Assembly: GCF_006385135.1 (NCBI RefSeq)
Contig: NZ_CP041025.1
Location: 1,519,501 to 1,583,500, forward strand
From: Paremcibacter congregatus
Lineage (GTDB): Bacteria; Pseudomonadota; Alphaproteobacteria; Sphingomonadales; Emcibacteraceae
Reading direction: 5' to 3'
DNA length: 64,000 nt
In this document: positions 1 to 64,000 of the stretch, piece by piece
Numbering within the stretch: position 1 is the first letter of the stretch
Layout of the letters: each line of letters begins with the position of its first letter
Made by a program: the position numbers and the translations under genes
The notes under the pieces: generated by a model
Database searches by the model: none
Told to the model about the DNA's origin: nothing
The model's input: only the letters and a program-made list of their open reading frames with translations

Positions 1-79
1 TTCTACAACAATTGACCAGTAGATTCCTGCGCAGACATAAAGAACGCGATGTTTCTTCTGTTGGGGGTCAGATTGTGCG

Positions 80-103
80 GCCCGCCAATTTTTATTGGCG
101 GGC
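80..103. other. perfect stem-loop, 10-bp stem
   Basis: Arms GCCCGCCAAT and ATTGGCGGGC flank a TTTT loop. No T-run follows on the plus strand, so it may be a processing or stabilising hairpin rather than a terminator. A short open frame entering from the left edge (positions 3-113) runs through it, so it could even lie in the tail of a partial gene. I cannot decide between these. Confidence 0.5.
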
Positions 104-166
104 TTAACTCTAAAGTTAAAATTCTCAGGGTAAGACACTACTCCCGTGGATGTCTTACTGAACTAT

Positions 167-202
167 GGGCCGGTTATACTTTGTATAAACCGGCCCTTTT
201 TT
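167..202 (+). terminator. intrinsic terminator of a gene left of the window
   Basis: GGGCCGGTT pairs with AACCGGCCC around a short loop and is followed by six T. This is a standard Rho-independent terminator on the plus strand, so the transcript must come from upstream of the window. A weaker 7-bp hairpin (TAAGACA/TGTCTTA, 131-157) precedes it. Confidence 0.8.
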
Positions 203-259
203 ATGGTGCCGCGGAGTATTTTGTCGCCGCGGCCGGTTCCTGCTGGCGCTTAAAAAAGT

Positions 260-1909
260 CTATGCCCGGACCGGTGGTCTGTCTGCCCCGAGTTCTGCAC
301 AAAGTTCCGGTACTGATTCTCGCACCACGTCAGGGACAATTCCCGGACCAAACCGCTCTGTTAAAAGTTTCAGGGAGCCGCGTAGAAGGTTGCTGCGGTG
401 CTTTTGATGACGGAACAGGCGCACGACGGTGTAGTGCGACCGCTTCAGGTAACCTTCCGCCGTTTCCGGTGTCATTTTGGCCAGCATGGCCATTATCGGT
501 GGACTGGCGGGCCGGTTGTCACCCGGTGTCAGCATCAGTGCGAGGCTAAGCTGTGGCGAGGTCGATGTGCGGCGGAATTGATCCTGTGGTATGGAGCTGA
601 GCATAAGCGCCAGTTCTTTCTGGCTATCGTCCCACCGTTTGGCCGCCATCAAACCTGCACAGCGCAGCACATGCAGAAAAATCTGGAACTGGGTGCCTTT
701 CTCGGAAAGTTCCAGAGACTGCGTCAGTAAATCAAGGCCGTCCTCTATATCCCCGAGATAAATTCGCATCTGGCCGTTAACGGCAAATGTTGCTGCATAG
801 GTTGTTTCATTATGAAGAGCTTCTTTGGCAACTTCTTCTGCCAGATGAGCGTGTCCCCGGCCAACAAAAAACAACAGTTTTGCCACCGCGAGGTAGAAAA
901 GAGGCTGGTTCTGAACATGGGGCAGGGCGTCAAGAAGCAAGGTTTCCATCTCGTTTTCTTCGGCCCTTGTATCACTGATATCATGGCTCTCATCAAGCAG
1001 GGTTGTATGAATCAAAGTGGCCAGAAGAATTTTGCTGCAATGGTCTTCAGGATATTTTTGCAATGTTTCCCGTAACAGGCCTTCGACCTTTTTCAGGCCC
1101 TCATATCCAGGATGAAACAGGGCAGTGGCGTCATCCAGGCGGAATGCAAGCGGCACGTCGCGGGCAGTGTGAGGTACATTGTCCTGATAAGTGAGATACT
1201 GCCAGATTTTGTCTTTGATTATCTGGGCATGGCCTTTTATGTCGGGGCTGTCCTGTTCTAAAGGTGGTTGAATGGGCAGGGTGATCCGGTCAGCCATGAT
1301 AATATTTTTGGTACGTCCGTCACGGACGGTAATGGCGCAGTGCAATTCTGACTTTATGGCAATGAAACTGGGCTCCAGGATAAACACTCCCTGGTCTTTT
1401 TCTGCGGCGGTATTTGGGTCTTGAGCGCTGTTGTCGACAATCCGGTTGCTGGGGTCAAACGCAGCTTTAAGTCCGGTGACAAGCTGGCTCAAACACCAGG
1501 TGGCATTGGGTTTATGGTGCTGCAGAAGCGTTAATCCATGTGCCGGCCGGATGTGCAGAAATATCGGTGTTCCTGACTGATACTCATCTTTACTCAAGGG
1601 GTTGGCAAGCCAGAGGTAGCCTTCGCCATATTGAGTTCCGATATATTTGGCGTTCTTCTTGGGGTCTTTCAGTTTTTTGCGCAACCGGCTGATGAGATAA
1701 TCAATATTGCGATCTGTGGTTTCACTGTCATCGGTGCCGATGGTATTGAGCAACTGGCTGCGGGACAGGATCTGTCCCGGCTTCGAGAGGAGAAGGGTGA
1801 GAAGGGCCCGTTCTGAACGGGTAAATTTCATTTTTTCTCCTGCGCGGGTTATGCCAAACAGAAAATTGGATTCGATATAAAAATCTTCAAAATAAATAGA
1901 ATCGGTCAT
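260..1909 (-). CDS. OmpR-type winged-helix regulator with TPR-like C-terminus
   Basis: A 549-residue protein. The first ~105 residues form an OmpR/PhoB-type winged-helix DNA-binding domain (FTRSERALLTLLL near the start, then the recognition region with RNIDYLISRLRKKL and the wing near YGEGYLWL). There is no receiver domain in front. The long remainder is helical and TPR-like, resembling the CadC/HilA-like architecture, but I see no membrane segment, so it is probably cytosolic. Family knowledge suggests a one-component regulator whose helical-repeat domain senses a protein or small-molecule partner. The target is unknown; the divergent SDR gene and the palindrome at 1987-2008 are the obvious candidates. 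The ATG at 1909 has only a weak RBS. Confidence 0.75.
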   Translation of the reverse strand: MTDSIYFEDFYIESNFLFGITRAGEKMKFTRSERALLTLLLSKPGQILSRSQLLNTIGTDDSETTDRNIDYLISRLRKKLKDPKKNAKYIGTQYGEGYLWLANPLSKDEYQSGTPIFLHIRPAHGLTLLQHHKPNATWCLSQLVTGLKAAFDPSNRIVDNSAQDPNTAAEKDQGVFILEPSFIAIKSELHCAITVRDGRTKNIIMADRITLPIQPPLEQDSPDIKGHAQIIKDKIWQYLTYQDNVPHTARDVPLAFRLDDATALFHPGYEGLKKVEGLLRETLQKYPEDHCSKILLATLIHTTLLDESHDISDTRAEENEMETLLLDALPHVQNQPLFYLAVAKLLFFVGRGHAHLAEEVAKEALHNETTYAATFAVNGQMRIYLGDIEDGLDLLTQSLELSEKGTQFQIFLHVLRCAGLMAAKRWDDSQKELALMLSSIPQDQFRRTSTSPQLSLALMLTPGDNRPASPPIMAMLAKMTPETAEGYLKRSHYTVVRLFRHQKHRSNLLRGSLKLLTERFGPGIVPDVVRESVPELCAELGADRPPVRA

Positions 1910-1986
1910 GACAGGTTTTCTTATAAAATTATTTTTACACCAGCGGGAGGCGATAGAGTGTCGTGTTTTTCCCGTAAGGCTTTGAA

Positions 1987-2008
1987 AAGATATAGTAGAC
2001 TATATCTT
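1987..2008. promoter_or_regulatory. 9-bp palindrome, possible operator
   Basis: AAGATATAG and CTATATCTT are perfect inverted arms with a TAGA centre, in the AT-rich space between the winged-helix regulator and the divergent SDR. The position and symmetry fit an operator; the link to the adjacent regulator is inference. Confidence 0.4.
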
Positions 2009-2111
2009 AGGTCACTGTAATATTTTTCGGGTATTTTTTCCCACCAAAGCAAACCATATGTCAGGCTAATACGTACAAATAAAAGAAATATTTCTTGAAA
2101 GGCGGATTGCT

Positions 2112-2870
2112 ATGGCGATGAAGATATGGATTACCGGTGGCAGCAGTGGATTGGGATATGCGCTGGTGCAAGCTTACCTGCGGGCCGGGTGTCATGTTTT
2201 CGCCACGGCCCGGGATGAGATAAAATTATCTGCCCTCGAAAAAGAGTGCCATGACCTGCCGGGTAGACTGGAAACGGCGTCGGTTGATGTTTGTGACCAG
2301 GCTGGGATCAGGTGTTTTTATGCAGACCTTCTGGCGCGGGATATCGTCCTGAACCGGGTTATATTGAACGCCGGAACACATATTCCAACTTCCGCCATTA
2401 ATTTTTTCCGCGCGGCCCATGAGAAGTTGATGGCGGTGAACTATGGGGGTGTTTTGAATTGTCTGGATGTGGTTCTGGCCGATTTTACCAGACGATGCAG
2501 TGGACAGGTGGCGATTGTTTCCTCTGTTGCGGGGTATCGGGGTTTACCAGGGGCCGGCGGATATGGCGCGACGAAGGCCGCCCTGATCAACCTGTGTGAG
2601 AGTATGCGGGGGGAATTGGACAGGGAAGGCGTTGATCTGCGCCTGATCAATCCGGGATTTGTTGCAACGCCGCTGACTGAGAAAAATGACTTTCCCATGC
2701 CGTTTCTGATCAGCGCCGAGAAGGCAGCGAGCTATATTGTTCGTGGCCTGGACGGATCAGCCTTTGAGATAGCGTTTCCCCGCCGTTTTGTGTGGCTGAT
2801 GAAGCTTCTGCGGGTTCTGCCCGATGGCGTATTCTTCCCAATCAGTCAGCGAATGTTACGGAACCGATAA
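2112..2870 (+). CDS. short-chain dehydrogenase/reductase
   Basis: A classical SDR of 252 residues. The N-terminal cofactor motif TGGSSGLG lies at about residues 8-15. The active site has a serine in the IVSSVAG stretch and the Tyr-x3-Lys in GGYGATKAA. It should be a cytosolic NAD(P)-dependent oxidoreductase; the substrate is not predictable. The RBS is AAGGCGG, nine bases before ATG. It ends 1 nt before the convergent DUF3833 gene. SDR, DUF3833, Cfa-like, DUF1365, FAD oxidoreductase and photolyase genes recur together near ECF sigma/ChrR pairs in proteobacteria, so it probably belongs to the same lipid or light-stress pathway. Confidence 0.85.
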   Translation: MAMKIWITGGSSGLGYALVQAYLRAGCHVFATARDEIKLSALEKECHDLPGRLETASVDVCDQAGIRCFYADLLARDIVLNRVILNAGTHIPTSAINFFRAAHEKLMAVNYGGVLNCLDVVLADFTRRCSGQVAIVSSVAGYRGLPGAGGYGATKAALINLCESMRGELDREGVDLRLINPGFVATPLTEKNDFPMPFLISAEKAASYIVRGLDGSAFEIAFPRRFVWLMKLLRVLPDGVFFPISQRMLRNR

Positions 2871-2871
2871 T

Positions 2872-3345
2872 TTAAGCCGGAACTTTTTGAAATGACAGGA
2901 ACACGGTTCCGATTTTAAAACCCCAACGATATACGGTCGCCTTGTTGGATAAAGTCCCGTTATCATGTAAGAACATCCAGTCATCGAAACGCACCTCCCA
3001 GATCTTGTCTCCAACATCCAGTTTGTAATTATAGGTCCAGTAAAAACTGTTTCCTGATGTCTGTCCCAGAGCAATGCCGATGATTTGCTCTGTGGCGCCG
3101 CTATAGGTGTTTTCTCCGGTCTTTATGATTTCCCAATGCCTGAATTCGGTTTTGCCATTTTGATAGAGAAAGTGTTCGTCGAGGGTCAGCATGTTGCCGT
3201 CCCAGGTTCCGGTGGTATCAATGGTAAATTGATTTCTGACAGTTCCGAAGCGATCTTCAAATAAACCGGTTGCTTTGGTTTTTCCGGAAAAATATTCTTC
3301 GAGAACCAGTTTTGGAGTGGTGTTTTTGAAATCTGCAGGTTTCAT
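2872..3345 (-). CDS. DUF3833 family protein
   Basis: A 157-residue protein that I recognise as DUF3833: the FEDRFG and WDGNML-like lipocalin-style strands and the WTYNYKLDVGDKIWEVRFDDWM core are typical. Many family members carry a lipoprotein signal; this one starts directly with MKPADF and has none, so it looks cytosolic. It overlaps the upstream Cfa-like gene by 4 nt and is the last gene of the photo-oxidative stress operon. The biochemical role is unknown; family context suggests lipid modification or transport. Confidence 0.75.
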   Translation of the reverse strand: MKPADFKNTTPKLVLEEYFSGKTKATGLFEDRFGTVRNQFTIDTTGTWDGNMLTLDEHFLYQNGKTEFRHWEIIKTGENTYSGATEQIIGIALGQTSGNSFYWTYNYKLDVGDKIWEVRFDDWMFLHDNGTLSNKATVYRWGFKIGTVFLSFQKVPA

Positions 3346-4616
3346 GATTTTCCCCCGCCGTTCATTTCGGGAGAAGTCGGGGGATGAGCCAGGAAATAAT
3401 GTTTTACATCAATGTTCTTCTGCTGGAAACCGGCTTCACAATAAGACAGATAGAACAACCACATACGTATAAAGTTTTTGCTGAAACCCATAGCCTTTAT
3501 CTTGTCGCGCGCAGCGGAAAAAGAGTGCCGCCACGCCTTCAGTGTCCTGGCGTAATCCTGCCCAAAAGAGTGTTGTCCGGTGAGATCAAGTCCGCTCGCC
3601 TGACGGACATTCTGAAAGCGGGCGTCAGAGGGCAGCAAGCCGCCGGGGAAAATATACTTTTGAATAAAATCAAGGCGGTTACGATACCGTTCAAATCGGT
3701 GATCTTGCAGAGTGATCACCTGAATGGCCACTTGCCCTTCGGGTTTCAGCAGGGTTCTGATCTTGTTGAAAAAGGTGGGCCAATATTCTTCTCCGACGGC
3801 CTCTAGCATTTCAATCGAGACAATATGGTCGAAACAGCCCTGGGTATCGCGATAATCCTGCAGTCTCAGGTCCGCCCTGTCGGCGAGACCGCATTTCTCA
3901 AGTCTGGACCGGGCATAGGCCAATTGCTGTTTTGACAGGGTAAGGCCGGTGATGCGGCAGTCATATTCCTGTAAAATAAATTCGGCGAAGCCGCCCCAAC
4001 CACAACCAATTTCCAGTATATGATCGCCGGACGTGATGCCGATTTTTTCTGCGATCTGACGGTATTTTTCTGTCTGGGCGGCTTTCAGGGTCATATCCGG
4101 TTCGGTATACAGGGCGGCGGAATAAGTCATGCTGTCATCCAGCCACAATTCATAAAAGTCATTGCCGAGGTCATAGTGATGGGCGATATTTTTCTGACTT
4201 CCCTTACGGCTGTTGCGGTTCAGGAACAGCCGTATCTTGTCGAGTATACGTAATCCGCTAAGGGCGGGCAGGAGGGTTTCACCCTGTTCCATATTCTCGG
4301 CCAACAGGTGTAAGAGAGCTGTCAGGTCGCTAGTCTGCCACTCGTCTTTCATGTAACTTTCCCCAAGCCCGATATCGCCATCTTGCAAAATACGGGAAAC
4401 AACAGACCAGGAGTGCAGGGTCATGTCGGCGGAGAGCAGGTTTTCCGAAGCCTGGTTTTGTGTGCCTTTGAAACAATATATATTGCCAGAGGGAAAGGTG
4501 ACGGTAAGAACGCCGTATTTAAGGTGAGACAAGGCAGTGGTGAACAGGCGCTCCAAAGTGTTTTTAGGGGCGTTGACTGTGGTTTTCACAGGTGACTTGT
4601 AACATGTACCGTCCAT
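3342..4616 (-). CDS. cyclopropane-fatty-acid synthase-like SAM methyltransferase
   Basis: A 424-residue protein of the Cfa/mycolic acid methyltransferase family. The SAM-binding motif ILEIGCGWGG lies at about residues 198-207, preceded by the AHHYDLGNDFYELWLDDSMTY signature that places the acyl chain. Such enzymes modify unsaturated phospholipid acyl chains at the membrane using S-adenosylmethionine. In Rhodobacter sphaeroides, RpoE-dependent relatives take part in furan fatty acid synthesis, so the product need not be a cyclopropane. It lies between the DUF1365 and DUF3833 genes in a tight operon. Confidence 0.85.
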   Translation of the reverse strand: MDGTCYKSPVKTTVNAPKNTLERLFTTALSHLKYGVLTVTFPSGNIYCFKGTQNQASENLLSADMTLHSWSVVSRILQDGDIGLGESYMKDEWQTSDLTALLHLLAENMEQGETLLPALSGLRILDKIRLFLNRNSRKGSQKNIAHHYDLGNDFYELWLDDSMTYSAALYTEPDMTLKAAQTEKYRQIAEKIGITSGDHILEIGCGWGGFAEFILQEYDCRITGLTLSKQQLAYARSRLEKCGLADRADLRLQDYRDTQGCFDHIVSIEMLEAVGEEYWPTFFNKIRTLLKPEGQVAIQVITLQDHRFERYRNRLDFIQKYIFPGGLLPSDARFQNVRQASGLDLTGQHSFGQDYARTLKAWRHSFSAARDKIKAMGFSKNFIRMWLFYLSYCEAGFQQKNIDVKHYFLAHPPTSPEMNGGGKS

Positions 4617-4631
4617 TATTAATCCTTCAAA

Positions 4632-5429
4632 CTAGTTACGCGATATTTTGGGGGGGAGACCAGGGTTCCGGAAAACCTTTAACCCTTTCGCCCAGAGTAA
4701 AAGTGCCTGCCAATGGATGCTTATGATGACCTTGAATGTCATGAAAGGTATGCGCAGGAAGAGCCTTAGCAGGTTGCCTGACGTGAGAGGTTGGCGTTTC
4801 CCACTAAAGCAGGCCGTCAATCCCGGGGGGGCTGTTGTCTCATTCGTCGGATGATAGTCAATGGTCAGGGCAAGATGGTTTTCGGTTACTTTATGATGGA
4901 ACCGATAGCAGCCATCCTGATTAAAAAAGGGAGACACATGTAGTTTCTTCGGGGTGAGGTGCGGCAAAATCATGCCGCCGTCCTGTTGTGCTGCGCACAC
5001 ATATATATGGCGATCACCAAAGGTATTATGGACTTCGTAAAGAACTGCAATGATGTGATTTTTTCTGTTATGGCAATAATATACCGTGATCGGGTTGAAG
5101 CCATAGCCCAACACCCGCGGCATGGTCAGCATCATTACCTTGCCCAAGGGGGCCGTAATCCGGTTCTCGATAAGCAAATCTGCAATTTGGTTTTTGAGAG
5201 GGCGGTGTTTTTCAAGCCCGTAATCCTTGTCATGAAATGAGAAAAAATTGAACCGGTTATGGGACAGGAAAGCCGAACCCGATGTCCCCACAGTGATTTC
5301 ATCAAGGTCAAGCAGCAGGTAAAACACCGGATATTTGAACTGGTGGCTTTTTGTGTGGTTTCTTTTATGCCACACGGCGCCGGGAAACAGGCCCGGATGG
5401 CGCAGAGGGGCTGACGAAAGATTTTTCAT
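4632..5429 (-). CDS. DUF1365 family protein
   Basis: A 265-residue DUF1365 member (GAVWHKRNHTKSHQFKYPVFYLLLDLDE at the N-terminus, GYGFNPITVYYCHN in the middle, VSPFFNQDGCYRF later). The function is not established, but the family almost always lies next to a Cfa-like methyltransferase and a flavin amine-oxidase-like gene, as here. Its start overlaps the upstream FAD gene by 4 nt, which implies translational coupling. A role in modifying unsaturated fatty acids is inferred from context only. Confidence 0.8.
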   Translation of the reverse strand: MKNLSSAPLRHPGLFPGAVWHKRNHTKSHQFKYPVFYLLLDLDEITVGTSGSAFLSHNRFNFFSFHDKDYGLEKHRPLKNQIADLLIENRITAPLGKVMMLTMPRVLGYGFNPITVYYCHNRKNHIIAVLYEVHNTFGDRHIYVCAAQQDGGMILPHLTPKKLHVSPFFNQDGCYRFHHKVTENHLALTIDYHPTNETTAPPGLTACFSGKRQPLTSGNLLRLFLRIPFMTFKVIISIHWQALLLWAKGLKVFRNPGLPPKISRN

Positions 5430-6802
5430 GCGGCCCCCGAAAGATAATCTTTGTTGTCAAACCAGGGCATTTCAGGGGCAATATGGTCCTTAAGGCCAAT
5501 GCGCAGGTTTTGTCCATCAAGTTGCCAGGGCCGGCGAACCGCGCCAATTTTTTCGGCAATGCTGAGCCCGGCCTGAATGCCGTCTTCATGGAAGCCGTCC
5601 CCAAGATATGCCCCGGCAAACCAGATGTTATTTTGCCCCTGAATGGTCCAGATATCTTTTTGCGCCTGGTGGGTCTGATGGGTAAACAAGGGGTGGTCAT
5701 AGGAATAGCGTCCCAGGATTTTACGGGGATCGATCGGTTCTGCCGGATTGAGGGTGACAATCACCGGTGTTCTGGTGGGCAGGGGTTGCAGCTTGTTCAT
5801 CCAGTAAGAGAGCGGGGTGCCTTTACGGCTTTCAATATAATTCCAGCTTGCCCAGGCAGATTTGCGACGGGGCATCTGACGGGTGTCCGTATGGAGGTAA
5901 ACTTCATTCGTCTGGTAGGGGATATTCTGTAAAATCGTCACCTGTTCACGGGACGGATTGGTCAGCAGAGCCAGGGCCTGATCCGCATGACAGGCGAAAA
6001 TAACGTGGTCAAATACCTTTTGTTGATGGTTCTTGCCGCAGACCACTGTCCCGGCAGGGGTGCGCATGACATGGCTGACCGGTGTGGACAGATGAATGTG
6101 TGACGCGAAACCTGTGGTGAGTTTCTTAATATATTCGCGGCTTCCGCCAACGACCGTACGCCATTCCGGACGTTTTCTGAATTGGGTCAGGCCATGGTTT
6201 TTGAAAAACTTAAGAAAAGCCAAAGCCGGATATTCGAGAATATTTTTTTGATCACCGGACCATATGGCGGCTCCCATCGGGCTTAGGTGATCCTGAATGA
6301 AATCGGAGCGATAATTTTCTTTGCTCAGAAGTTCGCCGAGGGTCATCCGGGCGGTGGCGGGATCATCAATGTAGCGTTGTGTATTATGATAAAAACGCAC
6401 GATGCCTGCCAGCATGCCCCAGAAACGTTTTCTGAAGAGGTTGGAGGGCTGGGCCAATAGTCCTGCAATGCCGGTGCCGCCGGCATATTCGAATCCCCCT
6501 CGATCCAGGGATGCGGCAAAGGACATGTCTGTTGGTGTGGTTTCGACCTTAAGGTGATTAAAAAGGGCCGTCAGGTTGGGGTAATTCTGTGGATTGTAGA
6601 CAATAAAGCCGGTATCGACGGGAAAAGTCTTATCATCAAGGGTGATGTCTACAGTATGGCTGTGTCCACCAATATAGTTGGCGCTTTCATAGAGGGTGAC
6701 GTCATGGGTCTGTGACAGCAGCCATGCGGCGGAAAGGCCTGAAATGCCGGTGCCTATGATGGCGACGCTTTTATTCTTTCCTGTCTTGGTCTGCCCTGAC
6801 AT
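5426..6802 (-). CDS. FAD-dependent amine-oxidase-like oxidoreductase
   Basis: A 458-residue flavoprotein with an N-terminal Rossmann motif GTGISGLSAAWLL and a C-terminal FAD motif around WFAGAYLGDGFHEDGIQAG. It belongs to the NAD(P)/FAD oxidoreductase group that accompanies DUF1365 and Cfa-like genes; the R. sphaeroides counterpart is linked to a desaturation step in furan fatty acid formation. The start is set at the ATG at 6802 because a strong AGGAGG lies just upstream; a longer reading to 6850 has no RBS. It is 87 nt downstream of phrB. Confidence 0.82.
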   Translation of the reverse strand: MSGQTKTGKNKSVAIIGTGISGLSAAWLLSQTHDVTLYESANYIGGHSHTVDITLDDKTFPVDTGFIVYNPQNYPNLTALFNHLKVETTPTDMSFAASLDRGGFEYAGGTGIAGLLAQPSNLFRKRFWGMLAGIVRFYHNTQRYIDDPATARMTLGELLSKENYRSDFIQDHLSPMGAAIWSGDQKNILEYPALAFLKFFKNHGLTQFRKRPEWRTVVGGSREYIKKLTTGFASHIHLSTPVSHVMRTPAGTVVCGKNHQQKVFDHVIFACHADQALALLTNPSREQVTILQNIPYQTNEVYLHTDTRQMPRRKSAWASWNYIESRKGTPLSYWMNKLQPLPTRTPVIVTLNPAEPIDPRKILGRYSYDHPLFTHQTHQAQKDIWTIQGQNNIWFAGAYLGDGFHEDGIQAGLSIAEKIGAVRRPWQLDGQNLRIGLKDHIAPEMPWFDNKDYLSGAA

Positions 6803-6889
6803 GTTGTCCTCCTGTCCTCCGGTTCCTTTGATACAATCTATACGATGCATAAGGTGTCTTGGATTATAAAATTAAGAATATTGTGTGTT

Positions 6890-8308
6890 TTAATTCTGAA
6901 TATTCTTATATGCCTCTAAAGCCCGGGTTCGACCGACGCCCAGTTCTATTATAGGGGCGGGGTAGGATGCGGGGGGCTGCGTCATGTTCCAGGGCTTATG
7001 GATATATTTCGCGGGAACGTTTTTAAGCTCAGGCACCCACCGTCTAACATAGTCGCCCAAGGGATCAAATTTTTCTCCCTGAAGCACCGGGTTGAAAATT
7101 CTGAAATAAGGAGAGGCGTCGCACCCAGAGCCCGCCACCCATTGCCAACTCGCGCTGTTGCTGGCCAGGTCGGCATCCACCAGGGTATCCCAAAACCACG
7201 CCGCGCCCTGTTGCCAGGGGATCATCAGGTGTTTGACGAGAAAGGATGCGGTGATCATGCGAACACGGTTATGCATCCAGCCTGTATCCCATAATTGCCG
7301 CATGCCGGCGTCGACAATGGGGATACCGGTCCGACCTTTTTGCCAGGCCGCAAGCGCGGCAGGTTCATCGCGCCAGGGAAAGGGATCGAATTCCCGGCGC
7401 AGATTTTCTGTGGTGATTTGGGGGAAATGATACAGAAGATGGGTGCTGAACTCGCGCCAGCCCAGTTCGGCCCGGAATTGGCCACTGTAATCATGAAGCG
7501 GGTCGATCAGTTCCAACGCTGACCATATTTGTCGGGGGCTGATTTCACCCCAATGCAGATGAGGGGACAGTTGGGATGTTTTCTTTTGGTCTGGGCGGTC
7601 GCGTCCGGTGTCATAATCGGGTAAGGCGCAGGTGATGAAATCATCCAATCTGTTTTGGGCGGCATCTTCGCCAATACCTGCGCCGGAAGGGAGCAGCCAC
7701 TGTGCCGCCAGGGGGGCGGCCCAGTAGGACGGGTGAGGTCGTAACGACCAGTCAGTGAGGTGATCGCTTTGCAGGGACTGCTGAAAAGCAGGGGGACATT
7801 CCGGACGGGGCAAGGGCGGGGTGGAAGACATGACGTTTCGCGCCTGACGCCAGAAGGGAGTGAATATTTTATACGGCGTGCCGGTTTTCGTCGCCACATG
7901 CCAGGGTTCGACCAACAAACTGGCATTGAAGGAATGAACAGTGATGCCATTGTTTGTCAGGAAGGCTTTGATTTCTGTGTCTCTGGTCTGGGCATATGGA
8001 TCATACATGCGATTCCAATGAACCGTGTCGGCGCCTGTTTCCTGGCATAAGGCGTCTAGGATCTGCCGGGGATTGCCGCGTCTGAGTATCAGGGGAATGC
8101 CAAGTCCGTCCAGCGCGGCAGACAGGGACATCAGACTATGATACAGCCACCATTTACTGGCCCCGCCGAGTGGAAAATCAATCTGGGTCTGATCTTCCAG
8201 AATATAAGTCGCGACGACAGGTTGACCGGTCTGGCAGGCTTTAAATAGCGCCGGATTATCGGCAAGTCTCAGATCTTTGCGAAACCATACGATTACAGGT
8301 GCGTTCAT
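6890..8308 (-). CDS. phrB: deoxyribodipyrimidine photolyase
   Basis: A 472-residue class I photolyase. The N-terminal alpha/beta antenna domain begins VIVWFRKDLRLADNPAL. The C-terminal FAD domain carries the hallmark tracts GIPIVDAGMRQLWDTGWMHNRVRM and ASNSASWQWVAGSG. It repairs cyclobutane pyrimidine dimers in DNA using blue light, FAD and an antenna chromophore. It starts 5 nt after hemH, so the two are co-transcribed. Presence beside rpoE/chrR matches the known singlet-oxygen regulons. Confidence 0.95.
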   Translation of the reverse strand: MNAPVIVWFRKDLRLADNPALFKACQTGQPVVATYILEDQTQIDFPLGGASKWWLYHSLMSLSAALDGLGIPLILRRGNPRQILDALCQETGADTVHWNRMYDPYAQTRDTEIKAFLTNNGITVHSFNASLLVEPWHVATKTGTPYKIFTPFWRQARNVMSSTPPLPRPECPPAFQQSLQSDHLTDWSLRPHPSYWAAPLAAQWLLPSGAGIGEDAAQNRLDDFITCALPDYDTGRDRPDQKKTSQLSPHLHWGEISPRQIWSALELIDPLHDYSGQFRAELGWREFSTHLLYHFPQITTENLRREFDPFPWRDEPAALAAWQKGRTGIPIVDAGMRQLWDTGWMHNRVRMITASFLVKHLMIPWQQGAAWFWDTLVDADLASNSASWQWVAGSGCDASPYFRIFNPVLQGEKFDPLGDYVRRWVPELKNVPAKYIHKPWNMTQPPASYPAPIIELGVGRTRALEAYKNIQN

Positions 8309-8313
8309 GGGGG

Positions 8314-9372
8314 TCAGGCCTTGTTGTTTTGGCTGTCTGGTGAATCAAACTGAAACGGAAGGTTATCTTTCACCAGATCATGCATCATGTCGATATGATC
8401 TGGCTGATCGTTAAGGCAGGGGATGTAATCATACCTTTCCCCGCCGGCTTCCATAAAATAGGCGCGGTTTTCAACTTCGATCTCGTCGATGGTTTCCAGG
8501 CAATCGGCTGAAAAACCGGGACAGATCACGGCCACATGTTTGATATTCTGGGCGGGAAGTGATTTTAAGGTGTCATCTGTATAGGGGCTGAGCCAGGCCT
8601 CCCGCCCAAAACGCGACTGGAAACTGGTCATGATCTTGTCTGCCGCAAGGCCCAGACGGGCGTGGACCAGACGGGTGGTTTGCTGGCAAAAACAATAATA
8701 AGGGTCGCCTTTTTCAAGATAGCGCTGGGGAATGCCGTGATAGGAAAAGAGGATCAGGTCGGGTTCCCCGTTTTGATCAATATAATCCTGAATTGACCAG
8801 GTCACGGCCTTGAGATAAGCATCATGAAGATGGTAGCCGCTAATGAATTTGAATTCCGGCACCCAGCGATATTGGCTCAGTTCCTTGGCGAAAGCGTCAA
8901 ACGTAGACCCGTTGGTGGCGGCGCAATATTGAGGGTAGAGGGGCAGGGCGATGATGTTGCGCACATTGTGGGCGGTAAAATCCGTCAGGACGTCTTTTAT
9001 GGACGGATTGCCGTAGCGCATGGCGCAGGCGACCACGATCTGATCTTTCCCATAAACATGATCCATCTTCTTCTGCAAGGCGGCGGCCTGGTGTTGGGTA
9101 ATATCAAGCAGGGGGGAGCCTTCTTCGGTCCAGACTTCGGCGTAATTTTTGGCCGAGGCGCGGGACCGCAGCGGCAGAATGACGAGATTCAGAATAAACC
9201 ACCATATCAGGCGGGGCACTTCAACGACACGCGGGTCACTGAGAAATTCCTTCAGGTAGCACCGTAGAGCGGCGGGACGAGGGGCATCGGGCGTGCCGAG
9301 GTTGGTGATCAGGACGCCGGTTTTCGGGCGGGGTCCCTTGTGAGAATAGTCGGTCTGTCCTTTAAAGGCCAT
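8314..9372 (-). CDS. hemH: ferrochelatase
   Basis: A 352-residue ferrochelatase that inserts Fe(II) into protoporphyrin IX in the last step of haem synthesis. The signature LILFSYHGIPQRYLEKGDPY contains the catalytic histidine, and the conserved CPGFSADCLETIDEI follows near residue 290. The N-terminus TGVLITNLGTPDAP is typical. It is the first gene of the operon that continues into phrB, and is divergent from the ECF sigma gene. Protoporphyrin is a photosensitiser, so control together with a photo-oxidative stress response would make sense. Confidence 0.95.
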   Translation of the reverse strand: MAFKGQTDYSHKGPRPKTGVLITNLGTPDAPRPAALRCYLKEFLSDPRVVEVPRLIWWFILNLVILPLRSRASAKNYAEVWTEEGSPLLDITQHQAAALQKKMDHVYGKDQIVVACAMRYGNPSIKDVLTDFTAHNVRNIIALPLYPQYCAATNGSTFDAFAKELSQYRWVPEFKFISGYHLHDAYLKAVTWSIQDYIDQNGEPDLILFSYHGIPQRYLEKGDPYYCFCQQTTRLVHARLGLAADKIMTSFQSRFGREAWLSPYTDDTLKSLPAQNIKHVAVICPGFSADCLETIDEIEVENRAYFMEAGGERYDYIPCLNDQPDHIDMMHDLVKDNLPFQFDSPDSQNNKA

Positions 9373-9475
9373 GGGGCATCTCTCTGATGTTCATTGATAT
9401 ACTAACTCTTCATACGGGGCAGAATGTCTGGCGGATTTTTTCAGGATCATTTTTTTGATATTTCTGGAAAACAGA

Positions 9476-9505
9476 TGATCCGATGCCGCCTGGTTTGCGT
9501 AAAGA
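9476..9505 (+). promoter_or_regulatory. RpoE/ChrR-type ECF promoter
   Basis: TGATCC (9476-9481) and TAAAGA (9500-9505) are separated by 18 nt, closely matching the promoter type recognised by the R. sphaeroides singlet-oxygen sigma factor RpoE. It sits just ahead of the ECF sigma gene, so the gene is probably autoregulated. Transcription would start near 9512, which argues for a translation start downstream of the ATG at 9511. Confidence 0.75.
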
Positions 9506-9552
9506 CGATTATGGAATTACAAAAGTCACATATCAGGTCGGCATCCGGCCCC

Positions 9553-10248
9553 ATGGCATTGGCCTTCATTTATGATGCGGCGTCTTGCCGGGCTTTTGCC
9601 CATGGGCGCAGACCTAAAGACAGCTTGACAGCAGACGAGGCGACAGGCCACTATGAGGCCAAATTAAACCTCATTAAAGATACTGTGATATTGGAAGACC
9701 AGCCCTTACACCTTTTGCCCCATGACCAGTTGATGGAGCTGATCTCGCGTCACAGAGATCAGGCTGCTTTCAAGGTTTTGTTCCGGCATTTTGCGCCGCG
9801 GGTGAAAAGTTTTTTACTGGGGTTTGGGGTGACTAACTCCAAGGCGGAAGAATTGACCCAGGTGGTTATGGTGACATTATGGCGGAAGGCCGTTCAATTT
9901 GATCCGCAAAAGGCCAAACTGTCCACATGGATATTCCGCATTGCCCGCAACAAGTTCATTGATGACCATCGCAAGCATAAATACCCGCTTGTGCCATTGG
10001 AGGATCATCTGAAGGATATGGTGGCGCCGGAGAAAACCGATCAGGCTTTGGGGGAAAAGCAGGAAGGCCAGCGTATTAAAACGGCATTGCAAAAATTGAC
10101 TTCAGATCAGCGTAAAGTTATCGAATTGTCTTTTTTCGAAGAATTGTCCCATTCCAAAATTGCCGCAACATTGTCTTTGCCTCTGGGCACGGTCAAGTCC
10201 CGGATGAGGACGGCATTTGGGCTGCTGCGAAAGGAGTTGCGGGAATAA
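9553..10248 (+). CDS. rpoE: ECF RNA polymerase sigma factor, RpoE/ChrR type
   Basis: A sigma-70 family ECF factor. Region 2 spans roughly FKVLFRHFAPRVKSFLL to WIFRIARNKFIDDHR, and region 4 is the C-terminal helix-turn-helix (LSHSKIAATLSLPLGTVKSRMRTAF). It resembles the ECF group controlled by ChrR that answers singlet oxygen. The start is uncertain: ATG 9553 is chosen because the predicted transcript begins near 9512; GTG 9685 or ATG 9736 would give the usual shorter N-terminus. The anti-sigma gene follows after 1 nt. Confidence 0.88.
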   Translation: MALAFIYDAASCRAFAHGRRPKDSLTADEATGHYEAKLNLIKDTVILEDQPLHLLPHDQLMELISRHRDQAAFKVLFRHFAPRVKSFLLGFGVTNSKAEELTQVVMVTLWRKAVQFDPQKAKLSTWIFRIARNKFIDDHRKHKYPLVPLEDHLKDMVAPEKTDQALGEKQEGQRIKTALQKLTSDQRKVIELSFFEELSHSKIAATLSLPLGTVKSRMRTAFGLLRKELRE

Positions 10249-10249
10249 A

Positions 10250-10921
10250 ATGAAAGAACATATGCTTTCAGATGAGTGGATCGTATCCTACGCCGCCGGC
10301 GCCCTCGGGGAAGCGCATTCGGTTCTGGTTGCGTCGCATATTGCCTATCATCCTGTTCTGCAGGAAAAGCTGGTGGTCGCAGAAGATATCGGCGGTGCTT
10401 TACTGGAAAACCTGCCGGAAACAGACTGTTCCGAAGATATGCTGGATGCGGTTCTAAAGGATATTGCCGCGCCGTTTTCGGTCCCGGTCTTATCCACTGC
10501 ACCGAAGAAGGACACTGATCTGCCCTTGCCTTTGAGCGATTATATTTATGATAAAAGCGGCCACCGACCTGACAGCTTGATGGATATCGACTGGGGATTT
10601 ATGGGGCCGGGGATGAAGAAGCACCGCTTGTGGAAAGGCCCGGACGGTCAATGTTTGTGGTTATTACGGGCCCGTGGCGGAACCGTTATGCCCAAACATG
10701 ATCATGGCGGTGACGAGATGACATTGGTACTGAAAGGGGCTTACCATGTTGGCTCACAACGTTTCTCTGTGGGGGAACTTGAGTATGCTGAGGTGACGCT
10801 GCTGGATCATCAGCCTGTCATTGACGAAGGTGAAGACTGCATTTGCCTGGTGGTGACAGAAGCTCCGATCAAATTACACAGTTTTCTCGGTCGATTGATA
10901 CAGCCGTTGATCGGTTTATAG
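10250..10921 (+). CDS. chrR: ChrR-type anti-sigma factor with cupin domain
   Basis: A 223-residue ChrR homologue. The N-terminal anti-sigma domain (about 1-95) binds the sigma factor; the C-terminal cupin (about 125-215) keeps the metal-ligand pattern HDHGGDE followed by a later His in LLDHQP. It should hold the sigma factor inactive in the cytosol until singlet oxygen or organic peroxide triggers its loss. Oddly, the zinc motif His-x3-Cys-x2-Cys of R. sphaeroides ChrR reads H30, H34, L37 here, so both cysteines are missing. ATG 10250 follows the sigma stop codon by 1 nt. Confidence 0.88.
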   Translation: MKEHMLSDEWIVSYAAGALGEAHSVLVASHIAYHPVLQEKLVVAEDIGGALLENLPETDCSEDMLDAVLKDIAAPFSVPVLSTAPKKDTDLPLPLSDYIYDKSGHRPDSLMDIDWGFMGPGMKKHRLWKGPDGQCLWLLRARGGTVMPKHDHGGDEMTLVLKGAYHVGSQRFSVGELEYAEVTLLDHQPVIDEGEDCICLVVTEAPIKLHSFLGRLIQPLIGL

Positions 10922-10931
10922 AGTATCCGGT

Positions 10932-10956
10932 AGCGGCCGGGGGCATATTGGCCGCT
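10932..10956 (+). terminator. weak hairpin after chrR
   Basis: AGCGGCC and GGCCGCT form a 7-bp stem 10 nt after the chrR stop. There is no immediate T-run, so termination here is only possible. Confidence 0.35.
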
Positions 10957-11009
10957 GAGGAACCATATTATTTTTTCAGGATATTATAGTTAGTAAAAAG
11001 TGGGGGGAA

Positions 11010-11086
<77 letters not shown>

Positions 11087-11195
11087 TTCTGCGTCTCCGC
11101 ATGAAGTGAAGCGGAGATTACTTTTTATTGTTCCTAAAGGCAATGCTTAATGTCGCCATATGAGCGTTTTTTTTAACCGCCCATTTTCCCATAAA

Positions 11196-11222
11196 AAAAC
11201 GGCCCCACAAGGGAGCCGTTTT
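11196..11222 (-). terminator. intrinsic terminator of the Bax inhibitor-1 gene
   Basis: AACGGCTCCC pairs with GGGGCCGTT on the minus strand, followed by a run of T, 20 nt after the stop codon of the upstream gene. Confidence 0.85.
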
Positions 11223-11241
11223 CTCATCACTAAAATGATCT

Positions 11242-11988
11242 CTACTCTCGATTGCCCATAAAGCGCAGCAGGAAGAGGAACATATTGAGAAAGTCGAGAT
11301 AAAGGCTCAAAGCGCCCATCACTGCTTTCTTGGTTGCCGTTTGATGACCGTCATTTTCCAGATACATCAGTTTGATTTTCTGGGTGTCATAGGCAGTCAG
11401 ACCGGCAAAGATCAATACACCAGCAACGGAAATCACGAAATCCATGGTGCTGGACCCCAGGAAGATGTTGACCACTGACGCGATGATCAGGCCAAACAGT
11501 CCCATAATAAGGAATGATCCCATGCCACTCAGGTTGCGTTTTGTCGTATAACCATAAAGGCTTAGCGATCCAAAAGCCGCTGCAGTGACAAAGAATGTCT
11601 TGGCAACGCTGGCGCCGGTATAGACCAGCAGAATGGGCGACAAAGACACACCGACAAGGCCGGCATAGATCCAGAAGACCATCTGGGCGGTGGAAGCCTG
11701 CATGTTGTTAATGCGGAAGCTCAGGAAAAACACCAGTCCCAAAGGCGCAAAGGTGATGATCCAGCCAAGCATGGTCGGGGCAATGGCGCCCTGGTCGCTT
11801 ACCGCAAACATCAGGTTTAACAGGGCCGGGGTATTTACCGTGACAAAGGCTGCCAAGCCCGTCAGCACAAGCGCCGAGGCCATGTAGTTATAGACGGTCA
11901 ACATATAAGCCCGGAGGCCTTCGTCGATCGCGGCAGCGCTCTGGGTGCCTGACGGCGTACCGTAGCGGGGTTTATAATCTTCAACCAT
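11242..11988 (-). CDS. Bax inhibitor-1/YccA family membrane protein
   Basis: A 248-residue inner-membrane protein with about seven hydrophobic segments, and the family end pattern LTAYDTQKIK near residue 200 with the C-terminal ALSLYLDFLNMFLFLLRFMG. BI-1/YccA proteins are TMBIM-type channels or leak pathways; in bacteria YccA relatives modulate FtsH. It is monocistronic, with its own terminator. Confidence 0.93.
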   Translation of the reverse strand: MVEDYKPRYGTPSGTQSAAAIDEGLRAYMLTVYNYMASALVLTGLAAFVTVNTPALLNLMFAVSDQGAIAPTMLGWIITFAPLGLVFFLSFRINNMQASTAQMVFWIYAGLVGVSLSPILLVYTGASVAKTFFVTAAAFGSLSLYGYTTKRNLSGMGSFLIMGLFGLIIASVVNIFLGSSTMDFVISVAGVLIFAGLTAYDTQKIKLMYLENDGHQTATKKAVMGALSLYLDFLNMFLFLLRFMGNRE

Positions 11989-12098
11989 TCAATTTTTTCC
12001 TTTTATGAAACGTCTAATAAACGGTGTATATATTGGCAGAGATTGACTTAATTTCAAGTATTTCCCGAAAAATTATATCTTGTATTCACGGGCATCAT

Positions 12099-12590
12099 TC
12101 ACAAGTCATAGTTTGTTGTCAGATATTTAAGAAAACCATCTGCGCCGCGGTCGATAATGTTATAAACCCGGTCAAAACCGTCGAGACCACCGGAGTAGGG
12201 GTCGGGGACTTCGGTAATTCCCGGGCAATTTTCACCATATTCCATAAACAATCTGATCTTATGGTGATGTTCCTCCGGCGCAAGAGCTTTCATATTGTAG
12301 ATATTTTCCTGATCCATGCCGAGAATATAATCATAATCGGTGAAATCCTGCAGCGTGAGTTTACGCGAGCGGATGTCTTCAAGCGACACCCCGTATTTCT
12401 CAGCGGCTTTGCGTGATCTCTTATCGGGCTTCTCGCCAATGTGATACCCTCCGGTTCCCGCCGAATCGATAAAGATATTGCCGAGATATCCGTCCCGTAT
12501 TCCCGCCGTATGGAGCTTGTGGCGTAAAACCCCCTCCGCCGTGGGAGAGCGACAGATATTGCCGAGACATACAAATAAGACTTTTAACAT
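12099..12590 (-). CDS. low-molecular-weight protein-tyrosine phosphatase
   Basis: A 163-residue LMW-PTP. The P-loop VCLGNICRSP has nucleophile Cys8 and Arg14; the general acid Asp is in VPDPYSGG near residue 129. It dephosphorylates phosphotyrosine in the cytosol. In EPS-producing bacteria such enzymes can oppose a tyrosine autokinase; one is encoded 32 kb away in this window, but a link is inference. The gene stands alone. Confidence 0.92.
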   Translation of the reverse strand: MLKVLFVCLGNICRSPTAEGVLRHKLHTAGIRDGYLGNIFIDSAGTGGYHIGEKPDKRSRKAAEKYGVSLEDIRSRKLTLQDFTDYDYILGMDQENIYNMKALAPEEHHHKIRLFMEYGENCPGITEVPDPYSGGLDGFDRVYNIIDRGADGFLKYLTTNYDL

Positions 12591-12719
12591 TTTACCTTGC
12601 TGTTTTCCTGAGAATTCTTTGTGTTGAAATTGTATACTATAAAAGCCTGTGGGGGAAAATGGGCCAATTGAAAAAAAACGACAAATACAGGCCCCTAATA
12701 TCGAAATTGGAGAGAAGAC

Positions 12720-13019
12720 ATGAGCAGACTAACCGCAGCAGAAATTGATACCGCGCTGGAAGCGCTTGAAGGGTGGGTGCCTTGTACCGCTGGAAAAACC
12801 ATTGAACGGCAATTTAAATTCAAGAATTTCAATCAGGCTTTTGGTTTCATGACATCTGTAGCGCTTGAGGCTGAAAAACGCGATCATCATCCGGAATGGT
12901 TCAACGTTTATAATAAACTGCATATCACGTTAACCACCCACAGTTCCGGCGGCGTAACCGAAAAAGACATCGGGCTGGCCCGGTTCATCAATGATCTCAA
13001 CTCGGGAAAAACCTCATAA
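12720..13019 (+). CDS. phhB: 4a-hydroxytetrahydrobiopterin dehydratase
   Basis: A 99-residue pterin-4a-carbinolamine dehydratase (PCD/DCoH). The signature [23 protein letters not shown] contains the catalytic histidines, including the HHPEW box. It dehydrates 4a-hydroxytetrahydropterin in the recycling of the aromatic amino acid hydroxylase cofactor. GGAGAGAAG precedes the ATG. No hydroxylase gene lies nearby. Confidence 0.92.
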
Positions 13020-13116
13020 TCTTATCCTGGATCAATTCTTTGATCGCGCAAGACGGTATATTTAAGGCATGTAATACCTCGAACCAAAATTCATCGTGAC
13101 CAAAGGGAAGTCTGAT

Positions 13117-13944
13117 ATGTCCTCTACTGAAAAGATCTTGAATAATGTAATTGTCGTCATTGATCCGGCGGAAAAAACACAATTTGCCTTGAAGCGGGCA
13201 ATGATGATGAACGAAATCCTGGAAGACGGGGTATCGATCCATTTGTATATCACCTTTGAAATGGACAAGTTGCGCAAAGGTCAGGGTGTTTTTCAGTTCC
13301 ATTGCGATAACACTTGGTTTGCAGATCTTGTTAAGCCTCTGACGGAGGCAAATATTAATTATACAGCGGAAGTATTCTGGACCGAGGATTGGCACCGCTC
13401 CATCCAGGATATGGTGCGGCGTCGGGACGCCCAACTGATCATCATGTCCGATTATACGACGGAGAAAAACCAGAATGACTTGTCACCGTCCAAATGGTCT
13501 CTGCTTAGGATTGCTGATTGTCCTGTCCTGATTGTACATCCTACTGCAGAGTTGCAGCGTAAAACCATTCTGGCAGCTGTAAATATGCAGACCGATAACC
13601 CCCGTTATGCCGAGCTGAATGAGAAGATACTGAAAATGAGCCGTCTGATGGCCCAGTCATATGGGGCGGAGAAGCATATCGTTAACGCCTATGAGGATTC
13701 CATGGAATTCCCGGATCGGGCGAAACTGTTGCGGGATACAGAAGCCGACCAAAAAAATATTCATGTGCAGCAGGGCAACCCGGCGACCATCATCTCTACG
13801 GTGGCTGACGATATTGATGCAGATGTGGTGGTGATTGGCACGTTGGCCCGTCGCGGTATTCTGGCGGCGATGCGCGGCAATACCTGCGAAGAAATCATCA
13901 AGCGCCTCAACCGGGATGTCATGATTATCAACTGCGCCCATTAA
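13117..13944 (+). CDS. tandem-domain universal stress protein
   Basis: A 275-residue protein with two Usp domains. The first runs roughly 8-140 and ends CPVLIVHP; the second ends with the ATP-binding-like VVVIGTLARRGILAAMRGNTCEEIIKRLNRDVMII. This is the UspE-like two-domain form. The ATG at 13117 is preferred over the GTG at 13096 because AAAGGGA precedes it. It ends at a strong terminator. Confidence 0.9.
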   Translation: MSSTEKILNNVIVVIDPAEKTQFALKRAMMMNEILEDGVSIHLYITFEMDKLRKGQGVFQFHCDNTWFADLVKPLTEANINYTAEVFWTEDWHRSIQDMVRRRDAQLIIMSDYTTEKNQNDLSPSKWSLLRIADCPVLIVHPTAELQRKTILAAVNMQTDNPRYAELNEKILKMSRLMAQSYGAEKHIVNAYEDSMEFPDRAKLLRDTEADQKNIHVQQGNPATIISTVADDIDADVVVIGTLARRGILAAMRGNTCEEIIKRLNRDVMIINCAH

Positions 13945-13968
13945 GAAACAAGTCGTGTGTGAAACATA

Positions 13969-13994
13969 AAAAAGGAGCCGTCAGGCTCCTTTTT
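13969..13994. terminator. bidirectional intrinsic terminator
   Basis: AAAAAGGAGCC and GGCTCCTTTTT flank a GTCA loop, lying between the convergent Usp gene (plus) and SDR gene (minus). A- and T-runs on both sides serve both strands. Confidence 0.9.
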
Positions 13995-14026
13995 AGCGAA
14001 TATATTATGTCTCTGCTTGGCCCGGG

Positions 14027-14791
14027 TTACCGGGGGGCGAGCCGGATGGCGCCGTCGAGGCGGATCACTTCCCCATTCAACATGGCGTTTTCACAGATTT
14101 GTTGAGCCAGTTGCGCATATTCTTCCGGTCTACCAAGACGACTGGGGAAAGGCACGCTGCTGCCGAGGGATTCCTGAATTTCTTCGGGCAGACTTTCCAT
14201 CATCGGGGTTATGAACAGCCCCGGCGCGATAGTGCAAACCCGAATGCCAAGCTTGGAAAGGTCGCGGGCGATCGGCAGGGTCATGCCGACGATGCCACCT
14301 TTCGAGGCGGAATAGGCGGCCTGTCCGATCTGGCCGTCCATGGCGGCGATAGAGGCCGTGTTGATGACCACGCCACGTTCTGTGGTGTCCAGCGGCTCCA
14401 GGCCCGCCATACGGGCCGTGGCAAGGCGGATGACGTTAAAGGTTCCGATCAGATTGACCTGAATGGCTTTGGAAAAACTGTCCAGACTATGCGGTACATT
14501 GTCACGCCCGACGGTTTTCTCCCCGACGACGATACCGGCGCAGTTAACAACAATGCGGGCTTCGCCGTGGGCGGCGGCGCTGTTGGCAAGGGCCTTCTCG
14601 ACATCATCGGCGGAAGAGACATCTACTTTTTCGAAATGTCCGCCGATGTCGCTGGCGACCTTGGGGCCGCGTTCCGCATTCATATCGAAGATGCTGACTT
14701 TTACCCCGGCCTTGGCCAGACGGCGGGCTGTCGCTTCACCCAATCCAGATGCGCCACCGGTTACAATGGCAGATAATCCTTGAATATCCAT
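14027..14791 (-). CDS. SDR, 3-hydroxyacyl-CoA dehydrogenase type
   Basis: A 254-residue classical SDR: cofactor motif [15 protein letters not shown] at 12-26, Asp after the second strand (FDMN, NAD preference), catalytic Ser in NTASIAA and Tyr-x3-Lys in AAYSASKGG. It resembles HSD17B10-like type II 3-hydroxyacyl-CoA dehydrogenases, which act in branched amino acid and fatty acid breakdown. The nearby scoAB pair supports an acyl-CoA role, but there is no shared operon. Confidence 0.85.
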
Positions 14792-14895
14792 GTTGTGTTC
14801 ACTCTATGTGGTTTGATGTTACTGGTTGGTAACAATTTGCCCGATTTAGCGGGGCTTGTCGAGAGCAAACTTAGGGTATGTCCTAAAAAAATATC

Positions 14896-15795
14896 CTAAA
14901 GTCCGGCGGCGGCGCGGCGTTTCTTGCGGGATTCACGATAGGCGATAAAGAGGGTTGCGCCGATAATGATGGCCGCGCCGCCGAGGGTCCAGCGATCGGG
15001 AATCTCGCCAAAGACGATGAAACCGGCGATGGCGATAAAAATGATGCGAACATACTCAAAGGGAGAGACGACCGTGGTGTCGCCATGGCGGTAAGCCTGG
15101 ACCATAAATGTCTGTCCTCCGTAAGTGCTCAGTCCCAGGGCGGCGATCAGGCCCCATTGTAGCAGGCTTGGCATCTGCCAATTCATAAATGCAGGGAGAC
15201 TGCAGATAAGGATAATCACCAGATTGCCGTAAAAAACCATGGTGCATGACAGGTGATCACGGGTCAGTTTTTTGGTGATAATGGCGATGACCGCCATCCC
15301 GAGGGCGGCGGAAAGAACCGCCAGATGAGCGATGTGAAGTTCGGCTTCTCCCGGTCTTAAAATAACCAGAATGCCAATAAAACCGCAGAGCGTTGCCATG
15401 GTTCGGGGCAGTCGGATGTTTTCACTGAGAAACAGGGCGGCGAGAGCGACGATGAACAATGGTTTGGTGAATTGCAGGGCGGTCACCTGCACCAGCGGCA
15501 GATGCACGATGGCGTAGAAATTGCCAAGAACAATTACGGCCAGAATAATCGATCGCAAGGTCAGCAAAACCGGGCGGGGGCTGTGGAAAAGTTTTCCGCC
15601 CAATCTGGCATTAAGCACCAGTGTGAAGATCAGAGTGAAACTGCAACGGATCAGAACGACTTCAAAACTGCCGAGATCCTTGCCGATATGACGGATCAAG
15701 AGGGCGGATAAGGTCATGGTGACGCAGGACATCAGGATAAATCCGATGCCAAGAAAGTTATTGGTTTCAGGGATATCGGGGGCGGGAGAAGTCAT
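14896..15795 (-). CDS. DMT (EamA) family transporter
   Basis: A 299-residue inner-membrane protein with about ten hydrophobic helices arranged as two EamA repeats, ending in a basic tail (ESRKKRRAAAGL). The substrate is unknown; relatives export metabolites or amino acids. It overlaps the preceding EamA gene by 4 nt, so the two paralogues are translationally coupled and may form a heterodimer. Confidence 0.9.
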   Translation of the reverse strand: MTSPAPDIPETNNFLGIGFILMSCVTMTLSALLIRHIGKDLGSFEVVLIRCSFTLIFTLVLNARLGGKLFHSPRPVLLTLRSIILAVIVLGNFYAIVHLPLVQVTALQFTKPLFIVALAALFLSENIRLPRTMATLCGFIGILVILRPGEAELHIAHLAVLSAALGMAVIAIITKKLTRDHLSCTMVFYGNLVIILICSLPAFMNWQMPSLLQWGLIAALGLSTYGGQTFMVQAYRHGDTTVVSPFEYVRIIFIAIAGFIVFGEIPDRWTLGGAAIIIGATLFIAYRESRKKRRAAAGL

Positions 15796-16682
15796 GACGG
15801 GCTCCGGGGGGCAGTTTCCTGGGCGAGTTGTTTACGTTCCCGATGGGTGGCGTAAATGGCGCTGGCCAAAATAAGGCCGCCGCCAAGGAAGGTCAAGCCG
15901 TCCAGCGGGTCGCCAAACAGGCTGATTCCCATCAGGGCAGCGAATATAATGCGGGAAAAATCGATTGGCATAACGGCAGATAAATCGGCGCGGGCCAGAG
16001 CGCGGGCCAGACATATATGGGCTGTGGCCGATAATATCCCCATGCCTATGACATAAAACCACTGCTCACCCACAGGCCATTGCCAGTAAAACAGAGCGGC
16101 GGCGAGACTCAAGGGAACCGCGATGATAAAACTCATCAGGCTGACGATTGCCGGGTTTTCTTTCCGGGTCAGTAATTTGACACAAATCACGGTGGCGGCA
16201 AAACAGCCGGCGGAGCCCAGCGCGGCCAGCACGCCGCTGTTCAGGGTCTGGAACCCCGGCCGGATCAGAATAAGCACGCCGACAAAGGCACAGAGAATGG
16301 CGAAAATACGATGCCGGCCGATTTTCTCTTTTAGAATAAAGACGGCGAGCAAGGTGGCGAAGATTGGCGCGGCGTAGCTAAATGCCACCGCATCGGCGAG
16401 GGGGATCATGCTGACGGCATAGAAGGCGCCCATGACCGATGTGATGTTCAGGACGGCGCGCAACGTGAACAGAGGATAAAGGCCTGAACTTAAAGGCGGC
16501 AGTTTGACTTTAAACAGGATTGGCAGGATGGCCGCCATACCGAAGAAGGTGCGAAAAAAGACCAGCACCACGGGATGAATATCCCCGGAAAGGTGACGCA
16601 CACAGGCCCAGAGAGCCGCGTAACTTAGGGCGTAGACCAGCATATAGATAGCAGCTACGGGGACAGTGGGGCTGTGTGTCAT
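15792..16682 (-). CDS. DMT (EamA) family transporter
   Basis: A 296-residue paralogue of the following gene, with ten predicted helices and two EamA repeats (HPVVLVFFRTFFGMAAILP in the first; ALARADLSAVMPIDFSRIIFAALMG in the second). First gene of the two-gene operon. The substrate is unknown. Confidence 0.9.
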   Translation of the reverse strand: MTHSPTVPVAAIYMLVYALSYAALWACVRHLSGDIHPVVLVFFRTFFGMAAILPILFKVKLPPLSSGLYPLFTLRAVLNITSVMGAFYAVSMIPLADAVAFSYAAPIFATLLAVFILKEKIGRHRIFAILCAFVGVLILIRPGFQTLNSGVLAALGSAGCFAATVICVKLLTRKENPAIVSLMSFIIAVPLSLAAALFYWQWPVGEQWFYVIGMGILSATAHICLARALARADLSAVMPIDFSRIIFAALMGISLFGDPLDGLTFLGGGLILASAIYATHRERKQLAQETAPRSPS

Positions 16683-16709
16683 ATGGGGTAAGCATCTTTC
16701 TTATAACTA

Positions 16710-17654
16710 TTATTTTTTCGTCAGCCAGTCTTTCAGGCGGGCGGGAATTTCCGGGTTGGGCAGATCGGTTTTTTCGGTCATCACAAAAACAAAATTATCG
16801 GCGAGAACTTCTTCCGGATGAATAATATAGTTTGTATTTTTGCCGATGGCGGCGAAGAAGTCAGGCACATTCTCCGGTTTGAGGATCTGGGCTCTGCCTT
16901 CTGCATCTGTGTCAACAGTGCAGACTCCGTCCTGTGTGTCGACTTTCAGCAGGCCAAATCCGAAATGCCCCCCAAACCCGCGCTCCACAGTCGGATCAAA
17001 GGCCGGAAAGGCGGCATAGAGAAATGTCATAACGGCTGAAGACTTGCCGTCCAGTGTAACGGGCAGATAATATCCTTCGGCGGGCACGTCCGGGTTCGTC
17101 AGGCTCTTGGCATTGACCTCTTCGTTGCCGTGATAATCGCAGGGGGCGAAACCAATCAGGCCGTAAAGGGTATCATGCTGATGCTTTTGGGTCCGGGAAA
17201 GAACATGGAACAATTCGTGGTAAAACAGTTTTTCTGTTAGGGGCCCGGAATTGGTGGGCAGGACAATGGCGTTGTCGCGGGTGTGTGGCAGACCACCTTC
17301 CACGTTTTTGGTAACTTTGACAAAGGTGACTTTTTTGGGAAGGAGGTGCTCTATCAGGTCAAGCCGTTCCTGGTTTGCTGCCACAAGATCCGATATCTGC
17401 TTCTTCTCGGCGGGTGTCCATTCCAGAACATTGGCTTTATATTGAGCCTTAAGGTCCGCGGCAGTTTTGTCAGCTGTGGTCGAGCCAGTGCGAATGGCGA
17501 TTTCCGCAGCCCCCATACGGTTCATATAATTATCGTCAGCGGTCAGGATGGTCTGTCCCGTCTTTACATTGGCAAAAGTAAAGGCCTTTTCCGCAGCATG
17601 CGCGAGAGGACTGGTGCAGAAAGGAAGGGTGAGAAGCAAAAGGAAGCGTTTCAT
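16710..17654 (-). CDS. secreted HExxH protein, putative zinc metallopeptidase
   Basis: A 314-residue protein with a signal peptide (MKRFLLLLTLPFCTSPLAHA). The zinc-binding motif H146-E-L-F-H150 is embedded in the helix KLFYHELFHVLSR, and a plausible third ligand lies in PEEVLADNF (E281/E282). This is the gluzincin-like layout, so an exported peptidase is likely, although I do not recognise a named family. The gene is alone; neighbours are EamA transporters and another secreted protein of unknown function. Confidence 0.7.
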   Translation of the reverse strand: MKRFLLLLTLPFCTSPLAHAAEKAFTFANVKTGQTILTADDNYMNRMGAAEIAIRTGSTTADKTAADLKAQYKANVLEWTPAEKKQISDLVAANQERLDLIEHLLPKKVTFVKVTKNVEGGLPHTRDNAIVLPTNSGPLTEKLFYHELFHVLSRTQKHQHDTLYGLIGFAPCDYHGNEEVNAKSLTNPDVPAEGYYLPVTLDGKSSAVMTFLYAAFPAFDPTVERGFGGHFGFGLLKVDTQDGVCTVDTDAEGRAQILKPENVPDFFAAIGKNTNYIIHPEEVLADNFVFVMTEKTDLPNPEIPARLKDWLTKK

Positions 17655-17776
17655 ATGAGTATCCCTATATATATTTTCTTATGTCTGTAGTTGAGGCCTC
17701 CTCGTGGCGGCCCGCGAAAAGATCATATCAACTTTGGGAAAAGGGGGAAGGAAATAATGCAGGGAAGAGGGGGGAA

Positions 17777-18457
17777 TTATTCAGTTGTCAGCGGTTGAAT
17801 AGTTGACTTGCGCGCGGCATTTTCCTGCATGATATTCTGGGACTTCTTCAATGAGGCGTTGAAGTTAAAATATTTTGGTGCGGTGGTTAACATGCGCGCG
17901 ATGGGGCGGCGGGTTCCTTTTTCTGCATAAGTTCCAATGCTCTGCATGTTCATCACCAGCCAATCCTGGCCCGCTCGGGCATGGGTTGTGAAGTCGGGAT
18001 TGTAGGTCCCCGGACCGGTTTGCAGAGTGTAGAGCGGATTTATGATGTTGCGGGACACCTGATTGTAAAGGCGGTGGCTTTTAAATTCAACCTTGGCCAG
18101 AGCGAGTGTTTTATCACCATGGGTGGACAGGGTTTTATTCAGGCCGTGGAAACGGTCTTCCGAGGCCTCGGTCGTGTAGTTTTCGATGAACTGACGATCT
18201 TCATGGCCTGAGAAAAATCGATTGTCCAAGGTAACGGACCAATCATGGGTGGCGATATAATTTTCCACCTTTTCAGATGTTTTCTGGTAAAGTTCTGCCG
18301 GGGTCTTTTGACGTTCTCTTGGCCGGATGATCACCCGTAACGGGGTGCCCCGGTTGCTCCATTCGTCGCCCTTCTGAGAACTTTCCGCCAAGGCAACCGG
18401 GCAGGAAAACAGGCAGAGAGTGGCCAGGAAGATAATTTTTTTTTCGTGGGAACGCAT
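17777..18457 (-). CDS. secreted protein of unknown function
   Basis: A 226-residue protein with a signal peptide ending near CPVALA|E. The mature part is hydrophilic, with no motif I recognise. It is rich in charged residues and contains an LRVIIRPRERQKTP stretch near the start. It is on the same strand as the HExxH protein gene but 122 nt upstream of it, so co-transcription is possible. Confidence 0.6.
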   Translation of the reverse strand: MRSHEKKIIFLATLCLFSCPVALAESSQKGDEWSNRGTPLRVIIRPRERQKTPAELYQKTSEKVENYIATHDWSVTLDNRFFSGHEDRQFIENYTTEASEDRFHGLNKTLSTHGDKTLALAKVEFKSHRLYNQVSRNIINPLYTLQTGPGTYNPDFTTHARAGQDWLVMNMQSIGTYAEKGTRRPIARMLTTAPKYFNFNASLKKSQNIMQENAARKSTIQPLTTE

Positions 18458-18790
18458 GCCGGTCGCGACTCATCATGGTCATCAATAATTCCAAAATAAT
18501 AATGTTTTACAATAATATTTCAATGTTTATTTATGAATAATGTGCGGCCGGTTATCTGGAGATGGTCGTTGAATAGGAAAAATAAGAGCATCTGCCTCTC
18601 AAGGCAGTTGTCGTATACAGAGGTGTCTGGAAACGGTTTTTGAGGTGAATTACTTGGCGATAAGGCAGAAACCTTTTCATACTGACCCAAAGCGGGAAGC
18701 GCTACAGCGCTCCATGGTGTCCCATATGTCAGGTTTCTGCCTTTAATTTTCTGAATTGACGGTCTGACCAGCCATCATTCTTTTATTACT
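18458..18790. other. 333-nt non-coding gap with strong inverted repeats
   Basis: No convincing gene. The gap holds a CTGCCT/AGGCAG hairpin (18592-18607) and a 13-bp perfect inverted repeat (18662-18674 and 18731-18743) with a structured 56-nt loop. A small RNA or extended 3' structure is possible; no match to a known RNA class was recognised. Confidence 0.5.
18662..18743. repeat. 13-bp perfect inverted repeat with 56-nt loop
   Basis: AAGGCAGAAACCT and AGGTTTCTGCCTT are exact complements. The loop contains a further AGCGCT...AGCGCT pairing. On the plus strand the right arm runs into TTTAATTTT. It lies 48 nt beyond the scoB stop codon on the other strand. Confidence 0.6.
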
Positions 18791-19435
18791 TTAGGAAACG
18801 GCCTCGGAGACTTTGAAATTGGCTTCGGTGCGTTCGCGGGCTTCCTCAATGGTGACGTCGGGGGCAAGTTCCGTCAGGGTAATGCCTGTTTCGTCAATGG
18901 TGAAAACGCCAACGTCGGTAATCACCATATCAACCACGCCAACCCCGGTCAGCGGCAAGTTGCATTCGTGGAGCAGTTTGGGGCTGCCATCGCGGGCATT
19001 GTGATCCATGATAATGACGACTTTTTTCACGCCCGCCACCAGATCCATAGCACCGCCCATGCCTTTTACCATTTTCCCAGGGATCATCCAGTTGGCGAGA
19101 TCGCCTTTTTCCGACACCTGCATGGCGCCGAGGATGCTCAGGTTGATATGCCCGCCGCGGATCATGGCAAAACTGTCAGCAGAGGAAAAATAACTGGTGC
19201 TTGGCAGTTCGGTGATGGTCTGCTTACCAGCGTTGATCAGGTCCGGGTCGACTTCTTCCTCATAAGGGAAGGGGCCCATGCCCAGCATGCCGTTTTCACT
19301 CTGCAGGGTGACTTCGACACCTTCGGGAATGTAATTGGCGACGAGGGTGGGAATGCCGATGCCCAGATTAACGTAGAAGCCGTCTTTCAGTTCCTGGGCG
19401 GCTCTGCGGGCCATGTCTTCTCTTGTCCAGGCCAT
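18791..19435 (-). CDS. scoB: 3-oxoacid CoA-transferase subunit B
   Basis: A 214-residue beta subunit of a succinyl-CoA:3-oxoacid CoA-transferase. The catalytic glutamate lies in LQSENGMLG at about residue 47, and GGAMDLVAGVKKV follows. With ScoA it moves CoA from succinyl-CoA to acetoacetate or similar 3-oxoacids. It starts 2 nt after the scoA stop. Confidence 0.95.
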   Translation of the reverse strand: MAWTREDMARRAAQELKDGFYVNLGIGIPTLVANYIPEGVEVTLQSENGMLGMGPFPYEEEVDPDLINAGKQTITELPSTSYFSSADSFAMIRGGHINLSILGAMQVSEKGDLANWMIPGKMVKGMGGAMDLVAGVKKVVIIMDHNARDGSPKLLHECNLPLTGVGVVDMVITDVGVFTIDETGITLTELAPDVTIEEARERTEANFKVSEAVS

Positions 19436-19437
19436 GC

Positions 19438-20142
19438 TTATTCTCCTCTTGTCCGGGTGGTAACTTTTTCGATGCGCTTTTCCAGGTCTTTCGACTGGAT
19501 GATGCGCTGAACGTAAATGCCCGGTGTGTGAATTTCGTCTGGGTCCAGTTCGCCGACTTCGACCAACTCTTCGACTTCGGCAATGGTGATTTTGCCTGCT
19601 GTGGCCATATTGGGATTCAGGTTACGGGCCGTTTTTCTGTAAATCAGATTGCCTTCCTTATCACCTTTCCAGGCCTTCACCAGTGAAACATCGGCCACCA
19701 GACCGGTTTCCATGATGTAGGTTTCACCGTTAAATTCTTTATGTTCTTTACCTTCTGCGATTAAGGTGCCGACCCCGGTCTTTGTGTAAAACCCGGGAAT
19801 GCCGGCCCCGCCGGCGCGGCATCGCTCGGCAAGAGTGCCCTGAGGGTTGAATTCAAGGTCCAGCTCTTGTGCCAGATACTGGCGTTCGAATTCCTTGTTT
19901 TCCCCGACATATGAAGAAATCATTTTCTTGATTTGCCGTGTCTGCAGGAGCAGCCCAAGCCCGAAATCATCAACACCGGCGTTATTACTGATGGCGGTAA
20001 TATCTTTTACGCCACTGTCCCGCAGAGCAGTGATCAGGTTTTCTGGGATGCCGCAGAGGCCAAATCCGCCGGCCATGATGGTCATGCCGTCTTTCAGCAC
20101 GCCTTCCAGGGCCGATGCGGCGTCTGTATAGGTTTTCTTCAT
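19438..20142 (-). CDS. scoA: 3-oxoacid CoA-transferase subunit A
   Basis: A 234-residue alpha subunit. The signature GMTIMAGGFGLCGIPENLI lies near residue 19, with the ITAISNNAGVDDFGLG and PGFYTKTGVGT tracts. It forms a heterodimer or heterotetramer with ScoB in ketone body or 3-oxoacid catabolism. First gene of the scoAB operon. Confidence 0.95.
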   Translation of the reverse strand: MKKTYTDAASALEGVLKDGMTIMAGGFGLCGIPENLITALRDSGVKDITAISNNAGVDDFGLGLLLQTRQIKKMISSYVGENKEFERQYLAQELDLEFNPQGTLAERCRAGGAGIPGFYTKTGVGTLIAEGKEHKEFNGETYIMETGLVADVSLVKAWKGDKEGNLIYRKTARNLNPNMATAGKITIAEVEELVEVGELDPDEIHTPGIYVQRIIQSKDLEKRIEKVTTRTRGE

Positions 20143-20394
20143 GATTAGTCTGCTCCTTCAGGAATGGTCATTTAGTTACAGATGAAACAATTATTGAGTA
20201 TATCTACACCACTCATTCTTATATGGCTAGCTTTAACCTACAGGAGAGGGATAAATCAACCAAGACTTAGGTGTTGGTTGGAAGATTTATAAGCGCAGAT
20301 TCCGAAAGGAACAATTAATTTCCGACCTGCCTTGATGATGCCCAATGATTTTGTTAGGGTGTAACGAATAAAACAGGTTTATTGAGGTTTTCCA

Positions 20395-20913
20395 TTGAAA
20401 AGAATTTTTAGCGTATTTTTATGTGTACTGTTCAGCGCTCTTTTGGGCGCAAATGCGGCCTTGGCGGATAGTCGCCAGTTGCTTGGGACCTATCGGGACT
20501 GGGACGCGTTTTTGTTGAAGAAAACGAATGGCGAAAAAGTCTGCTACATGATTTCTATTCCCAAATCAGCGACACCGAAAAGCCTGAAACACGGCAATCC
20601 GTTCCTGACAGTTTCTCATAAGCCGGCGCGGAAAATTAAGAATGAAGTTAATTTTGTGGTCGGGTATAATTTTAAGAAAAATTCCCGGGTATCTATGAAA
20701 ATAGATAAAAACCGGCCGTTCCGGTTGTTTACAGAAGGGGACGGCGCCTGGGGAGATGATGTGAAGGCAGACAATACCATGGCCCAGGCAATGAAGCGGG
20801 GCAGCACCATGGTGATGTCTGCACAGAGTGGTCGTGGCAATAACACCAGTTATCGTTTTTCTCTGTCTGGCTTCACCGCCGCTCATAATGCGATCACCAA
20901 AGCCTGCCATTAG
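20395..20913 (+). CDS. IalB-like invasion-associated locus B family protein
   Basis: A 172-residue exported protein with a signal peptide (MKRIFSVFLCVLFSALLGANAALA). The mature domain resembles the IalB family (YRDWDAFLLKK..., CYMISIPKS, FRLFTEGDGAWGDD), common in alphaproteobacteria, where the role is unclear outside Bartonella. The start is a TTG at 20395, supported by GAGG eight bases upstream. A 7-bp inverted repeat (20257-20280) lies upstream. Confidence 0.78.
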   Translation: MKRIFSVFLCVLFSALLGANAALADSRQLLGTYRDWDAFLLKKTNGEKVCYMISIPKSATPKSLKHGNPFLTVSHKPARKIKNEVNFVVGYNFKKNSRVSMKIDKNRPFRLFTEGDGAWGDDVKADNTMAQAMKRGSTMVMSAQSGRGNNTSYRFSLSGFTAAHNAITKACH

Positions 20914-21011
20914 GACTGGCTTTATTTGACTTATCGACCATTTGCTCGTATGAGCAGCCCATAATGTAATTAAAATGAGAGAGCTGTCTCGTAAGGGGCG
21001 GCTATTGTGCT

Positions 21012-22196
21012 ATGCGAACGTTACCCCTTGGAACAGAGCCGACAGTAGTTGCGCGGCCTATGCTGGATGTGGAAAAGACTCTGGTCGGGCTTGACCGGGC
21101 GGAAATCGGTGACCGACTGCGTGATATTGGCATTCCGGAAAAGCAGATCAAGATGCGTACGACCCAGGTCTGGCACTGGATCTATCATCAGGGCGTTAAA
21201 AGCTTTGACGAGATGCTGAATGTGTCCAAGGATATCCGCCAGAAACTAGCGGATAATTTTACCATTGGCCGGCCAGAAATTATCGAAGCGCTGGTTTCGA
21301 AAGACGGCACCCGCAAATGGCTGATGAAATTCCCGGACGGTAACGAGGTCGAGACGGTCTTCATTCCTGATGAGCAACGTGACCGTGGTACTCTCTGTGT
21401 TTCTTCACAAGTCGGCTGCACCCTGACCTGCAAGTTCTGTCATACGGGTACCCAGAGACTGGTGCGTAATCTGACGCCTGCGGAAATCGTTATGCAATTT
21501 ATGGTCGCCCGGGACCATCTAGGCGAATGGCCAACCCCGTCGGAAGGCCGGGTTCTGTCCAGCGTTGTGATGATGGGCATGGGAGAGCCTCTCTATAACT
21601 TTGACAATGTCAAAAAAGCTCTGAAGATCATTATGGACGAGCAGGGCATCAGCCTGTCCCGCCGTCGGATCACCTTGTCCACATCTGGCGTGGTGCCGGA
21701 AATGAAGCGCTGCGGCGAAGAGATTGGCGTTAACCTGGCAGTCTCCCTGCATGCGGTTAATAACGATGTTCGCAACGAAATCATGCCGATCAACAAGAAA
21801 TATCCGCTGGAGGAATTGCTTGCGGCATGTCGTGACTATCCCGGCGCCAAGATGTCACGCAAGATTACCTTTGAGTATATTATGTTGAAAGACATCAACG
21901 ACAGCGATGAAGATGCGCGTAATCTGGTCAAGTTATTGAATAAATATGGCATTTATGCCAAGGTAAACCTCATCCCGTTCAACCCGTGGCCGGGATCAGA
22001 TTACCAGCGTTCTGATGATGATCGGGTCCGGAAATTTTCTGAGTATGTCTTTGATGCGGGGATTTCAGCCCCGATCCGTACCCCGCGCGGCGAAGATATT
22101 CTCGCGGCCTGCGGACAATTGAAATCAGAGTCCGAAAAACAGCGTAAAAGCGAAATTTTGCGTCTGGAAAAAGAGGCTATGGTGGCAACGGATTAA
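21012..22196 (+). CDS. rlmN: 23S rRNA/tRNA adenine-C2 methyltransferase
   Basis: A 394-residue radical SAM enzyme. The cluster motif Cys-x3-Cys-x2-Cys is in [12 protein letters not shown], with the following [12 protein letters not shown] and the catalytic cysteine region near the C-terminus (DILAACGQL). It methylates A2503 of 23S rRNA and A37 of some tRNAs. The start ATG 21012 has a distant AAGGGG; the internal M17 is an alternative. nsrR follows after 36 nt. Confidence 0.95.
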
Positions 22197-22232
22197 TTTG
22201 ACGAAACGCATGATCAAAAAAACGAGGTCTTG

Positions 22233-22709
22233 ATGAAATTAACTGCCTTTACGGATTATTCCCTGCGTTTGATGATGTATGTGGCAGTGCATGATGAACG
22301 TTTGGTGTCGATCAATGAGGTTTCCGAAGTCTTTGATATTTCCCGTAACCATTTGATGAAGATCGTGCATGAGCTGGGCAAGGGGGGATATTTGCAAACC
22401 GTGCGCGGAAAGAATGGCGGGTTTCGTTTGGGGCGGCCTGCGGCCGAGATCAACGTTGGTCAACTGGTCCGCTATACGGAAGAAGATATGTCCATCGTTG
22501 AATGTTTCAGTCAGGAAACCTCAAACTGCAAGATTGCGGCAAGCTGTAAGCTGTCCATTGCGCTCAGTCAGGCCTTAAAAGCCTTTCTCACGGTCCTTGA
22601 CGGCTATACGCTTGCTGATCTCAGCAGTGGTGTGGTGTTTCCGGAATTCCTTGGCGCCGCCACCAGGGGCCGCAAAATTCCGGAAGCGATATCGTCCGAC
22701 AGGGCCTAG
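22233..22709 (+). CDS. nsrR: Rrf2 family nitric-oxide-sensing repressor
   Basis: A 158-residue Rrf2 regulator with an N-terminal winged helix (about 1-80). Cys91, Cys99 and Cys105 plus Asp8 match the ligand set of the [4Fe-4S] cluster in Streptomyces NsrR. NO destroys the cluster and releases DNA. The likely target is in this window: an NsrR-like palindrome overlaps the norC promoter at 27428-27450. ATG 22233 follows ACGAGG. It lies downstream of rlmN and may be co-transcribed. Confidence 0.85.
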   Translation: MKLTAFTDYSLRLMMYVAVHDERLVSINEVSEVFDISRNHLMKIVHELGKGGYLQTVRGKNGGFRLGRPAAEINVGQLVRYTEEDMSIVECFSQETSNCKIAASCKLSIALSQALKAFLTVLDGYTLADLSSGVVFPEFLGAATRGRKIPEAISSDRA

Positions 22710-23806
22710 AACAGCGCCTTATGAATTTCCGCCACCACACGGTCGGCGGTTTTGCCATCCCACAGGTCCGGTTTGTGACCTGTCCGCCACTCACCACGCA
22801 ACACCTGGTCTACATGTTCCTGCAACTCTTCCAGCGGCACCAGTTTATTGGTGCCTTCGGTAATGGTAATGGGGCGTTCGGTATTTTCCCGAAGGGTCAG
22901 ACAAGGGATATTGAGATAGGTGGTTTCTTCCTGAATGCCGCCGGAATCCGTAATGATCAGTTTTGCTGATTTGACCAGGCTCATAAACGGGGTATAGCTC
23001 ACAGGCTCCACCAGTTTAAGACCTTTTACCTCCTGCAGACCATCCCAGAAACCATGTTCCTGCAGGCTGTTGCGTGTGCGCGGGTGAACGGCGAAAATCA
23101 GCTGGATTTTCTGGGATACTTCGATCAACTGATCAACAAGTTTTTTTAATGTATCATAGCCATCGACATTGGAAGGACGATGCAGGGTAACAACCCCGTA
23201 ATTGCCTTCTTCCAGGCCGAATTTTTCCGGTGATTTCTCGGCTTCGATCTTGTCACGGAGAAGTTCGAAGGAGTCCATCATGATATTGCCGACCCGCACC
23301 ACACGGCTGTCCGGATGGCCTTCACGTTTAAGGTTTTCGTCGGCATCAGGAGACGGAGTCCATAATGCATCACAAATGGCGTCCGTAACCAGGCGGTTGA
23401 TTTCTTCCGGCATACGTCTGTCGCCGCTGCGCAGACCTGCTTCTAAATGAGCGACAGGAATATGCAGTTTGGTTGCAACCTGAGAGCATGCCGCAGTGGG
23501 ATTGACATCGCCAACGACGACAAGAAAATCGGGGCGTTCCTGTTCCAGAACAATCTGTTCATACTTCATCATCACGTTGCCGATCTGATGGGCGTGAGTG
23601 CCACTGCCGATGCCCAGATGGAAGTGTGGCTGTGGCAACATAAGGTCTGCAAAGATACTGTCAGACATATTGGCATCGTAATGTTGGCCTGTATGAATGA
23701 TGCGTGGCGTGCACCAGTCCTGACGGTTCAGGGCATGATACAGCGGGGCAATCTTCATAAAGTTAGGGCGTGCCGCGGCAATGAGGTGAATGATTTTTTT
23801 GGTCAT
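22706..23806 (-). CDS. wecB: UDP-N-acetylglucosamine 2-epimerase, non-hydrolysing
   Basis: A protein of about 366 residues with the GT-B-like epimerase fold: N-terminal AAARPNFMKIAPL, VVGDVNPT, HLEAGLRSGDRRMPEEINR and C-terminal TDSGGIQEETTYL. It interconverts UDP-GlcNAc and UDP-ManNAc in the cytosol for polysaccharide synthesis. Placement after the Wzy-like gene assigns it to the EPS locus. The start is ATG 23806; a TTG at 23818 overlapping the previous stop is possible. It converges with nsrR and overlaps its end by 4 nt. Confidence 0.92.
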   Translation of the reverse strand: MTKKIIHLIAAARPNFMKIAPLYHALNRQDWCTPRIIHTGQHYDANMSDSIFADLMLPQPHFHLGIGSGTHAHQIGNVMMKYEQIVLEQERPDFLVVVGDVNPTAACSQVATKLHIPVAHLEAGLRSGDRRMPEEINRLVTDAICDALWTPSPDADENLKREGHPDSRVVRVGNIMMDSFELLRDKIEAEKSPEKFGLEEGNYGVVTLHRPSNVDGYDTLKKLVDQLIEVSQKIQLIFAVHPRTRNSLQEHGFWDGLQEVKGLKLVEPVSYTPFMSLVKSAKLIITDSGGIQEETTYLNIPCLTLRENTERPITITEGTNKLVPLEELQEHVDQVLRGEWRTGHKPDLWDGKTADRVVAEIHKALF

Positions 23807-23814
23807 AAGATTCG

Positions 23815-25101
23815 TCAAGTCCCAAGTACAGTTTGTTGTGAGGTTTTTGTGTGGTCTGCGGCCAGTTCCATTTTGACATGGCTGATCAACAGAACAATGA
23901 AAGCGAGGAGATAATAATACAGGTCCAGATAGGCTACATTAATGGTTAGCCCATTGAAAGCAAAGCCTACGATGCTGAACTGGCTGAAATAAAGCAGGGA
24001 ACTGGCCCATTTGAGGTCATCTCGTTGTTTGGCTTGCTTGGACACCTTATGGGCGGAAACGATAGCTGTCACCATAAGCAGAAGATAAATAAACAAGCCG
24101 ACATAGCCTTGCTCTTCGAGAATTTGGAAGTAAACGCTGTGCACGGATCTGTTTTTGTCAATGCCGGTCAGGTATTTTTGATAAAGCGGCTGATGAAACC
24201 GGGCATAGAACCCATGTCCGAGGATTGGACGCTCGTTCGCCAGTTGAACGGCATAGTTCCATTGTATGATCCGGGTGGAGGCGGACGCATCCTGTTCATA
24301 GGTTTGAATGGTTTCCATGCGGCTTTTCCACGAATCCGGCATAAAGGCCAACACGCCGAGACCACAAATAAAAATAAGAACTCCCATGACCAGTTTATGT
24401 TTCGTACGCACGAAAAAAGCCATACTCACACCAATAATACCGACAAGGCCACCGCGGGATTGCGTGCCAAGAATACAAATGAATGACAGGAACGAGGTAC
24501 CGTAAACACTGAGGCGCAGGATTTTTTTGTCCAAAACATCCTTCAGGGCAAAGATCATAGGTGTAACCATCAGCACGGCCAGAGAGACACCGTTATTGTC
24601 GCCCCAAGCTGTGCCTGGGGCTCCCCAGATGCGATAGCCGCCACCGGTGAGAATAGTAAACATGCCACCTTTGGCCCCAGTCAGGCCAACGGCAAAAACA
24701 AATACAAAGATAGAGGAAATAATCCAGTGTTTTTTATTTAAAAACAACAGCATCAACAGGATGAATACCATGGTTTTCGAGAAATATATCCATCGGGGGA
24801 AACTCAGGTCAAATGATGTGGCGAATATGGTCGACATGCAGGCCCAAAAATAGAAAATAAGCAGAATAATGGCAATGGGATGAAACATCGCTTTTTCTGC
24901 TTTTTTGAAATTGATCAAAACGCTGATAAAGGTTACGCCGGCAATCATATCCAGAACAGGCAAAGAATAAATCCAGCCAAAAGCTTCTTTATGGGGGTTC
25001 ATGATTGATAGCCAGAGCCAGCCTAATATCCCAATCTGTGGCTTTCTGAGGGTGGCCAGCAAAATGCAGAGCACTGCGGAGAAAATAAATATATCGCGCA
25101 T
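23815..25101 (-). CDS. Wzy/O-antigen ligase-like protein of the XrtA system
   Basis: A 428-residue polytopic membrane protein with about ten to eleven hydrophobic segments and a large periplasmic loop (about 290-340, GHGFYARFHQPLYQKYL) typical of the Wzy/WaaL family. The start MRDIFIFSAVLCILLATLRKPQIG and LWLSIMNPHKEAFGW match the exosortase-A-associated putative O-glycosylation ligases. It should polymerise or transfer lipid-linked glycans on the periplasmic side. It follows a 46-residue membrane peptide gene by 12 nt. Confidence 0.88.
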   Translation of the reverse strand: MRDIFIFSAVLCILLATLRKPQIGILGWLWLSIMNPHKEAFGWIYSLPVLDMIAGVTFISVLINFKKAEKAMFHPIAIILLIFYFWACMSTIFATSFDLSFPRWIYFSKTMVFILLMLLFLNKKHWIISSIFVFVFAVGLTGAKGGMFTILTGGGYRIWGAPGTAWGDNNGVSLAVLMVTPMIFALKDVLDKKILRLSVYGTSFLSFICILGTQSRGGLVGIIGVSMAFFVRTKHKLVMGVLIFICGLGVLAFMPDSWKSRMETIQTYEQDASASTRIIQWNYAVQLANERPILGHGFYARFHQPLYQKYLTGIDKNRSVHSVYFQILEEQGYVGLFIYLLLMVTAIVSAHKVSKQAKQRDDLKWASSLLYFSQFSIVGFAFNGLTINVAYLDLYYYLLAFIVLLISHVKMELAADHTKTSQQTVLGT

Positions 25102-25113
25102 AATATCTGGCTT

Positions 25114-25254
25114 CTAATTCCGGTTTTTTGTTATGTTTTTTTGTTCTTCTTCAATTCTGGAATCTTCTTTATAGGCCCAGTAAATGGCATAGAATATGCC
25201 CAGGTTGAACCCGAGAAAAAGCAGATTTGCAACGAGACTTGATACGAGGGCCAA
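25114..25254 (-). CDS. 46-residue single-span membrane peptide
   Basis: A small open frame starting at TTG 25254. It has a hydrophobic N-terminal half (LLFLGFNLGIFYAIYWA) followed by a charged tail (YKEDSRIEEEQKN). The pattern is that of a one-span inner-membrane peptide with a cytosolic acidic tail. It ends 12 nt before the Wzy-like gene and occupies space otherwise empty, which supports it. The start codon and RBS are weak, so it could be chance. Confidence 0.45.
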   Translation of the reverse strand: MALVSSLVANLLFLGFNLGIFYAIYWAYKEDSRIEEEQKNITKNRN

Positions 25255-25472
25255 TTTTGAAATCCAGTTTTATTAAATGTTTCTTTGGATGTAGCATTAT
25301 TATATTAATAAAAAATATAAGTTATCTGTATTAAAAGTTTTTTGGCTGTCTTTTTGTATTTTACTTAGAACCAGTGTGCTTGAGCAGTGTATCTGTGGTA
25401 AGAGCATATTGCTATTTTATTTTCTGTCTGTGGAGTGAAAATTTGTTTTCTCAAAAGAACCATCCGTGTCCT

Positions 25473-26432
25473 ATGCCGAAGACCCCGACTTTGACCGTTG
25501 TTATTGATACAGAGGAAGAGTTTGACTGGGCGGCGCCGTTTGATCGGGAGAGCCGTTCGGTTGACAATATTGGTCATCAACATCTGGCACAGACGATTTT
25601 CAGGAAATATGATATTGTTCCGACTTACTGTATTGATTATCCGGTGGTGGAGAATCAGGCGGCGGTCGCCGTACTGAAAAATCTGGCGGATAAAGGAGAA
25701 TGCCTTATCGGGACGCATTTGCATCCGTGGGTATCCCCGCCTTATGAGGAGGAAGTCAATCGGGTGAATTCCTATGCAGGCAATCTGCCATATCAATTGG
25801 AAAAGGATAAGCTCTCCTATTTGACGGATGCAATTGAAAAGGCGATGGGAACCCGCCCAACTATTTTTAAGGCTGGCCGATATGGTGCAGGACCACACAC
25901 GGCGGAAATATTGAGTGAGTTGGGGTATCTTGTTGATTGCAGTGTGGTGGCGGATACCAATTTTTCTTATGATCATGGTCCGAATTTTATTGGACTTTCA
26001 AGTCAACCCTATTGGTTTGAAGGGTGGGAATATAACATTCTGGAATTGCCGAATACCCGGGGATATGATGGATTGCTGGCCCGGTGGGGCAGCACCATTT
26101 ATCCCAGAATTGCCGGGGCTTCCGGCTTAAGATCTCTGATGGCGGGTGTGCTGGTTAAATCCGGCCTGCTGGAACGTATTCCTTTGACCCCGGAGGGAAT
26201 ACGGGCGGCTGATCAAATTCGCATGGTGCGACGTATGACGGCGGTGGGCAAGACTTATTTTAATTATGCCTATCATAGTTCTTCTCTGATGTTGGGGGGG
26301 GCACCCTACGTGAAAACGGCAGAGGATCTGGACTTATTTCTTGCGGATATGGATCAGTTCTTTGATTTCTTCCTCACTGAATTCGGGGGGCAGCACAAGA
26401 CGCCATTGGAGATGCACGAAATTCTATCTTAA
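25473..26432 (+). CDS. polysaccharide deacetylase family protein (WalW-like)
   Basis: About 319 residues. The N-terminus LTVVIDTEEEFDWAAPF, the GTHLHPWVSPP metal-site tract and FKAGRYGAGPHT are those of a NodB-type (CE4) fold in the WalW-like group. It has no signal peptide, so it probably acts in the cytosol or at the inner membrane on an EPS intermediate. ATG 25473 is chosen to give the conserved N-terminus; it lacks a clear RBS, and the frame is open to 25374. Confidence 0.8.
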   Translation: MPKTPTLTVVIDTEEEFDWAAPFDRESRSVDNIGHQHLAQTIFRKYDIVPTYCIDYPVVENQAAVAVLKNLADKGECLIGTHLHPWVSPPYEEEVNRVNSYAGNLPYQLEKDKLSYLTDAIEKAMGTRPTIFKAGRYGAGPHTAEILSELGYLVDCSVVADTNFSYDHGPNFIGLSSQPYWFEGWEYNILELPNTRGYDGLLARWGSTIYPRIAGASGLRSLMAGVLVKSGLLERIPLTPEGIRAADQIRMVRRMTAVGKTYFNYAYHSSSLMLGGAPYVKTAEDLDLFLADMDQFFDFFLTEFGGQHKTPLEMHEILS

Positions 26433-27304
26433 GGACTGGACTTAAGCCAGTTTGCTGTTGATTTTGCCACTTCAGCGCGCCACTTCTCACAGGAAAATGT
26501 ATGATCCGTATCGGCGATGTCGATGCGTTGATTAATTTTTAAGGCGATGGTCTCTTTCCATTGTGTGTCAGAGTTGATGAGGTCATCAAATTCCCGCGCT
26601 GTCAGGTCATTGCCACTCTGGATCAACAGGCTTTTCCCAGAAAAGGCAGCGAGCCCCGTTTGCATGCGGTCCGGAAAAGGACGTGTATCTGGCTGCTTTG
26701 AAGAGCTTGAGTTGTCATCTATGTTTTTTTGCGGGAGGAAAGCTTTTTGGACATTATCCCAAAGGCCGGAAAATGCCGCCTTCAGGTTCAGGCCGCCGGA
26801 AAAGACTTTGCGCCAGAGGTCCGGGCTTTTCAGGCGGTCCCAATAATAGTGTTTGACGTAAGCCTTGGCGAGGCCGCTATCTGACCTGACCCAGGGATTG
26901 GCGAGCACGATATGGGACACGGCGGGATGTGCTGCGCCCCCCAGCAACAAGGCAGACGCTCCTTCGCAAAGTCCCCACAAAGCCACAGTTTTAATTTGCG
27001 GACACTGGTGCAGAAAAGCATCAATCGCACTATGGATGTCAGGTGCGACCTGTTCAAAACCCGGATAGGTTCCTTGACTGTCGCCAACGCCGCTATAGTC
27101 AAAGCGCATGGCTGGAATGCCTTCCCGGGCGGCATGCCGTGCCATGTGAACATATTGTCGATGGGCTCCGATACGATACTGTGGCCCCCCCACGACGACC
27201 AGAAGGCCGACTGTGCCGGATAACGTATCAGGATGGTGCAGGATACCAATCATCTGGTGGTCCTGGGGGTTGGAAAAGGTGAATGTAGTTTCTTTTATGG
27301 TCAT
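26429..27304 (-). CDS. exosortase A system-associated hydrolase 1
   Basis: A 291-residue alpha/beta hydrolase of the type found in XrtA/EPS loci. The fold starts with LLVVVGGPQYRIGAHRQYVHMAR, and the nucleophile elbow is WGLCEGAS, giving Cys113 where most esterases have Ser. The role is unproven; it may cleave or transfer an acyl group together with the ACP, acyl-CoA ligase and hydrolase 2. It is divergent from norC and overlaps the end of the convergent deacetylase gene by 4 nt. Confidence 0.88.
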   Translation of the reverse strand: MTIKETTFTFSNPQDHQMIGILHHPDTLSGTVGLLVVVGGPQYRIGAHRQYVHMARHAAREGIPAMRFDYSGVGDSQGTYPGFEQVAPDIHSAIDAFLHQCPQIKTVALWGLCEGASALLLGGAAHPAVSHIVLANPWVRSDSGLAKAYVKHYYWDRLKSPDLWRKVFSGGLNLKAAFSGLWDNVQKAFLPQKNIDDNSSSSKQPDTRPFPDRMQTGLAAFSGKSLLIQSGNDLTAREFDDLINSDTQWKETIALKINQRIDIADTDHTFSCEKWRAEVAKSTANWLKSSP

Positions 27305-27404
27305 AAGCCCTTAGGTCACGTCAATTTTTCATCAGTTTACCCGAGTTCTATAATTAATAAACCCCAATTAATACTTAACAGAAAACGCGATGCACTAGGT
27401 TTTC

Positions 27405-27418
27405 TTGATGTCGATCAA
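27405..27418 (+). promoter_or_regulatory. FNR/NnrR-type box of the nor promoter
   Basis: TTGAT-GTCG-ATCAA is a perfect FNR/CRP-family palindrome. Its centre (27411.5) is 41.5 bp before a predicted transcription start at 27453, the class II activator position. Either an FNR or an NO-responsive NnrR/Dnr protein could bind. Confidence 0.75.
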
Positions 27419-27427
27419 TGTATAATA

Positions 27428-27450
27428 AACATGTATTAAATATACATGTT
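27428..27450 (+). promoter_or_regulatory. NsrR-like operator overlapping the nor -10
   Basis: AACATGTAT and ATACATGTT are perfect 9-bp arms around TAAAT, 23 bp in total, close to the 11-1-11 NsrR consensus. The right half covers a -10-like TATACA (27441-27446). Binding would block the promoter, fitting repression relieved by NO through the nsrR product encoded at 22233. Confidence 0.7.
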
Positions 27451-27540
27451 ATATGAAGGGGTGTATCAGTTGTTTATCAAGGGGAGACAAGTGAGTGGTG
27501 GCCATCTTCTGAAATAATAATAGTGCAGGAGAATTCTATT

Positions 27541-29339
<1,799 letters not shown>

Positions 29340-29439
29340 TCTATCAGCATCAACCATCGCTGATGTTAATACGAGGGCGGCGCCAGGGCACCTTGGTGCC
29401 GCCTTCTTCCTCTTAAGAGACAGAATAGGAACAATACTG

Positions 29440-30240
29440 ATGGATGCAACTGTGATTATGGAGGATGCCATTCCTTTTTATAGACCGTCCGGAAACGAGT
29501 GTGTGCTTTTTGAAACGGCTTTCAGGCAAGGTCTGCCGGTGATGTTGAAAGGCCCGACAGGCTGTGGCAAGACCCGTTTTGTCTCCCATATGGCGGCGCG
29601 GCTGGGTCTTTCCCTGAACACGGTCGCCTGTCATGATGATCTAACGGCGGCGGATCTCACCGGCCGCTTCTTGCTTAAAGGCGGGGAGACCCAGTGGGTG
29701 GATGGTCCCTTAACCCATTCCGTACGTCAGGGGGGCATTTGTTATCTGGATGAAGTGGTGGAGGCCCGTAAGGATGTGACGGTGGTTCTGCACCCTTTGA
29801 CCGATGATCGCCGTTTGTTGCCGTTGGAACGCACGGGGGAGCTTCTGGAAGCGCCTGATAATTTCATGATGGTGATCTCCTATAACCCCGGCTATCAGAA
29901 TATTCTGAAATCCTTGAAGCCCAGCACGCGTCAACGCTTTATCGGCATCGATTTTGATTATCCCGCGGCGGAACAGGAAGTCCAGATTATCTGCAAAGAA
30001 ACAGGACTGGACCGGATGCGGTGCGTACCGTTGGTCAATTTGGCGCGCAGTATCCGTAATCTGAAAGATCTTGATTTGGAAGAGGGCGCCTCAACCCGCC
30101 TTCTGGTTTACTGTGCGACGCTGATGATGGCGGGTATATCTCCGCTAGAGGCGGCGCAGGCGACCCTGATTGAACCCCTGAGCGATGAAGAGAGCGCCAA
30201 GGAAGGCTTGCTGGAGGTGGTTCGCGCCACTTTCGAATAG
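29440..30240 (+). CDS. norQ: MoxR-type AAA+ ATPase NorQ
   Basis: A 266-residue AAA+ protein. Walker A is GPTGCGKT (38-45), Walker B is in ICYLDEVVEA, and the sensor Asn is in MVISYNPGYQ. With NorD it works as a chaperone that inserts the non-haem iron of NorB. The start ATG 29440 is used because AGGA precedes it; a longer open frame upstream overlaps norB and is not real. Confidence 0.93.
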   Translation: MDATVIMEDAIPFYRPSGNECVLFETAFRQGLPVMLKGPTGCGKTRFVSHMAARLGLSLNTVACHDDLTAADLTGRFLLKGGETQWVDGPLTHSVRQGGICYLDEVVEARKDVTVVLHPLTDDRRLLPLERTGELLEAPDNFMMVISYNPGYQNILKSLKPSTRQRFIGIDFDYPAAEQEVQIICKETGLDRMRCVPLVNLARSIRNLKDLDLEEGASTRLLVYCATLMMAGISPLEAAQATLIEPLSDEESAKEGLLEVVRATFE

Positions 30241-30253
30241 GGAAAAGAGGCGT

Positions 30254-32197
30254 ATGTTCGATTTATTTGAACCAGAAGAACTGGTGGGCAAAAGATGGGA
30301 TAAGCTGGTGCGTAATCAATCCAGTTATCCTCATTATCCGGAAGCCGCTGTTTATCTCGACGATATTCGGGAAATGATCAGTATTTTCTTCCGCGCCATT
30401 GGGGGGGATCCGGGTGTCGATGTGGGCAGCGTGAGTGCCACTGCGCAGGGTCACCGTCTGACCTGGGCCATGCGTCTTGGGTTGGATCATGAGCGTCTTG
30501 ATGTGGCCAAACGGGATAATGACAGCTTGCTGTTGCCACACCGGATTGACTATTTCGAGGATCCGGATTTAAACAAATCACTCTATATCTGGCTGGCGGC
30601 GTTTCTTGCTCATGGCCGGAACCTGCCTGAAATAAAGGCCAGAAACGCCTTGCATCAGGATCTTATCTTTATTGCCCAAGCCTGGAAGACAACAGAGGAA
30701 ATACTCGATATTTTTCCGGGATTACGGAAAAAGTATGTTCTCTTATGTGATGCTCTTTCCATCCATCGACCGCGACGGCGACTGCCGACATTCGAAGCGC
30801 GACTTGAGCAGATTATATGTGATCTTCTGTTCGGAGATAATAGAGAGCATCAGGCGGCGGTGGAGCTGTTGCAGGTGGTGTTGCAGGATCATGGCGTGCC
30901 TGATTTCCCTAAACTGCCCCGGACCTATAAAAGTTTTCTCGCCGTGCCGCTTTGGGGCAGCGTGGATGTTCACCACAGGTCCGCCTTCGATGCCAGTGAA
31001 GATAGTGGCGAAGACGAAAGCGGACAGAATATTTTCAAGGATCTGCGTGATGGGCGTAAGCATGACGGCGTGCGAGAGGAAAATGATCAGGCGGACAAAG
31101 ATGATCCACTGGTGCTTAACCGCTTTGAAAAGGTGGTGTCGCTGGCGGAAATGGTCAATGTCAACCGGGCCGTGGATGATGACGAAGATGAAGATGTTCA
31201 GTCGGCTGTTGATGATTTGGACGAACTTTCCCTGACTCGCAACAAAAAGACCGTGGCGGCGACCATAAAACTGGATGTTTCCATCGCCGGACAGGGCGTT
31301 GACCCAGCCCCGGTGATGGCCGAGCATAGCTACCCTGAATGGGATTACCGCTTGCAAAGCTACCGGCAGAAATTCTGCGCAGTTTATTCGGCAAAAGTCG
31401 AGGAAGAAAGCGCAGGCTGGCAGCCAGACGAGGCGACGCGCCGCCGGATTCACCGCATTCAACGTCAGTTTGAAGCCCTGAGACCCCGGCGGGAAAGGGT
31501 GTATCGTCAGCAGGATGGTAAAGACCTGGACATTGACGCTATGATCCGCTCAAGCTGCGATCTGCTGGCCCGGGGCGAAGGCAGCGATCAGATTTATACT
31601 GATTATCGGAACCAGACCAGAGACTTGGCGGCGGCCATTTTGGCGGATGTTTCCCTGTCTACCGACGCCTGGCTTGACGGACGTCGGATTCTGGATGTGG
31701 AGAAGGAAGCTCTGATGACCTTGGCGCTGGGCCTGAAGGCCAGTGGTGATGATAACGCCATTTACTGTTTTTCATCCCGGAAACGTCATAATGTCCGGGT
31801 TGATTGTCTCAAGGAATTTGACGAGCCAATGTCGGTTCAGGTGCAGAACCGCATCTCAGCGTTAAAACCTGGCTATTATACCCGCATGGGTGCGGCAATC
31901 CGTCATGTAACCGCACAGCTGATAGAACGGCCCAATCATCACCGGTTGTTATTGTTACTGAGTGATGGCAAGCCCAATGATATGGATTACTATGAGGGGC
32001 GTTACGGTATTGAAGATACCCGGATGGCCATTAACGAAGCCCGGCGTCAGGGGGTAGCCGTCTTTGGCGTTACCGTGGATGAGAAGGCGCGGGATTATTT
32101 CCCTTATCTCTTCGGTCCCGGCGGAGGAGCTATTATCCCGCACATCAATAACCTGCCAGCGGCCTTGCCCGCAATTTTCAGGAATTTAGTGGCGTGA
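30254..32197 (+). CDS. norD: NorD, von Willebrand A domain protein
   Basis: A 647-residue protein. The C-terminal quarter is a vWA domain with a MIDAS-like DVSLSTDAW (about 475-483) and LLLLLSDGKPNDMDYYEG. The middle is acidic and low in complexity (DDDEDEDVQSAVDDLDE). It partners with NorQ in maturing NO reductase. ATG 30254 follows AAAGAGG; it is 13 nt after norQ. It is the last nor gene, and no norE or norF is present. Confidence 0.93.
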   Translation: MFDLFEPEELVGKRWDKLVRNQSSYPHYPEAAVYLDDIREMISIFFRAIGGDPGVDVGSVSATAQGHRLTWAMRLGLDHERLDVAKRDNDSLLLPHRIDYFEDPDLNKSLYIWLAAFLAHGRNLPEIKARNALHQDLIFIAQAWKTTEEILDIFPGLRKKYVLLCDALSIHRPRRRLPTFEARLEQIICDLLFGDNREHQAAVELLQVVLQDHGVPDFPKLPRTYKSFLAVPLWGSVDVHHRSAFDASEDSGEDESGQNIFKDLRDGRKHDGVREENDQADKDDPLVLNRFEKVVSLAEMVNVNRAVDDDEDEDVQSAVDDLDELSLTRNKKTVAATIKLDVSIAGQGVDPAPVMAEHSYPEWDYRLQSYRQKFCAVYSAKVEEESAGWQPDEATRRRIHRIQRQFEALRPRRERVYRQQDGKDLDIDAMIRSSCDLLARGEGSDQIYTDYRNQTRDLAAAILADVSLSTDAWLDGRRILDVEKEALMTLALGLKASGDDNAIYCFSSRKRHNVRVDCLKEFDEPMSVQVQNRISALKPGYYTRMGAAIRHVTAQLIERPNHHRLLLLLSDGKPNDMDYYEGRYGIEDTRMAINEARRQGVAVFGVTVDEKARDYFPYLFGPGGGAIIPHINNLPAALPAIFRNLVA

Positions 32198-32204
32198 CAA
32201 GATC

Positions 32205-32768
32205 CTATTCCTTACCAGTGGGATATTCCACGAGATACAAGACATATCCCTTGTTGGGGCCCGATGCCCGCCACCTGAGGGCTTTTGTTGCTGTATGTGT
32301 CGTGTAGTGAACTGGCATATAGTTCATATTGGCACAGCGGATGTCAGTGTTTGACCACTGGGTGTCCCATGCAGAAAAACCGCTTTGTCCGGCATCTGTG
32401 CCGTCAACCCATTTCAGGCTCTGGCTACTGCAGAAATATTGTAAGCCAATCCAGTAATTCCCTGCCTTGAAATTTCGCATGATAAACTGGTGCGTTTCAA
32501 GGTTTTTGACCGTGGCCAGATGGCCTTGGGTCCCTTTGAAAACAAGTTTTTCAGCCAAGTCTTTTGCACCAAACCATCTGGTTTGCTTTCCGGGAACGTC
32601 CTGCATGCGACGCAGTTCGAAGTAGCTTTTTGTCGCTGGATTGTAATAGGGACCGGCGCTGATCAGGCCATCTGCGCTGGGTGCTTTTCTTCCCACTTCA
32701 GCCAGGCTCAAAGAGGGGAGCATGGCTGTCAGGATGAATATCGAAGTCAGGATTGTTTTCTTGTTCAT
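32205..32768 (-). CDS. secreted C-type-lectin-like domain protein
   Basis: A 187-residue exported protein: signal peptide (MNKKTILTSIFILTAMLPSLSLA), then a single domain with C-type lectin hallmarks, namely LVFKGTQGHLATVKNLETHQFI, the WIGLQ tract and a WVDGTDAGQSGFSAWDTQW segment, plus two cysteines that could pair. Bacterial CTLD proteins bind glycans or proteins. It is the last gene on the strand of the EPS hydrolase 2/ACP/aminotransferase operon, so a role in surface polysaccharide binding is plausible. ATG 32768 has GGAG; a longer reading does not. Confidence 0.75.
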   Translation of the reverse strand: MNKKTILTSIFILTAMLPSLSLAEVGRKAPSADGLISAGPYYNPATKSYFELRRMQDVPGKQTRWFGAKDLAEKLVFKGTQGHLATVKNLETHQFIMRNFKAGNYWIGLQYFCSSQSLKWVDGTDAGQSGFSAWDTQWSNTDIRCANMNYMPVHYTTHTATKALRWRASGPNKGYVLYLVEYPTGKE

Positions 32769-32832
32769 TTTCACTCCAAAATTCTCGTAATTATTCATAT
32801 TGAATAGTGTTTATTTTACCATACTACCCGAA

Positions 32833-33660
32833 TTAGACCAAATTTTGTTGGGCAAGCATAGTCGTTTGTTCAATGTATTCTTCCGCCCATTCCGGTTCCT
32901 GTAGTGTCCAAAAAGAAACATCATTCACGACAGCAGTAACGACCTTGGCATTTTTAGTTTGCCACTGATCAATGATTTTCCGGGAGCCAGGGGACATTTC
33001 TGCGGGGGTTGTGAGGGCATTTTCTACCCAGAGGACTGTTGTATCTTCTGCCAGAGGAACATCGGCAAGGGTCAGGTCATTGAGGCTATTGGCGAGGGCG
33101 GGGGAAATGTCATAGCCGGCTATTTCAAGGTTCTTTCCCTGATCCAGTTGTGCCCAGAGATCTTTCATTGTCAGCGATGGTGTGGTGGTGTTTCCGGTCA
33201 TTTCTGCGGCAAGTTTGATCCGCATATATTGGCTGATAAAGCGTTTTCCGTTAGTGACGGGGGACCACAGAAGCAAATTTCTGGCGAGATCAGGCGTATG
33301 CTGCAAGGCATCCGCGGCAAGAAGGGCGCCGGTCCGCATTGCCCATAAAGAACAGGGTGCATCCGATTTTCTTGCCAGCCAGTCAGAAGCTGCGAGAATA
33401 TCGGCACGCCAGATATCAAGTGTTGCATCGCCAAAAGTGCCGTGGCTGTCTCCTGTACCATAAAGGTCAAGAATCAATACGCCATAGCCCTGATCAGCGA
33501 AACAACGCGCCTGCCGGGCAATCATATGGCGAGACCGATTGAGTTCTTCGGCAAAGGGCGGGATAAACAGGATCTGGCCTTTAGGTGTCCCGGGCGTTTT
33601 TGCCGTATGATACACGGCAAAAATCTGCCCTTTCAGGCTATCGATAAAAAGTGGTTCCAT
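32833..33660 (-). CDS. exosortase A system-associated hydrolase 2
   Basis: A 275-residue alpha/beta hydrolase-like protein (GQILFIPPFAEELNRSRHMIARQA and YGVLILDLYGTGDSHG) of the hydrolase 2 family of XrtA loci. The position of the usual nucleophile elbow reads WAMRTGA, with Arg109 instead of Ser or Cys, so it may not be a standard serine hydrolase. It lies 26 nt after the ACP gene, which suggests action on an acyl-ACP or glycan acyl group. ATG 33660 has AGGA. Confidence 0.88.
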   Translation of the reverse strand: MEPLFIDSLKGQIFAVYHTAKTPGTPKGQILFIPPFAEELNRSRHMIARQARCFADQGYGVLILDLYGTGDSHGTFGDATLDIWRADILAASDWLARKSDAPCSLWAMRTGALLAADALQHTPDLARNLLLWSPVTNGKRFISQYMRIKLAAEMTGNTTTPSLTMKDLWAQLDQGKNLEIAGYDISPALANSLNDLTLADVPLAEDTTVLWVENALTTPAEMSPGSRKIIDQWQTKNAKVVTAVVNDVSFWTLQEPEWAEEYIEQTTMLAQQNLV

Positions 33661-33686
33661 GAATCGATATCCTGTTGGCAAAAGGG

Positions 33687-33938
33687 TTATTCGGCGACTT
33701 TTTCGACCGCGAAATCGCACAGGCTGCCAAAGGTTTCAAAAGTTTCGGCGCTGATGTCATCATCGTCTACAAAAATATCGAAATGCTCCTCCATAGATGT
33801 CACCAGCATGGCGACCGCCATGGAATCCAGTTCTGGAATATTGCCGAGAAGAGGGGTGTCGCGCTCAAGGTCATCAGCCCGATCAGCAATCTGTAATGTG
33901 GCTCTTAATATTTCCCGAACTTCTTCAATTGTCGACAT
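33687..33938 (-). CDS. acyl carrier protein of the EPS/XrtA locus
   Basis: An 83-residue ACP. The phosphopantetheine serine is in IPELDSMAVAML (about residue 39), with the helix II acidic pattern of the family (EEHFDIFVDDDDI). It is not the housekeeping AcpP but the small ACP found in XrtA loci next to hydrolase 2 and the acyl-CoA ligase. It probably carries an acyl or aminoacyl group for EPS decoration. Confidence 0.9.
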   Translation of the reverse strand: MSTIEEVREILRATLQIADRADDLERDTPLLGNIPELDSMAVAMLVTSMEEHFDIFVDDDDISAETFETFGSLCDFAVEKVAE

Positions 33939-34017
33939 AACATGTACCCTGGTTAAATAAAGACATTAAAAATTGTTCACCTTATACAATAGGTGGTGTG
34001 GCAATAAAAGCTGGAAT

Positions 34018-35031
34018 TTAGCGCATCAGCTTTGATATTTTTCGTGCCCAATTGATGAATTGATTACGATAGATGTTAGCATGAAACATGGTGCGAATAT
34101 CATTGGTCCATTTTTTATGCCATTCTTTAAGAGGTCCGTAAAACTCCACACGGTTAAGCGCGCCACGATCTACAGTATCCTGATAGTAATCAAACCGCAT
34201 GATATGGGCTGGTGAAGTACTCTTTACGGTTTCCACATAGGTGGTTTTTAAAATGTACAGTACCTTATTGCGTAACAGACAGAGATCGGAAGCAACAAGA
34301 TCTTCATTATAATAATACCGTAGGATCAGGGCTTCGTTCGTGCGACAGAAATTGCAAAGCATGGCGTTGTAGAATTCCGACTGGGCATCCCCTTCGGCTA
34401 CCGCACTATCTATGTCGCCCTTCCAGCCAGACGATTCAATTTTTGCATAATCCAAAACGCCTTGATGCATATTGTTTGAGGTGTTCCAGGTTTCCAGGCG
34501 TGGCGTGATATCATTTTTCCGGAGGTAATTTTTTTGACGCTTCATATTATGGCGTAAATTTTTGCTTCGGGACGTCCAGTATTCTTGAAAACTATCGGGG
34601 AAATCGATGTGGGCCGTCTCAATGTAGTCAAGGGATTCTATACAAGAGGTATTTTCTGGCCGCGTTATAAAAAGCGGATCTTGCTGCGTAATGCTAAAGG
34701 ACAGGGCTTTCCCAGGCAATTTTTTGATAAGAGAACGGAGTTGATTGGCGGGTAGAGTTTTGTCGCGCGACAACCACATCCCCAAAGGAGCGTTGGAAGG
34801 CTGCAGGGTTTCCCAGATATTGTTTTTGCGGCTATGAATTATGGCGATGGTTTCAGGTTGTTCTTTGGCGCCATAAACCGCAATGAGTTCTGTCCCATCA
34901 GTGAAATAATCGAGTAAAGGGGCGACAAAGGCAGTATCCAGCAAGGGGCTATTGCTCAGTGCTTGATTTAAACCGTTCCAGGTTTCATGAAACTGCGGGA
35001 AATCTTTTATGGGGTATAATGTCCATTCCAT
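34018..35031 (-). CDS. GNAT/FemAB-like acyltransferase
   Basis: A 337-residue protein with the BioF2-like/FemAB-like GNAT fold: the middle part has SRSKNLRHNMKRQKNYLRKN and YAKIESSGWKGD, and the C-terminal half has the RYYYNEDLVASDLCLLRNKVLYILKTTY strands. It probably transfers an acyl or aminoacyl group to a sugar. It lies 5 nt after the aminotransferase and before the ACP gene, which fits N-acylation of an amino sugar. Confidence 0.78.
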   Translation of the reverse strand: MEWTLYPIKDFPQFHETWNGLNQALSNSPLLDTAFVAPLLDYFTDGTELIAVYGAKEQPETIAIIHSRKNNIWETLQPSNAPLGMWLSRDKTLPANQLRSLIKKLPGKALSFSITQQDPLFITRPENTSCIESLDYIETAHIDFPDSFQEYWTSRSKNLRHNMKRQKNYLRKNDITPRLETWNTSNNMHQGVLDYAKIESSGWKGDIDSAVAEGDAQSEFYNAMLCNFCRTNEALILRYYYNEDLVASDLCLLRNKVLYILKTTYVETVKSTSPAHIMRFDYYQDTVDRGALNRVEFYGPLKEWHKKWTNDIRTMFHANIYRNQFINWARKISKLMR

Positions 35032-35036
35032 TTAAC

Positions 35037-36347
35037 TTACTCAGCCCTTTCGAGGATTGTACGTACAGTTTGTGCGAGCCATTCCAGATCCGCCTGGCTC
35101 AATTCCTGATGGCAGGGGAATAAAATGACATTCTTTGAATAATCTGCCGTTACGGGGCAAGCTTCTTCGGCAGTGTCATCCCATAAAAACTGAGCAAACC
35201 GTTGGAGAGGAAGGGCGGCGTCTTCGAAGGCGGGGAAATATTTCTGCAGGTTTTCAATGTAAACCGGAAACATGAAGGGAACAATGCCGTCGGGCAACTC
35301 ATAAACCAGTACCCTGCATCCTTTTATCTCCTGGAAATTATTGTATAACCACAGAAAATTTTGTCTTCTGCGTTTTGTCACCTGTACTGAATTCAGCAGC
35401 TTGGGGATAAGTTGATGGATGTATACAGCCTGTTTGTCAGCAATTTCATGAATATAAGCATTCTCGCCTTCTTGAATATTCTTCATATCAGGCACAAGAG
35501 AGGACGGGACGGATGTATTTTCTACAGGGGACGGGACTTTGCCAAGTAGTCTTTTGGTGCCCTGGATCAGAAAATTCACTAATTCTATCAAGGGCGCCAG
35601 GAGCCACAATCTGCCGTGTTTCAAGGATTTTTCGATCAGGGAAAGATTGGCTCTCAGGGAAGCTGTCAGGGTGCGTTTTTTTTGCCTGGTCGTATGAGTA
35701 AAAGGGGGGCGGATCATGAGTGAGCCGCCTTCGGGAACCGGAAAGAACTTTCGTGTGCTGACCAGGACATAATCGCCATACCCTCCAACAGTAACGCCGT
35801 CTTTCTGGCCGAAGAAGCTGTGGGCGCAATCTTCGATCAAGGCAACATTATGCATATCGCATAAGGCTCTTACATCGGCTATGTTTTGTACAAAACCGCA
35901 ATAGTTCACGGCTATTATTGCCTTTGTCTGCGGGGTGATTTTTTGCGCAATATCATTGATATCGGAGTCGAGATTCTTAGCGATTTTAAAGAAAACCGGG
36001 GTCGCACCCATTTTTACGATCGGGGCGACCATGACCGTGCAATGATATGCGGGAAGCAGTATTTCATCACCTGGTTTGATATCGAGCAAACGAAGAGCAT
36101 GGGTGATGGCGTATCTTGCGGCTGTCACCGGAATGTCGGGATATCCATGATCCAGCACCGTGGCGGGTTTTTTACTGAATATACCAAACAGAGACTTGAA
36201 CGAGATGACTGGAAATACAGGAAGGCAGGCTTCCGGTATATTCCGGAATACTTGTTTTCCATTAACGTGATGAGTGGTTGTTTGGGACGTGGAACTCGCC
36301 CGCCTTCTTGCGGCATATCTATTGATAAAAGTGTTTAGTAATCCCAT
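35037..36347 (-). CDS. DegT/DnrJ/EryC1-type PLP aminotransferase
   Basis: A 436-residue protein with the sugar aminotransferase fold: DEILLPAYHCTVMVAPIVKMGATPVFF, ALIEDCAHSFFG (Asp binds the PLP ring) and STRKFFPVPEGG with the Schiff-base Lys. Such enzymes aminate keto-sugar nucleotides. First gene of the minus-strand operon aminotransferase-GNAT-ACP-hydrolase 2-CTLD, and divergent from the acyl-CoA ligase operon. Confidence 0.85.
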   Translation of the reverse strand: MGLLNTFINRYAARRRASSTSQTTTHHVNGKQVFRNIPEACLPVFPVISFKSLFGIFSKKPATVLDHGYPDIPVTAARYAITHALRLLDIKPGDEILLPAYHCTVMVAPIVKMGATPVFFKIAKNLDSDINDIAQKITPQTKAIIAVNYCGFVQNIADVRALCDMHNVALIEDCAHSFFGQKDGVTVGGYGDYVLVSTRKFFPVPEGGSLMIRPPFTHTTRQKKRTLTASLRANLSLIEKSLKHGRLWLLAPLIELVNFLIQGTKRLLGKVPSPVENTSVPSSLVPDMKNIQEGENAYIHEIADKQAVYIHQLIPKLLNSVQVTKRRRQNFLWLYNNFQEIKGCRVLVYELPDGIVPFMFPVYIENLQKYFPAFEDAALPLQRFAQFLWDDTAEEACPVTADYSKNVILFPCHQELSQADLEWLAQTVRTILERAE

Positions 36348-36618
36348 AGGTCTTAGTTTTTCTGCTGACGTGTGTTTATTTTTTAATAGAGTATTTTTCT
36401 GTTGTGAATTTTTGTAGTATTCGGAGTGTTGTAGCCAGTCGGGTTGTTTTCTAGCAACTGTAAGTTAATTAATAATGAAATGAAAAAATATACATGATGT
36501 TTCGGTGAAAAGATGAGGAACCTTGGAAATCATAATTAAAACAAAATTTCTTCATATTTTTCTAACCATTACACCATAAGATCCCGGAAATTCACTTAAA
36601 CGCAACAGAATTATTTTT

Positions 36619-38214
36619 ATGCATATTAGGTTATCTGATTTTATAAAACAACAGGCCAAACGCCACCCAAACCATATGGCCCTCAAATTCAAAAAAGAGG
36701 AAATGACATATGGCGCTCTGGAAGACAACGTAAAGGCCTTCGGGCAGGGGCTTCTGGCGCAAGGGCTCGATAAAAATGACCGGGTCGCCTGCTATCTGCC
36801 AAAGCAGATGGAAACGGTGACGGCTATTTTTGGCCCCGCTCATGCGGGCGGCGTTTTCGTGCCGGTTAATCCGGGACTGAAGCCGCGGCAGGTTGGGTAC
36901 ATTCTGCAGGATTGCAATGTCCGTTTTCTGGTGACCAGTGGCGATCGCCTGATGGGATTGAAGGTGGAGCTTGCCGCCTGTGCGGATCTGAAGCTGATTG
37001 TTGTAACCGGAAAGATGCCGGCACAAGCCGAGGTGATAGCGACGGAGACAGGCAAGGAAATTATCAGCTATGAGGCGTTTCTGACACAAGGGAAGGCCTG
37101 TGATCTATTGCCTCATACGGTGATTGATACAGATATGACGGCAATTTTATATACCTCTGGCAGTACGGGAATGCCCAAGGGAGTGGTCCTGTCCCATCGC
37201 AACATGATTGCCGGTGCGGAAAGTGTGGCGGCGTATCTGGAAAATACAAATGAAGATGTCATTCTCAGTGTATTGCCGTTGAGTTTTGATGCGGGATTGA
37301 GCCAGTTGACGACAGCGTTTTTCGTTGGCGCCACTGTGGTTCTGATGAATTTTCTGCTGCCCCGAGACGTTATTCGTCAGGCGGCCAAACATAATGTGAC
37401 CGGGATTACCTGTGTGCCGCCTTTGTGGATACAGCTGGCTGATCTTGACTGGCCGGAAGAAGTGATCGGATCCTTACGTTATATCGCCACCACCGGCGGG
37501 CGGATGCCAATCCCGGTAACCCGCAAGTTGCAGAGTGTATTGCACAAGAGTGATATTTATCTGATGTATGGGTTGACGGAAGCATTCCGTTCCACCTATC
37601 TGCCGCCATCGGAAGTGGACCGTATTCCGGATTCAATCGGAAAAGCCATTCCCAATGCTGAAATCATGGTTGTGCGCGAAGACGGGACTTCCTGTGAAGT
37701 CGGTGAAGTCGGTGAATTGGTGCATCGCGGCGCTCTTGTCGGGCTCGGTTATTGGAATGACCCTGAACGTACAAATGAACGCTACCGGCCGGCCCCGGGA
37801 CAACCGGCGGGTTTGCCCAATCCTGAAATTGCCGTTTGGTCGGGGGATACCGTGAAAAAGGACGCTGACGGCTATCTGTATTTTATTGGACGCCGGGATG
37901 AAATGATCAAGACTTCCGGATTTCGTACGAGCCCGACGGAAGTGGAAGAACTTATTTATGCCAGTGGTCTGGTGGATGAACTTGCCGCGATCGGTGTGGA
38001 TCATGATCAGTTGGGACAGGCCATTTGGGTCATCGCAACCGCAAAAACGAATGCTAAACTGGATCAGGATGCTATTCTCACCTATTGTAGGGCGGAAATG
38101 CCGACCTATATGGTGCCGCAGCGCTTGATCGAATGGCCAAGTTTGCCGCGCAACCCTAACGGAAAGATTGACCGCAAGTCGATTGCGGCGACTTTAAAAG
38201 AAGAAGAATTATAA
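36619..38214 (+). CDS. exosortase A-associated acyl-CoA/AMP ligase
   Basis: A 531-residue adenylate-forming enzyme. The P-loop is ILYTSGSTGMPKG (about 176-188); YGLTEAFRSTYLPPSEVDRIPDSIGKA follows, and the C-terminal Lys is in NPNGKIDRKSI. It activates an acid with ATP and may load the ACP encoded at 33687. The stop overlaps the start of the next gene (TAATG). An AT-rich 271-nt divergent promoter region precedes it. Confidence 0.9.
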   Translation: MHIRLSDFIKQQAKRHPNHMALKFKKEEMTYGALEDNVKAFGQGLLAQGLDKNDRVACYLPKQMETVTAIFGPAHAGGVFVPVNPGLKPRQVGYILQDCNVRFLVTSGDRLMGLKVELAACADLKLIVVTGKMPAQAEVIATETGKEIISYEAFLTQGKACDLLPHTVIDTDMTAILYTSGSTGMPKGVVLSHRNMIAGAESVAAYLENTNEDVILSVLPLSFDAGLSQLTTAFFVGATVVLMNFLLPRDVIRQAAKHNVTGITCVPPLWIQLADLDWPEEVIGSLRYIATTGGRMPIPVTRKLQSVLHKSDIYLMYGLTEAFRSTYLPPSEVDRIPDSIGKAIPNAEIMVVREDGTSCEVGEVGELVHRGALVGLGYWNDPERTNERYRPAPGQPAGLPNPEIAVWSGDTVKKDADGYLYFIGRRDEMIKTSGFRTSPTEVEELIYASGLVDELAAIGVDHDQLGQAIWVIATAKTNAKLDQDAILTYCRAEMPTYMVPQRLIEWPSLPRNPNGKIDRKSIAATLKEEEL

Positions 38215-39458
38215 TGGCGGGACTAGACAAGAAAAAACCGGAACACATGCCGATCACCAGTTTTCCGGTGCGGGATGGTGAATTGACAGTAGGCGGGATC
38301 AAGATCAGCCAACTGGCAAATAGAGTTGGCTCCACCCCGTTTTACGCCTATGACCGGGGGCTGATTACGGAACGTTTCCAGACGTTGCGTGATCATATGC
38401 CAGCTGACCTGAAGCTGCATTATGCGATGAAGGCTAATCCGATGCCGGCCGTGGTTCAGCATATGAGCCGTCTTGTGGACGGCCTGGATCTGGCGTCTGC
38501 GGGGGAAATGATGACGGCGCTTGATACCGGCATGGCGCCGGACCTGATCAGCTTCGCCGGACCCGGCAAGACAGAACAGGAATTGTCTCAGGCGATTGCC
38601 GCCGGTGTCGTGATCAATATGGAATCACCATTGGAGATGGAAAATATCGCCCGTATTGCAAAGCAGCAGGGCGTTCTGGCCAAGGTCGCCATTCGGGTCA
38701 ATCCGGATTTTGAACTGAAAGCGTCCGGCATGAAAATGGGCGGTGGTCCCAAGCAGTTCGGGGTTGACGCGGAAGCGGTACCTGAAATGTTGAGCCGTCT
38801 GGCGGAGCTGGGGCTGGATTTTATCGGGTTCCACATCTACAGCGGGTCACAGAATCTGAGCGTCGAAAGTTTGTTGGATACCCAGGAAAAAACCCTTGAA
38901 CTGGCTGTTCGGCTAACGGAAGCGGCGCCTCATGCACCTCGCAAGGTCAATATTGGCGGTGGCCTGGGGATTCCCTATTTTCCCGGTGATAAGCCTTTGG
39001 ATCTGAAAGTATTGGGGGCAGGGCTGAAGAACCTGATGGCTGATTTCCATAAACAGTTGCCCGACACGGAAGTGGTGATGGAACTTGGGCGGTTTATGGT
39101 TGGAGAAGCCGGACTATATGTCACTAAAATTATCGATAAGAAGGTTTCGCGCGGTGAAATTTACCTGATCGCGGATGGGGGGATGCACCACCATTTGGCG
39201 GCGTCGGGAAATTTTGGACAGATGATCCGCAAAAACTATCCGGTAGCCATTGGCAACCGCATGGACAGTTCGGAAAAGGAACAGGCCAACGTTGTGGGAT
39301 GTTTGTGTACGCCGCTGGACCGTCTGGGTGACAAGATGCTCCTGCCCGCTGCAGAGGTGGGTGATTTTGTGGTGTTATTTCAATCCGGGGCGTACGGCTT
39401 ATCCGCCAGCCCAACGGCATTTTTGGGACATGCAGAGCCTGCAGAAGTTCTGGTTTAA
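38214..39458 (+). CDS. exosortase A-associated PLP-dependent decarboxylase
   Basis: A 414-residue fold type III decarboxylase of the DAP/ornithine decarboxylase group. The Schiff-base Lys is in HYAMKANPMP; FHIYSGSQN and the glycine loop KVNIGGGLGIPYFPG bind PLP phosphate. It may make an amine that is then attached through the neighbouring ligase/ACP pair; this is inference. It is translationally coupled to the ligase gene. Confidence 0.9.
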   Translation: MAGLDKKKPEHMPITSFPVRDGELTVGGIKISQLANRVGSTPFYAYDRGLITERFQTLRDHMPADLKLHYAMKANPMPAVVQHMSRLVDGLDLASAGEMMTALDTGMAPDLISFAGPGKTEQELSQAIAAGVVINMESPLEMENIARIAKQQGVLAKVAIRVNPDFELKASGMKMGGGPKQFGVDAEAVPEMLSRLAELGLDFIGFHIYSGSQNLSVESLLDTQEKTLELAVRLTEAAPHAPRKVNIGGGLGIPYFPGDKPLDLKVLGAGLKNLMADFHKQLPDTEVVMELGRFMVGEAGLYVTKIIDKKVSRGEIYLIADGGMHHHLAASGNFGQMIRKNYPVAIGNRMDSSEKEQANVVGCLCTPLDRLGDKMLLPAAEVGDFVVLFQSGAYGLSASPTAFLGHAEPAEVLV

Positions 39459-39483
39459 AGCAGATTAAAATAGAGGGAAAGAT

Positions 39484-41346
39484 ATGACGGGACTTAGTGG
39501 TTGGCTCGGCGCACTGAATGGCGCAGATACACCGGATAACATCGCGACACAGATGGGAGACTGTCTGTCCCGCGGGGCGTATGATCGCCAGTTCCGCGAT
39601 AACCTGAAAACAAAGGCAACCTGTGACGGGGGGCTGGGTCTGATTTCGCGCTATCCGGTGAATACAATCGTTGAAGAAGATGATTTTATTGCGACCATCT
39701 GCGGCAAAGTCGTTTGGCAGAATGCGGCGCTGCGTTCTCTGGCGGCTGAGAAGGGCGACGAGGCCGCCCTGATTGAGGGGTATAAAAGGTACGAGACGAA
39801 AGTTCTGCAGGAAATGCAAGGCGCCTGGTCCGCGGCGTTGATATCACCAAAACGGAAAGTAGCCTTGGTGGCCATTGACCGGATGGGGGTTTATCCTTTG
39901 TGTTATGGTTTGGGCAAGGGCCGGGAATTTGTTTTTTCTTCGGTAACCGGAGGCATGCGGGCATTTCCAAATTTCGCCGCATCGGTATCACCACAGGCCA
40001 TTTATAATTATTTATATTTCTTTGTTGCGCCGGCGCCGACCACAATTTTTGATGAAATTATGAAATTGGAGGCTGCGCAATTTGCCTATTTCAAAGATGG
40101 CGAGTTGAGTACCGGTTACTATTGGGAAATGCCTTATACCACTGAAACCGCAGGCGATATCGAGGATTGGTCGGCCAGACTGATCAATCAGCTGGACCGC
40201 AGCATGCTCAATACAATAGAGGGGGTGAACCCTGATACACTGGGCGCTTTCCTCAGTGGTGGACTGGACAGCAGCACCGTGGCGGGGTTGATGATGAAGC
40301 ATAATGGTAAGGGCAAGACGTTTACCATTGGCTTCGATGATCCAAAATATGATGAAAGCGAGTTTGCCCAGATTGCGGCGCGGCATTTTTCGACGGATCA
40401 TAACGAATATTTCGTTGTGCCGGAGGATGTGACGGCTGTTCAGGAACAAATTGCTGAAATTTATGATGAACCCTACGGCAATACATCCGCCGTTCCGGCC
40501 TATTATTGCGCCAAAATGGCCAAGGAGAGAGGGATAGAGGTTCTGTTGGCCGGTGATGGCGGCGATGAGTTGTTTGCCGGAAATGAACGTTATGTGTCGA
40601 TGCAGAAAGTGGAAAAATACGGTCTTATTCCCCGGGGCTTCCGCAAAGGCGTGATGGAACCCATTCTGTCGTTGCCAGGTGTCCGTCATATGCCGGTGTT
40701 GTCCAAGGCGCATAGTTTGTCGAAACGTTACGCCATTCCGATGCCGGACCGGCTTTATTCCTACGGGTTCTTTTATGACCAGACGGCGGACGGGGTGTTT
40801 ACCTCTGATGCGGCAGCTCAGGTCAACCCTGACTTGCCGTTGGAAATTTTACGTAAAAAATATTATCATTATGGCGACAGTCAGATGGTGCAGCGTATGA
40901 TGCATCTCGATTTGCAGATTACACTGGCGGATAACGACTTGCGGAAAGTAAACCGGATGTGCGATCTGGCGGGTGTTGAAGTGCGTTATCCTTTCCTGGA
41001 TTCGGAACTGGTGGATTTTGCGGCTGGTGTCCCGACTGATGTTTTGCTGAAAGGCGGAGAATTAAGATCTTTCTTCAAATATGCTTTGCGTGATTTCTTG
41101 CCTCAGGAAGTCTTGACGAAGGAAAAACATGGATTTGGGTTGCCGTTTATGTCCTGGGTGTATCAGGATAAAGGGATTAATGAACAGGTTTGCGATAATT
41201 TGACCGACTTCAAAAAACGAGGGTTTCTCATGCCGTCGTTTATTGATGAAGTCATCGCCGCCTGTCATACGGATGAACCCAGCGGTGCTGGCGGGTTCAG
41301 CTGGGATGTCGCGATGCTGGAATTGTGGTTCAAGAAGCATTTGTAA
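39484..41346 (+). CDS. asparagine-synthase-like amidotransferase lacking catalytic Cys2
   Basis: A 620-residue protein with the two-domain layout of AsnB. The C-terminal synthetase domain is intact: the ATP pyrophosphatase loop FLSGGLDSS (S258-S264), LLAGDGGDELFAGNERY and VRYPFLDSELVDFA. The N-terminal domain starts MTGLSGWLG, so the Ntn nucleophile Cys2 is Thr2, and the usual glutamine-binding motifs are not recognisable. It should not hydrolyse glutamine and must use ammonia or another amine, such as the decarboxylase product. It lies 25 nt after the decarboxylase gene and is the last of that operon. Confidence 0.88.
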   Translation: MTGLSGWLGALNGADTPDNIATQMGDCLSRGAYDRQFRDNLKTKATCDGGLGLISRYPVNTIVEEDDFIATICGKVVWQNAALRSLAAEKGDEAALIEGYKRYETKVLQEMQGAWSAALISPKRKVALVAIDRMGVYPLCYGLGKGREFVFSSVTGGMRAFPNFAASVSPQAIYNYLYFFVAPAPTTIFDEIMKLEAAQFAYFKDGELSTGYYWEMPYTTETAGDIEDWSARLINQLDRSMLNTIEGVNPDTLGAFLSGGLDSSTVAGLMMKHNGKGKTFTIGFDDPKYDESEFAQIAARHFSTDHNEYFVVPEDVTAVQEQIAEIYDEPYGNTSAVPAYYCAKMAKERGIEVLLAGDGGDELFAGNERYVSMQKVEKYGLIPRGFRKGVMEPILSLPGVRHMPVLSKAHSLSKRYAIPMPDRLYSYGFFYDQTADGVFTSDAAAQVNPDLPLEILRKKYYHYGDSQMVQRMMHLDLQITLADNDLRKVNRMCDLAGVEVRYPFLDSELVDFAAGVPTDVLLKGGELRSFFKYALRDFLPQEVLTKEKHGFGLPFMSWVYQDKGINEQVCDNLTDFKKRGFLMPSFIDEVIAACHTDEPSGAGGFSWDVAMLELWFKKHL

Positions 41347-41464
41347 CTTGGACTGCAGGAAGGTAGAATGCAGAAGGATGATGCGTTTGAATTCGAAATG
41401 ATCTACAATCCGGGTTTAGGGCAATCTTTCTGGTAGGATAAACCACACGTGGTTGACATATTGG

Positions 41465-41478
41465 GGCAAGATATAAGC
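41465..41478 (+). promoter_or_regulatory. candidate sigma-54 promoter
   Basis: GG-N10-GC with GGCAAG at -24 and AAGCT at -12 matches 8 of 11 informative consensus positions. XrtA systems are often governed by the RpoN-dependent regulator PrsR, so the location fits. The match is partial. Confidence 0.4.
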
Positions 41479-41553
41479 TGTAAGGAGGTAGTATTATGCC
41501 TCTGGTTTGGGGTTAACAGGTGTTTTAAAAGGGCCTAACCTATAATAAATGGA

Positions 41554-41598
41554 AAATAATCTGAATTTTTGGACTAATTTAACCTATTCAGATTATTT
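41554..41598. repeat. 13-bp perfect inverted repeat in the EPS leader
   Basis: AAATAATCTGAAT (41554-41566) and ATTCAGATTATTT (41586-41598) flank 19 nt. It is about 90 nt before the export gene. It could be an operator or a leader hairpin. Confidence 0.6.
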
Positions 41599-41689
41599 CA
41601 ATAGTCATTACTAAGACTGTCTCTGAGACATGACAGGGGACAGGTCGATAATTAAATCGGCTAATAATTAAATTGGAAGGGAATAAACT

Positions 41690-42349
41690 GTGATTAAAGG
41701 AATATTCAATCTGGATAAAATTTCTGGAGGGTTCAGAAGCAGCATCGTATTTATCGGTATGTTACTCATCGCAAGCTGTAGCATGACTAACGGCAAAGAC
41801 AGCTTGCCATCGGCGCAATTTGTTCCTGTTGATGAAGGACCCGGCGCGCCATATGTGGTGGGTCCATTGGACAGCCTGCAGATTTTTGTCTGGCGTAATC
41901 CTGAATTGACCACATCTGTTACTGTACGGCCCGACGGCCGTTTTTCTGTGCCGCTGATTGACGATATGACGGCGACAGGCCGGACACCGACACAGCTGGC
42001 GCGGGATATCGAGAAAAAACTCTCTGAATATATTCAAAGCCCGATCGTGACGGTGATCGTTTCCGGTTTCCAGGGACCTTTTGCGCAGCAGGTGCGGGTC
42101 GTGGGGTCTGCCACATCACCACAGGCGATTCCTTTCCGGGCCAATATGACATTGCTTGATGTGATGATCACCGTTGGCGGTGTGACTGAATTCGCCGCCG
42201 GTAACCGGGCGACGCTGGCGCGGGTGGAAAACGGGGTCCAGCGCGAATATGGCATTCGCATTGATGACCTGATCAGAGACGGTGACGTCAGCGCCAATGT
42301 TAAGATTGAGCCAGGTGACGTAATCATTATTCCAGAAAGCTTTTTCTAA
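41690..42349 (+). CDS. XrtA-associated polysaccharide export lipoprotein (Wza-like)
   Basis: A 219-residue Wza/GfcE-type export protein. A lipoprotein signal ends at LLIASC (Cys30). The poly_export domain begins YVVGPLDSLQIFVWRNPELTTSVTVRPDGRFSVPL and is followed by SLBB repeats. It forms the periplasmic/outer-membrane export channel for EPS. The start is GTG 41690 with GGAAGGGA upstream. First gene of the long operon to xrtA. Confidence 0.92.
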   Translation: MIKGIFNLDKISGGFRSSIVFIGMLLIASCSMTNGKDSLPSAQFVPVDEGPGAPYVVGPLDSLQIFVWRNPELTTSVTVRPDGRFSVPLIDDMTATGRTPTQLARDIEKKLSEYIQSPIVTVIVSGFQGPFAQQVRVVGSATSPQAIPFRANMTLLDVMITVGGVTEFAAGNRATLARVENGVQREYGIRIDDLIRDGDVSANVKIEPGDVIIIPESFF

Positions 42350-42366
42350 GCTTCTGTTGTTTTTAA

Positions 42367-42396
42367 TGTGAACAAGGGGAAATCTCCTTGTTCACA
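42367..42396 (+). other. intercistronic hairpin
   Basis: TGTGAACAAGG and CCTTGTTCACA form an 11-bp stem between the export and chain-length genes. No T-run follows, so it is more likely an mRNA-stability or partial attenuation element than a full terminator. Confidence 0.6.
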
Positions 42397-42461
42397 CTAT
42401 AGGGATGAATGTCGAAATTAACGGCAGAATAGACTTAAAAATAAATCAGGACGGTTAGGTT

Positions 42462-44042
42462 ATGAACGAGGTATATCAACAGCTTATCTCGATATTATAT
42501 GGAGTTTGGCGCAATAGGATTGTCGCTATCTTCATTGCGTGGGCGATATGTATCGTCGGCTGGATCTATGTTGCCCAAGTACCAAACCAGTATGAATCGG
42601 AAGCCCGTATTCATGTTGATGCGGAAACGTTCCTCAAGCCTTTGCTGGGGGGAATGGCGGTTCAGAATAACATCTATAATCAGGTTGCCATGATGCGGCA
42701 AACCCTGATTAGCCGACCAAATATTGAAAAAGTCATCCGGATGACGGATCAGGACCTTTTGATCAACAGCCCGGAAGCGATGAACGAAAAAATTGATGAT
42801 ATTATCAAGGATATCAATATCAATATTCAGGCGGCGAACCTGTTCAAGATTTCTTATATTCATGAAGACCCCGCGATTGCCAAGATGGTGGTCGAGTCAT
42901 TATTGAATATTTTCATGGAAGATAATCTGGGGCAAAACAGAAAAGACCTGACGTCCGCCGTTCGTTTCATTGAAGACCAAATTCGTGAGTATGAAGAGCA
43001 GCTGGAAATTGCCGAACAGCGTGCCATGGAATTTCGCCAGAAGAATATGGCGTTTTTGTCCGATAAATCATACTATAAGCAACTTCAAAACAGTATCGGC
43101 GAGGTGAATGCAGTAAAGCAGACCTTGTCTGAGTATGACAATCGTCGTAAGCAGCTGATCGCCAGCCTGAAAGATATTCCAGCCTATATTCCATCTTCGG
43201 GAATGGGGCCTTCTCTGGGCGGAAAGTCAAGTGAGCCATCAGCCCTGCAAGGTCGAATTACCAACCTGGAAATGCGTCTGGATGAGCTTTATGCCCGTGG
43301 GTATAAGGAACAGCATCCTGACGTTCGTATCGTCCTGAACCAGATTGATATGTTGAAAACCAAGCAGGTAAAGGCGCAGGGCGAATTTGAAAAGGCGCTT
43401 GAGGATAATGATACTCAGGCCTTGCAGGCGTCAGGTGGGGTCATGCCTAACCCGATCTATGACCAGATCAGTTTGAAGCTGATTGATCTTGAAGGGGAAA
43501 TCGCCATTCTTCAGTCGCGTCTGAAGCAGAAGGAAGAAGGCGCAAATCAACTTAGAGCCATGGCGCACCGTATTCCGGAAGTCGAAGCAGAACACGCACG
43601 GCTGAACCGGGATTATGAAGTCATTAAGCGCAATTACGACCAGATGCTGGCCAAGCGTGAATCGGCGAAAATTTCTTCTGATCTGGAAACCAATACGGAC
43701 CGTGTCCGGTTCCGGGTTATCGATCCGCCGCAGGAAGCGCGGGAGCCGGCCAGTCCGAACCGGTTAATTCTGGTGATCGGTGTTTTGGTTGCGGGTCTTG
43801 GGGCCGGTGTCGGGGTTGCTTTCCTGTTAAGTCAGATGCATGCCACATATTCCACCGAGAAAAACCTGAGAGAAGCGTTCTCCTTCCCGGTGCTGGGCAG
43901 TATTTCCATTCTGCCTTCGGCTGAGGAGCTTCGTCTTCGCAAAAGAAAACTGATTATTTTCTCTATCATGATGGCCGGACTTTTGGTTTCAACGATCAGC
44001 GTATTTCTTGTCATGAATTATATGCATTTACCGGTCGCGTGA
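42462..44042 (+). CDS. XrtA-associated polysaccharide chain-length determinant
   Basis: A 526-residue Wzz/PCP protein. Transmembrane segments lie near residues 20-38, 430-452 and 500-520; the periplasmic middle is helical with coiled-coil stretches (IEDQIREYEEQLEIAEQRAMEFRQK) and the PNRLILVIGVLVAGLGAG proline-rich segment by the second helix. It sets EPS chain length and partners with the separately encoded tyrosine autokinase that follows. Confidence 0.92.
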   Translation: MNEVYQQLISILYGVWRNRIVAIFIAWAICIVGWIYVAQVPNQYESEARIHVDAETFLKPLLGGMAVQNNIYNQVAMMRQTLISRPNIEKVIRMTDQDLLINSPEAMNEKIDDIIKDININIQAANLFKISYIHEDPAIAKMVVESLLNIFMEDNLGQNRKDLTSAVRFIEDQIREYEEQLEIAEQRAMEFRQKNMAFLSDKSYYKQLQNSIGEVNAVKQTLSEYDNRRKQLIASLKDIPAYIPSSGMGPSLGGKSSEPSALQGRITNLEMRLDELYARGYKEQHPDVRIVLNQIDMLKTKQVKAQGEFEKALEDNDTQALQASGGVMPNPIYDQISLKLIDLEGEIAILQSRLKQKEEGANQLRAMAHRIPEVEAEHARLNRDYEVIKRNYDQMLAKRESAKISSDLETNTDRVRFRVIDPPQEAREPASPNRLILVIGVLVAGLGAGVGVAFLLSQMHATYSTEKNLREAFSFPVLGSISILPSAEELRLRKRKLIIFSIMMAGLLVSTISVFLVMNYMHLPVA

Positions 44043-44072
44043 TATTCGTCCGCAGATTAAAAGGTTTAAAGA

Positions 44073-44999
44073 ATGAGTTTAATTGAAAAAGCAGCCGCCA
44101 AACTGAAGAAAAACGAGAGTTTGGTTGAACGTGCTGCGAAAAAAGAAGCGGCGACTTCTCAAGCCCCGACGGTGACGGAACCTGTTGAGAGTTCTCCCGC
44201 GACGCCGCCTGTCCATGCGCCGAAAGCGGATGCGGAACAGAAAAAAACCAAACGATCCAGTACGTTTGTCGAGGTGAATTTGGACCTTTTGCGAGAGCAG
44301 GGGATACATGCGGAAAATGATGATGTCGAGAATTCGGTTACAGCCGAAGAATTCCGTATTGTAAAGCGCAGCTTGTTGTTAAATGCCTTTTCCAAAGGGG
44401 AATCTGCGATTGAAAACGGCAATATTATCATGGTCACCAGTACGCAACCCAATGAAGGCAAAACATTTTGCGCCACCAGTCTTGCCATGAGCATGGCCGC
44501 GGAACGCGATCTGACAGTTCTTCTGGTGGATGCGGATGTTGCGAAACCCGACGTTCTCAAAACGCTTGGAGTGAAAGGCAACAAAGGCCTGATCGATGTG
44601 ATTGAAAATAAGGATATGGATCTCAGCGAGTGTTTGTTGCGGACCAATATTCCGAACTTCACGATTTTGCCAGCCGGTAAAAAACATAAGCTGACGACTG
44701 AATTGCTGGCCAGTGGTCGCATGGGGGAAATCATTGACGAGATAGCCAGACGGTACAGCGACCGGGTCATCATTATTGATTCACCACCCGTTCTGGCCAG
44801 TAGTGCAGCCTCTGTACTGGCTTTGCATGTGGGACAGATCCTGTATGTTGTTGAAGCAGAAAGAACGCGCGAAGGCGAGTTGAAAGATGCTTTGAAAATG
44901 ATCGAGAAAAATAAGAACGTCAATTTCCTTTTGAATAAGACCCGATTCACCCCGGGAACGAAGAAATTCGGTTCTTATTATGGGTATGGATATAATTAA
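44073..44999 (+). CDS. XrtA-associated tyrosine autokinase
   Basis: A 308-residue BY-kinase. Walker A is in STQPNEGKTFCATS, Walker A' in LLVDADVAKPDV and Walker B in VIIIDSPPVL. A C-terminal tyrosine cluster (GSYYGYGYN) is the autophosphorylation site. It regulates EPS assembly with the chain-length protein. The N-terminal ~90 residues are a low-complexity Ala/Pro/Lys linker. Confidence 0.93.
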   Translation: MSLIEKAAAKLKKNESLVERAAKKEAATSQAPTVTEPVESSPATPPVHAPKADAEQKKTKRSSTFVEVNLDLLREQGIHAENDDVENSVTAEEFRIVKRSLLLNAFSKGESAIENGNIIMVTSTQPNEGKTFCATSLAMSMAAERDLTVLLVDADVAKPDVLKTLGVKGNKGLIDVIENKDMDLSECLLRTNIPNFTILPAGKKHKLTTELLASGRMGEIIDEIARRYSDRVIIIDSPPVLASSAASVLALHVGQILYVVEAERTREGELKDALKMIEKNKNVNFLLNKTRFTPGTKKFGSYYGYGYN

Positions 45000-45022
45000 C
45001 ATAAAAGCGAGGGCGGGGAAGA

Positions 45023-46450
45023 ATGTATAGCACCAAAAAAACAATAATCTTGCTGCTGTCTACAGTAGCAACATCTGGTCTAGGGGTTTCTGCTGGCGCT
45101 GCCACATGGCGGGTAACACCGACATTGACAGCCACAGAAACCTATACGGATAATGTCAATCTGGATGAAACAGTGCGCCAGGGTGATTTCGTCACCCAGA
45201 TTTCCCCACAGGTACAACTGACCGGAACCGGGGCGCGGCTGAATGCCTCTATTCTGTATGGCGCGAATTACTTCTTTTACCCCGGCAGCACGGGGGGAGA
45301 AAAGCATGATTTACGACACACCGTTCAGGCGAATCTGAATAGTGAACTGGTGAATGATCTGTTTTTTATCGATGCAGGGGCCAATGTCGATCAACAGTTC
45401 CTGGATCGTCGTCAGGCAATCTCATCAGTGGATGTCAGTCAGACAAAAAACCGTCGCACGGTTCAATCTTATCGTTTTTCTCCTTACCTGGCCCATCGTT
45501 TCGGGTCCTGGGCAACGGCACAGCTGCGCTATGAACTGCGTCATGTGAGAAGTTCGTCAGATACGGAACAAACTACGCTCAATACCTTTTTTGGCAACTC
45601 TCTGACTCATAGGGGAACCTTCTCCCTGTCCAACGGGCCTGCATTTCAGCGCCTGGGCTGGACGCTGTCAGCGGTGTATGCCAATGAGGAAAGGGAAGAT
45701 CAGGCGGATTTTGATACCCGCACCCTGAATGCTGATTTATCGTATCAGTTGCTGGATCAGTTTGCCCTGTTGGGCAGTATTGGATATCAGGACCGGGATG
45801 GCGGCAATTCTTTCGCCAACTTTGACGGTGTGACGTGGGACGCTGGATTTCGTTTTGTACCTGGCCCTCGAACATCAATTTCCATGCGGTATGGTAACAG
45901 GTCGGGAACGGATACGTTTTCCCTGAATGCACAATATAAAATGACGGCAAAACATTCGATCAACCTGACCTACACGGACACGATTCAAACTTTCCAGTCT
46001 TTTGCTTTTGATGAAATACCTGGACCGGTAATTGACCCGACACAGTCAGGGAATTTTGTAAGTGGCGATATCACCCGTCGAAAACAGGCGCGGCTCTATT
46101 TGACAGGGTCGCGGGGGCGAACATCCTATTCGATGAGTGGCTCCTACAGCAGAAATAAATCTGATAACTCTGCGCTCGACGAAGACCGGTACAGCGCGGC
46201 AGTCTCGCTTAATCGTCAGCTTAGTCGCCGTTTGAGCCTGGGGAGTAGTTTTTCATACAACCTGTCAAAGTTTGCTTCGGACGGGACGGAAGATACATTT
46301 TGGAGTGCGTCCGTGAATGGTAATTATTCGATTTCCCAATCTTTGGTTGGAACTCTTGGGTACACCCATTCTGATCGTGACCAGGCCCGCTTTGCCAACT
46401 TGAATGGCGGCACAAATTACATTTCCTTGTCCATCAGGGCAACATTCTAG
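45023..46450 (+). CDS. PEP-CTERM/XrtA-associated outer-membrane beta-barrel
   Basis: A 475-residue protein with a signal peptide (LLLSTVATSGLGVSAGAA) and regular alternating strands with many aromatic ends, finishing YISLSIRATF with the C-terminal Phe typical of outer-membrane barrels. It matches the TIGR03016-type proteins in XrtA loci. It may be the outer-membrane secretin or porin partner of EPS export. Confidence 0.87.
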   Translation: MYSTKKTIILLLSTVATSGLGVSAGAATWRVTPTLTATETYTDNVNLDETVRQGDFVTQISPQVQLTGTGARLNASILYGANYFFYPGSTGGEKHDLRHTVQANLNSELVNDLFFIDAGANVDQQFLDRRQAISSVDVSQTKNRRTVQSYRFSPYLAHRFGSWATAQLRYELRHVRSSSDTEQTTLNTFFGNSLTHRGTFSLSNGPAFQRLGWTLSAVYANEEREDQADFDTRTLNADLSYQLLDQFALLGSIGYQDRDGGNSFANFDGVTWDAGFRFVPGPRTSISMRYGNRSGTDTFSLNAQYKMTAKHSINLTYTDTIQTFQSFAFDEIPGPVIDPTQSGNFVSGDITRRKQARLYLTGSRGRTSYSMSGSYSRNKSDNSALDEDRYSAAVSLNRQLSRRLSLGSSFSYNLSKFASDGTEDTFWSASVNGNYSISQSLVGTLGYTHSDRDQARFANLNGGTNYISLSIRATF

Positions 46451-46457
46451 GTGAATA

Positions 46458-47489
46458 ATGTATACTGAATTTTATGGATTTGAAGGCAAGCCTTTTCAGC
46501 TAACGCCTGATCCCAGTTTCTATTTTGACAGCTCAACCCATCATAAGGCCATGGCGTATTTGACCTATGGCCTGAGTCAGGGTGAGGGGTTCATCATTGT
46601 TACCGGTGAAATCGGCGCGGGGAAAACTACGCTGGTGGCGCGGTTGTTGAACGAGCTGGACAATGATCAGTATGTGGCGGCGAAAATCGTAACAACGCAT
46701 CTGGACGCGGATGATATCCTGCGTATGGTGGCGGCGGGGTTCGGTCTGGATATCAGCACCAAAGACAAGTCCATTTTGTTGAATGAAATCGAAATTTTCC
46801 TGCGGCGCAATCATGCCAAGGGAAAGCGGGCTTTGCTAATCATTGATGAAGTTCAGAATCTGCCGATCCCGGCCCTGGAAGAATTGCGGATGTTGTCAAA
46901 TTTCCAGGAAGGGGATCGGGCGTTACTACAGAGCTTCCTGATCGGTCAACCGGAATTCCGGGACAAGTGGGCTTTCGCGCCAGAGCTTGAACAGTTACGT
47001 CAGCGGGTGATTGCAACCCATCATCTGCAATCCATGACCTATGACGAAACCAAGGAATATATCGAACACCGTTTGTCTGTGGTTGGCTGGTCCGGGAAAC
47101 CTTTATTTACAGAGGGATCGTTCCATGAAATTTATCAGTTTACCAACGGGGTGCCCCGCAAATTGAATACGCTCTGTTCACGTATTTTGCTCTTTGGGGC
47201 GTTAGAAGAACTGGCGACCATTGATGAAAAAGTCGTGACCAATGTCATTGATGATATGGAGCATGATATTGCCTCTTCCGGACCTTCCCGCCACGCAGTA
47301 GGCGACACGCGGCTTGTTTCCGGGATGAAGGCATCTTCCCCCAAGGCTGACATGAACAACCAGCATATGGAAGATCTGAAAGAACGGATATATGTTCTTG
47401 AAAAATATGTTAAAATTCATGATGAAACCATCAAGGGCGCGCTTGAAATTATAGCCAATATGGTTGATCAGACAGAAGATGGGGAATGA
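46458..47489 (+). CDS. XrtA-associated AAA ATPase (ExeA/GspA-like)
   Basis: A 343-residue ATPase: N-terminal MYTEFYGFEGKPFQLTPDPSFYF, Walker A GEIGAGKTT, Walker B LLIIDEVQN. The C-terminus has a charged coiled-coil (MEDLKERIYVLEKYVKIHDETI). This is the standard ATPase of XrtA loci. The role is inferred as energising or assembling EPS machinery. Confidence 0.92.
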   Translation: MYTEFYGFEGKPFQLTPDPSFYFDSSTHHKAMAYLTYGLSQGEGFIIVTGEIGAGKTTLVARLLNELDNDQYVAAKIVTTHLDADDILRMVAAGFGLDISTKDKSILLNEIEIFLRRNHAKGKRALLIIDEVQNLPIPALEELRMLSNFQEGDRALLQSFLIGQPEFRDKWAFAPELEQLRQRVIATHHLQSMTYDETKEYIEHRLSVVGWSGKPLFTEGSFHEIYQFTNGVPRKLNTLCSRILLFGALEELATIDEKVVTNVIDDMEHDIASSGPSRHAVGDTRLVSGMKASSPKADMNNQHMEDLKERIYVLEKYVKIHDETIKGALEIIANMVDQTEDGE

Positions 47490-47496
47490 GTGAATC

Positions 47497-48360
47497 ATGA
47501 CGTCTTCAACAGATAACAGCCTGATCACCAACGCCATGACTGTGGATGTGGAGGATTATTTCCAGGTGGGGGCCTTTGAGCATGATATTGATCGCAATGA
47601 CTGGGATAACCTCGAATGTCGTGTCGAACGCAACATTGATGTCATCCTTAAAATGTTCGATGACCACAAGGTCAAGGCGACCTTCTTTACTCTGGGCTGG
47701 ATTGCGGAACGTTTTCCCCATGTGGTGCGCCTGATTGTCGAGAATGGTCATGAACTGGCCAGTCACGGGATGCAGCATTTACGGGTCACTGATCAGAGCA
47801 GACCTGAATTTACGGAAGATGTCACATTTTCCAAGAAAATCCTCGAAGACATAGGGGGCGTCGGGGTAAAAGGCTATCGGGCGCCAAGTTTTTCGATCGG
47901 CGAAAAAAACCTTTGGGCGCTGGATGTTCTGGCGGAAGCCGGTTTTACGTATAGTTCGAGCATTTATCCGATACAGCACGATCATTATGGCATGCCCTCA
48001 GCACCACGCTTTGATTTTAAACCGATTGACGGCCAGGCATTTATCGAAATGCCGGTAACGACAGTAGAAGTTATGGGGCGCAAAATCCCTTGTGGCGGCG
48101 GAGGATATTTCCGGCTATTGCCTTATTTCATTTCCAAGGCGGCGATGAAACGGGTCAACGCGAAAGATCAGCAACCGTGCATCTTTTATTTTCACCCCTG
48201 GGAGATCGACCCGGAACAACCGCGCCAAACACAAGCGGGGTTGAAATCCAGATTTCGCCATTACACCAATCTTGATGTGATGGAGACAAAGATCCGTAAA
48301 GTTCTCGGAGAATTTGACTGGGGCCGGATGGACCAGGTTTTTTTAGAGCGCCAGGGGTAA
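47497..48360 (+). CDS. XrtA-associated polysaccharide deacetylase
   Basis: A 287-residue NodB-type CE4 deacetylase. The metal-binding Asp is in MTVDVEDYFQVGAFE, the His pair is in ELASHGMQHLRV, and the catalytic tract is GYRAPSFSIGEKN. The family marker IFYFHPWEIDPEQPR is present near the C-terminus. It removes acetyl groups from EPS sugars. The stop is directly followed by the FemAB gene. Confidence 0.93.
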   Translation: MTSSTDNSLITNAMTVDVEDYFQVGAFEHDIDRNDWDNLECRVERNIDVILKMFDDHKVKATFFTLGWIAERFPHVVRLIVENGHELASHGMQHLRVTDQSRPEFTEDVTFSKKILEDIGGVGVKGYRAPSFSIGEKNLWALDVLAEAGFTYSSSIYPIQHDHYGMPSAPRFDFKPIDGQAFIEMPVTTVEVMGRKIPCGGGGYFRLLPYFISKAAMKRVNAKDQQPCIFYFHPWEIDPEQPRQTQAGLKSRFRHYTNLDVMETKIRKVLGEFDWGRMDQVFLERQG

Positions 48361-49398
48361 ATGATGCAAGTTAAGCTACTTGATATTTTTGGCGATTGCG
48401 CCGCCTGGGATGCCTATGTCGAGCGGCATAGTGAGGCAACCGTGTATCATCAGACAGCCTGGGGCCGGGCGGTCGTGCGCAGTATGGGACATAAATATTT
48501 CTATATTTATGTGGAAGATGCTGGTGAAATTAAAGGCCTGATCCCACTGATCCAGGTTAAGAGCCGTTTGTTCGGGAATGCGCTGATTTCTATGGCTTTC
48601 GCCACGAATGGCGGCCCGATCTTTGACAGCCCGGAGGTTCTGGTATTGCTGGATGGGGAATGCCGCCGCTTATCCCGGGCTTTGGGGGTCGATTCCCTTG
48701 AATGCCGTAATATGAAAAAAATCCATGATGACTGGCCAACCAAAAGCGAGATGTATTCGACCTTCCGTAAAACGCTTTCTGAGGATTCAGAAGAAAATAT
48801 GATGGCTATTCCGCGTAAACAACGGGCCATGGTGCGCAAGGGGATAAAGTTTGGCCTGAACGCTGTGGTGGATGACCAGCCCAACCGTCTGTTCGCCATG
48901 TATTCGGAAAGTGTCCGTAATCTGGGAACGCCGGTTTTCCCCAAGAAGCTTTTTTATTGTCTGAAACAGGAATATGGGGACAACTGTGAAATCCTGACCA
49001 TCGAGACAGAGGCCGGGAAAGCCGTTTCAAGTGTCATGACGTTTTATTTCCGGGATGAGGTCGTTCCTTATTACGGAGGAGGCACGGTTGAGGCGCGTGC
49101 CCTGGCTGCGAATGACTTTATGTATTGGTCATTGATGGACCGGGCTGTTCAGGAAAAAAAATGCACAATATTTGATTTCGGACGCAGTAAAAACGGGACG
49201 GGTGCGTTCAGTTTCAAGAAAAACTGGGGCTTTACACCGGAAGCGCTGCATTACGAATATATTTTGAAGGACGGGGAAGAAATTCCGGAAATAAACCCGT
49301 TGAACCCTAAATATCAACTGATGATTAAAACTTGGAAGAAACTGCCGCTGCCGTTGGCAAACATCGTGGGGCCCATGGTGTCAAGGTATCTGGGGTAA
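48361..49398 (+). CDS. FemAB family XrtA-associated protein
   Basis: A 345-residue tandem-GNAT FemAB-like protein (ATVYHQTAWGRAVVRSMGHKYFYIY at the start, FGRSKNGTGAFSFKKNWGF near residue 277). FemAB enzymes transfer aminoacyl groups; in XrtA loci the substrate is unknown, perhaps the EPS. The start ATG abuts the previous stop. Confidence 0.92.
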   Translation: MMQVKLLDIFGDCAAWDAYVERHSEATVYHQTAWGRAVVRSMGHKYFYIYVEDAGEIKGLIPLIQVKSRLFGNALISMAFATNGGPIFDSPEVLVLLDGECRRLSRALGVDSLECRNMKKIHDDWPTKSEMYSTFRKTLSEDSEENMMAIPRKQRAMVRKGIKFGLNAVVDDQPNRLFAMYSESVRNLGTPVFPKKLFYCLKQEYGDNCEILTIETEAGKAVSSVMTFYFRDEVVPYYGGGTVEARALAANDFMYWSLMDRAVQEKKCTIFDFGRSKNGTGAFSFKKNWGFTPEALHYEYILKDGEEIPEINPLNPKYQLMIKTWKKLPLPLANIVGPMVSRYLG

Positions 49399-49474
49399 TT
49401 ACGGCGTTTGTGTGTGGTGTGATTAAGAAATATATATTTGAACGTAATATTTTTTAAAGAGCGTGGACGCTAAC

Positions 49475-51049
49475 ATGCATGAAAATATAACAATTGGGGG
49501 CAGGGATACAGGAACAATGCAACAACAAGAAATCACACAACAGTGGCGTCATGCGGCTCTTATGCTGGGGCTTGCCTTTTTAACGGTCATCGTCGTTTTA
49601 TTTGATACGGTGTCCAATCTGGTCATGACCTGGTGGGATAAGCCGGAATATAATCACTGTTTGCTCATTCTGCCGATTATCGCCTATTTGATTCATGAAC
49701 GGCGGGAGGTTTTTCTGAAAATCGCACCGAAACCTTCCTGGCTTGGGCATGGTATTATTGTGGCTGGCGGCGGTTTATGGCTGCTTGGGGATTTGGCGGA
49801 TGCCAATGTGGTGCGGCAGTTTGGTTTGGTGATCCTGATCCAGGGCATATGTCTGGCGATTCTTGGCCCCCGGGTTGTTCGGGCATTCCTGTTTCCGCTG
49901 GCATATATGATTTTTCTTATTCCATTTGGTGATTTCCTGGTGCCGGCGTTGCAGGATTATACCACTGCTTTTGTGGTGACGACCCTTAATATTATAGACA
50001 TTCCGGTGTTTGTCGAAGGGGTGTTTCTGTCAATCCCGGCAGGAGACTTTCACGTGGCGGAGGCGTGCGCAGGCCTGCGGTTTCTGGTCGCAACTGTTGC
50101 ACTGGGAACGTTGATGGCTAATGTGGCTTACAAGACTCTTGGACGCCAGGTTCTTGTTGTGATTCTGTCCTTCCTTGTTCCTGTTATTGCCAACGGGTTT
50201 CGCGCCAGCGGTATAGTGCTGGTCGCCCACTGGTCCGACATGAAATATGCCACCGGCGTTGATCATATTGTTTTCGGCTGGATCTTTTTTGCGATTGTTT
50301 TGCTGATATTTATTTCTATCGCCATGACATTTACCAACAGAGGCCTGAATGATGGATATGTTGATTTCAGCAAGGCTTACTGGACTAATAATGAAAGCGT
50401 ACCGGTGCGAAAGTTTGCTCCTTTCTTTATCGCGGGGATTTTGCTGGTGGGGCTGGGGCCGCTTTATGTTTCCCTGATAGAACAACGTTACACCGCCTAT
50501 GACAGCTATACAGTGCAGCTTGAAAGTGGAACTTGGGGAGAACCCCGGGAAGACGCCAACTGGAAACCCTTTTACAAGAATGCTTCTCAGGAATTTCACT
50601 TGGGTAAATCTGTGCCGGATGCGAAACCGGCCGATGTGCCTACTGACGTCTATCTCGGGTATTATAAATATCAAACCAGCGATGTGGAGATGATCCGGCA
50701 CGGAAATGATGTGGCCCAGAATGATAAGTGGGAACGGGCCTCCACCCGGTCTCTTCAGACAGAAATCGACGGCGCGCAGAAGTCAGTAAACGAAGTGGTC
50801 CTTCAATCGCGCGGCGGGAAACGTCTGGTCTGGTATTGGTATTGGGTCGATGGTAAAATAATAACCAGCAAATATATGGCCAAACTGTATGAGGTGAAGG
50901 CGAAGATCCTTGGTGGTCGGTTGGATGCCGCCGTTGTGGCGCTGTCGGTACCATTTGATAATGACAGTTTCGTTCGACGGCAGGCGCAACTGGCCAAACT
51001 CGCCGCGACTTTGCCACCATTGGGTAATATTGTCGCCTCTCGTCCCTAA
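49475..51049 (+). CDS. xrtA: exosortase A with fused EpsI domain
   Basis: About 524 residues. The N-terminal two-thirds is a polytopic membrane transpeptidase with catalytic Cys198 (VAEACAGLRFL), Arg243 (NGFRASG) and His264 (GVDHIVFGW). The C-terminal third (about 310-520) is a periplasmic EpsI domain, the usual fusion for XrtA. It cleaves PEP-CTERM tails and attaches proteins to the surface. Starts at GTG 49463 or ATG 49517 (good AGGA) are also possible. Confidence 0.93.
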   Translation: MHENITIGGRDTGTMQQQEITQQWRHAALMLGLAFLTVIVVLFDTVSNLVMTWWDKPEYNHCLLILPIIAYLIHERREVFLKIAPKPSWLGHGIIVAGGGLWLLGDLADANVVRQFGLVILIQGICLAILGPRVVRAFLFPLAYMIFLIPFGDFLVPALQDYTTAFVVTTLNIIDIPVFVEGVFLSIPAGDFHVAEACAGLRFLVATVALGTLMANVAYKTLGRQVLVVILSFLVPVIANGFRASGIVLVAHWSDMKYATGVDHIVFGWIFFAIVLLIFISIAMTFTNRGLNDGYVDFSKAYWTNNESVPVRKFAPFFIAGILLVGLGPLYVSLIEQRYTAYDSYTVQLESGTWGEPREDANWKPFYKNASQEFHLGKSVPDAKPADVPTDVYLGYYKYQTSDVEMIRHGNDVAQNDKWERASTRSLQTEIDGAQKSVNEVVLQSRGGKRLVWYWYWVDGKIITSKYMAKLYEVKAKILGGRLDAAVVALSVPFDNDSFVRRQAQLAKLAATLPPLGNIVASRP

Positions 51050-51109
51050 AGAAGCACAGCAGACGGATAAGCTCTATCCCTCCGGCATCGGCAGAAAAAG
51101 GCACTTTTT

Positions 51110-51883
51110 ATGATAAAGAAAATCTGTATCGTTTTCCTGGGTGTTATGCTCTGCGGTATTATGCCTGGTGTTGCGCATGATAAGGGGCTGCGCCTGGCGG
51201 ATGTGGTGAAACGGATTACGCCTTCCGTGGTTGCCATTGCAACGGACAGCCCGTTGAGGAGCCCGCGGGTGGTTATGCGCGGCACAGGATTCGTTGTTCA
51301 TGACGGTTTGCATGTGATTACCAATGCGCATGTCTTACCCAATGCCTCTGAGATGAAACATAATGAGAAAATCACGGTTTTGATTGGGCGAGGGCGGGCG
51401 CCGGACCGCCGTATCGCGGAAATCGTTCGGGTGGACAAGGAACATGACCTGGCTCTGTTGCGTATCGAAGGTGACAGGGTTCCCAAATTTGAACTGGGTA
51501 CAGGGGGATTGGCTGATGAAGGGCTGGATATCGCCGTGACCGGCTATCCGATAGGCGCGGTCTTGGGTCTGTTTCCCGTAACTCATCGCGGTATTATTGC
51601 GGCGGTGACGCCGATTGTGATACCGCAACCGACAGCGCGTTATTTGAAAACCAAGATTATTCGTCAGACCCGCTATGATGTCTATCAATTGGATTTGACG
51701 GCGTTTCCGGGCAATAGCGGAAGTCCGCTTTATAATGTGGAAACAGGGAAGGTTCTGGGAATATTAAATAGTGTGGCTGTGCGGGGGACAAAAGAAAATG
51801 TTCTTTCCAGTCCCAGCGGCATATCTTTTGCCATTCCCGTGGTGCATCTTTATAATCTGATGCGAGAGGCCGGCTTAAAATAA
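51110..51883 (+). CDS. exported trypsin-like serine protease without PDZ
   Basis: A 257-residue S1-type protease with a signal peptide (MIKKICIVFLGVMLCGIMPGVA). The catalytic triad is visible: His74 (TNAHVL), Asp113 (EHDLALL) and Ser203 (PGNSGSP). It lacks the PDZ domain of DegP-type proteins. It follows xrtA by 60 nt and precedes the HPr-rel-A genes, so processing of a locally encoded exported protein is a reasonable guess. Confidence 0.85.
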   Translation: MIKKICIVFLGVMLCGIMPGVAHDKGLRLADVVKRITPSVVAIATDSPLRSPRVVMRGTGFVVHDGLHVITNAHVLPNASEMKHNEKITVLIGRGRAPDRRIAEIVRVDKEHDLALLRIEGDRVPKFELGTGGLADEGLDIAVTGYPIGAVLGLFPVTHRGIIAAVTPIVIPQPTARYLKTKIIRQTRYDVYQLDLTAFPGNSGSPLYNVETGKVLGILNSVAVRGTKENVLSSPSGISFAIPVVHLYNLMREAGLK

Positions 51884-51949
51884 GTCTCTGTCACAGTTGT
51901 GGAAACTTTATTCAACTCTATGGAAGAAAACAGGAGGGCATAATTCCCT

Positions 51950-52186
51950 CTAATTATCCTTCTTGTCTTTTTGATCTCCGGCGGCGGGCATAATTTGTTC
52001 AAGTTTTTCAGCCTGGCTGGGAGAGCTGTCAGCAATATTACTGTCTGTTGTGTTGAGAGCAGTCCATACTGAAACCACTGCAACAACCCATCCAAGTACC
52101 GCACCGGCGACCCAGACTATAAGGGAATGCCTCATAGAAAGGCGGTCTTCTTTAGAGTTTTTCTTGATACGCGCGTTGTTAACCAT
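51950..52186 (-). CDS. small single-span membrane protein
   Basis: A 78-residue protein. One hydrophobic segment (SLIVWVAGAVLGWVVAVVSVWTAL) follows a basic N-terminus, and the C-terminal half is polar and acidic-basic (AEKLEQIMPAAGDQKDKKDN). I do not recognise the family. ATG 52186 is used; an in-frame TTG at 52198 is possible. It is convergent with the protease gene. Confidence 0.5.
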   Translation of the reverse strand: MVNNARIKKNSKEDRLSMRHSLIVWVAGAVLGWVVAVVSVWTALNTTDSNIADSSPSQAEKLEQIMPAAGDQKDKKDN

Positions 52187-52314
52187 AATAAAGCTCAATA
52201 TTTCAGTTAGTTATGCTTAGCGTCATTAGTATAATACTCTATAGTTAATAAATTCTAATGACTAGTGTTTTTTTAAGACGACATAAACTGTTACAATAAT
52301 ATATCCATACTAAC

Positions 52315-52378
52315 TAAGGTTATTCAAGAAACGTGCCACATATTATAAGGTTATTTGGAACAGATACTTAAGGTTATT
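52315..52378 (+). repeat. three direct copies of TAAGGTTATT
   Basis: Exact 10-bp copies begin at 52315, 52346 and 52369 (spacings of 31 and 23 bp). They lie 311-374 bp before the sigma-54 promoter, a normal distance for enhancer-binding sites of an RpoN activator. Confidence 0.6.
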
Positions 52379-52688
52379 TTGTCGTATTTCTAAAGATAAA
52401 TGGGGCTAAAATACTGTAAAGAATACTGACACTTTAATGACCAATTTTACACTTTTTGTGTGAAATAGAGCCCGGCGTTAAGTGTATGATATGACATAAA
52501 TTTATAGAGGCCTGAAAACAAGGGCGCGGCTGAATATCGACATGCTGGAGGTTGTGTCAGGGTGATCTGTGACCAGGAAGAACTGAAATGTGTAAAATTA
52601 TTGTATCAAAATGGGGAAAAGTGTCAGGATATTTTACAGTTCCGGAAGGGGTGATTTTGTAAGTGATTGATTTGAAATGTTTTAATCT

Positions 52689-52705
52689 TTGGCCTGAATA
52701 TTGCA
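52689..52705 (+). promoter_or_regulatory. sigma-54 (-24/-12) promoter
   Basis: TTGGC at -24 and TTGCA at -12 with exact GG-N10-GC spacing. It lies about 110 nt before the TAT-signal protein gene. It requires an ATP-dependent activator; PrsR-type regulators accompany XrtA systems elsewhere. Confidence 0.7.
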
Positions 52706-52811
52706 TATATACTGTTGTAGAGAGACGTGCGCCGGAGAAAAATATGGTGTTTGCGGCGAAGGCGCGTTATATTGGATTATATGTTTAAAATTATTAGGCA
52801 GGCAATAAGTC

Positions 52812-53198
52812 ATGACAGATGTGAATAAAGACGACGTAATCAACAAAAGTGATGAAGAGCGTCTCAAACGCAGACGGATTTTGAAAGCCGGTGCGGCAAT
52901 CGCGCCTTTAGCCGTTACCTTGCATGGGGGTAATGCAATGGCCCAGGTGGTTTCTGCAACATGTGTGGAAAAAATGGAAGGCCAGCTGATAATTCCTCAA
53001 TTCGAAGAAACGAGCCCAGGTCAGTTTACAGAAGTGGGTAAACAGGAATTTTCTGAATTTCCTATGCAAGCCACAACCGGTCGGCCAAATCCATCCAACC
53101 CGGCTGTTCCTGAAACGCATTGGGATTATATTTCTTTACAGGATAGCCCTGGCCATTCCTGTTATAATTCCATCACCATCGCGAGTGGTGGTAATTAA
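52812..53198 (+). CDS. small TAT-signal exported protein, likely HPr-rel-A client
   Basis: A 128-residue protein. After a charged N-terminus comes a twin-arginine signal: RRRILKAG, a hydrophobic stretch, then GNAMA as a likely cleavage site at about residue 44. The ~84-residue mature part has two cysteines (ATCVEK and GHSCYN) and a Ser/Gly-rich end. I do not recognise a family. It lies 28 nt before the PqqD-like gene under a sigma-54 promoter, so it may be the substrate of the modification genes that follow; this is inference. Confidence 0.65.
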   Translation: MTDVNKDDVINKSDEERLKRRRILKAGAAIAPLAVTLHGGNAMAQVVSATCVEKMEGQLIIPQFEETSPGQFTEVGKQEFSEFPMQATTGRPNPSNPAVPETHWDYISLQDSPGHSCYNSITIASGGN

Positions 53199-53225
53199 TC
53201 TGTAATTTTCCGGGGTATTGAAGCT

Positions 53226-53570
53226 TTGACTGTTTCAAGTCTCTTGTCTGAAGAAAATACTATTTATAGAACGGCTGTATTCAAAATTCCGGATACAGCC
53301 GATTTTCTATGGCGTTCTATGGATGACGCTCATGTGATTTATGACGCCCGGTCCGGCCATTCCCAGGTTCTTAACGACTTTGCCCGCGAAATTCTGGCGC
53401 TCATTGAAGATGAGCCGCGGGATTTAGCAGGATTGTTTAAGGAACTGGAGCACATTCTCGAAATATCACTCGAAGCAGATTTAAAGGAACAGGTTCTGAC
53501 GACACTTGTCGCGTTTGACAAAATGGGATTGATCGAGCCGACTGTTCTTCAGGAGGAAGGCAAGCCATAA
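53226..53570 (+). CDS. HPr-rel-A system PqqD-like peptide chaperone
   Basis: A 114-residue PqqD-like (RRE-type) protein. The core WRSMDDAHVIYDARSGHSQVLNDFAREILALI matches the family pattern for binding a peptide leader beside a beta-sheet. It begins at TTG 53226 with no in-frame ATG before the domain. The next gene starts 1 nt after its stop. It probably presents a peptide or protein to the kinase or nucleotidyltransferase. Confidence 0.8.
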   Translation: MTVSSLLSEENTIYRTAVFKIPDTADFLWRSMDDAHVIYDARSGHSQVLNDFAREILALIEDEPRDLAGLFKELEHILEISLEADLKEQVLTTLVAFDKMGLIEPTVLQEEGKP

Positions 53571-53571
53571 C

Positions 53572-54501
53572 ATGGGGAGTCCGACAAAGAAGAGCGCTAG
53601 TGAGTTACATTCTCTGGATCAACAATTGGCCGGGACGGGTGCCGTGCTGCGTATTGGCCCCATCAGCACACGGGTTGCCATTGGTTTCCCTTCCATACGG
53701 CAGCAGTTTCTGAAGATTTATCAGGATTACTGCTTCCCGACCGAACCCGAAATCATTGATCATCGCCTGACGGTATATGCACGCAATTTATTTCGCCGCT
53801 ACATCCGTCCTCAGGCAACCATCAATACGCTGATGAATGACGATTTTGTGCCTCTTCCTGAATCCATGGGTCTGTTGTCCGTTGAGATGGGCATGAACTG
53901 GCAGGTGGCTTTTGGCTGTAAAACACATATATTGTTCCATGCGGGGGTTGTCGAGCGCGATGGCATTGGATTGATCATTCCGGCAATATCCGGTAGCGGA
54001 AAAAGCACGCTGTCGGCAGGACTTTCTTATGACGGATGGCGGTTTTTCTCGGATGAATTCGGCATGCTGGATCCGGCATCGGGGATGCTTTACCCTTATC
54101 CCCGGCCTGTATCCCTGAAAAATGAATCCATTGCCGTGATGAAAGCCTGGGTCAAGGATGAGACATGTTTCAGCCCGGAATATCGAAAAACCCCAAAAGG
54201 TACAATTTGTTATCTGCGTCCTCCGGTCGATAGCCTGAAGCGTATGGATGAGCCTGCCCGGCCACGTCTTGTCATTCATCCGATATTTGACCCGAATGCA
54301 ACGCCATCTTGCCGCCGGTTGACCCAGACAATGGCGTTTTTCCGTCTGGTGCGTTCTTCCGCCAATTACGGCGATATCGGAGAAGCAGCCTTTGCGGCCC
54401 TCAGTCAACTATCGGCGGAGTGTCAATCCTATGAAATCACCTATAGCACTCTTGAAGAGGCCATCGTCTTGGTCAATCAGATCGTGGATGATCTGGCATG
54501 A
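53572..54501 (+). CDS. HprK-related kinase A
   Basis: A 309-residue homologue of the HPr kinase C-terminal domain. Walker A is SGSGKST (140-146), with H123 before it and D161/E162 in FFSDEFG after it. It probably phosphorylates serine on a protein or peptide, not HPr itself. HprK-like kinases with PqqD-like partners also tailor lasso peptides (paeninodin type). It overlaps the next gene by 4 nt. Confidence 0.82.
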   Translation: MGSPTKKSASELHSLDQQLAGTGAVLRIGPISTRVAIGFPSIRQQFLKIYQDYCFPTEPEIIDHRLTVYARNLFRRYIRPQATINTLMNDDFVPLPESMGLLSVEMGMNWQVAFGCKTHILFHAGVVERDGIGLIIPAISGSGKSTLSAGLSYDGWRFFSDEFGMLDPASGMLYPYPRPVSLKNESIAVMKAWVKDETCFSPEYRKTPKGTICYLRPPVDSLKRMDEPARPRLVIHPIFDPNATPSCRRLTQTMAFFRLVRSSANYGDIGEAAFAALSQLSAECQSYEITYSTLEEAIVLVNQIVDDLA

Positions 54502-55577
54502 CGCAGCAAAAAAAGCATAGTCTTGTTCTGGAGGCCCTGAAAAACCCGACAATGATGCGGGACCTGGATGTGGGGCAATGGAATGCGTTGCTGCTGCAGG
54601 GGCAGTTGCTGAAATTAAGTGGACGATTGGCTTGTGATGCCGAGGCTTCTGGCATATGGGATGAGTTACCACCTAAAGCGCAACAAGTTCTTACCAATGC
54701 GCGGGTGTCTGTTGCGGCCCAGCAACGTAAAATCATGTGGGAAGTAAACCGCATTCGGCGCGCCTTGGTCGGGTTTGATGGCAAAGTCATTCTGGTCAAG
54801 GGCGGGGGCTATATCGCCGGTGGTCTGACCTGTGCCCAGGGACGTCATAGTGTTGATATTGATATTCTTGTGGCCCGTAAAAATATCGATCTGGTAGAGG
54901 ATTATCTGCTAAAGGCCGGTTACGAGAGCCAGATACTTAATGAATATGATCAGCACTATTATCGCGACTGGGCTCATGAATTACCTCCCTTGACCCACCC
55001 TGACCGCATGGTGGAAGTGGATGTCCATCACAATATTCTGCAACTTACCAATAAATTGTCCCCGCAAATTGATTTAATGATTGAGGCCGCGGTGCCACAG
55101 GAAGACAATATCTTCGTTCTTGCGCCAGCGGATATGCTGCTGCACTCCATTGTTCATCAATTCGTTGATGGCACGCTCAAAGGCAGTCTGCGCAACCTTC
55201 TGGAACAGCATGAGATGATAACGGAATTTGGCCAGAGCTCTGGTTTCTGGGCGGATTTCATGGACAGGGCCGAACAGCTCGGTTTGAGGCGTCCGGTATT
55301 TTACTGCCTGCGGTATTGTCAGCATTTTTTCGGCACCTCTATTCCACAGGAAGTTCTGGCGATATCGGCTGTGGCGGGGCCGGGTCCTTTGACCCTGAAA
55401 ATGATGGATATGGCCGTGATAAACAGCATGGTGCCATATGGTGAAGGACGCTCGCGGGTGCTTGATTATCTTGCCACCAATGGTCTTTATTTGCGGTCGC
55501 ATTGGCTGCGGATGCCGCCGATGATGTTATTTAGTCACCTGACGCGGAAATCACTACGTCGTTTAAAACGGGCCTAA
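54498..55577 (+). CDS. nucleotidyltransferase family protein of the HPr-rel-A cluster
   Basis: A 359-residue protein. The nucleotidyltransferase core has K101-G-G near ILVKGGGYIAGG, metal-binding Asp120/Asp122 in GRHSVDIDIL and Asp175 in VEVDVHH. This is the uncharacterised NTase type (PF14907-like) that recurs next to HprK-like kinases in peptide-modification clusters. It may act on the phosphorylated client. Last gene of the cluster; it converges with gph and overlaps it by 4 nt. Confidence 0.78.
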   Translation: MTQQKKHSLVLEALKNPTMMRDLDVGQWNALLLQGQLLKLSGRLACDAEASGIWDELPPKAQQVLTNARVSVAAQQRKIMWEVNRIRRALVGFDGKVILVKGGGYIAGGLTCAQGRHSVDIDILVARKNIDLVEDYLLKAGYESQILNEYDQHYYRDWAHELPPLTHPDRMVEVDVHHNILQLTNKLSPQIDLMIEAAVPQEDNIFVLAPADMLLHSIVHQFVDGTLKGSLRNLLEQHEMITEFGQSSGFWADFMDRAEQLGLRRPVFYCLRYCQHFFGTSIPQEVLAISAVAGPGPLTLKMMDMAVINSMVPYGEGRSRVLDYLATNGLYLRSHWLRMPPMMLFSHLTRKSLRRLKRA

Positions 55578-56251
55578 GTCTTAATCAGGGTGTCGAGGGC
55601 GTCAAAGAATTCATCATAATGATCAATAATAATATCCGGGTTCAGCTCTGCGATAGGGGTCTTGGTATAACCGAAAGATACGCCGATCACCGGGATGGCG
55701 GCTTTTTGGGCCGCGATGATATCACTCGCCGAATCGCCCACCATAATGGCGTTTTGTGAACTGCAGTTCATGCGGTCCAAAGTCGCGGTAAGGTGTCGGG
55801 GGTCGGGCTTGCGGAAATCGAAACTGTCGCCCGCGATCAGGACCGAGAAATATGATGCGAGCCCAATTTCTTCCATCAGCTTTTCTGTCAGGCGCAGAGC
55901 CTTGTTGGTGCATAGCCCGAGCGGTATTTTCTGAGCGGCCAGTTTTTTAACCACATCGGCGGCGCCGGGAAAAAGGATATCCTCTGCAGTCATGGTGTCA
56001 TAATAATAGTCGAGGAAAATTGTCTGAATAGCGTCTATTTCTGCGTCGGATGGCAGAGTTCCGGTTTCAGTAAACCCCTTGACGATCAAGGCGCGGGCAC
56101 CGTCACCCACCATGTTCCGGACCTGTGAGATGTCTATTCCAGAGCGGCCATTTTGCTGGAGAACATGGTTGAGAGCCCGGCTTAAATCCCGGGCGCTGTC
56201 GACCAGAGTTCCATCAAGATCAAATATTATCGCCGAAGGTTTTTTAGTCAT
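55574..56251 (-). CDS. gph: HAD hydrolase, phosphoglycolate phosphatase type
   Basis: About 225 residues. HAD motif I is FDLDGTLVDSARDLSRALN, motif II is in GLCTNKA and motif IV in MVGDSASDIIAAQKA. It hydrolyses 2-phosphoglycolate or a similar small phosphate ester. The start at ATG 56251 gives the normal Gph N-terminus; the frame is open to 56296. Confidence 0.85.
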   Translation of the reverse strand: MTKKPSAIIFDLDGTLVDSARDLSRALNHVLQQNGRSGIDISQVRNMVGDGARALIVKGFTETGTLPSDAEIDAIQTIFLDYYYDTMTAEDILFPGAADVVKKLAAQKIPLGLCTNKALRLTEKLMEEIGLASYFSVLIAGDSFDFRKPDPRHLTATLDRMNCSSQNAIMVGDSASDIIAAQKAAIPVIGVSFGYTKTPIAELNPDIIIDHYDEFFDALDTLIKT

Positions 56252-56406
56252 AAAGTTGTCATGATGGGGCGTCATAGTCACGCTTTCGTAATACACGGGT
56301 AAAAAAATATAAATCGGTTATAAAATATTAGCATTCTTGTGGCACGGTGGCTGAAAAATGGCTACTTAGTGTTATAAAGCAAGTTCAAAAGCGAAAAAGA
56401 AAAAAT

Positions 56407-57750
56407 ATGATATCACAGCAAGATTTAGCGGTTGTTATTCTCGCGGCGGGCAAGGGGACCCGTATGAAATCAAATCTCCATAAAGTATTACATCCTTTGG
56501 GCGGTCGTCCCATGTTGCATCATCTGTTGGATACGCTGGAACAATTGCACCCCAGTCGCAAGGTTATCGTGGTCGGGGCCGGCAAGGAACAAGTACAGCA
56601 ATCCGTGGGCGATCAGGCTGAAACCATCACGCAGGAACCTCAACTTGGCACCGGGCATGCGGTGCAGGTAACAGGCGATCAGTTGCGCGGTTTCGAAGGC
56701 GATGTTTTGATCCTGTACGGGGATGTGCCGCTTCTGTCTGCAGAAACCCTGGAAAATCTGATCCGGGTGAGGCGCGGGGCTAATGATCCGGCGGTTGTTG
56801 TGCTCGGGTTTGAACCAAAGGACACAAAGGCCTACGGCCGTCTGGTGGTTAACGATCAGGGTATTCTCGAAGCCATTGTTGAGCATAAGGACGCAACATC
56901 GGCGCAACGTGAAATCGGCTTGTGTAATTCCGGCATCATGGCGGTGAACGGGGCGGTGATGTTTGACCTGCTTGATCAACTGGATGACAACAATGCAGCA
57001 GGTGAGTTTTATCTGACCGATATTGTCGGCATCGCCAAAAGCAAAGGCTATGAGTGTGCGGTATCTGTCGCCGATGAGGCAGAGGTGATTGGTATTAATT
57101 CCCGTAGTGAACTGGCCGAGGCCGAGGCTGCTTTCCAGCAGGCTTGCCGTCATTCCTTCATGGCGGCCGGTGTGACGCTTCTGGCGCCTGAAACGGTGCA
57201 TTTTAGCTATGACACCGTGATTGGTCGTGATGTGGTGATCGAGCCGAATGTCTTTTTTGGACCGGGTGTGGTGATTGAAGATGATGTTACGGTGAAAGGT
57301 TTTTCGCATTTTGAAGGCGCTATTGTGCGGACTGGCGCGACAGTCGGGCCATATGCCCGGTTGCGTCCCAAGGCCGACGTGGGACGGAACGCCAAGATTG
57401 GCAATTTCGTCGAAGTGAAGAAATCGGTTATCGGGGAAGGCGCGAAGGTCAGTCATCTGAGTTATATCGGTGATGCGGTTATCGGGGCCCATGCCAATAT
57501 TGGGGCGGGTACGATCACCTGTAATTATGACGGTTATAACAAAGCGCTGACCGAGATTGGCAAGGGGGCTTTCATCGGGTCCAATACGGCGCTGGTGGCG
57601 CCGGTCAAGATTGGCGACGGAGCTATTGTCGGGGCGGGTAGTGTCGTAACACGAGAGGTCGAAAGTGACGCTCTGGCGGTGACCCGTGCGAACCAGAAAG
57701 AAATTGGTGGCTGGGCCGCCAAATTCCGCAGCAAACAAACAAAGAAATAA
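56407..57750 (+). CDS. glmU: bifunctional UDP-GlcNAc pyrophosphorylase/GlcN-1-P acetyltransferase
   Basis: A 447-residue GlmU. The N-terminal uridyltransferase has AAGKGTRMKS and the C-terminal left-handed beta helix has hexapeptide repeats, including NFVEVKKSVIGEGAK and the catalytic HLSYIGDAVIGAHANIGAGT. It makes UDP-GlcNAc in the cytosol. ATG 56407 is used because the preceding 20 codons are non-conserved and Lys/Arg-rich. It is 12 nt before glmS. Confidence 0.95.
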   Translation: MISQQDLAVVILAAGKGTRMKSNLHKVLHPLGGRPMLHHLLDTLEQLHPSRKVIVVGAGKEQVQQSVGDQAETITQEPQLGTGHAVQVTGDQLRGFEGDVLILYGDVPLLSAETLENLIRVRRGANDPAVVVLGFEPKDTKAYGRLVVNDQGILEAIVEHKDATSAQREIGLCNSGIMAVNGAVMFDLLDQLDDNNAAGEFYLTDIVGIAKSKGYECAVSVADEAEVIGINSRSELAEAEAAFQQACRHSFMAAGVTLLAPETVHFSYDTVIGRDVVIEPNVFFGPGVVIEDDVTVKGFSHFEGAIVRTGATVGPYARLRPKADVGRNAKIGNFVEVKKSVIGEGAKVSHLSYIGDAVIGAHANIGAGTITCNYDGYNKALTEIGKGAFIGSNTALVAPVKIGDGAIVGAGSVVTREVESDALAVTRANQKEIGGWAAKFRSKQTKK

Positions 57751-57762
57751 GGGCAGAGATTT

Positions 57763-59589
57763 ATGTGCGGTATTATCGGAATCGTTGGAAAAGAAGATGT
57801 GACACACCGGATTTTGGATGGCTTGCGTCGTCTGGAATATCGGGGCTATGATTCGGCCGGCATCGCCACACTGGTGGATGGCAAGACCCTTGATCGTCGT
57901 CGGGCCGAAGGCAAGTTGATCAATCTGGAAAATGTCCTACGCGAGAATGCATTGCCGGGAAAAACCGGCATCGGGCATACCCGTTGGGCGACGCACGGGG
58001 CGCCGACTGTCGGCAATGCGCATCCTCATACAACCGAAAAGGTTGCCGTGGTACATAATGGCATCATTGAGAACTTCCGTGACCTGCGTCAGGAACTGAC
58101 CGCCAAAGGTCATGTCATGGAGACGGAAACCGATACAGAAGTTATCGTTCATCTGATCACGGATTTTATCGGGGAAGGACTGGACGCCCGAGGGGCTGCG
58201 GCCGCGGCGATCAAACGGCTGCGCGGGGCTTTCTCTCTCGCAATTATCTTTGAAGGCGACAATGGTTTGATGATCGGGGCCCGCAAAGGTACGCCACTGG
58301 TCATGGGCCATGGCGATGGCGAGATGTATCTTGGCTCCGACGCCATTGCTCTGGCGCAATTGACAACGAAAATTACGTATCTTGACGAAGGCGACCGGGT
58401 CGAACTTACCCATGATACCGCGCGCATATTCGACGTGGATGACCGGGAAATTATCCGGCCAATGAATATTGTTTCTGCCGCCAGCGGTATGATTGACAAA
58501 GGCAATCACCGCCATTTCATGATGAAGGAAATTCACGAGCAACCTGCTGTGGTGGGACAGACGCTTGGTACCATGATTGACCCGATTCAGGGACATGTGA
58601 CCTTGCCGGATATGCCGTTTGACCTGGCGAAGGTTGATCGCGTTACCATCATAGCCTGCGGCACGTCTTATTATGCGGGCCAGGTGGCGAAATACTGGCT
58701 GGAGCAGATGGCGCGGATCAATGTGGAAGTTGATGTGGCCTCTGAATTCCGTTACCGGGAAGCGGTCATGCCGGAAGGCGGACTGGCGGTCTTTATCTCC
58801 CAGTCGGGCGAAACGGCCGATACGTTGGCTGCCTTGCGCTATGCCAAATCACAGGGCCAGCATATTCTCAGCATCCTCAATGTCCCGCAAAGCTCTATGG
58901 AGCGGGAATCCGATGTGGTCTTGCATACCCATGCCGGTCCGGAAGTGGGGGTTGCCTCGACAAAAGCCTTTACCTGCCAGCTATCTGTCCTTGCCTGTCT
59001 GTCCATTGCCATCGCCAAGGCACGGGGCAAGATTGACGACAAGGAAGAGGCCCGTCTTTGTATCGCACTGACCGAGGCGCCAGCGCGGATGGCCGATGTT
59101 CTTAATCATGAAGAAGCGATCAAGACCCTGGCCGACGATGTGGCGAAGGCGCGTGACGTGATCTACCTTGCCCGTGGCCTTGAATATCCCATCGCCATGG
59201 AAGGCGCGCTGAAGCTGAAGGAAATTTCCTATATCCATGCGGAAGGCTACGCGGCCGGGGAAATGAAACATGGGCCAATTGCCCTGATTGATGAAGATGT
59301 CCCGATCATCGTGATCGCACCGAGCGGGCGGCTCTATGAAAAGACCGTTTCCAACATGCAGGAGGTCATCGCCCGCAAGGGGCAGGTGATCTTCATCACC
59401 GATGAAAAAGGTGCCGCCAGTGACGGCCAGGACGCGGTGGCGACGATTGCTTTACCGATGCTGGACGAGTTTGTCACCCCGATCCTTTACTCAATTCCGG
59501 TGCAGCTGCTGGCCTATTATGTCGCTGTCGCCAAGGGCACCGATGTGGATCAACCGCGTAATCTGGCGAAATCCGTGACGGTGGAATAA
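57763..59589 (+). CDS. glmS: glutamine:fructose-6-phosphate aminotransferase
   Basis: A 608-residue GlmS. It begins MCGIIGIVG with Ntn nucleophile Cys2, keeps GHTRWATHG, has two SIS domains (ACGTSYYAG, SQSGETADTLAAL) and ends DVDQPRNLAKSVTVE. It makes glucosamine-6-phosphate, feeding GlmU. It contrasts with the degenerate amidotransferase at 39484. An intrinsic terminator follows. Confidence 0.97.
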   Translation: MCGIIGIVGKEDVTHRILDGLRRLEYRGYDSAGIATLVDGKTLDRRRAEGKLINLENVLRENALPGKTGIGHTRWATHGAPTVGNAHPHTTEKVAVVHNGIIENFRDLRQELTAKGHVMETETDTEVIVHLITDFIGEGLDARGAAAAAIKRLRGAFSLAIIFEGDNGLMIGARKGTPLVMGHGDGEMYLGSDAIALAQLTTKITYLDEGDRVELTHDTARIFDVDDREIIRPMNIVSAASGMIDKGNHRHFMMKEIHEQPAVVGQTLGTMIDPIQGHVTLPDMPFDLAKVDRVTIIACGTSYYAGQVAKYWLEQMARINVEVDVASEFRYREAVMPEGGLAVFISQSGETADTLAALRYAKSQGQHILSILNVPQSSMERESDVVLHTHAGPEVGVASTKAFTCQLSVLACLSIAIAKARGKIDDKEEARLCIALTEAPARMADVLNHEEAIKTLADDVAKARDVIYLARGLEYPIAMEGALKLKEISYIHAEGYAAGEMKHGPIALIDEDVPIIVIAPSGRLYEKTVSNMQEVIARKGQVIFITDEKGAASDGQDAVATIALPMLDEFVTPILYSIPVQLLAYYVAVAKGTDVDQPRNLAKSVTVE

Positions 59590-59610
59590 ACGTATACCAT
59601 CGACAGGAAA

Positions 59611-59643
59611 AGAAAGCCTGCAGGATTTTCCTGCAGGCTTTCT
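59611..59643. terminator. intrinsic terminator after glmS
   Basis: A perfect 14-bp stem, AGAAAGCCTGCAGG with CCTGCAGGCTTTCT, around ATTTT. It lies between convergent glmS and the choice-of-anchor I gene. Confidence 0.9.
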
Positions 59644-59657
59644 CGCATCAGGTCTGG

Positions 59658-61196
59658 TTACTTTGAAATCTCCAGCACCTCGACATTGCCCGACACTTCA
59701 TAGGCGACGAGCAACAAGGTCTTGCCGGTCGGGCTCTGTTCTGCGGGAATGAGGGCAAAGCCTTCCGGACCAAGAAAGTCTGACGTTTTGTCGCCGTTGT
59801 TCTTGGCGATTCCCCGGTTATGACCGAAGTTGCGGGTGATGACATATTGATCAAACCGGGCTTTGGCTGGCGTCGTGACGTCGTAGATCATAATACCACC
59901 GACCCGTTCCAGCCCGATAAAGGCGTAGGTAAGACCGTCAATTTCCGTGGTAATGATAACTTCCGGCTCCGGTCCCTTGTTGTCACTTCGCCCATCGCCA
60001 CTGTCTTCTTCGTCATTATCGCTGTTGAAATAAACACCGAGTTCAGCGGCGGTAATGCGTTCGAAGTCATCCCCACTGTCAAATACCAGACGTCCCGTAT
60101 CGTCAAAGATTGAGAAAGATCGCGCGCCGTAACTGTGGGGCACATCAATATCGCCGTCACCGTCTGTATCACCGTCAGTGGCGGACAACCGCAATTTGCC
60201 GAGGGCCTTGATCTGGGCTTTACTCAGCGCCTTGTTATCGAATTTGACTTTCTTGGCTTTAACCTCTTCGTCGCGGGAATCGCCTTCATTGGCGGTGAGG
60301 AGATAAGTCTTGCCACCCCGCACCATCGTGGTGATGGTGTCCGGCATATACATGCCCATCACCGGATGCAAGCCGATATGGACGCCGTCCTTGTCATCCG
60401 GGTCCAGCCCTTGGCCGGGAACGCTGTGATCCTTCAGACCCAGCGGCAGAATGTTGGTTATGGTGGCCGACGCGATGTCGAGCACGGCGATGGCGTTATT
60501 TTCCTGCAGGCTGATCCAGGCGGTCCGGCTGTCTTTGGACGCGGTGATATATTCCGGTTCAAAATCCTGCGCCGGGGTTTTTCCGGGAGAGAGGCGCACG
60601 CCTTTGCCTCGCATGATGTCTGCCGAAAACTGATCGAATGTGATCTGTCGGGTGGAAAAGTTTTCGCCGACGTTGATCAGGGTTATAGAACCCACGGGAT
60701 CTATTGCGCCCGCGTCGCTTTTATGAAAATTGCGTTCGCCCTCATTGGCGGCGATGATATAGGCGTTATCGGGAGAGAAAGTCACCATATCCGGAAGGAA
60801 ACCTGCCTTGACCTCTGTCAGGCGTGTTTGGTTTTTGCCGAAGATAACGATCTTGCCCTGCCGATCATCCCGGCTTGCGTCATGTACGGCGACGGCGACA
60901 TAATCGCCGTGCGCCGCGACACTGGTCGGGATTTCATTCGCGCTAAGGTTCAGCTTTGTGATCAGCGCGATGTCTTTGCCGGTGAACCGAAGGACGTCGA
61001 TGGAAGGCGCCGCGCCATTGACCACATAAATAAGGTCAGTTGACGCCTGATAGCTGACGATCTCGGCGGCGCTTTTGTTAAAGAGGCCGGTTTCATAGCT
61101 GGCGAGATGCCGGACGGTAAGGTCTTTGGCAAACACGGGAGATGTAATGGCAAGAATCAGGCTGCCGAGAAGAACGGGGGTACCGCAAAAACGCAT
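59658..61196 (-). CDS. secreted choice-of-anchor I domain protein
   Basis: A 512-residue exported protein (signal peptide ending SPVFA). The rest is a beta-propeller-like choice-of-anchor I domain with repeats such as PDMVTFSPDNAYIIAANEGE and TYLLTANEGDSRD, plus an acidic calcium-like DTDGDGDIDVP stretch near residue 345. No anchor sequence is visible at the end. The family is extracellular with unknown function. Confidence 0.85.
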   Translation of the reverse strand: MRFCGTPVLLGSLILAITSPVFAKDLTVRHLASYETGLFNKSAAEIVSYQASTDLIYVVNGAAPSIDVLRFTGKDIALITKLNLSANEIPTSVAAHGDYVAVAVHDASRDDRQGKIVIFGKNQTRLTEVKAGFLPDMVTFSPDNAYIIAANEGERNFHKSDAGAIDPVGSITLINVGENFSTRQITFDQFSADIMRGKGVRLSPGKTPAQDFEPEYITASKDSRTAWISLQENNAIAVLDIASATITNILPLGLKDHSVPGQGLDPDDKDGVHIGLHPVMGMYMPDTITTMVRGGKTYLLTANEGDSRDEEVKAKKVKFDNKALSKAQIKALGKLRLSATDGDTDGDGDIDVPHSYGARSFSIFDDTGRLVFDSGDDFERITAAELGVYFNSDNDEEDSGDGRSDNKGPEPEVIITTEIDGLTYAFIGLERVGGIMIYDVTTPAKARFDQYVITRNFGHNRGIAKNNGDKTSDFLGPEGFALIPAEQSPTGKTLLLVAYEVSGNVEVLEISK

Positions 61197-61289
61197 GATA
61201 TTTTCCTCATAAATTTATTTCTCAGCATGGAAGAGAATTGTGACGGGATGATGTAAAAAATGTTACGTCTGGGGAAATGGCGCAGTTAA

Positions 61290-61320
61290 AAAAGGCGCCC
61301 TGAAATTCAGGACGCCTTTT
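61290..61320 (-). terminator. intrinsic terminator after the DUF945 gene
   Basis: AAAAGGCG and CGCCTTTT bracket an inner CCTG/CAGG stem, 22 nt after the stop codon. The T-run lies on the minus strand. Confidence 0.85.
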
Positions 61321-61341
61321 GCTGGATACTGAAAGAACGCC

Positions 61342-62814
61342 TTACATGCCCGGTAAGGCCAGTTGCTTGCCATTGATCAGGCGTTTGCCGTCTTTCATCT
61401 CGAAATGGCTGGTAAATGTGTCGCCGTTCTGAGTGAAATACCCCTGACTGACCATTTGTTGCAACATCATGGAGGTCTGGACCTTGACGGTCTGGGACAG
61501 CTGTTCCGGGGGCAGGGCGGATAAATCCATGCCGGCCGCCGCCATTTGCTGTTTCATGGTCAGTTCCATGATGGCGGTGGCCAGTGGCTTATCAAACGTA
61601 ATGTCGGTGGTGTTGATCAGGCGTTTGTTCAACGCCACGGGATCGGACAGAACCTGAATATTCTGCAGGTTCTCACCATTGATGTTCAGTTTCGAAGTGC
61701 CTTGAAGGCGGCCATTCCCCATGCTGAAATCAAGCTTTTTGATGATGATTTCCGGTGAGCCTTTGATCAGCTGCTCCCCAACCCGGGTCGCGATACGCTG
61801 TGTCTTGACGGCAATCTCCTGCTCTGTCGGGGTGCTGCCGTCTTCATTCTTATAAAGCGCCTGAATGGATTTGACATAATCGGTTACGGCCGCCAGATCA
61901 AGGTGGTTGGCTTCGATATCCAGCGTGACGTCTTTCAACGACAATTGTGGGATGCTGAATTCTTTCGAGGAGAGTAATGCTTTCAGGGTGAGGGCCTTTT
62001 CGCTCTCCTTGGCGAGATCATATTCACTATACAGGTTTTTGAGCTGCAGATTGCCCGTGGGCATCTTAATCATCATCTCGGTGAAGGTCGTGGTTCCTTT
62101 GCCGAGCCACAAATGATCATTGAGCTTGTCTCCGCTAACGTCGGCCTGGATCAGTCCCATTGCCACTTTGACCTTATCGTTTTCCAGATTCATCTTGTTC
62201 AGTGTAACGTGAGCGTCGTATTTATCCATGGCTGCGTTGATGGTGGCACTTGCTTTCATGCCATCATAGGCGATGATCAATCTCTGGCCGGCGATGTCGG
62301 AATAATCCGTCTTGAATGCCGGACTGTTCATCTCAATGGTGGTGCTGCCGCCATAGGAAACCTTTGCCGCCAGTTGCATCAGGCTGTTGATTTGGGCTTT
62401 TTGCTTGAAGATTTTATAGGCTTCATGATTGATATCCTGCAATTTCCCTTCCAGGGTCATCAGGGCAAAATTTATGCCGTTTTGAAACGTGACCGGCCCG
62501 TGGGCGATATCAATGTCAAATGTCAGGCCTTCTTTCAGTAGGCTCAGCAGCGCGTCATCTTCGGGCGATTTATCCGCGGTGTCCTTTTGCATGATGTTGA
62601 GTGTATGTTGATCAAAGCCGTATGTGATAACAGCATGGGAAGTGAACCAACCTTGATCGTAGGACTTAATATTGAGGGCGTAGCCGGGGATTTCGGAAAT
62701 CTGTTCCGCCTGCTGCTGAAGGGTGTCCCGGGCCATGTCGCCCACCAGGTAGGGCGCTCCGCCGAAAAATACGACACCGGCCAGAAGTAAACCGATAACT
62801 TTTTTGTTATTCAC
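61342..62814 (-). CDS. DUF945 (YdgA-like) family protein
   Basis: About 490 residues. An N-terminal membrane/signal segment (VIGLLLAGVVFFGGAPYLVG) precedes a long periplasmic DUF945 domain (LNIKSYDQGWFTSHAVITY, then TFDIDIAHGPV). The function is unknown. The start is placed at GTG 62814 because GAGGGG lies seven bases upstream; the ATG at 62829 would include that RBS inside the gene. Confidence 0.85.
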   Translation of the reverse strand: MNNKKVIGLLLAGVVFFGGAPYLVGDMARDTLQQQAEQISEIPGYALNIKSYDQGWFTSHAVITYGFDQHTLNIMQKDTADKSPEDDALLSLLKEGLTFDIDIAHGPVTFQNGINFALMTLEGKLQDINHEAYKIFKQKAQINSLMQLAAKVSYGGSTTIEMNSPAFKTDYSDIAGQRLIIAYDGMKASATINAAMDKYDAHVTLNKMNLENDKVKVAMGLIQADVSGDKLNDHLWLGKGTTTFTEMMIKMPTGNLQLKNLYSEYDLAKESEKALTLKALLSSKEFSIPQLSLKDVTLDIEANHLDLAAVTDYVKSIQALYKNEDGSTPTEQEIAVKTQRIATRVGEQLIKGSPEIIIKKLDFSMGNGRLQGTSKLNINGENLQNIQVLSDPVALNKRLINTTDITFDKPLATAIMELTMKQQMAAAGMDLSALPPEQLSQTVKVQTSMMLQQMVSQGYFTQNGDTFTSHFEMKDGKRLINGKQLALPGM

Positions 62815-62945
62815 GAGATTTCCCCTCATATTTGCTGTTCATTTGTCGTGCAGACTATAAACTAATCTGTATAGGGGTCACTTGAAAAATTAAAGTTACA
62901 CTCTAAATTAAAGCCTCGTTCAGCGTTCACTCAGGGAATATATAT

Positions 62946-64000
62946 ATGTTTGATTACGATTTTTTTGTTATTGGCGCCGGGTCCGGCGGTGTTCGGGCGA
63001 GCCGCATGGCGGCGACTTACGGGGCCAAAGTCGGGCTATGTGAAGATTATCGTGTCGGCGGAACCTGTGTGATCCGGGGCTGTGTCCCTAAAAAGCTTTT
63101 TGTCTATGCCTCGGAATATTCCGCGCACTTCAGCGACAGCAAAGGGTTTGGCTGGTCCGGGGATGAACAGAAATTTGACTGGCCTGCCCTGATTGCGGCC
63201 AAGGATAAGGAAATCGACCGTCTTAACGGCCTGTATATCCAGAATCTGAAAAATAGTGACGTGGAAATCATTCAGGCGCGAGGCAAGATGCTTGACGCCC
63301 ATACCGTTGAACTGTCGTCTGCGGATGGTGTACGCACGGTGACTGCGGATAAAATTCTGATCGCCACGGGCGGCTGGCCGCAGATGCCGGATATTCCGGG
63401 CATTGAACACGCCATCAGCTCGAATGAAGCTTTCCATCTTGAAACATTGCCGCAGAAAATGGCGATTGTCGGTGGCGGCTATATTGCTGTTGAATTCGCC
63501 GGTATTTTCAACGGTATGGGGGTTGAAACCCATCTGTTGTATCGCGGGGAACAAATCCTGCGCGGGTTTGACAAGGAAATCGCCACCAAGCTCAATGAAG
63601 AAATGAGCAAGAAGTCTGTTGATGTCCGGGTACAGACCAACGTCACGGAAATTATCAAGACAGATAGCGGGCTGAACCTGAAACTTACCGATGGTTCTAT
63701 CCTGACAGTTGATGCGGTGATGTTTGCCACCGGTCGGGTGCCAAATGTCAAAGGGCTCGGCCTGGAAGATCTTGGCGTAGAGATGAAACAGAATGGCGCC
63801 ATCATCATTGACGAGGATTTCAAGACCTCGGTCGAGAATATCTTTGCGGTCGGTGATGTAACGGACCGGGTACAGCTTACCCCGGTGGCGATCAAGGAAG
63901 GTGCGGCTTTGACCGCGACACAGTTTAATGATACCCCGACCCGGGTTGATTATGACAATATTCCAACGGCGGTATTTTCCCAGCCGTCCATCGGTACTGT
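62946..64000 (+). CDS. gor: glutathione-disulfide reductase (partial, cut by window end)
   Basis: The first ~351 residues of a pyridine nucleotide-disulfide oxidoreductase. The FAD motif is GAGSGGVRASR, the redox-active pair is in GGTCVIRGCVPKK, and the NAD(P) motif is VGGGYIAVEF followed by an Arg-bearing loop (LLYRGEQILRGFD) that suggests NADPH. The sequence matches Gor rather than dihydrolipoamide dehydrogenase. AGGGA precedes ATG 62946. The C-terminal dimerisation domain is outside the window. Confidence 0.93.
   Translation, partial: MFDYDFFVIGAGSGGVRASRMAATYGAKVGLCEDYRVGGTCVIRGCVPKKLFVYASEYSAHFSDSKGFGWSGDEQKFDWPALIAAKDKEIDRLNGLYIQNLKNSDVEIIQARGKMLDAHTVELSSADGVRTVTADKILIATGGWPQMPDIPGIEHAISSNEAFHLETLPQKMAIVGGGYIAVEFAGIFNGMGVETHLLYRGEQILRGFDKEIATKLNEEMSKKSVDVRVQTNVTEIIKTDSGLNLKLTDGSILTVDAVMFATGRVPNVKGLGLEDLGVEMKQNGAIIIDEDFKTSVENIFAVGDVTDRVQLTPVAIKEGAALTATQFNDTPTRVDYDNIPTAVFSQPSIGT

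Follow-up and report, generated by a model that had tools for sequence, protein, structure and literature searches.

An HPr-rel-A cassette of Paremcibacter congregatus with a candidate exported client and a PEP-CTERM-type promoter

Described relatives and layout of the cassette

In the linear polyphosphorylated peptide (LPP) systems of Bacillota, a kinase phosphorylates Ser3 of the core and the clusters often lie within capsule loci; the precursors, which are likewise often found in polysaccharide loci, have 35-200 aa, a conserved N-terminus and a variable C-terminus, and no effect of LppN was detected, according to the available text of the LPP study (PMC13381572). In the paeninodin and pseudomycoidin lasso peptides, an HPr-kinase homologue phosphorylates a Ser, the phosphate then receives hexose(s) from a nucleotidyltransferase, and some clusters carry a putative sulfotransferase (PMC8498205, available portion). 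For PEP-CTERM genes, motif 1 of the promoters described by Haft in 2006 contains TTTACA (PMC1569441, available portion). The NCBIfam names of the HPr-rel-A system (TIGR04352/TIGR04353) give neither a client nor a regulon, and a search of the open-access literature found no paper on its function, substrate or regulation.

The cassette analyzed here (52812-55577) is located on contig NZ_CP041025.1 of Paremcibacter congregatus, within a window of 64 kb (the whole stretch of DNA that was analyzed), and it is a member of the HPr-rel-A system by both NCBIfam cut-offs. The four ORFs of the preliminary description were all confirmed on the + strand at its coordinates (Table 1). The genes for the client, PqqD_rel_X, HprK_rel_A and the PF14907 enzyme are packed as in an operon, which supports the single operon proposed before; the 1-nt PqqD-kinase gap and the 4-nt kinase-nucleotidyltransferase (NTase) overlap were as described, whereas the client-PqqD gap is 27 nt and not 28. 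An Rfam scan of 49000-57000 gave no match.

Table 1. Features of the cassette, its upstream region and the adjoining genes
Feature	Coordinates	Strand	Basis or remark
XrtA/PEP-CTERM exopolysaccharide genes, last one exosortase A (outside the cassette)	42462..51049	+	NCBIfam models
S1C/trypsin-like protease (context, not consistently linked)	51110..51883	+	PF13365, 83.7 bits
Distal enhancer-like site TGTCAGTATTCTTTACA	52415..52431	-	exact match to TGTCRGN5TTTACA
Proximal enhancer-like site TGTCAGGATATTTTACA, candidate PrsR site	52622..52638	+	motif match
Sigma-54-type -24/-12 site TGGCCTGAATATTGCA	52690..52705	+	score 10 of 12
Client precursor, 128 aa, RR leader and two Cys	52812..53198	+	ATG start ORF
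RR leader, residues 1-44, RRRILKAGAAIAPLAVTL, AMA at end	52812..52943	+	predicted cleavage after A44
S48-A-T-C51, Ser and first Cys after predicted cleavage site	52953..52964	+	candidate phosphorylation site
S116-C117-Y-N-S120, C-terminal [ST]CxxS motif	53157..53171	+	alternative candidate modification site
PqqD_rel_X, discrete RRE-type, presumed leader-binding, 114 aa, TTG start	53226..53570	+	TIGR04353, PF05402
HprK_rel_A kinase, 309 aa	53572..54501	+	TIGR04352, 271 bits (cut-off 200)
Walker A core S140-G-S-G-K144-S-T146	53989..54009	+	sequence, homologue conservation
PF14907 nucleotidyltransferase-fold enzyme, 359 aa	54498..55577	+	PF14907, 158.5 bits (cut-off 31.2)
NTase D120-x-D122	54855..54863	+	third Asp D175 at 55020-55022

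By analogy, the closest precedent of the cassette is the LPP group (PMC13381572). As far as the available text allows comparison, both have a discrete RRE, an HprK-like kinase and an NTP transferase (a likeness by family models), a Ser near the leader cleavage site (the phosphorylated Ser3 in LPP; here the conserved candidate S48, beside the predicted site), and precursors with a conserved N-terminus and a variable C-terminus. Unlike the LPP clusters described there, the cassette is proteobacterial and has a PqqD-type RRE, an RR leader without [Y/W]xxP, two conserved Cys, a C-terminal SCxxS and a sigma-54/enhancer promoter, and its operon encodes neither a peptidase nor a transporter; among the genes scanned, namely the operon, the S1C protease and ten genes at 36619-51049, no SipW-like peptidase and no MsbA-like transporter was found. 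With the lasso clusters, as covered by the available text (PMC8498205), it shares the HPr-kinase homologue, the nucleotidyltransferase and, in some loci, a sulfotransferase, but it is without the macrolactam cyclase and the B2 peptidase, and its client is a protein and not a short core peptide. A lasso pathway was rejected: the asparagine-synthase-like gene at 39484-41346 reached 123.5 with the lasso cyclase model, whose cut-off is 525, and the only B2-like PF13471 matches of the genome are at 3.24 Mb. The operon contains no lasso genes, in agreement with the earlier statement that neither a lasso cyclase nor a leader peptidase lies beside these genes. With the PEP-CTERM/PrsR regulon, in its available descriptions (PMC1569441, PMC9850573), it shares a two-part promoter consisting of a TTTACA motif and a -24/-12 element; it adjoins XrtA genes, but its client is without a PEP-CTERM tail. 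On the LPP analogy, the operon probably encodes an RRE-guided modification of a protein exported with an RR (Tat-like) leader.

The enzymes and the candidate client

PqqD_rel_X exceeded the cut-offs of both TIGR04353 (46.7 bits, cut-off 35) and PF05402 (28.5 bits, cut-off 23.4). Residue conservation was counted among homologues scoring at least 250 bits in profiles built here. H123, G143, K144, D161 and E162 of the kinase were kept in 190/190 homologues, and S145 and T146 in 189; D120, D122 and D175 of the NTase were kept in 177/177. Thus the Walker A motif and the Asp residues, reported as intact before, are present and conserved among homologues; their catalytic roles are assumed here on the basis of the HprK fold and the NTase fold. 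The model of the NTase (pLDDT 91.7) had MenT1 (8an5) as its nearest structure (Z 13.0, rmsd 2.9 over 177). An FKRP-like phosphotransfer was also considered for this enzyme, but Foldseek gave an E of only about 2, which was not taken as evidence. When the client profile, the kinase and the NTase were used in PDB sequence searches, no match was obtained.

Neither the client nor ten relatives of it matched NCBIfam, and its only Pfam match, Dockerin_1, was below the cut-off (13.6 bits vs 22.9). Its tail SCYNSITIASGGN is without a PEP motif, TM segment or Arg cluster, and the client matched no PEP-CTERM model. The client carries RR and AxA, and the latter places the predicted leader cleavage after A44; no Tat model matches it, and TatC is encoded in the genome (211.2 bits). 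Counted from the predicted cleavage site, S48 is position +4. In an alignment of 42 client sequences S48 was invariant and C51 was kept in at least 90%. Both Cys noted previously, C51 and C117, are present, whereas the Ser-rich tail was overstated (the final 22 residues include 5 Ser), although S116 and S120 do fall within the conserved [ST]CxxS. Within the family the leader is conserved and the mature part variable, and paralogues are both tandem and dispersed. Many clients are ORFs of 120-300 residues, and in the one client with a predicted structure a domain was modelled with confidence past residue 60. The domain of a Burkholderiales-type client (L219) gave a best Foldseek E of 3.1 and a best VIA-align Z of 2.8 against known folds, which does not in itself prove a new fold.

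The two candidate motifs were distributed unevenly. S-x2-4-C after the leader was found in 59/62 clients of the alphaproteobacterial set and [ST]CxxS in 60/62, and each in 21/21 clients of exosortase-negative genomes of the phylum sample; in exosortase-positive phylum genomes the counts were 6/10 and 5/10. In the named set, which is mostly beta/gammaproteobacterial and comprises the best 80 among 234 confirmed matches, all to a single alphaproteobacterial kinase, they were 13/67 and 7/67, and C..SGxxSG occurred in 45/67. Because the motifs are not uniform between sets, a single site model does not fit all clients.

The small protein was expected to co-occur with its partner genes, and it did: across 99 genomes of the same order, the client profile matched 65/67 kinase-bearing and 0/32 kinase-less genomes, for a profile built from kinase neighbours and genome counts that are not phylogenetically independent. 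In each of the two kinase genomes without a profile match, a divergent client that retains RR, Cys and SCxxS adjoins PqqD. Co-occurrence persisted when the client was unlinked, at 164 kb (G221), at 280 kb (G267) or on another contig (G284), and in G240 the client-PqqD pair and the kinase-NTase pair sit on separate contigs. A leader protein just 5' of the kinase was found by a strict pattern in 155/186 proteobacterial loci and in 1/174, 1/162, 4/174 and 1/164 control windows, and by a loose pattern in 159/186 loci vs 7, 2, 12 and 12 in control windows; the same regexes were used throughout, and the counts are descriptive since the regexes were written after inspection of clients. For this count 8/194 loci were dropped for too little flank, and near-duplicates were retained (L105 and L182 represent a single contig, and the pairs L183/L184 and L056/L057 differ little). 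Among the loci scored as client-less are some at a contig end, some with an unlinked client and some where the regex missed the client; several were recovered. Two kinases below the cut-off (L110, L111) had neither a PqqD nor a client match. These distributions support the small protein as the constant partner of the three enzyme genes and, because of that constancy, as the best candidate client.

HPr kinases are regulatory enzymes. With the RR leader and the TatC of the genome, this speaks for a reading in which the client is the cognate partner of a chaperone-like PqqD, the leader is a mere Tat signal, PqqD an export chaperone and the kinase an HPr-kinase-style sensor-regulator, with no stable modification of the client. 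We regard this as improbable, given that the enzymes stay together with intact active sites, that leader conservation extends past the RR (P in 116/161 and L in 121/161 clients), that a TPR-sulfotransferase gene downstream of the kinase in 12/194 loci (two of them, L153 and L155, from exosortase-bearing genomes) suggests tailoring, and that the available LPP text offers a precedent for modification (PMC13381572).

Promoter and genomic context

Newly recognized features of the cassette are a sigma-54 site of the -24/-12 type and two enhancer-like motifs that match exactly, the proximal one lying 68 nt (start to start) ahead of the sigma-54 site. When one mismatch at most was allowed, TGTCRGN5TTTACA had only two matches within the 64 kb, and each of them lies upstream of the client. 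This motif was derived here, and its agreement with Haft motif 1, in the available description, consists of TTTACA (PMC1569441). Genome-wide, 19 exact matches were found at 16 places, vs 1 for the reversed pattern; 14/16 places had a sigma-54 site and an ORF. Twelve of these 14 promoters precede PEP-CTERM proteins (PEP_CTERM model, over cut-off), one is that of this operon, and the last (L301) precedes a PEP-CTERM-like protein with no model match. The operon carries the same promoter type as the PEP-CTERM genes of this bacterium, and PrsR is encoded in the genome (699.4 bits, cut-off 502.6). Neither this promoter type nor the conserved Ser near the predicted leader cleavage site featured in the preliminary description.

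Sigma-54 sites were present in 18/19 cases in the window's family vs a shuffle mean of 0.6, and enhancer scores of at least 11 upstream of 61/160 clients (reversed motif 0, one shuffle 1), where the shuffles moved non-overlapping letter pairs and preserved dinucleotides only in part. The promoter link is lineage-bound, with 0/10 in family f2, 1/23 in f151 and 1/21 in exosortase-negative phylum loci.

The genes ahead of the cassette matched TIGR03007, 03018, 03016, 03015, 03006 and 03019 over cut-off, together with XrtA (TIGR03109, 312.9 bits). The S1C protease had been put forward as a processing enzyme of the client; a relative lies near the kinase (flanks of at most 6 kb) in only 6/74 loci of the alphaproteobacterial set and 30/120 others, and a role as general client protease was rejected. 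The earlier framing of the system within XrtA genomes proved too narrow: no exosortase was detected in 29/51 kinase genomes of the phylum sample, many of them drafts, and a restriction of the cassette to exosortase genomes was rejected, although kinase and exosortase associate within the order (62/67 kinase genomes vs 19/32 without kinase).

The promoter type common to the cassette and the 12 PEP-CTERM genes would also suit a reading in which it is the co-regulated PEP-CTERM proteins, or the exopolysaccharide, that are truly modified, and the small protein acts after export as an adaptor or carries the modification. Genes of this kind do occur near some cassettes, namely PrsT with a PEP-CTERM gene (L246), TIGR03027 (L219), PepA (L189) and TIGR03088/TIGR03108 genes (L153, L146, L163, L172, L175). 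However, the 21 clients of the phylum genomes without a detected exosortase all keep both motifs, and RRE-type proteins normally bind the leader of the substrate itself, which makes this reading quite improbable. That the cassette yields a secreted RiPP natural product (an antimicrobial or a signal) of the lasso or LPP kind is the least probable reading: its enzyme types are those of the paeninodin and LPP clusters in the available texts (PMC8498205, PMC13381572), but the operon is without lasso cyclase, leader peptidase and transporter, residues 1-44 contain no Tyr or Trp and hence no [Y/W]xxP, many clients are large, one with a modelled domain, and the system is present in 67/99 genomes of the order.

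Proposed mechanism and meaning

The preferred reading is thus an RRE-guided phospho-modification of an exported protein that would be co-expressed with PEP-CTERM proteins. The enhancer-like and sigma-54-type sites, arranged as at PEP-CTERM genes, would drive the operon through the action of PrsR and RpoN on them. In the cytoplasm, PqqD_rel_X would bind the client leader RRxLLKxGA..P..TL, and HprK_rel_A would phosphorylate a conserved Ser, most likely S48, with S120 or S116 as the second choice. The PF14907 enzyme might then attach a nucleotide, or a hexose as in pseudomycoidin, to the phosphate; this is the weakest step, with little precedent because the effect of LppN was undetected in the LPP study. 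Export, probably by Tat, would be followed by loss of the leader, and the product would enter the exopolysaccharide/PEP-CTERM surface layer, where the two Cys may form a disulfide. A more speculative extension, which we consider unlikely, is that Ser48, phosphorylated by the kinase, would provide a phosphoester attachment point for a sugar or a group derived from a nucleotide, transferred by the PF14907 enzyme (and sulfated in some lineages), so that the modified protein would serve as an anchor or primer coupling XrtA-type exopolysaccharide to the co-expressed PEP-CTERM proteins.

With these results, HPr-rel-A gains a concrete candidate client family across Proteobacteria with a probable modified residue. 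It also gains a mechanistic precedent from the literature and, through its promoter, a link to the surface biology of PEP-CTERM proteins. If the proposed modification is true, the kinase-RRE-NTase logic extends from small peptides of Bacillota to larger exported proteins; if the attachment-point reading were also true, proteins and polysaccharides of biofilm bacteria would be joined by a linkage of a new kind.

Cassette genes and client-kinase linkage

The genome around the window is a single contig of 4.19 Mb. The four cassette genes were found as the preliminary description had them, except that the gap between the client and PqqD genes is 27 nt, not 28. In model scans, the kinase, the PqqD protein and the nucleotidyltransferase (NTase) exceeded the cut-offs of TIGR04352, TIGR04353 and PF14907, respectively. 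XrtA/PEP-CTERM exopolysaccharide genes, the last being exosortase A, lie 5' of the cassette, as does an S1C protease gene. Between protease and client are ∼0.93 kb without an obvious gene, in which an Rfam scan matched no family. The XrtA-type amidotransferase of the window remained below its model cut-off of 816.9 (score 280.1), and residues 1-89 fall outside the matched stretch; its N-terminal part is possibly divergent or altered. Two PF13471 (lasso B2-like) matches were located ∼1.66 Mb from the cassette, with no HprK_rel_A match beside them.

Features of the window and of its genome (G000, contig C1)
Feature	Position	Strand	Detail
XrtA-type amidotransferase gene	window 39484-41346		
Protease-client interval	window 51884-52811		
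Enhancer-like match	window 52415-52431		exact
Enhancer-like match	window 52622-52638		exact
Sigma-54-type -24/-12 site	window 52690-52705		TGGCCTGAATATTGCA; score 10/12
Four-gene cassette	window 52812-55577	+	
PF13471 pair	C1 3238600-3241519		L283, L284
Enhancer motif, no sigma-54 site nearby	C1 1589386		
Enhancer motif, no sigma-54 site nearby	C1 1713516		

Within the order, the kinase was detected at E <=1e-15 in 67 of 99 genomes (above cut-off in 65 of these 67). The proposed co-occurrence of the 128-residue protein with it was borne out: the small-protein profile was positive in 65 genomes, all with the kinase (65/67), versus 0/32 kinase-free genomes (Fisher p 6e-24, kinship between genomes ignored). 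The profile missed two kinase genomes, G194 and G222; in both, a divergent client that bears an RR leader, Cys and SCxxS adjoins PqqD and matches weakly (E 0.006 and 0.024). The profile was built from proteins adjoining kinases, and linkage is therefore partly built in; free of this bias are the unlinked clients, which lie 164 kb (G221) or 280 kb (G267) from the kinase or on a separate contig (G284). In G240, a kinase-NTase pair is on one contig and a client-PqqD pair (L265, C3) on another, pointing to a functional client-PqqD pair. The extra client found away from the cassette in seven genomes of family f151 (L266-L272), likewise unlinked, suggests that a single enzyme set serves several clients. 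Among the 74 neighbourhoods of the alphaproteobacterial set (the window, 66 others of the order and 7 of the class), 65 matched the client profile, 70 PqqD and 73 NTase. On these counts, the small protein is a constant partner of the cassette. At two further loci (L110, L111), HprK_rel_A relatives below cut-off have PF14907-like genes adjacent, and their neighbourhoods gave no match to PqqD or client.

In a phylum sample of 299 genomes, the kinase was above cut-off in 51, including 43 outside the order. Loci were retrieved for 40 of those 43, together with 80 named loci (the best 80 of 234 confirmed matches to one kinase), which include Massilia, Duganella, Noviherbaspirillum, Methylobacter, Sedimenticola and Thioalkalivibrio. 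When a client ORF was required to end within -1000 to +60 of the kinase start, the strict leader pattern placed a client 5' of the kinase in 155/186 loci, versus 1/174, 1/162, 4/174 and 1/164 in four control windows; with the loose pattern, 159/186 loci were positive versus 7, 2, 12 and 12.

Predicted promoter type shared with PEP-CTERM genes

The window holds two enhancer-like matches, both exact, and these and the sigma-54-type site 5' of the client fall within the protease-client interval; at least two enhancer matches at up to one mismatch arose in 7/100 shuffles. Sigma-54 sites (score at least 9, 90-260 nt before the RR codon) were surveyed with shuffles as control, and were found in 18/19 loci from the family of the window (mean over shuffles 0.6), 7/10 other alphaproteobacterial loci (0.46), 6/10 exosortase-positive phylum loci (0.16) and 42/65 named loci (1.84). 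They were scarce elsewhere (exosortase-negative phylum loci 1/21, family f2 0/10, f151 1/23). An unguided gapped-word count over 250 nt 5' of the sigma-54 sites returned TGTCG-N7-TTACA in 35/74 loci, the best word from three shuffles reaching 4. TGTCRGN5TTTACA at 11/12 or better preceded 11/19 clients of the window's family, 8/43 others of the alphaproteobacterial set, 6/31 of the phylum and 36/67 of the named set; the reversed motif gave 0 and one shuffle 1/160. Enhancer-to-sigma-54 distances group near 69, 80, 91, 102 and 112 nt, which suggests helical phasing.

Across the genome, 19 exact matches to TGTCRGN5TTTACA were found at 16 places (reversed pattern, 1), and 14 of these places carry a sigma-54 site plus an ORF. 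Twelve of the 14 ORFs match PEP_CTERM TIGR02595 above the 16-bit cut-off (16.1 to 26.9), another (L301) has a tail resembling PEP-CTERM yet no model match, and the remaining ORF is the cassette's client. The two matches without a nearby sigma-54 site may be chance or different use. A TTTACA-containing motif with a sigma-54 site has been described before PEP-CTERM genes and assigned to PrsR, with a small number of additional sites reported before other genes (Haft et al. 2006, PMC1569441); one PEP-CTERM gene of this kind was shown to depend on RpoN (PMC9850573). PrsR is encoded in the window's genome. Judged from sequence, the promoter type shared with PEP-CTERM genes is the main new finding on the cassette.

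Client motifs, enzymes and the sulfotransferase variant

The client leader follows RRxLLKxGA....P..TL, with a Cys after it. Among 161 clients, RR and T/S were present in all, which the search pattern partly imposed, while P (116) and L (121) were not imposed. S-x2-4-C after the leader occurred in 59/62 clients of the alphaproteobacterial set and [ST]CxxS farther along in 60/62; in the phylum sample, 21/21 clients from exosortase-negative genomes had both motifs, and of those from exosortase-positive genomes 6/10 had the first and 5/10 the second. In the window client these are S48-A-T-C51 and S116-C117-Y-N-S120, and S48 is invariant across 42 aligned clients. The named set, mostly from beta- and gammaproteobacteria, deviates (S-x2-4-C 13/67, [ST]CxxS 7/67, C..SGxxSG 45/67), with S45 and S49 invariant among 29 aligned. 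An NCBIfam scan of ten representative clients matched no family, and Pfam matches were sub-cut-off only. For one client of the named-set type (L219), the structure model is of low confidence at residues 1-55 but confident from ∼60 onward, and gave no convincing match among PDB structures.

Active-site residues of kinase and NTase are invariant among homologues. The NTase model (pLDDT 91.7) resembles MenT1 (Z 13.0, rmsd 2.9 over 177), ANT(2'')-Ia (Z 10.7, rmsd 3.8 over 163) and MenT3 (Z 10.0, rmsd 3.3 over 182); the modeled PF14907 enzyme thus has a nucleotidyltransferase fold, which reveals no substrate.

A TPR + Sulfotransfer_3-related gene follows the kinase in 12/194 loci (L146, L153-L155, L163, L167-L169, L172, L174-L176), three called by domain scan and nine by phmmer relatedness. 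In five of the 12 (L168, L169, L174-L176; the L174 contig is short) no NTase was found nearby, as if the sulfotransferase-type gene had replaced it. Exosortase was undetected in 10 of the 12 genomes and detected in two (L153, L155). XrtA/PEP-CTERM-type genes border the cassette in those loci that were scanned: amidotransferase TIGR03108 above cut-off at L153, L146, L163 and L172, and glycosyltransferase TIGR03088 at L153, L172 and L175. The cassette therefore remains within exopolysaccharide loci also in genomes that gave no exosortase match.

Predicted modification of the client

Searches of one open-access literature collection found no paper on the HPr-rel-A system. Clusters for linear polyphosphorylated peptides (LPP) of Bacillota are described as combining an RRE, an HprK-like kinase and an NTP transferase, often within capsule loci; the kinase adds phosphates to core Ser3, and deletion of the NTP transferase gene is reported to cause no detectable change in a heterologous host (PMC13381572). 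In lasso pathways, a kinase of this type phosphorylates a C-terminal Ser, and the phosphate then receives hexose from an NTase (PMC8498205). The cassette differs from LPP in leader motif, peptidase and transporter, and is by definition not LPP. The candidate counterpart of LPP Ser3 in the window client is the conserved S48, at +4 past the predicted AxA site, and that of the lasso C-terminal Ser is S116/S120. Given both precedents and the position of S48, phosphorylation at S48 is favoured. By analogy, HprK_rel_A would phosphorylate S48, NTase tailoring would follow, and the modified client would then be exported to reside in the surface layer.
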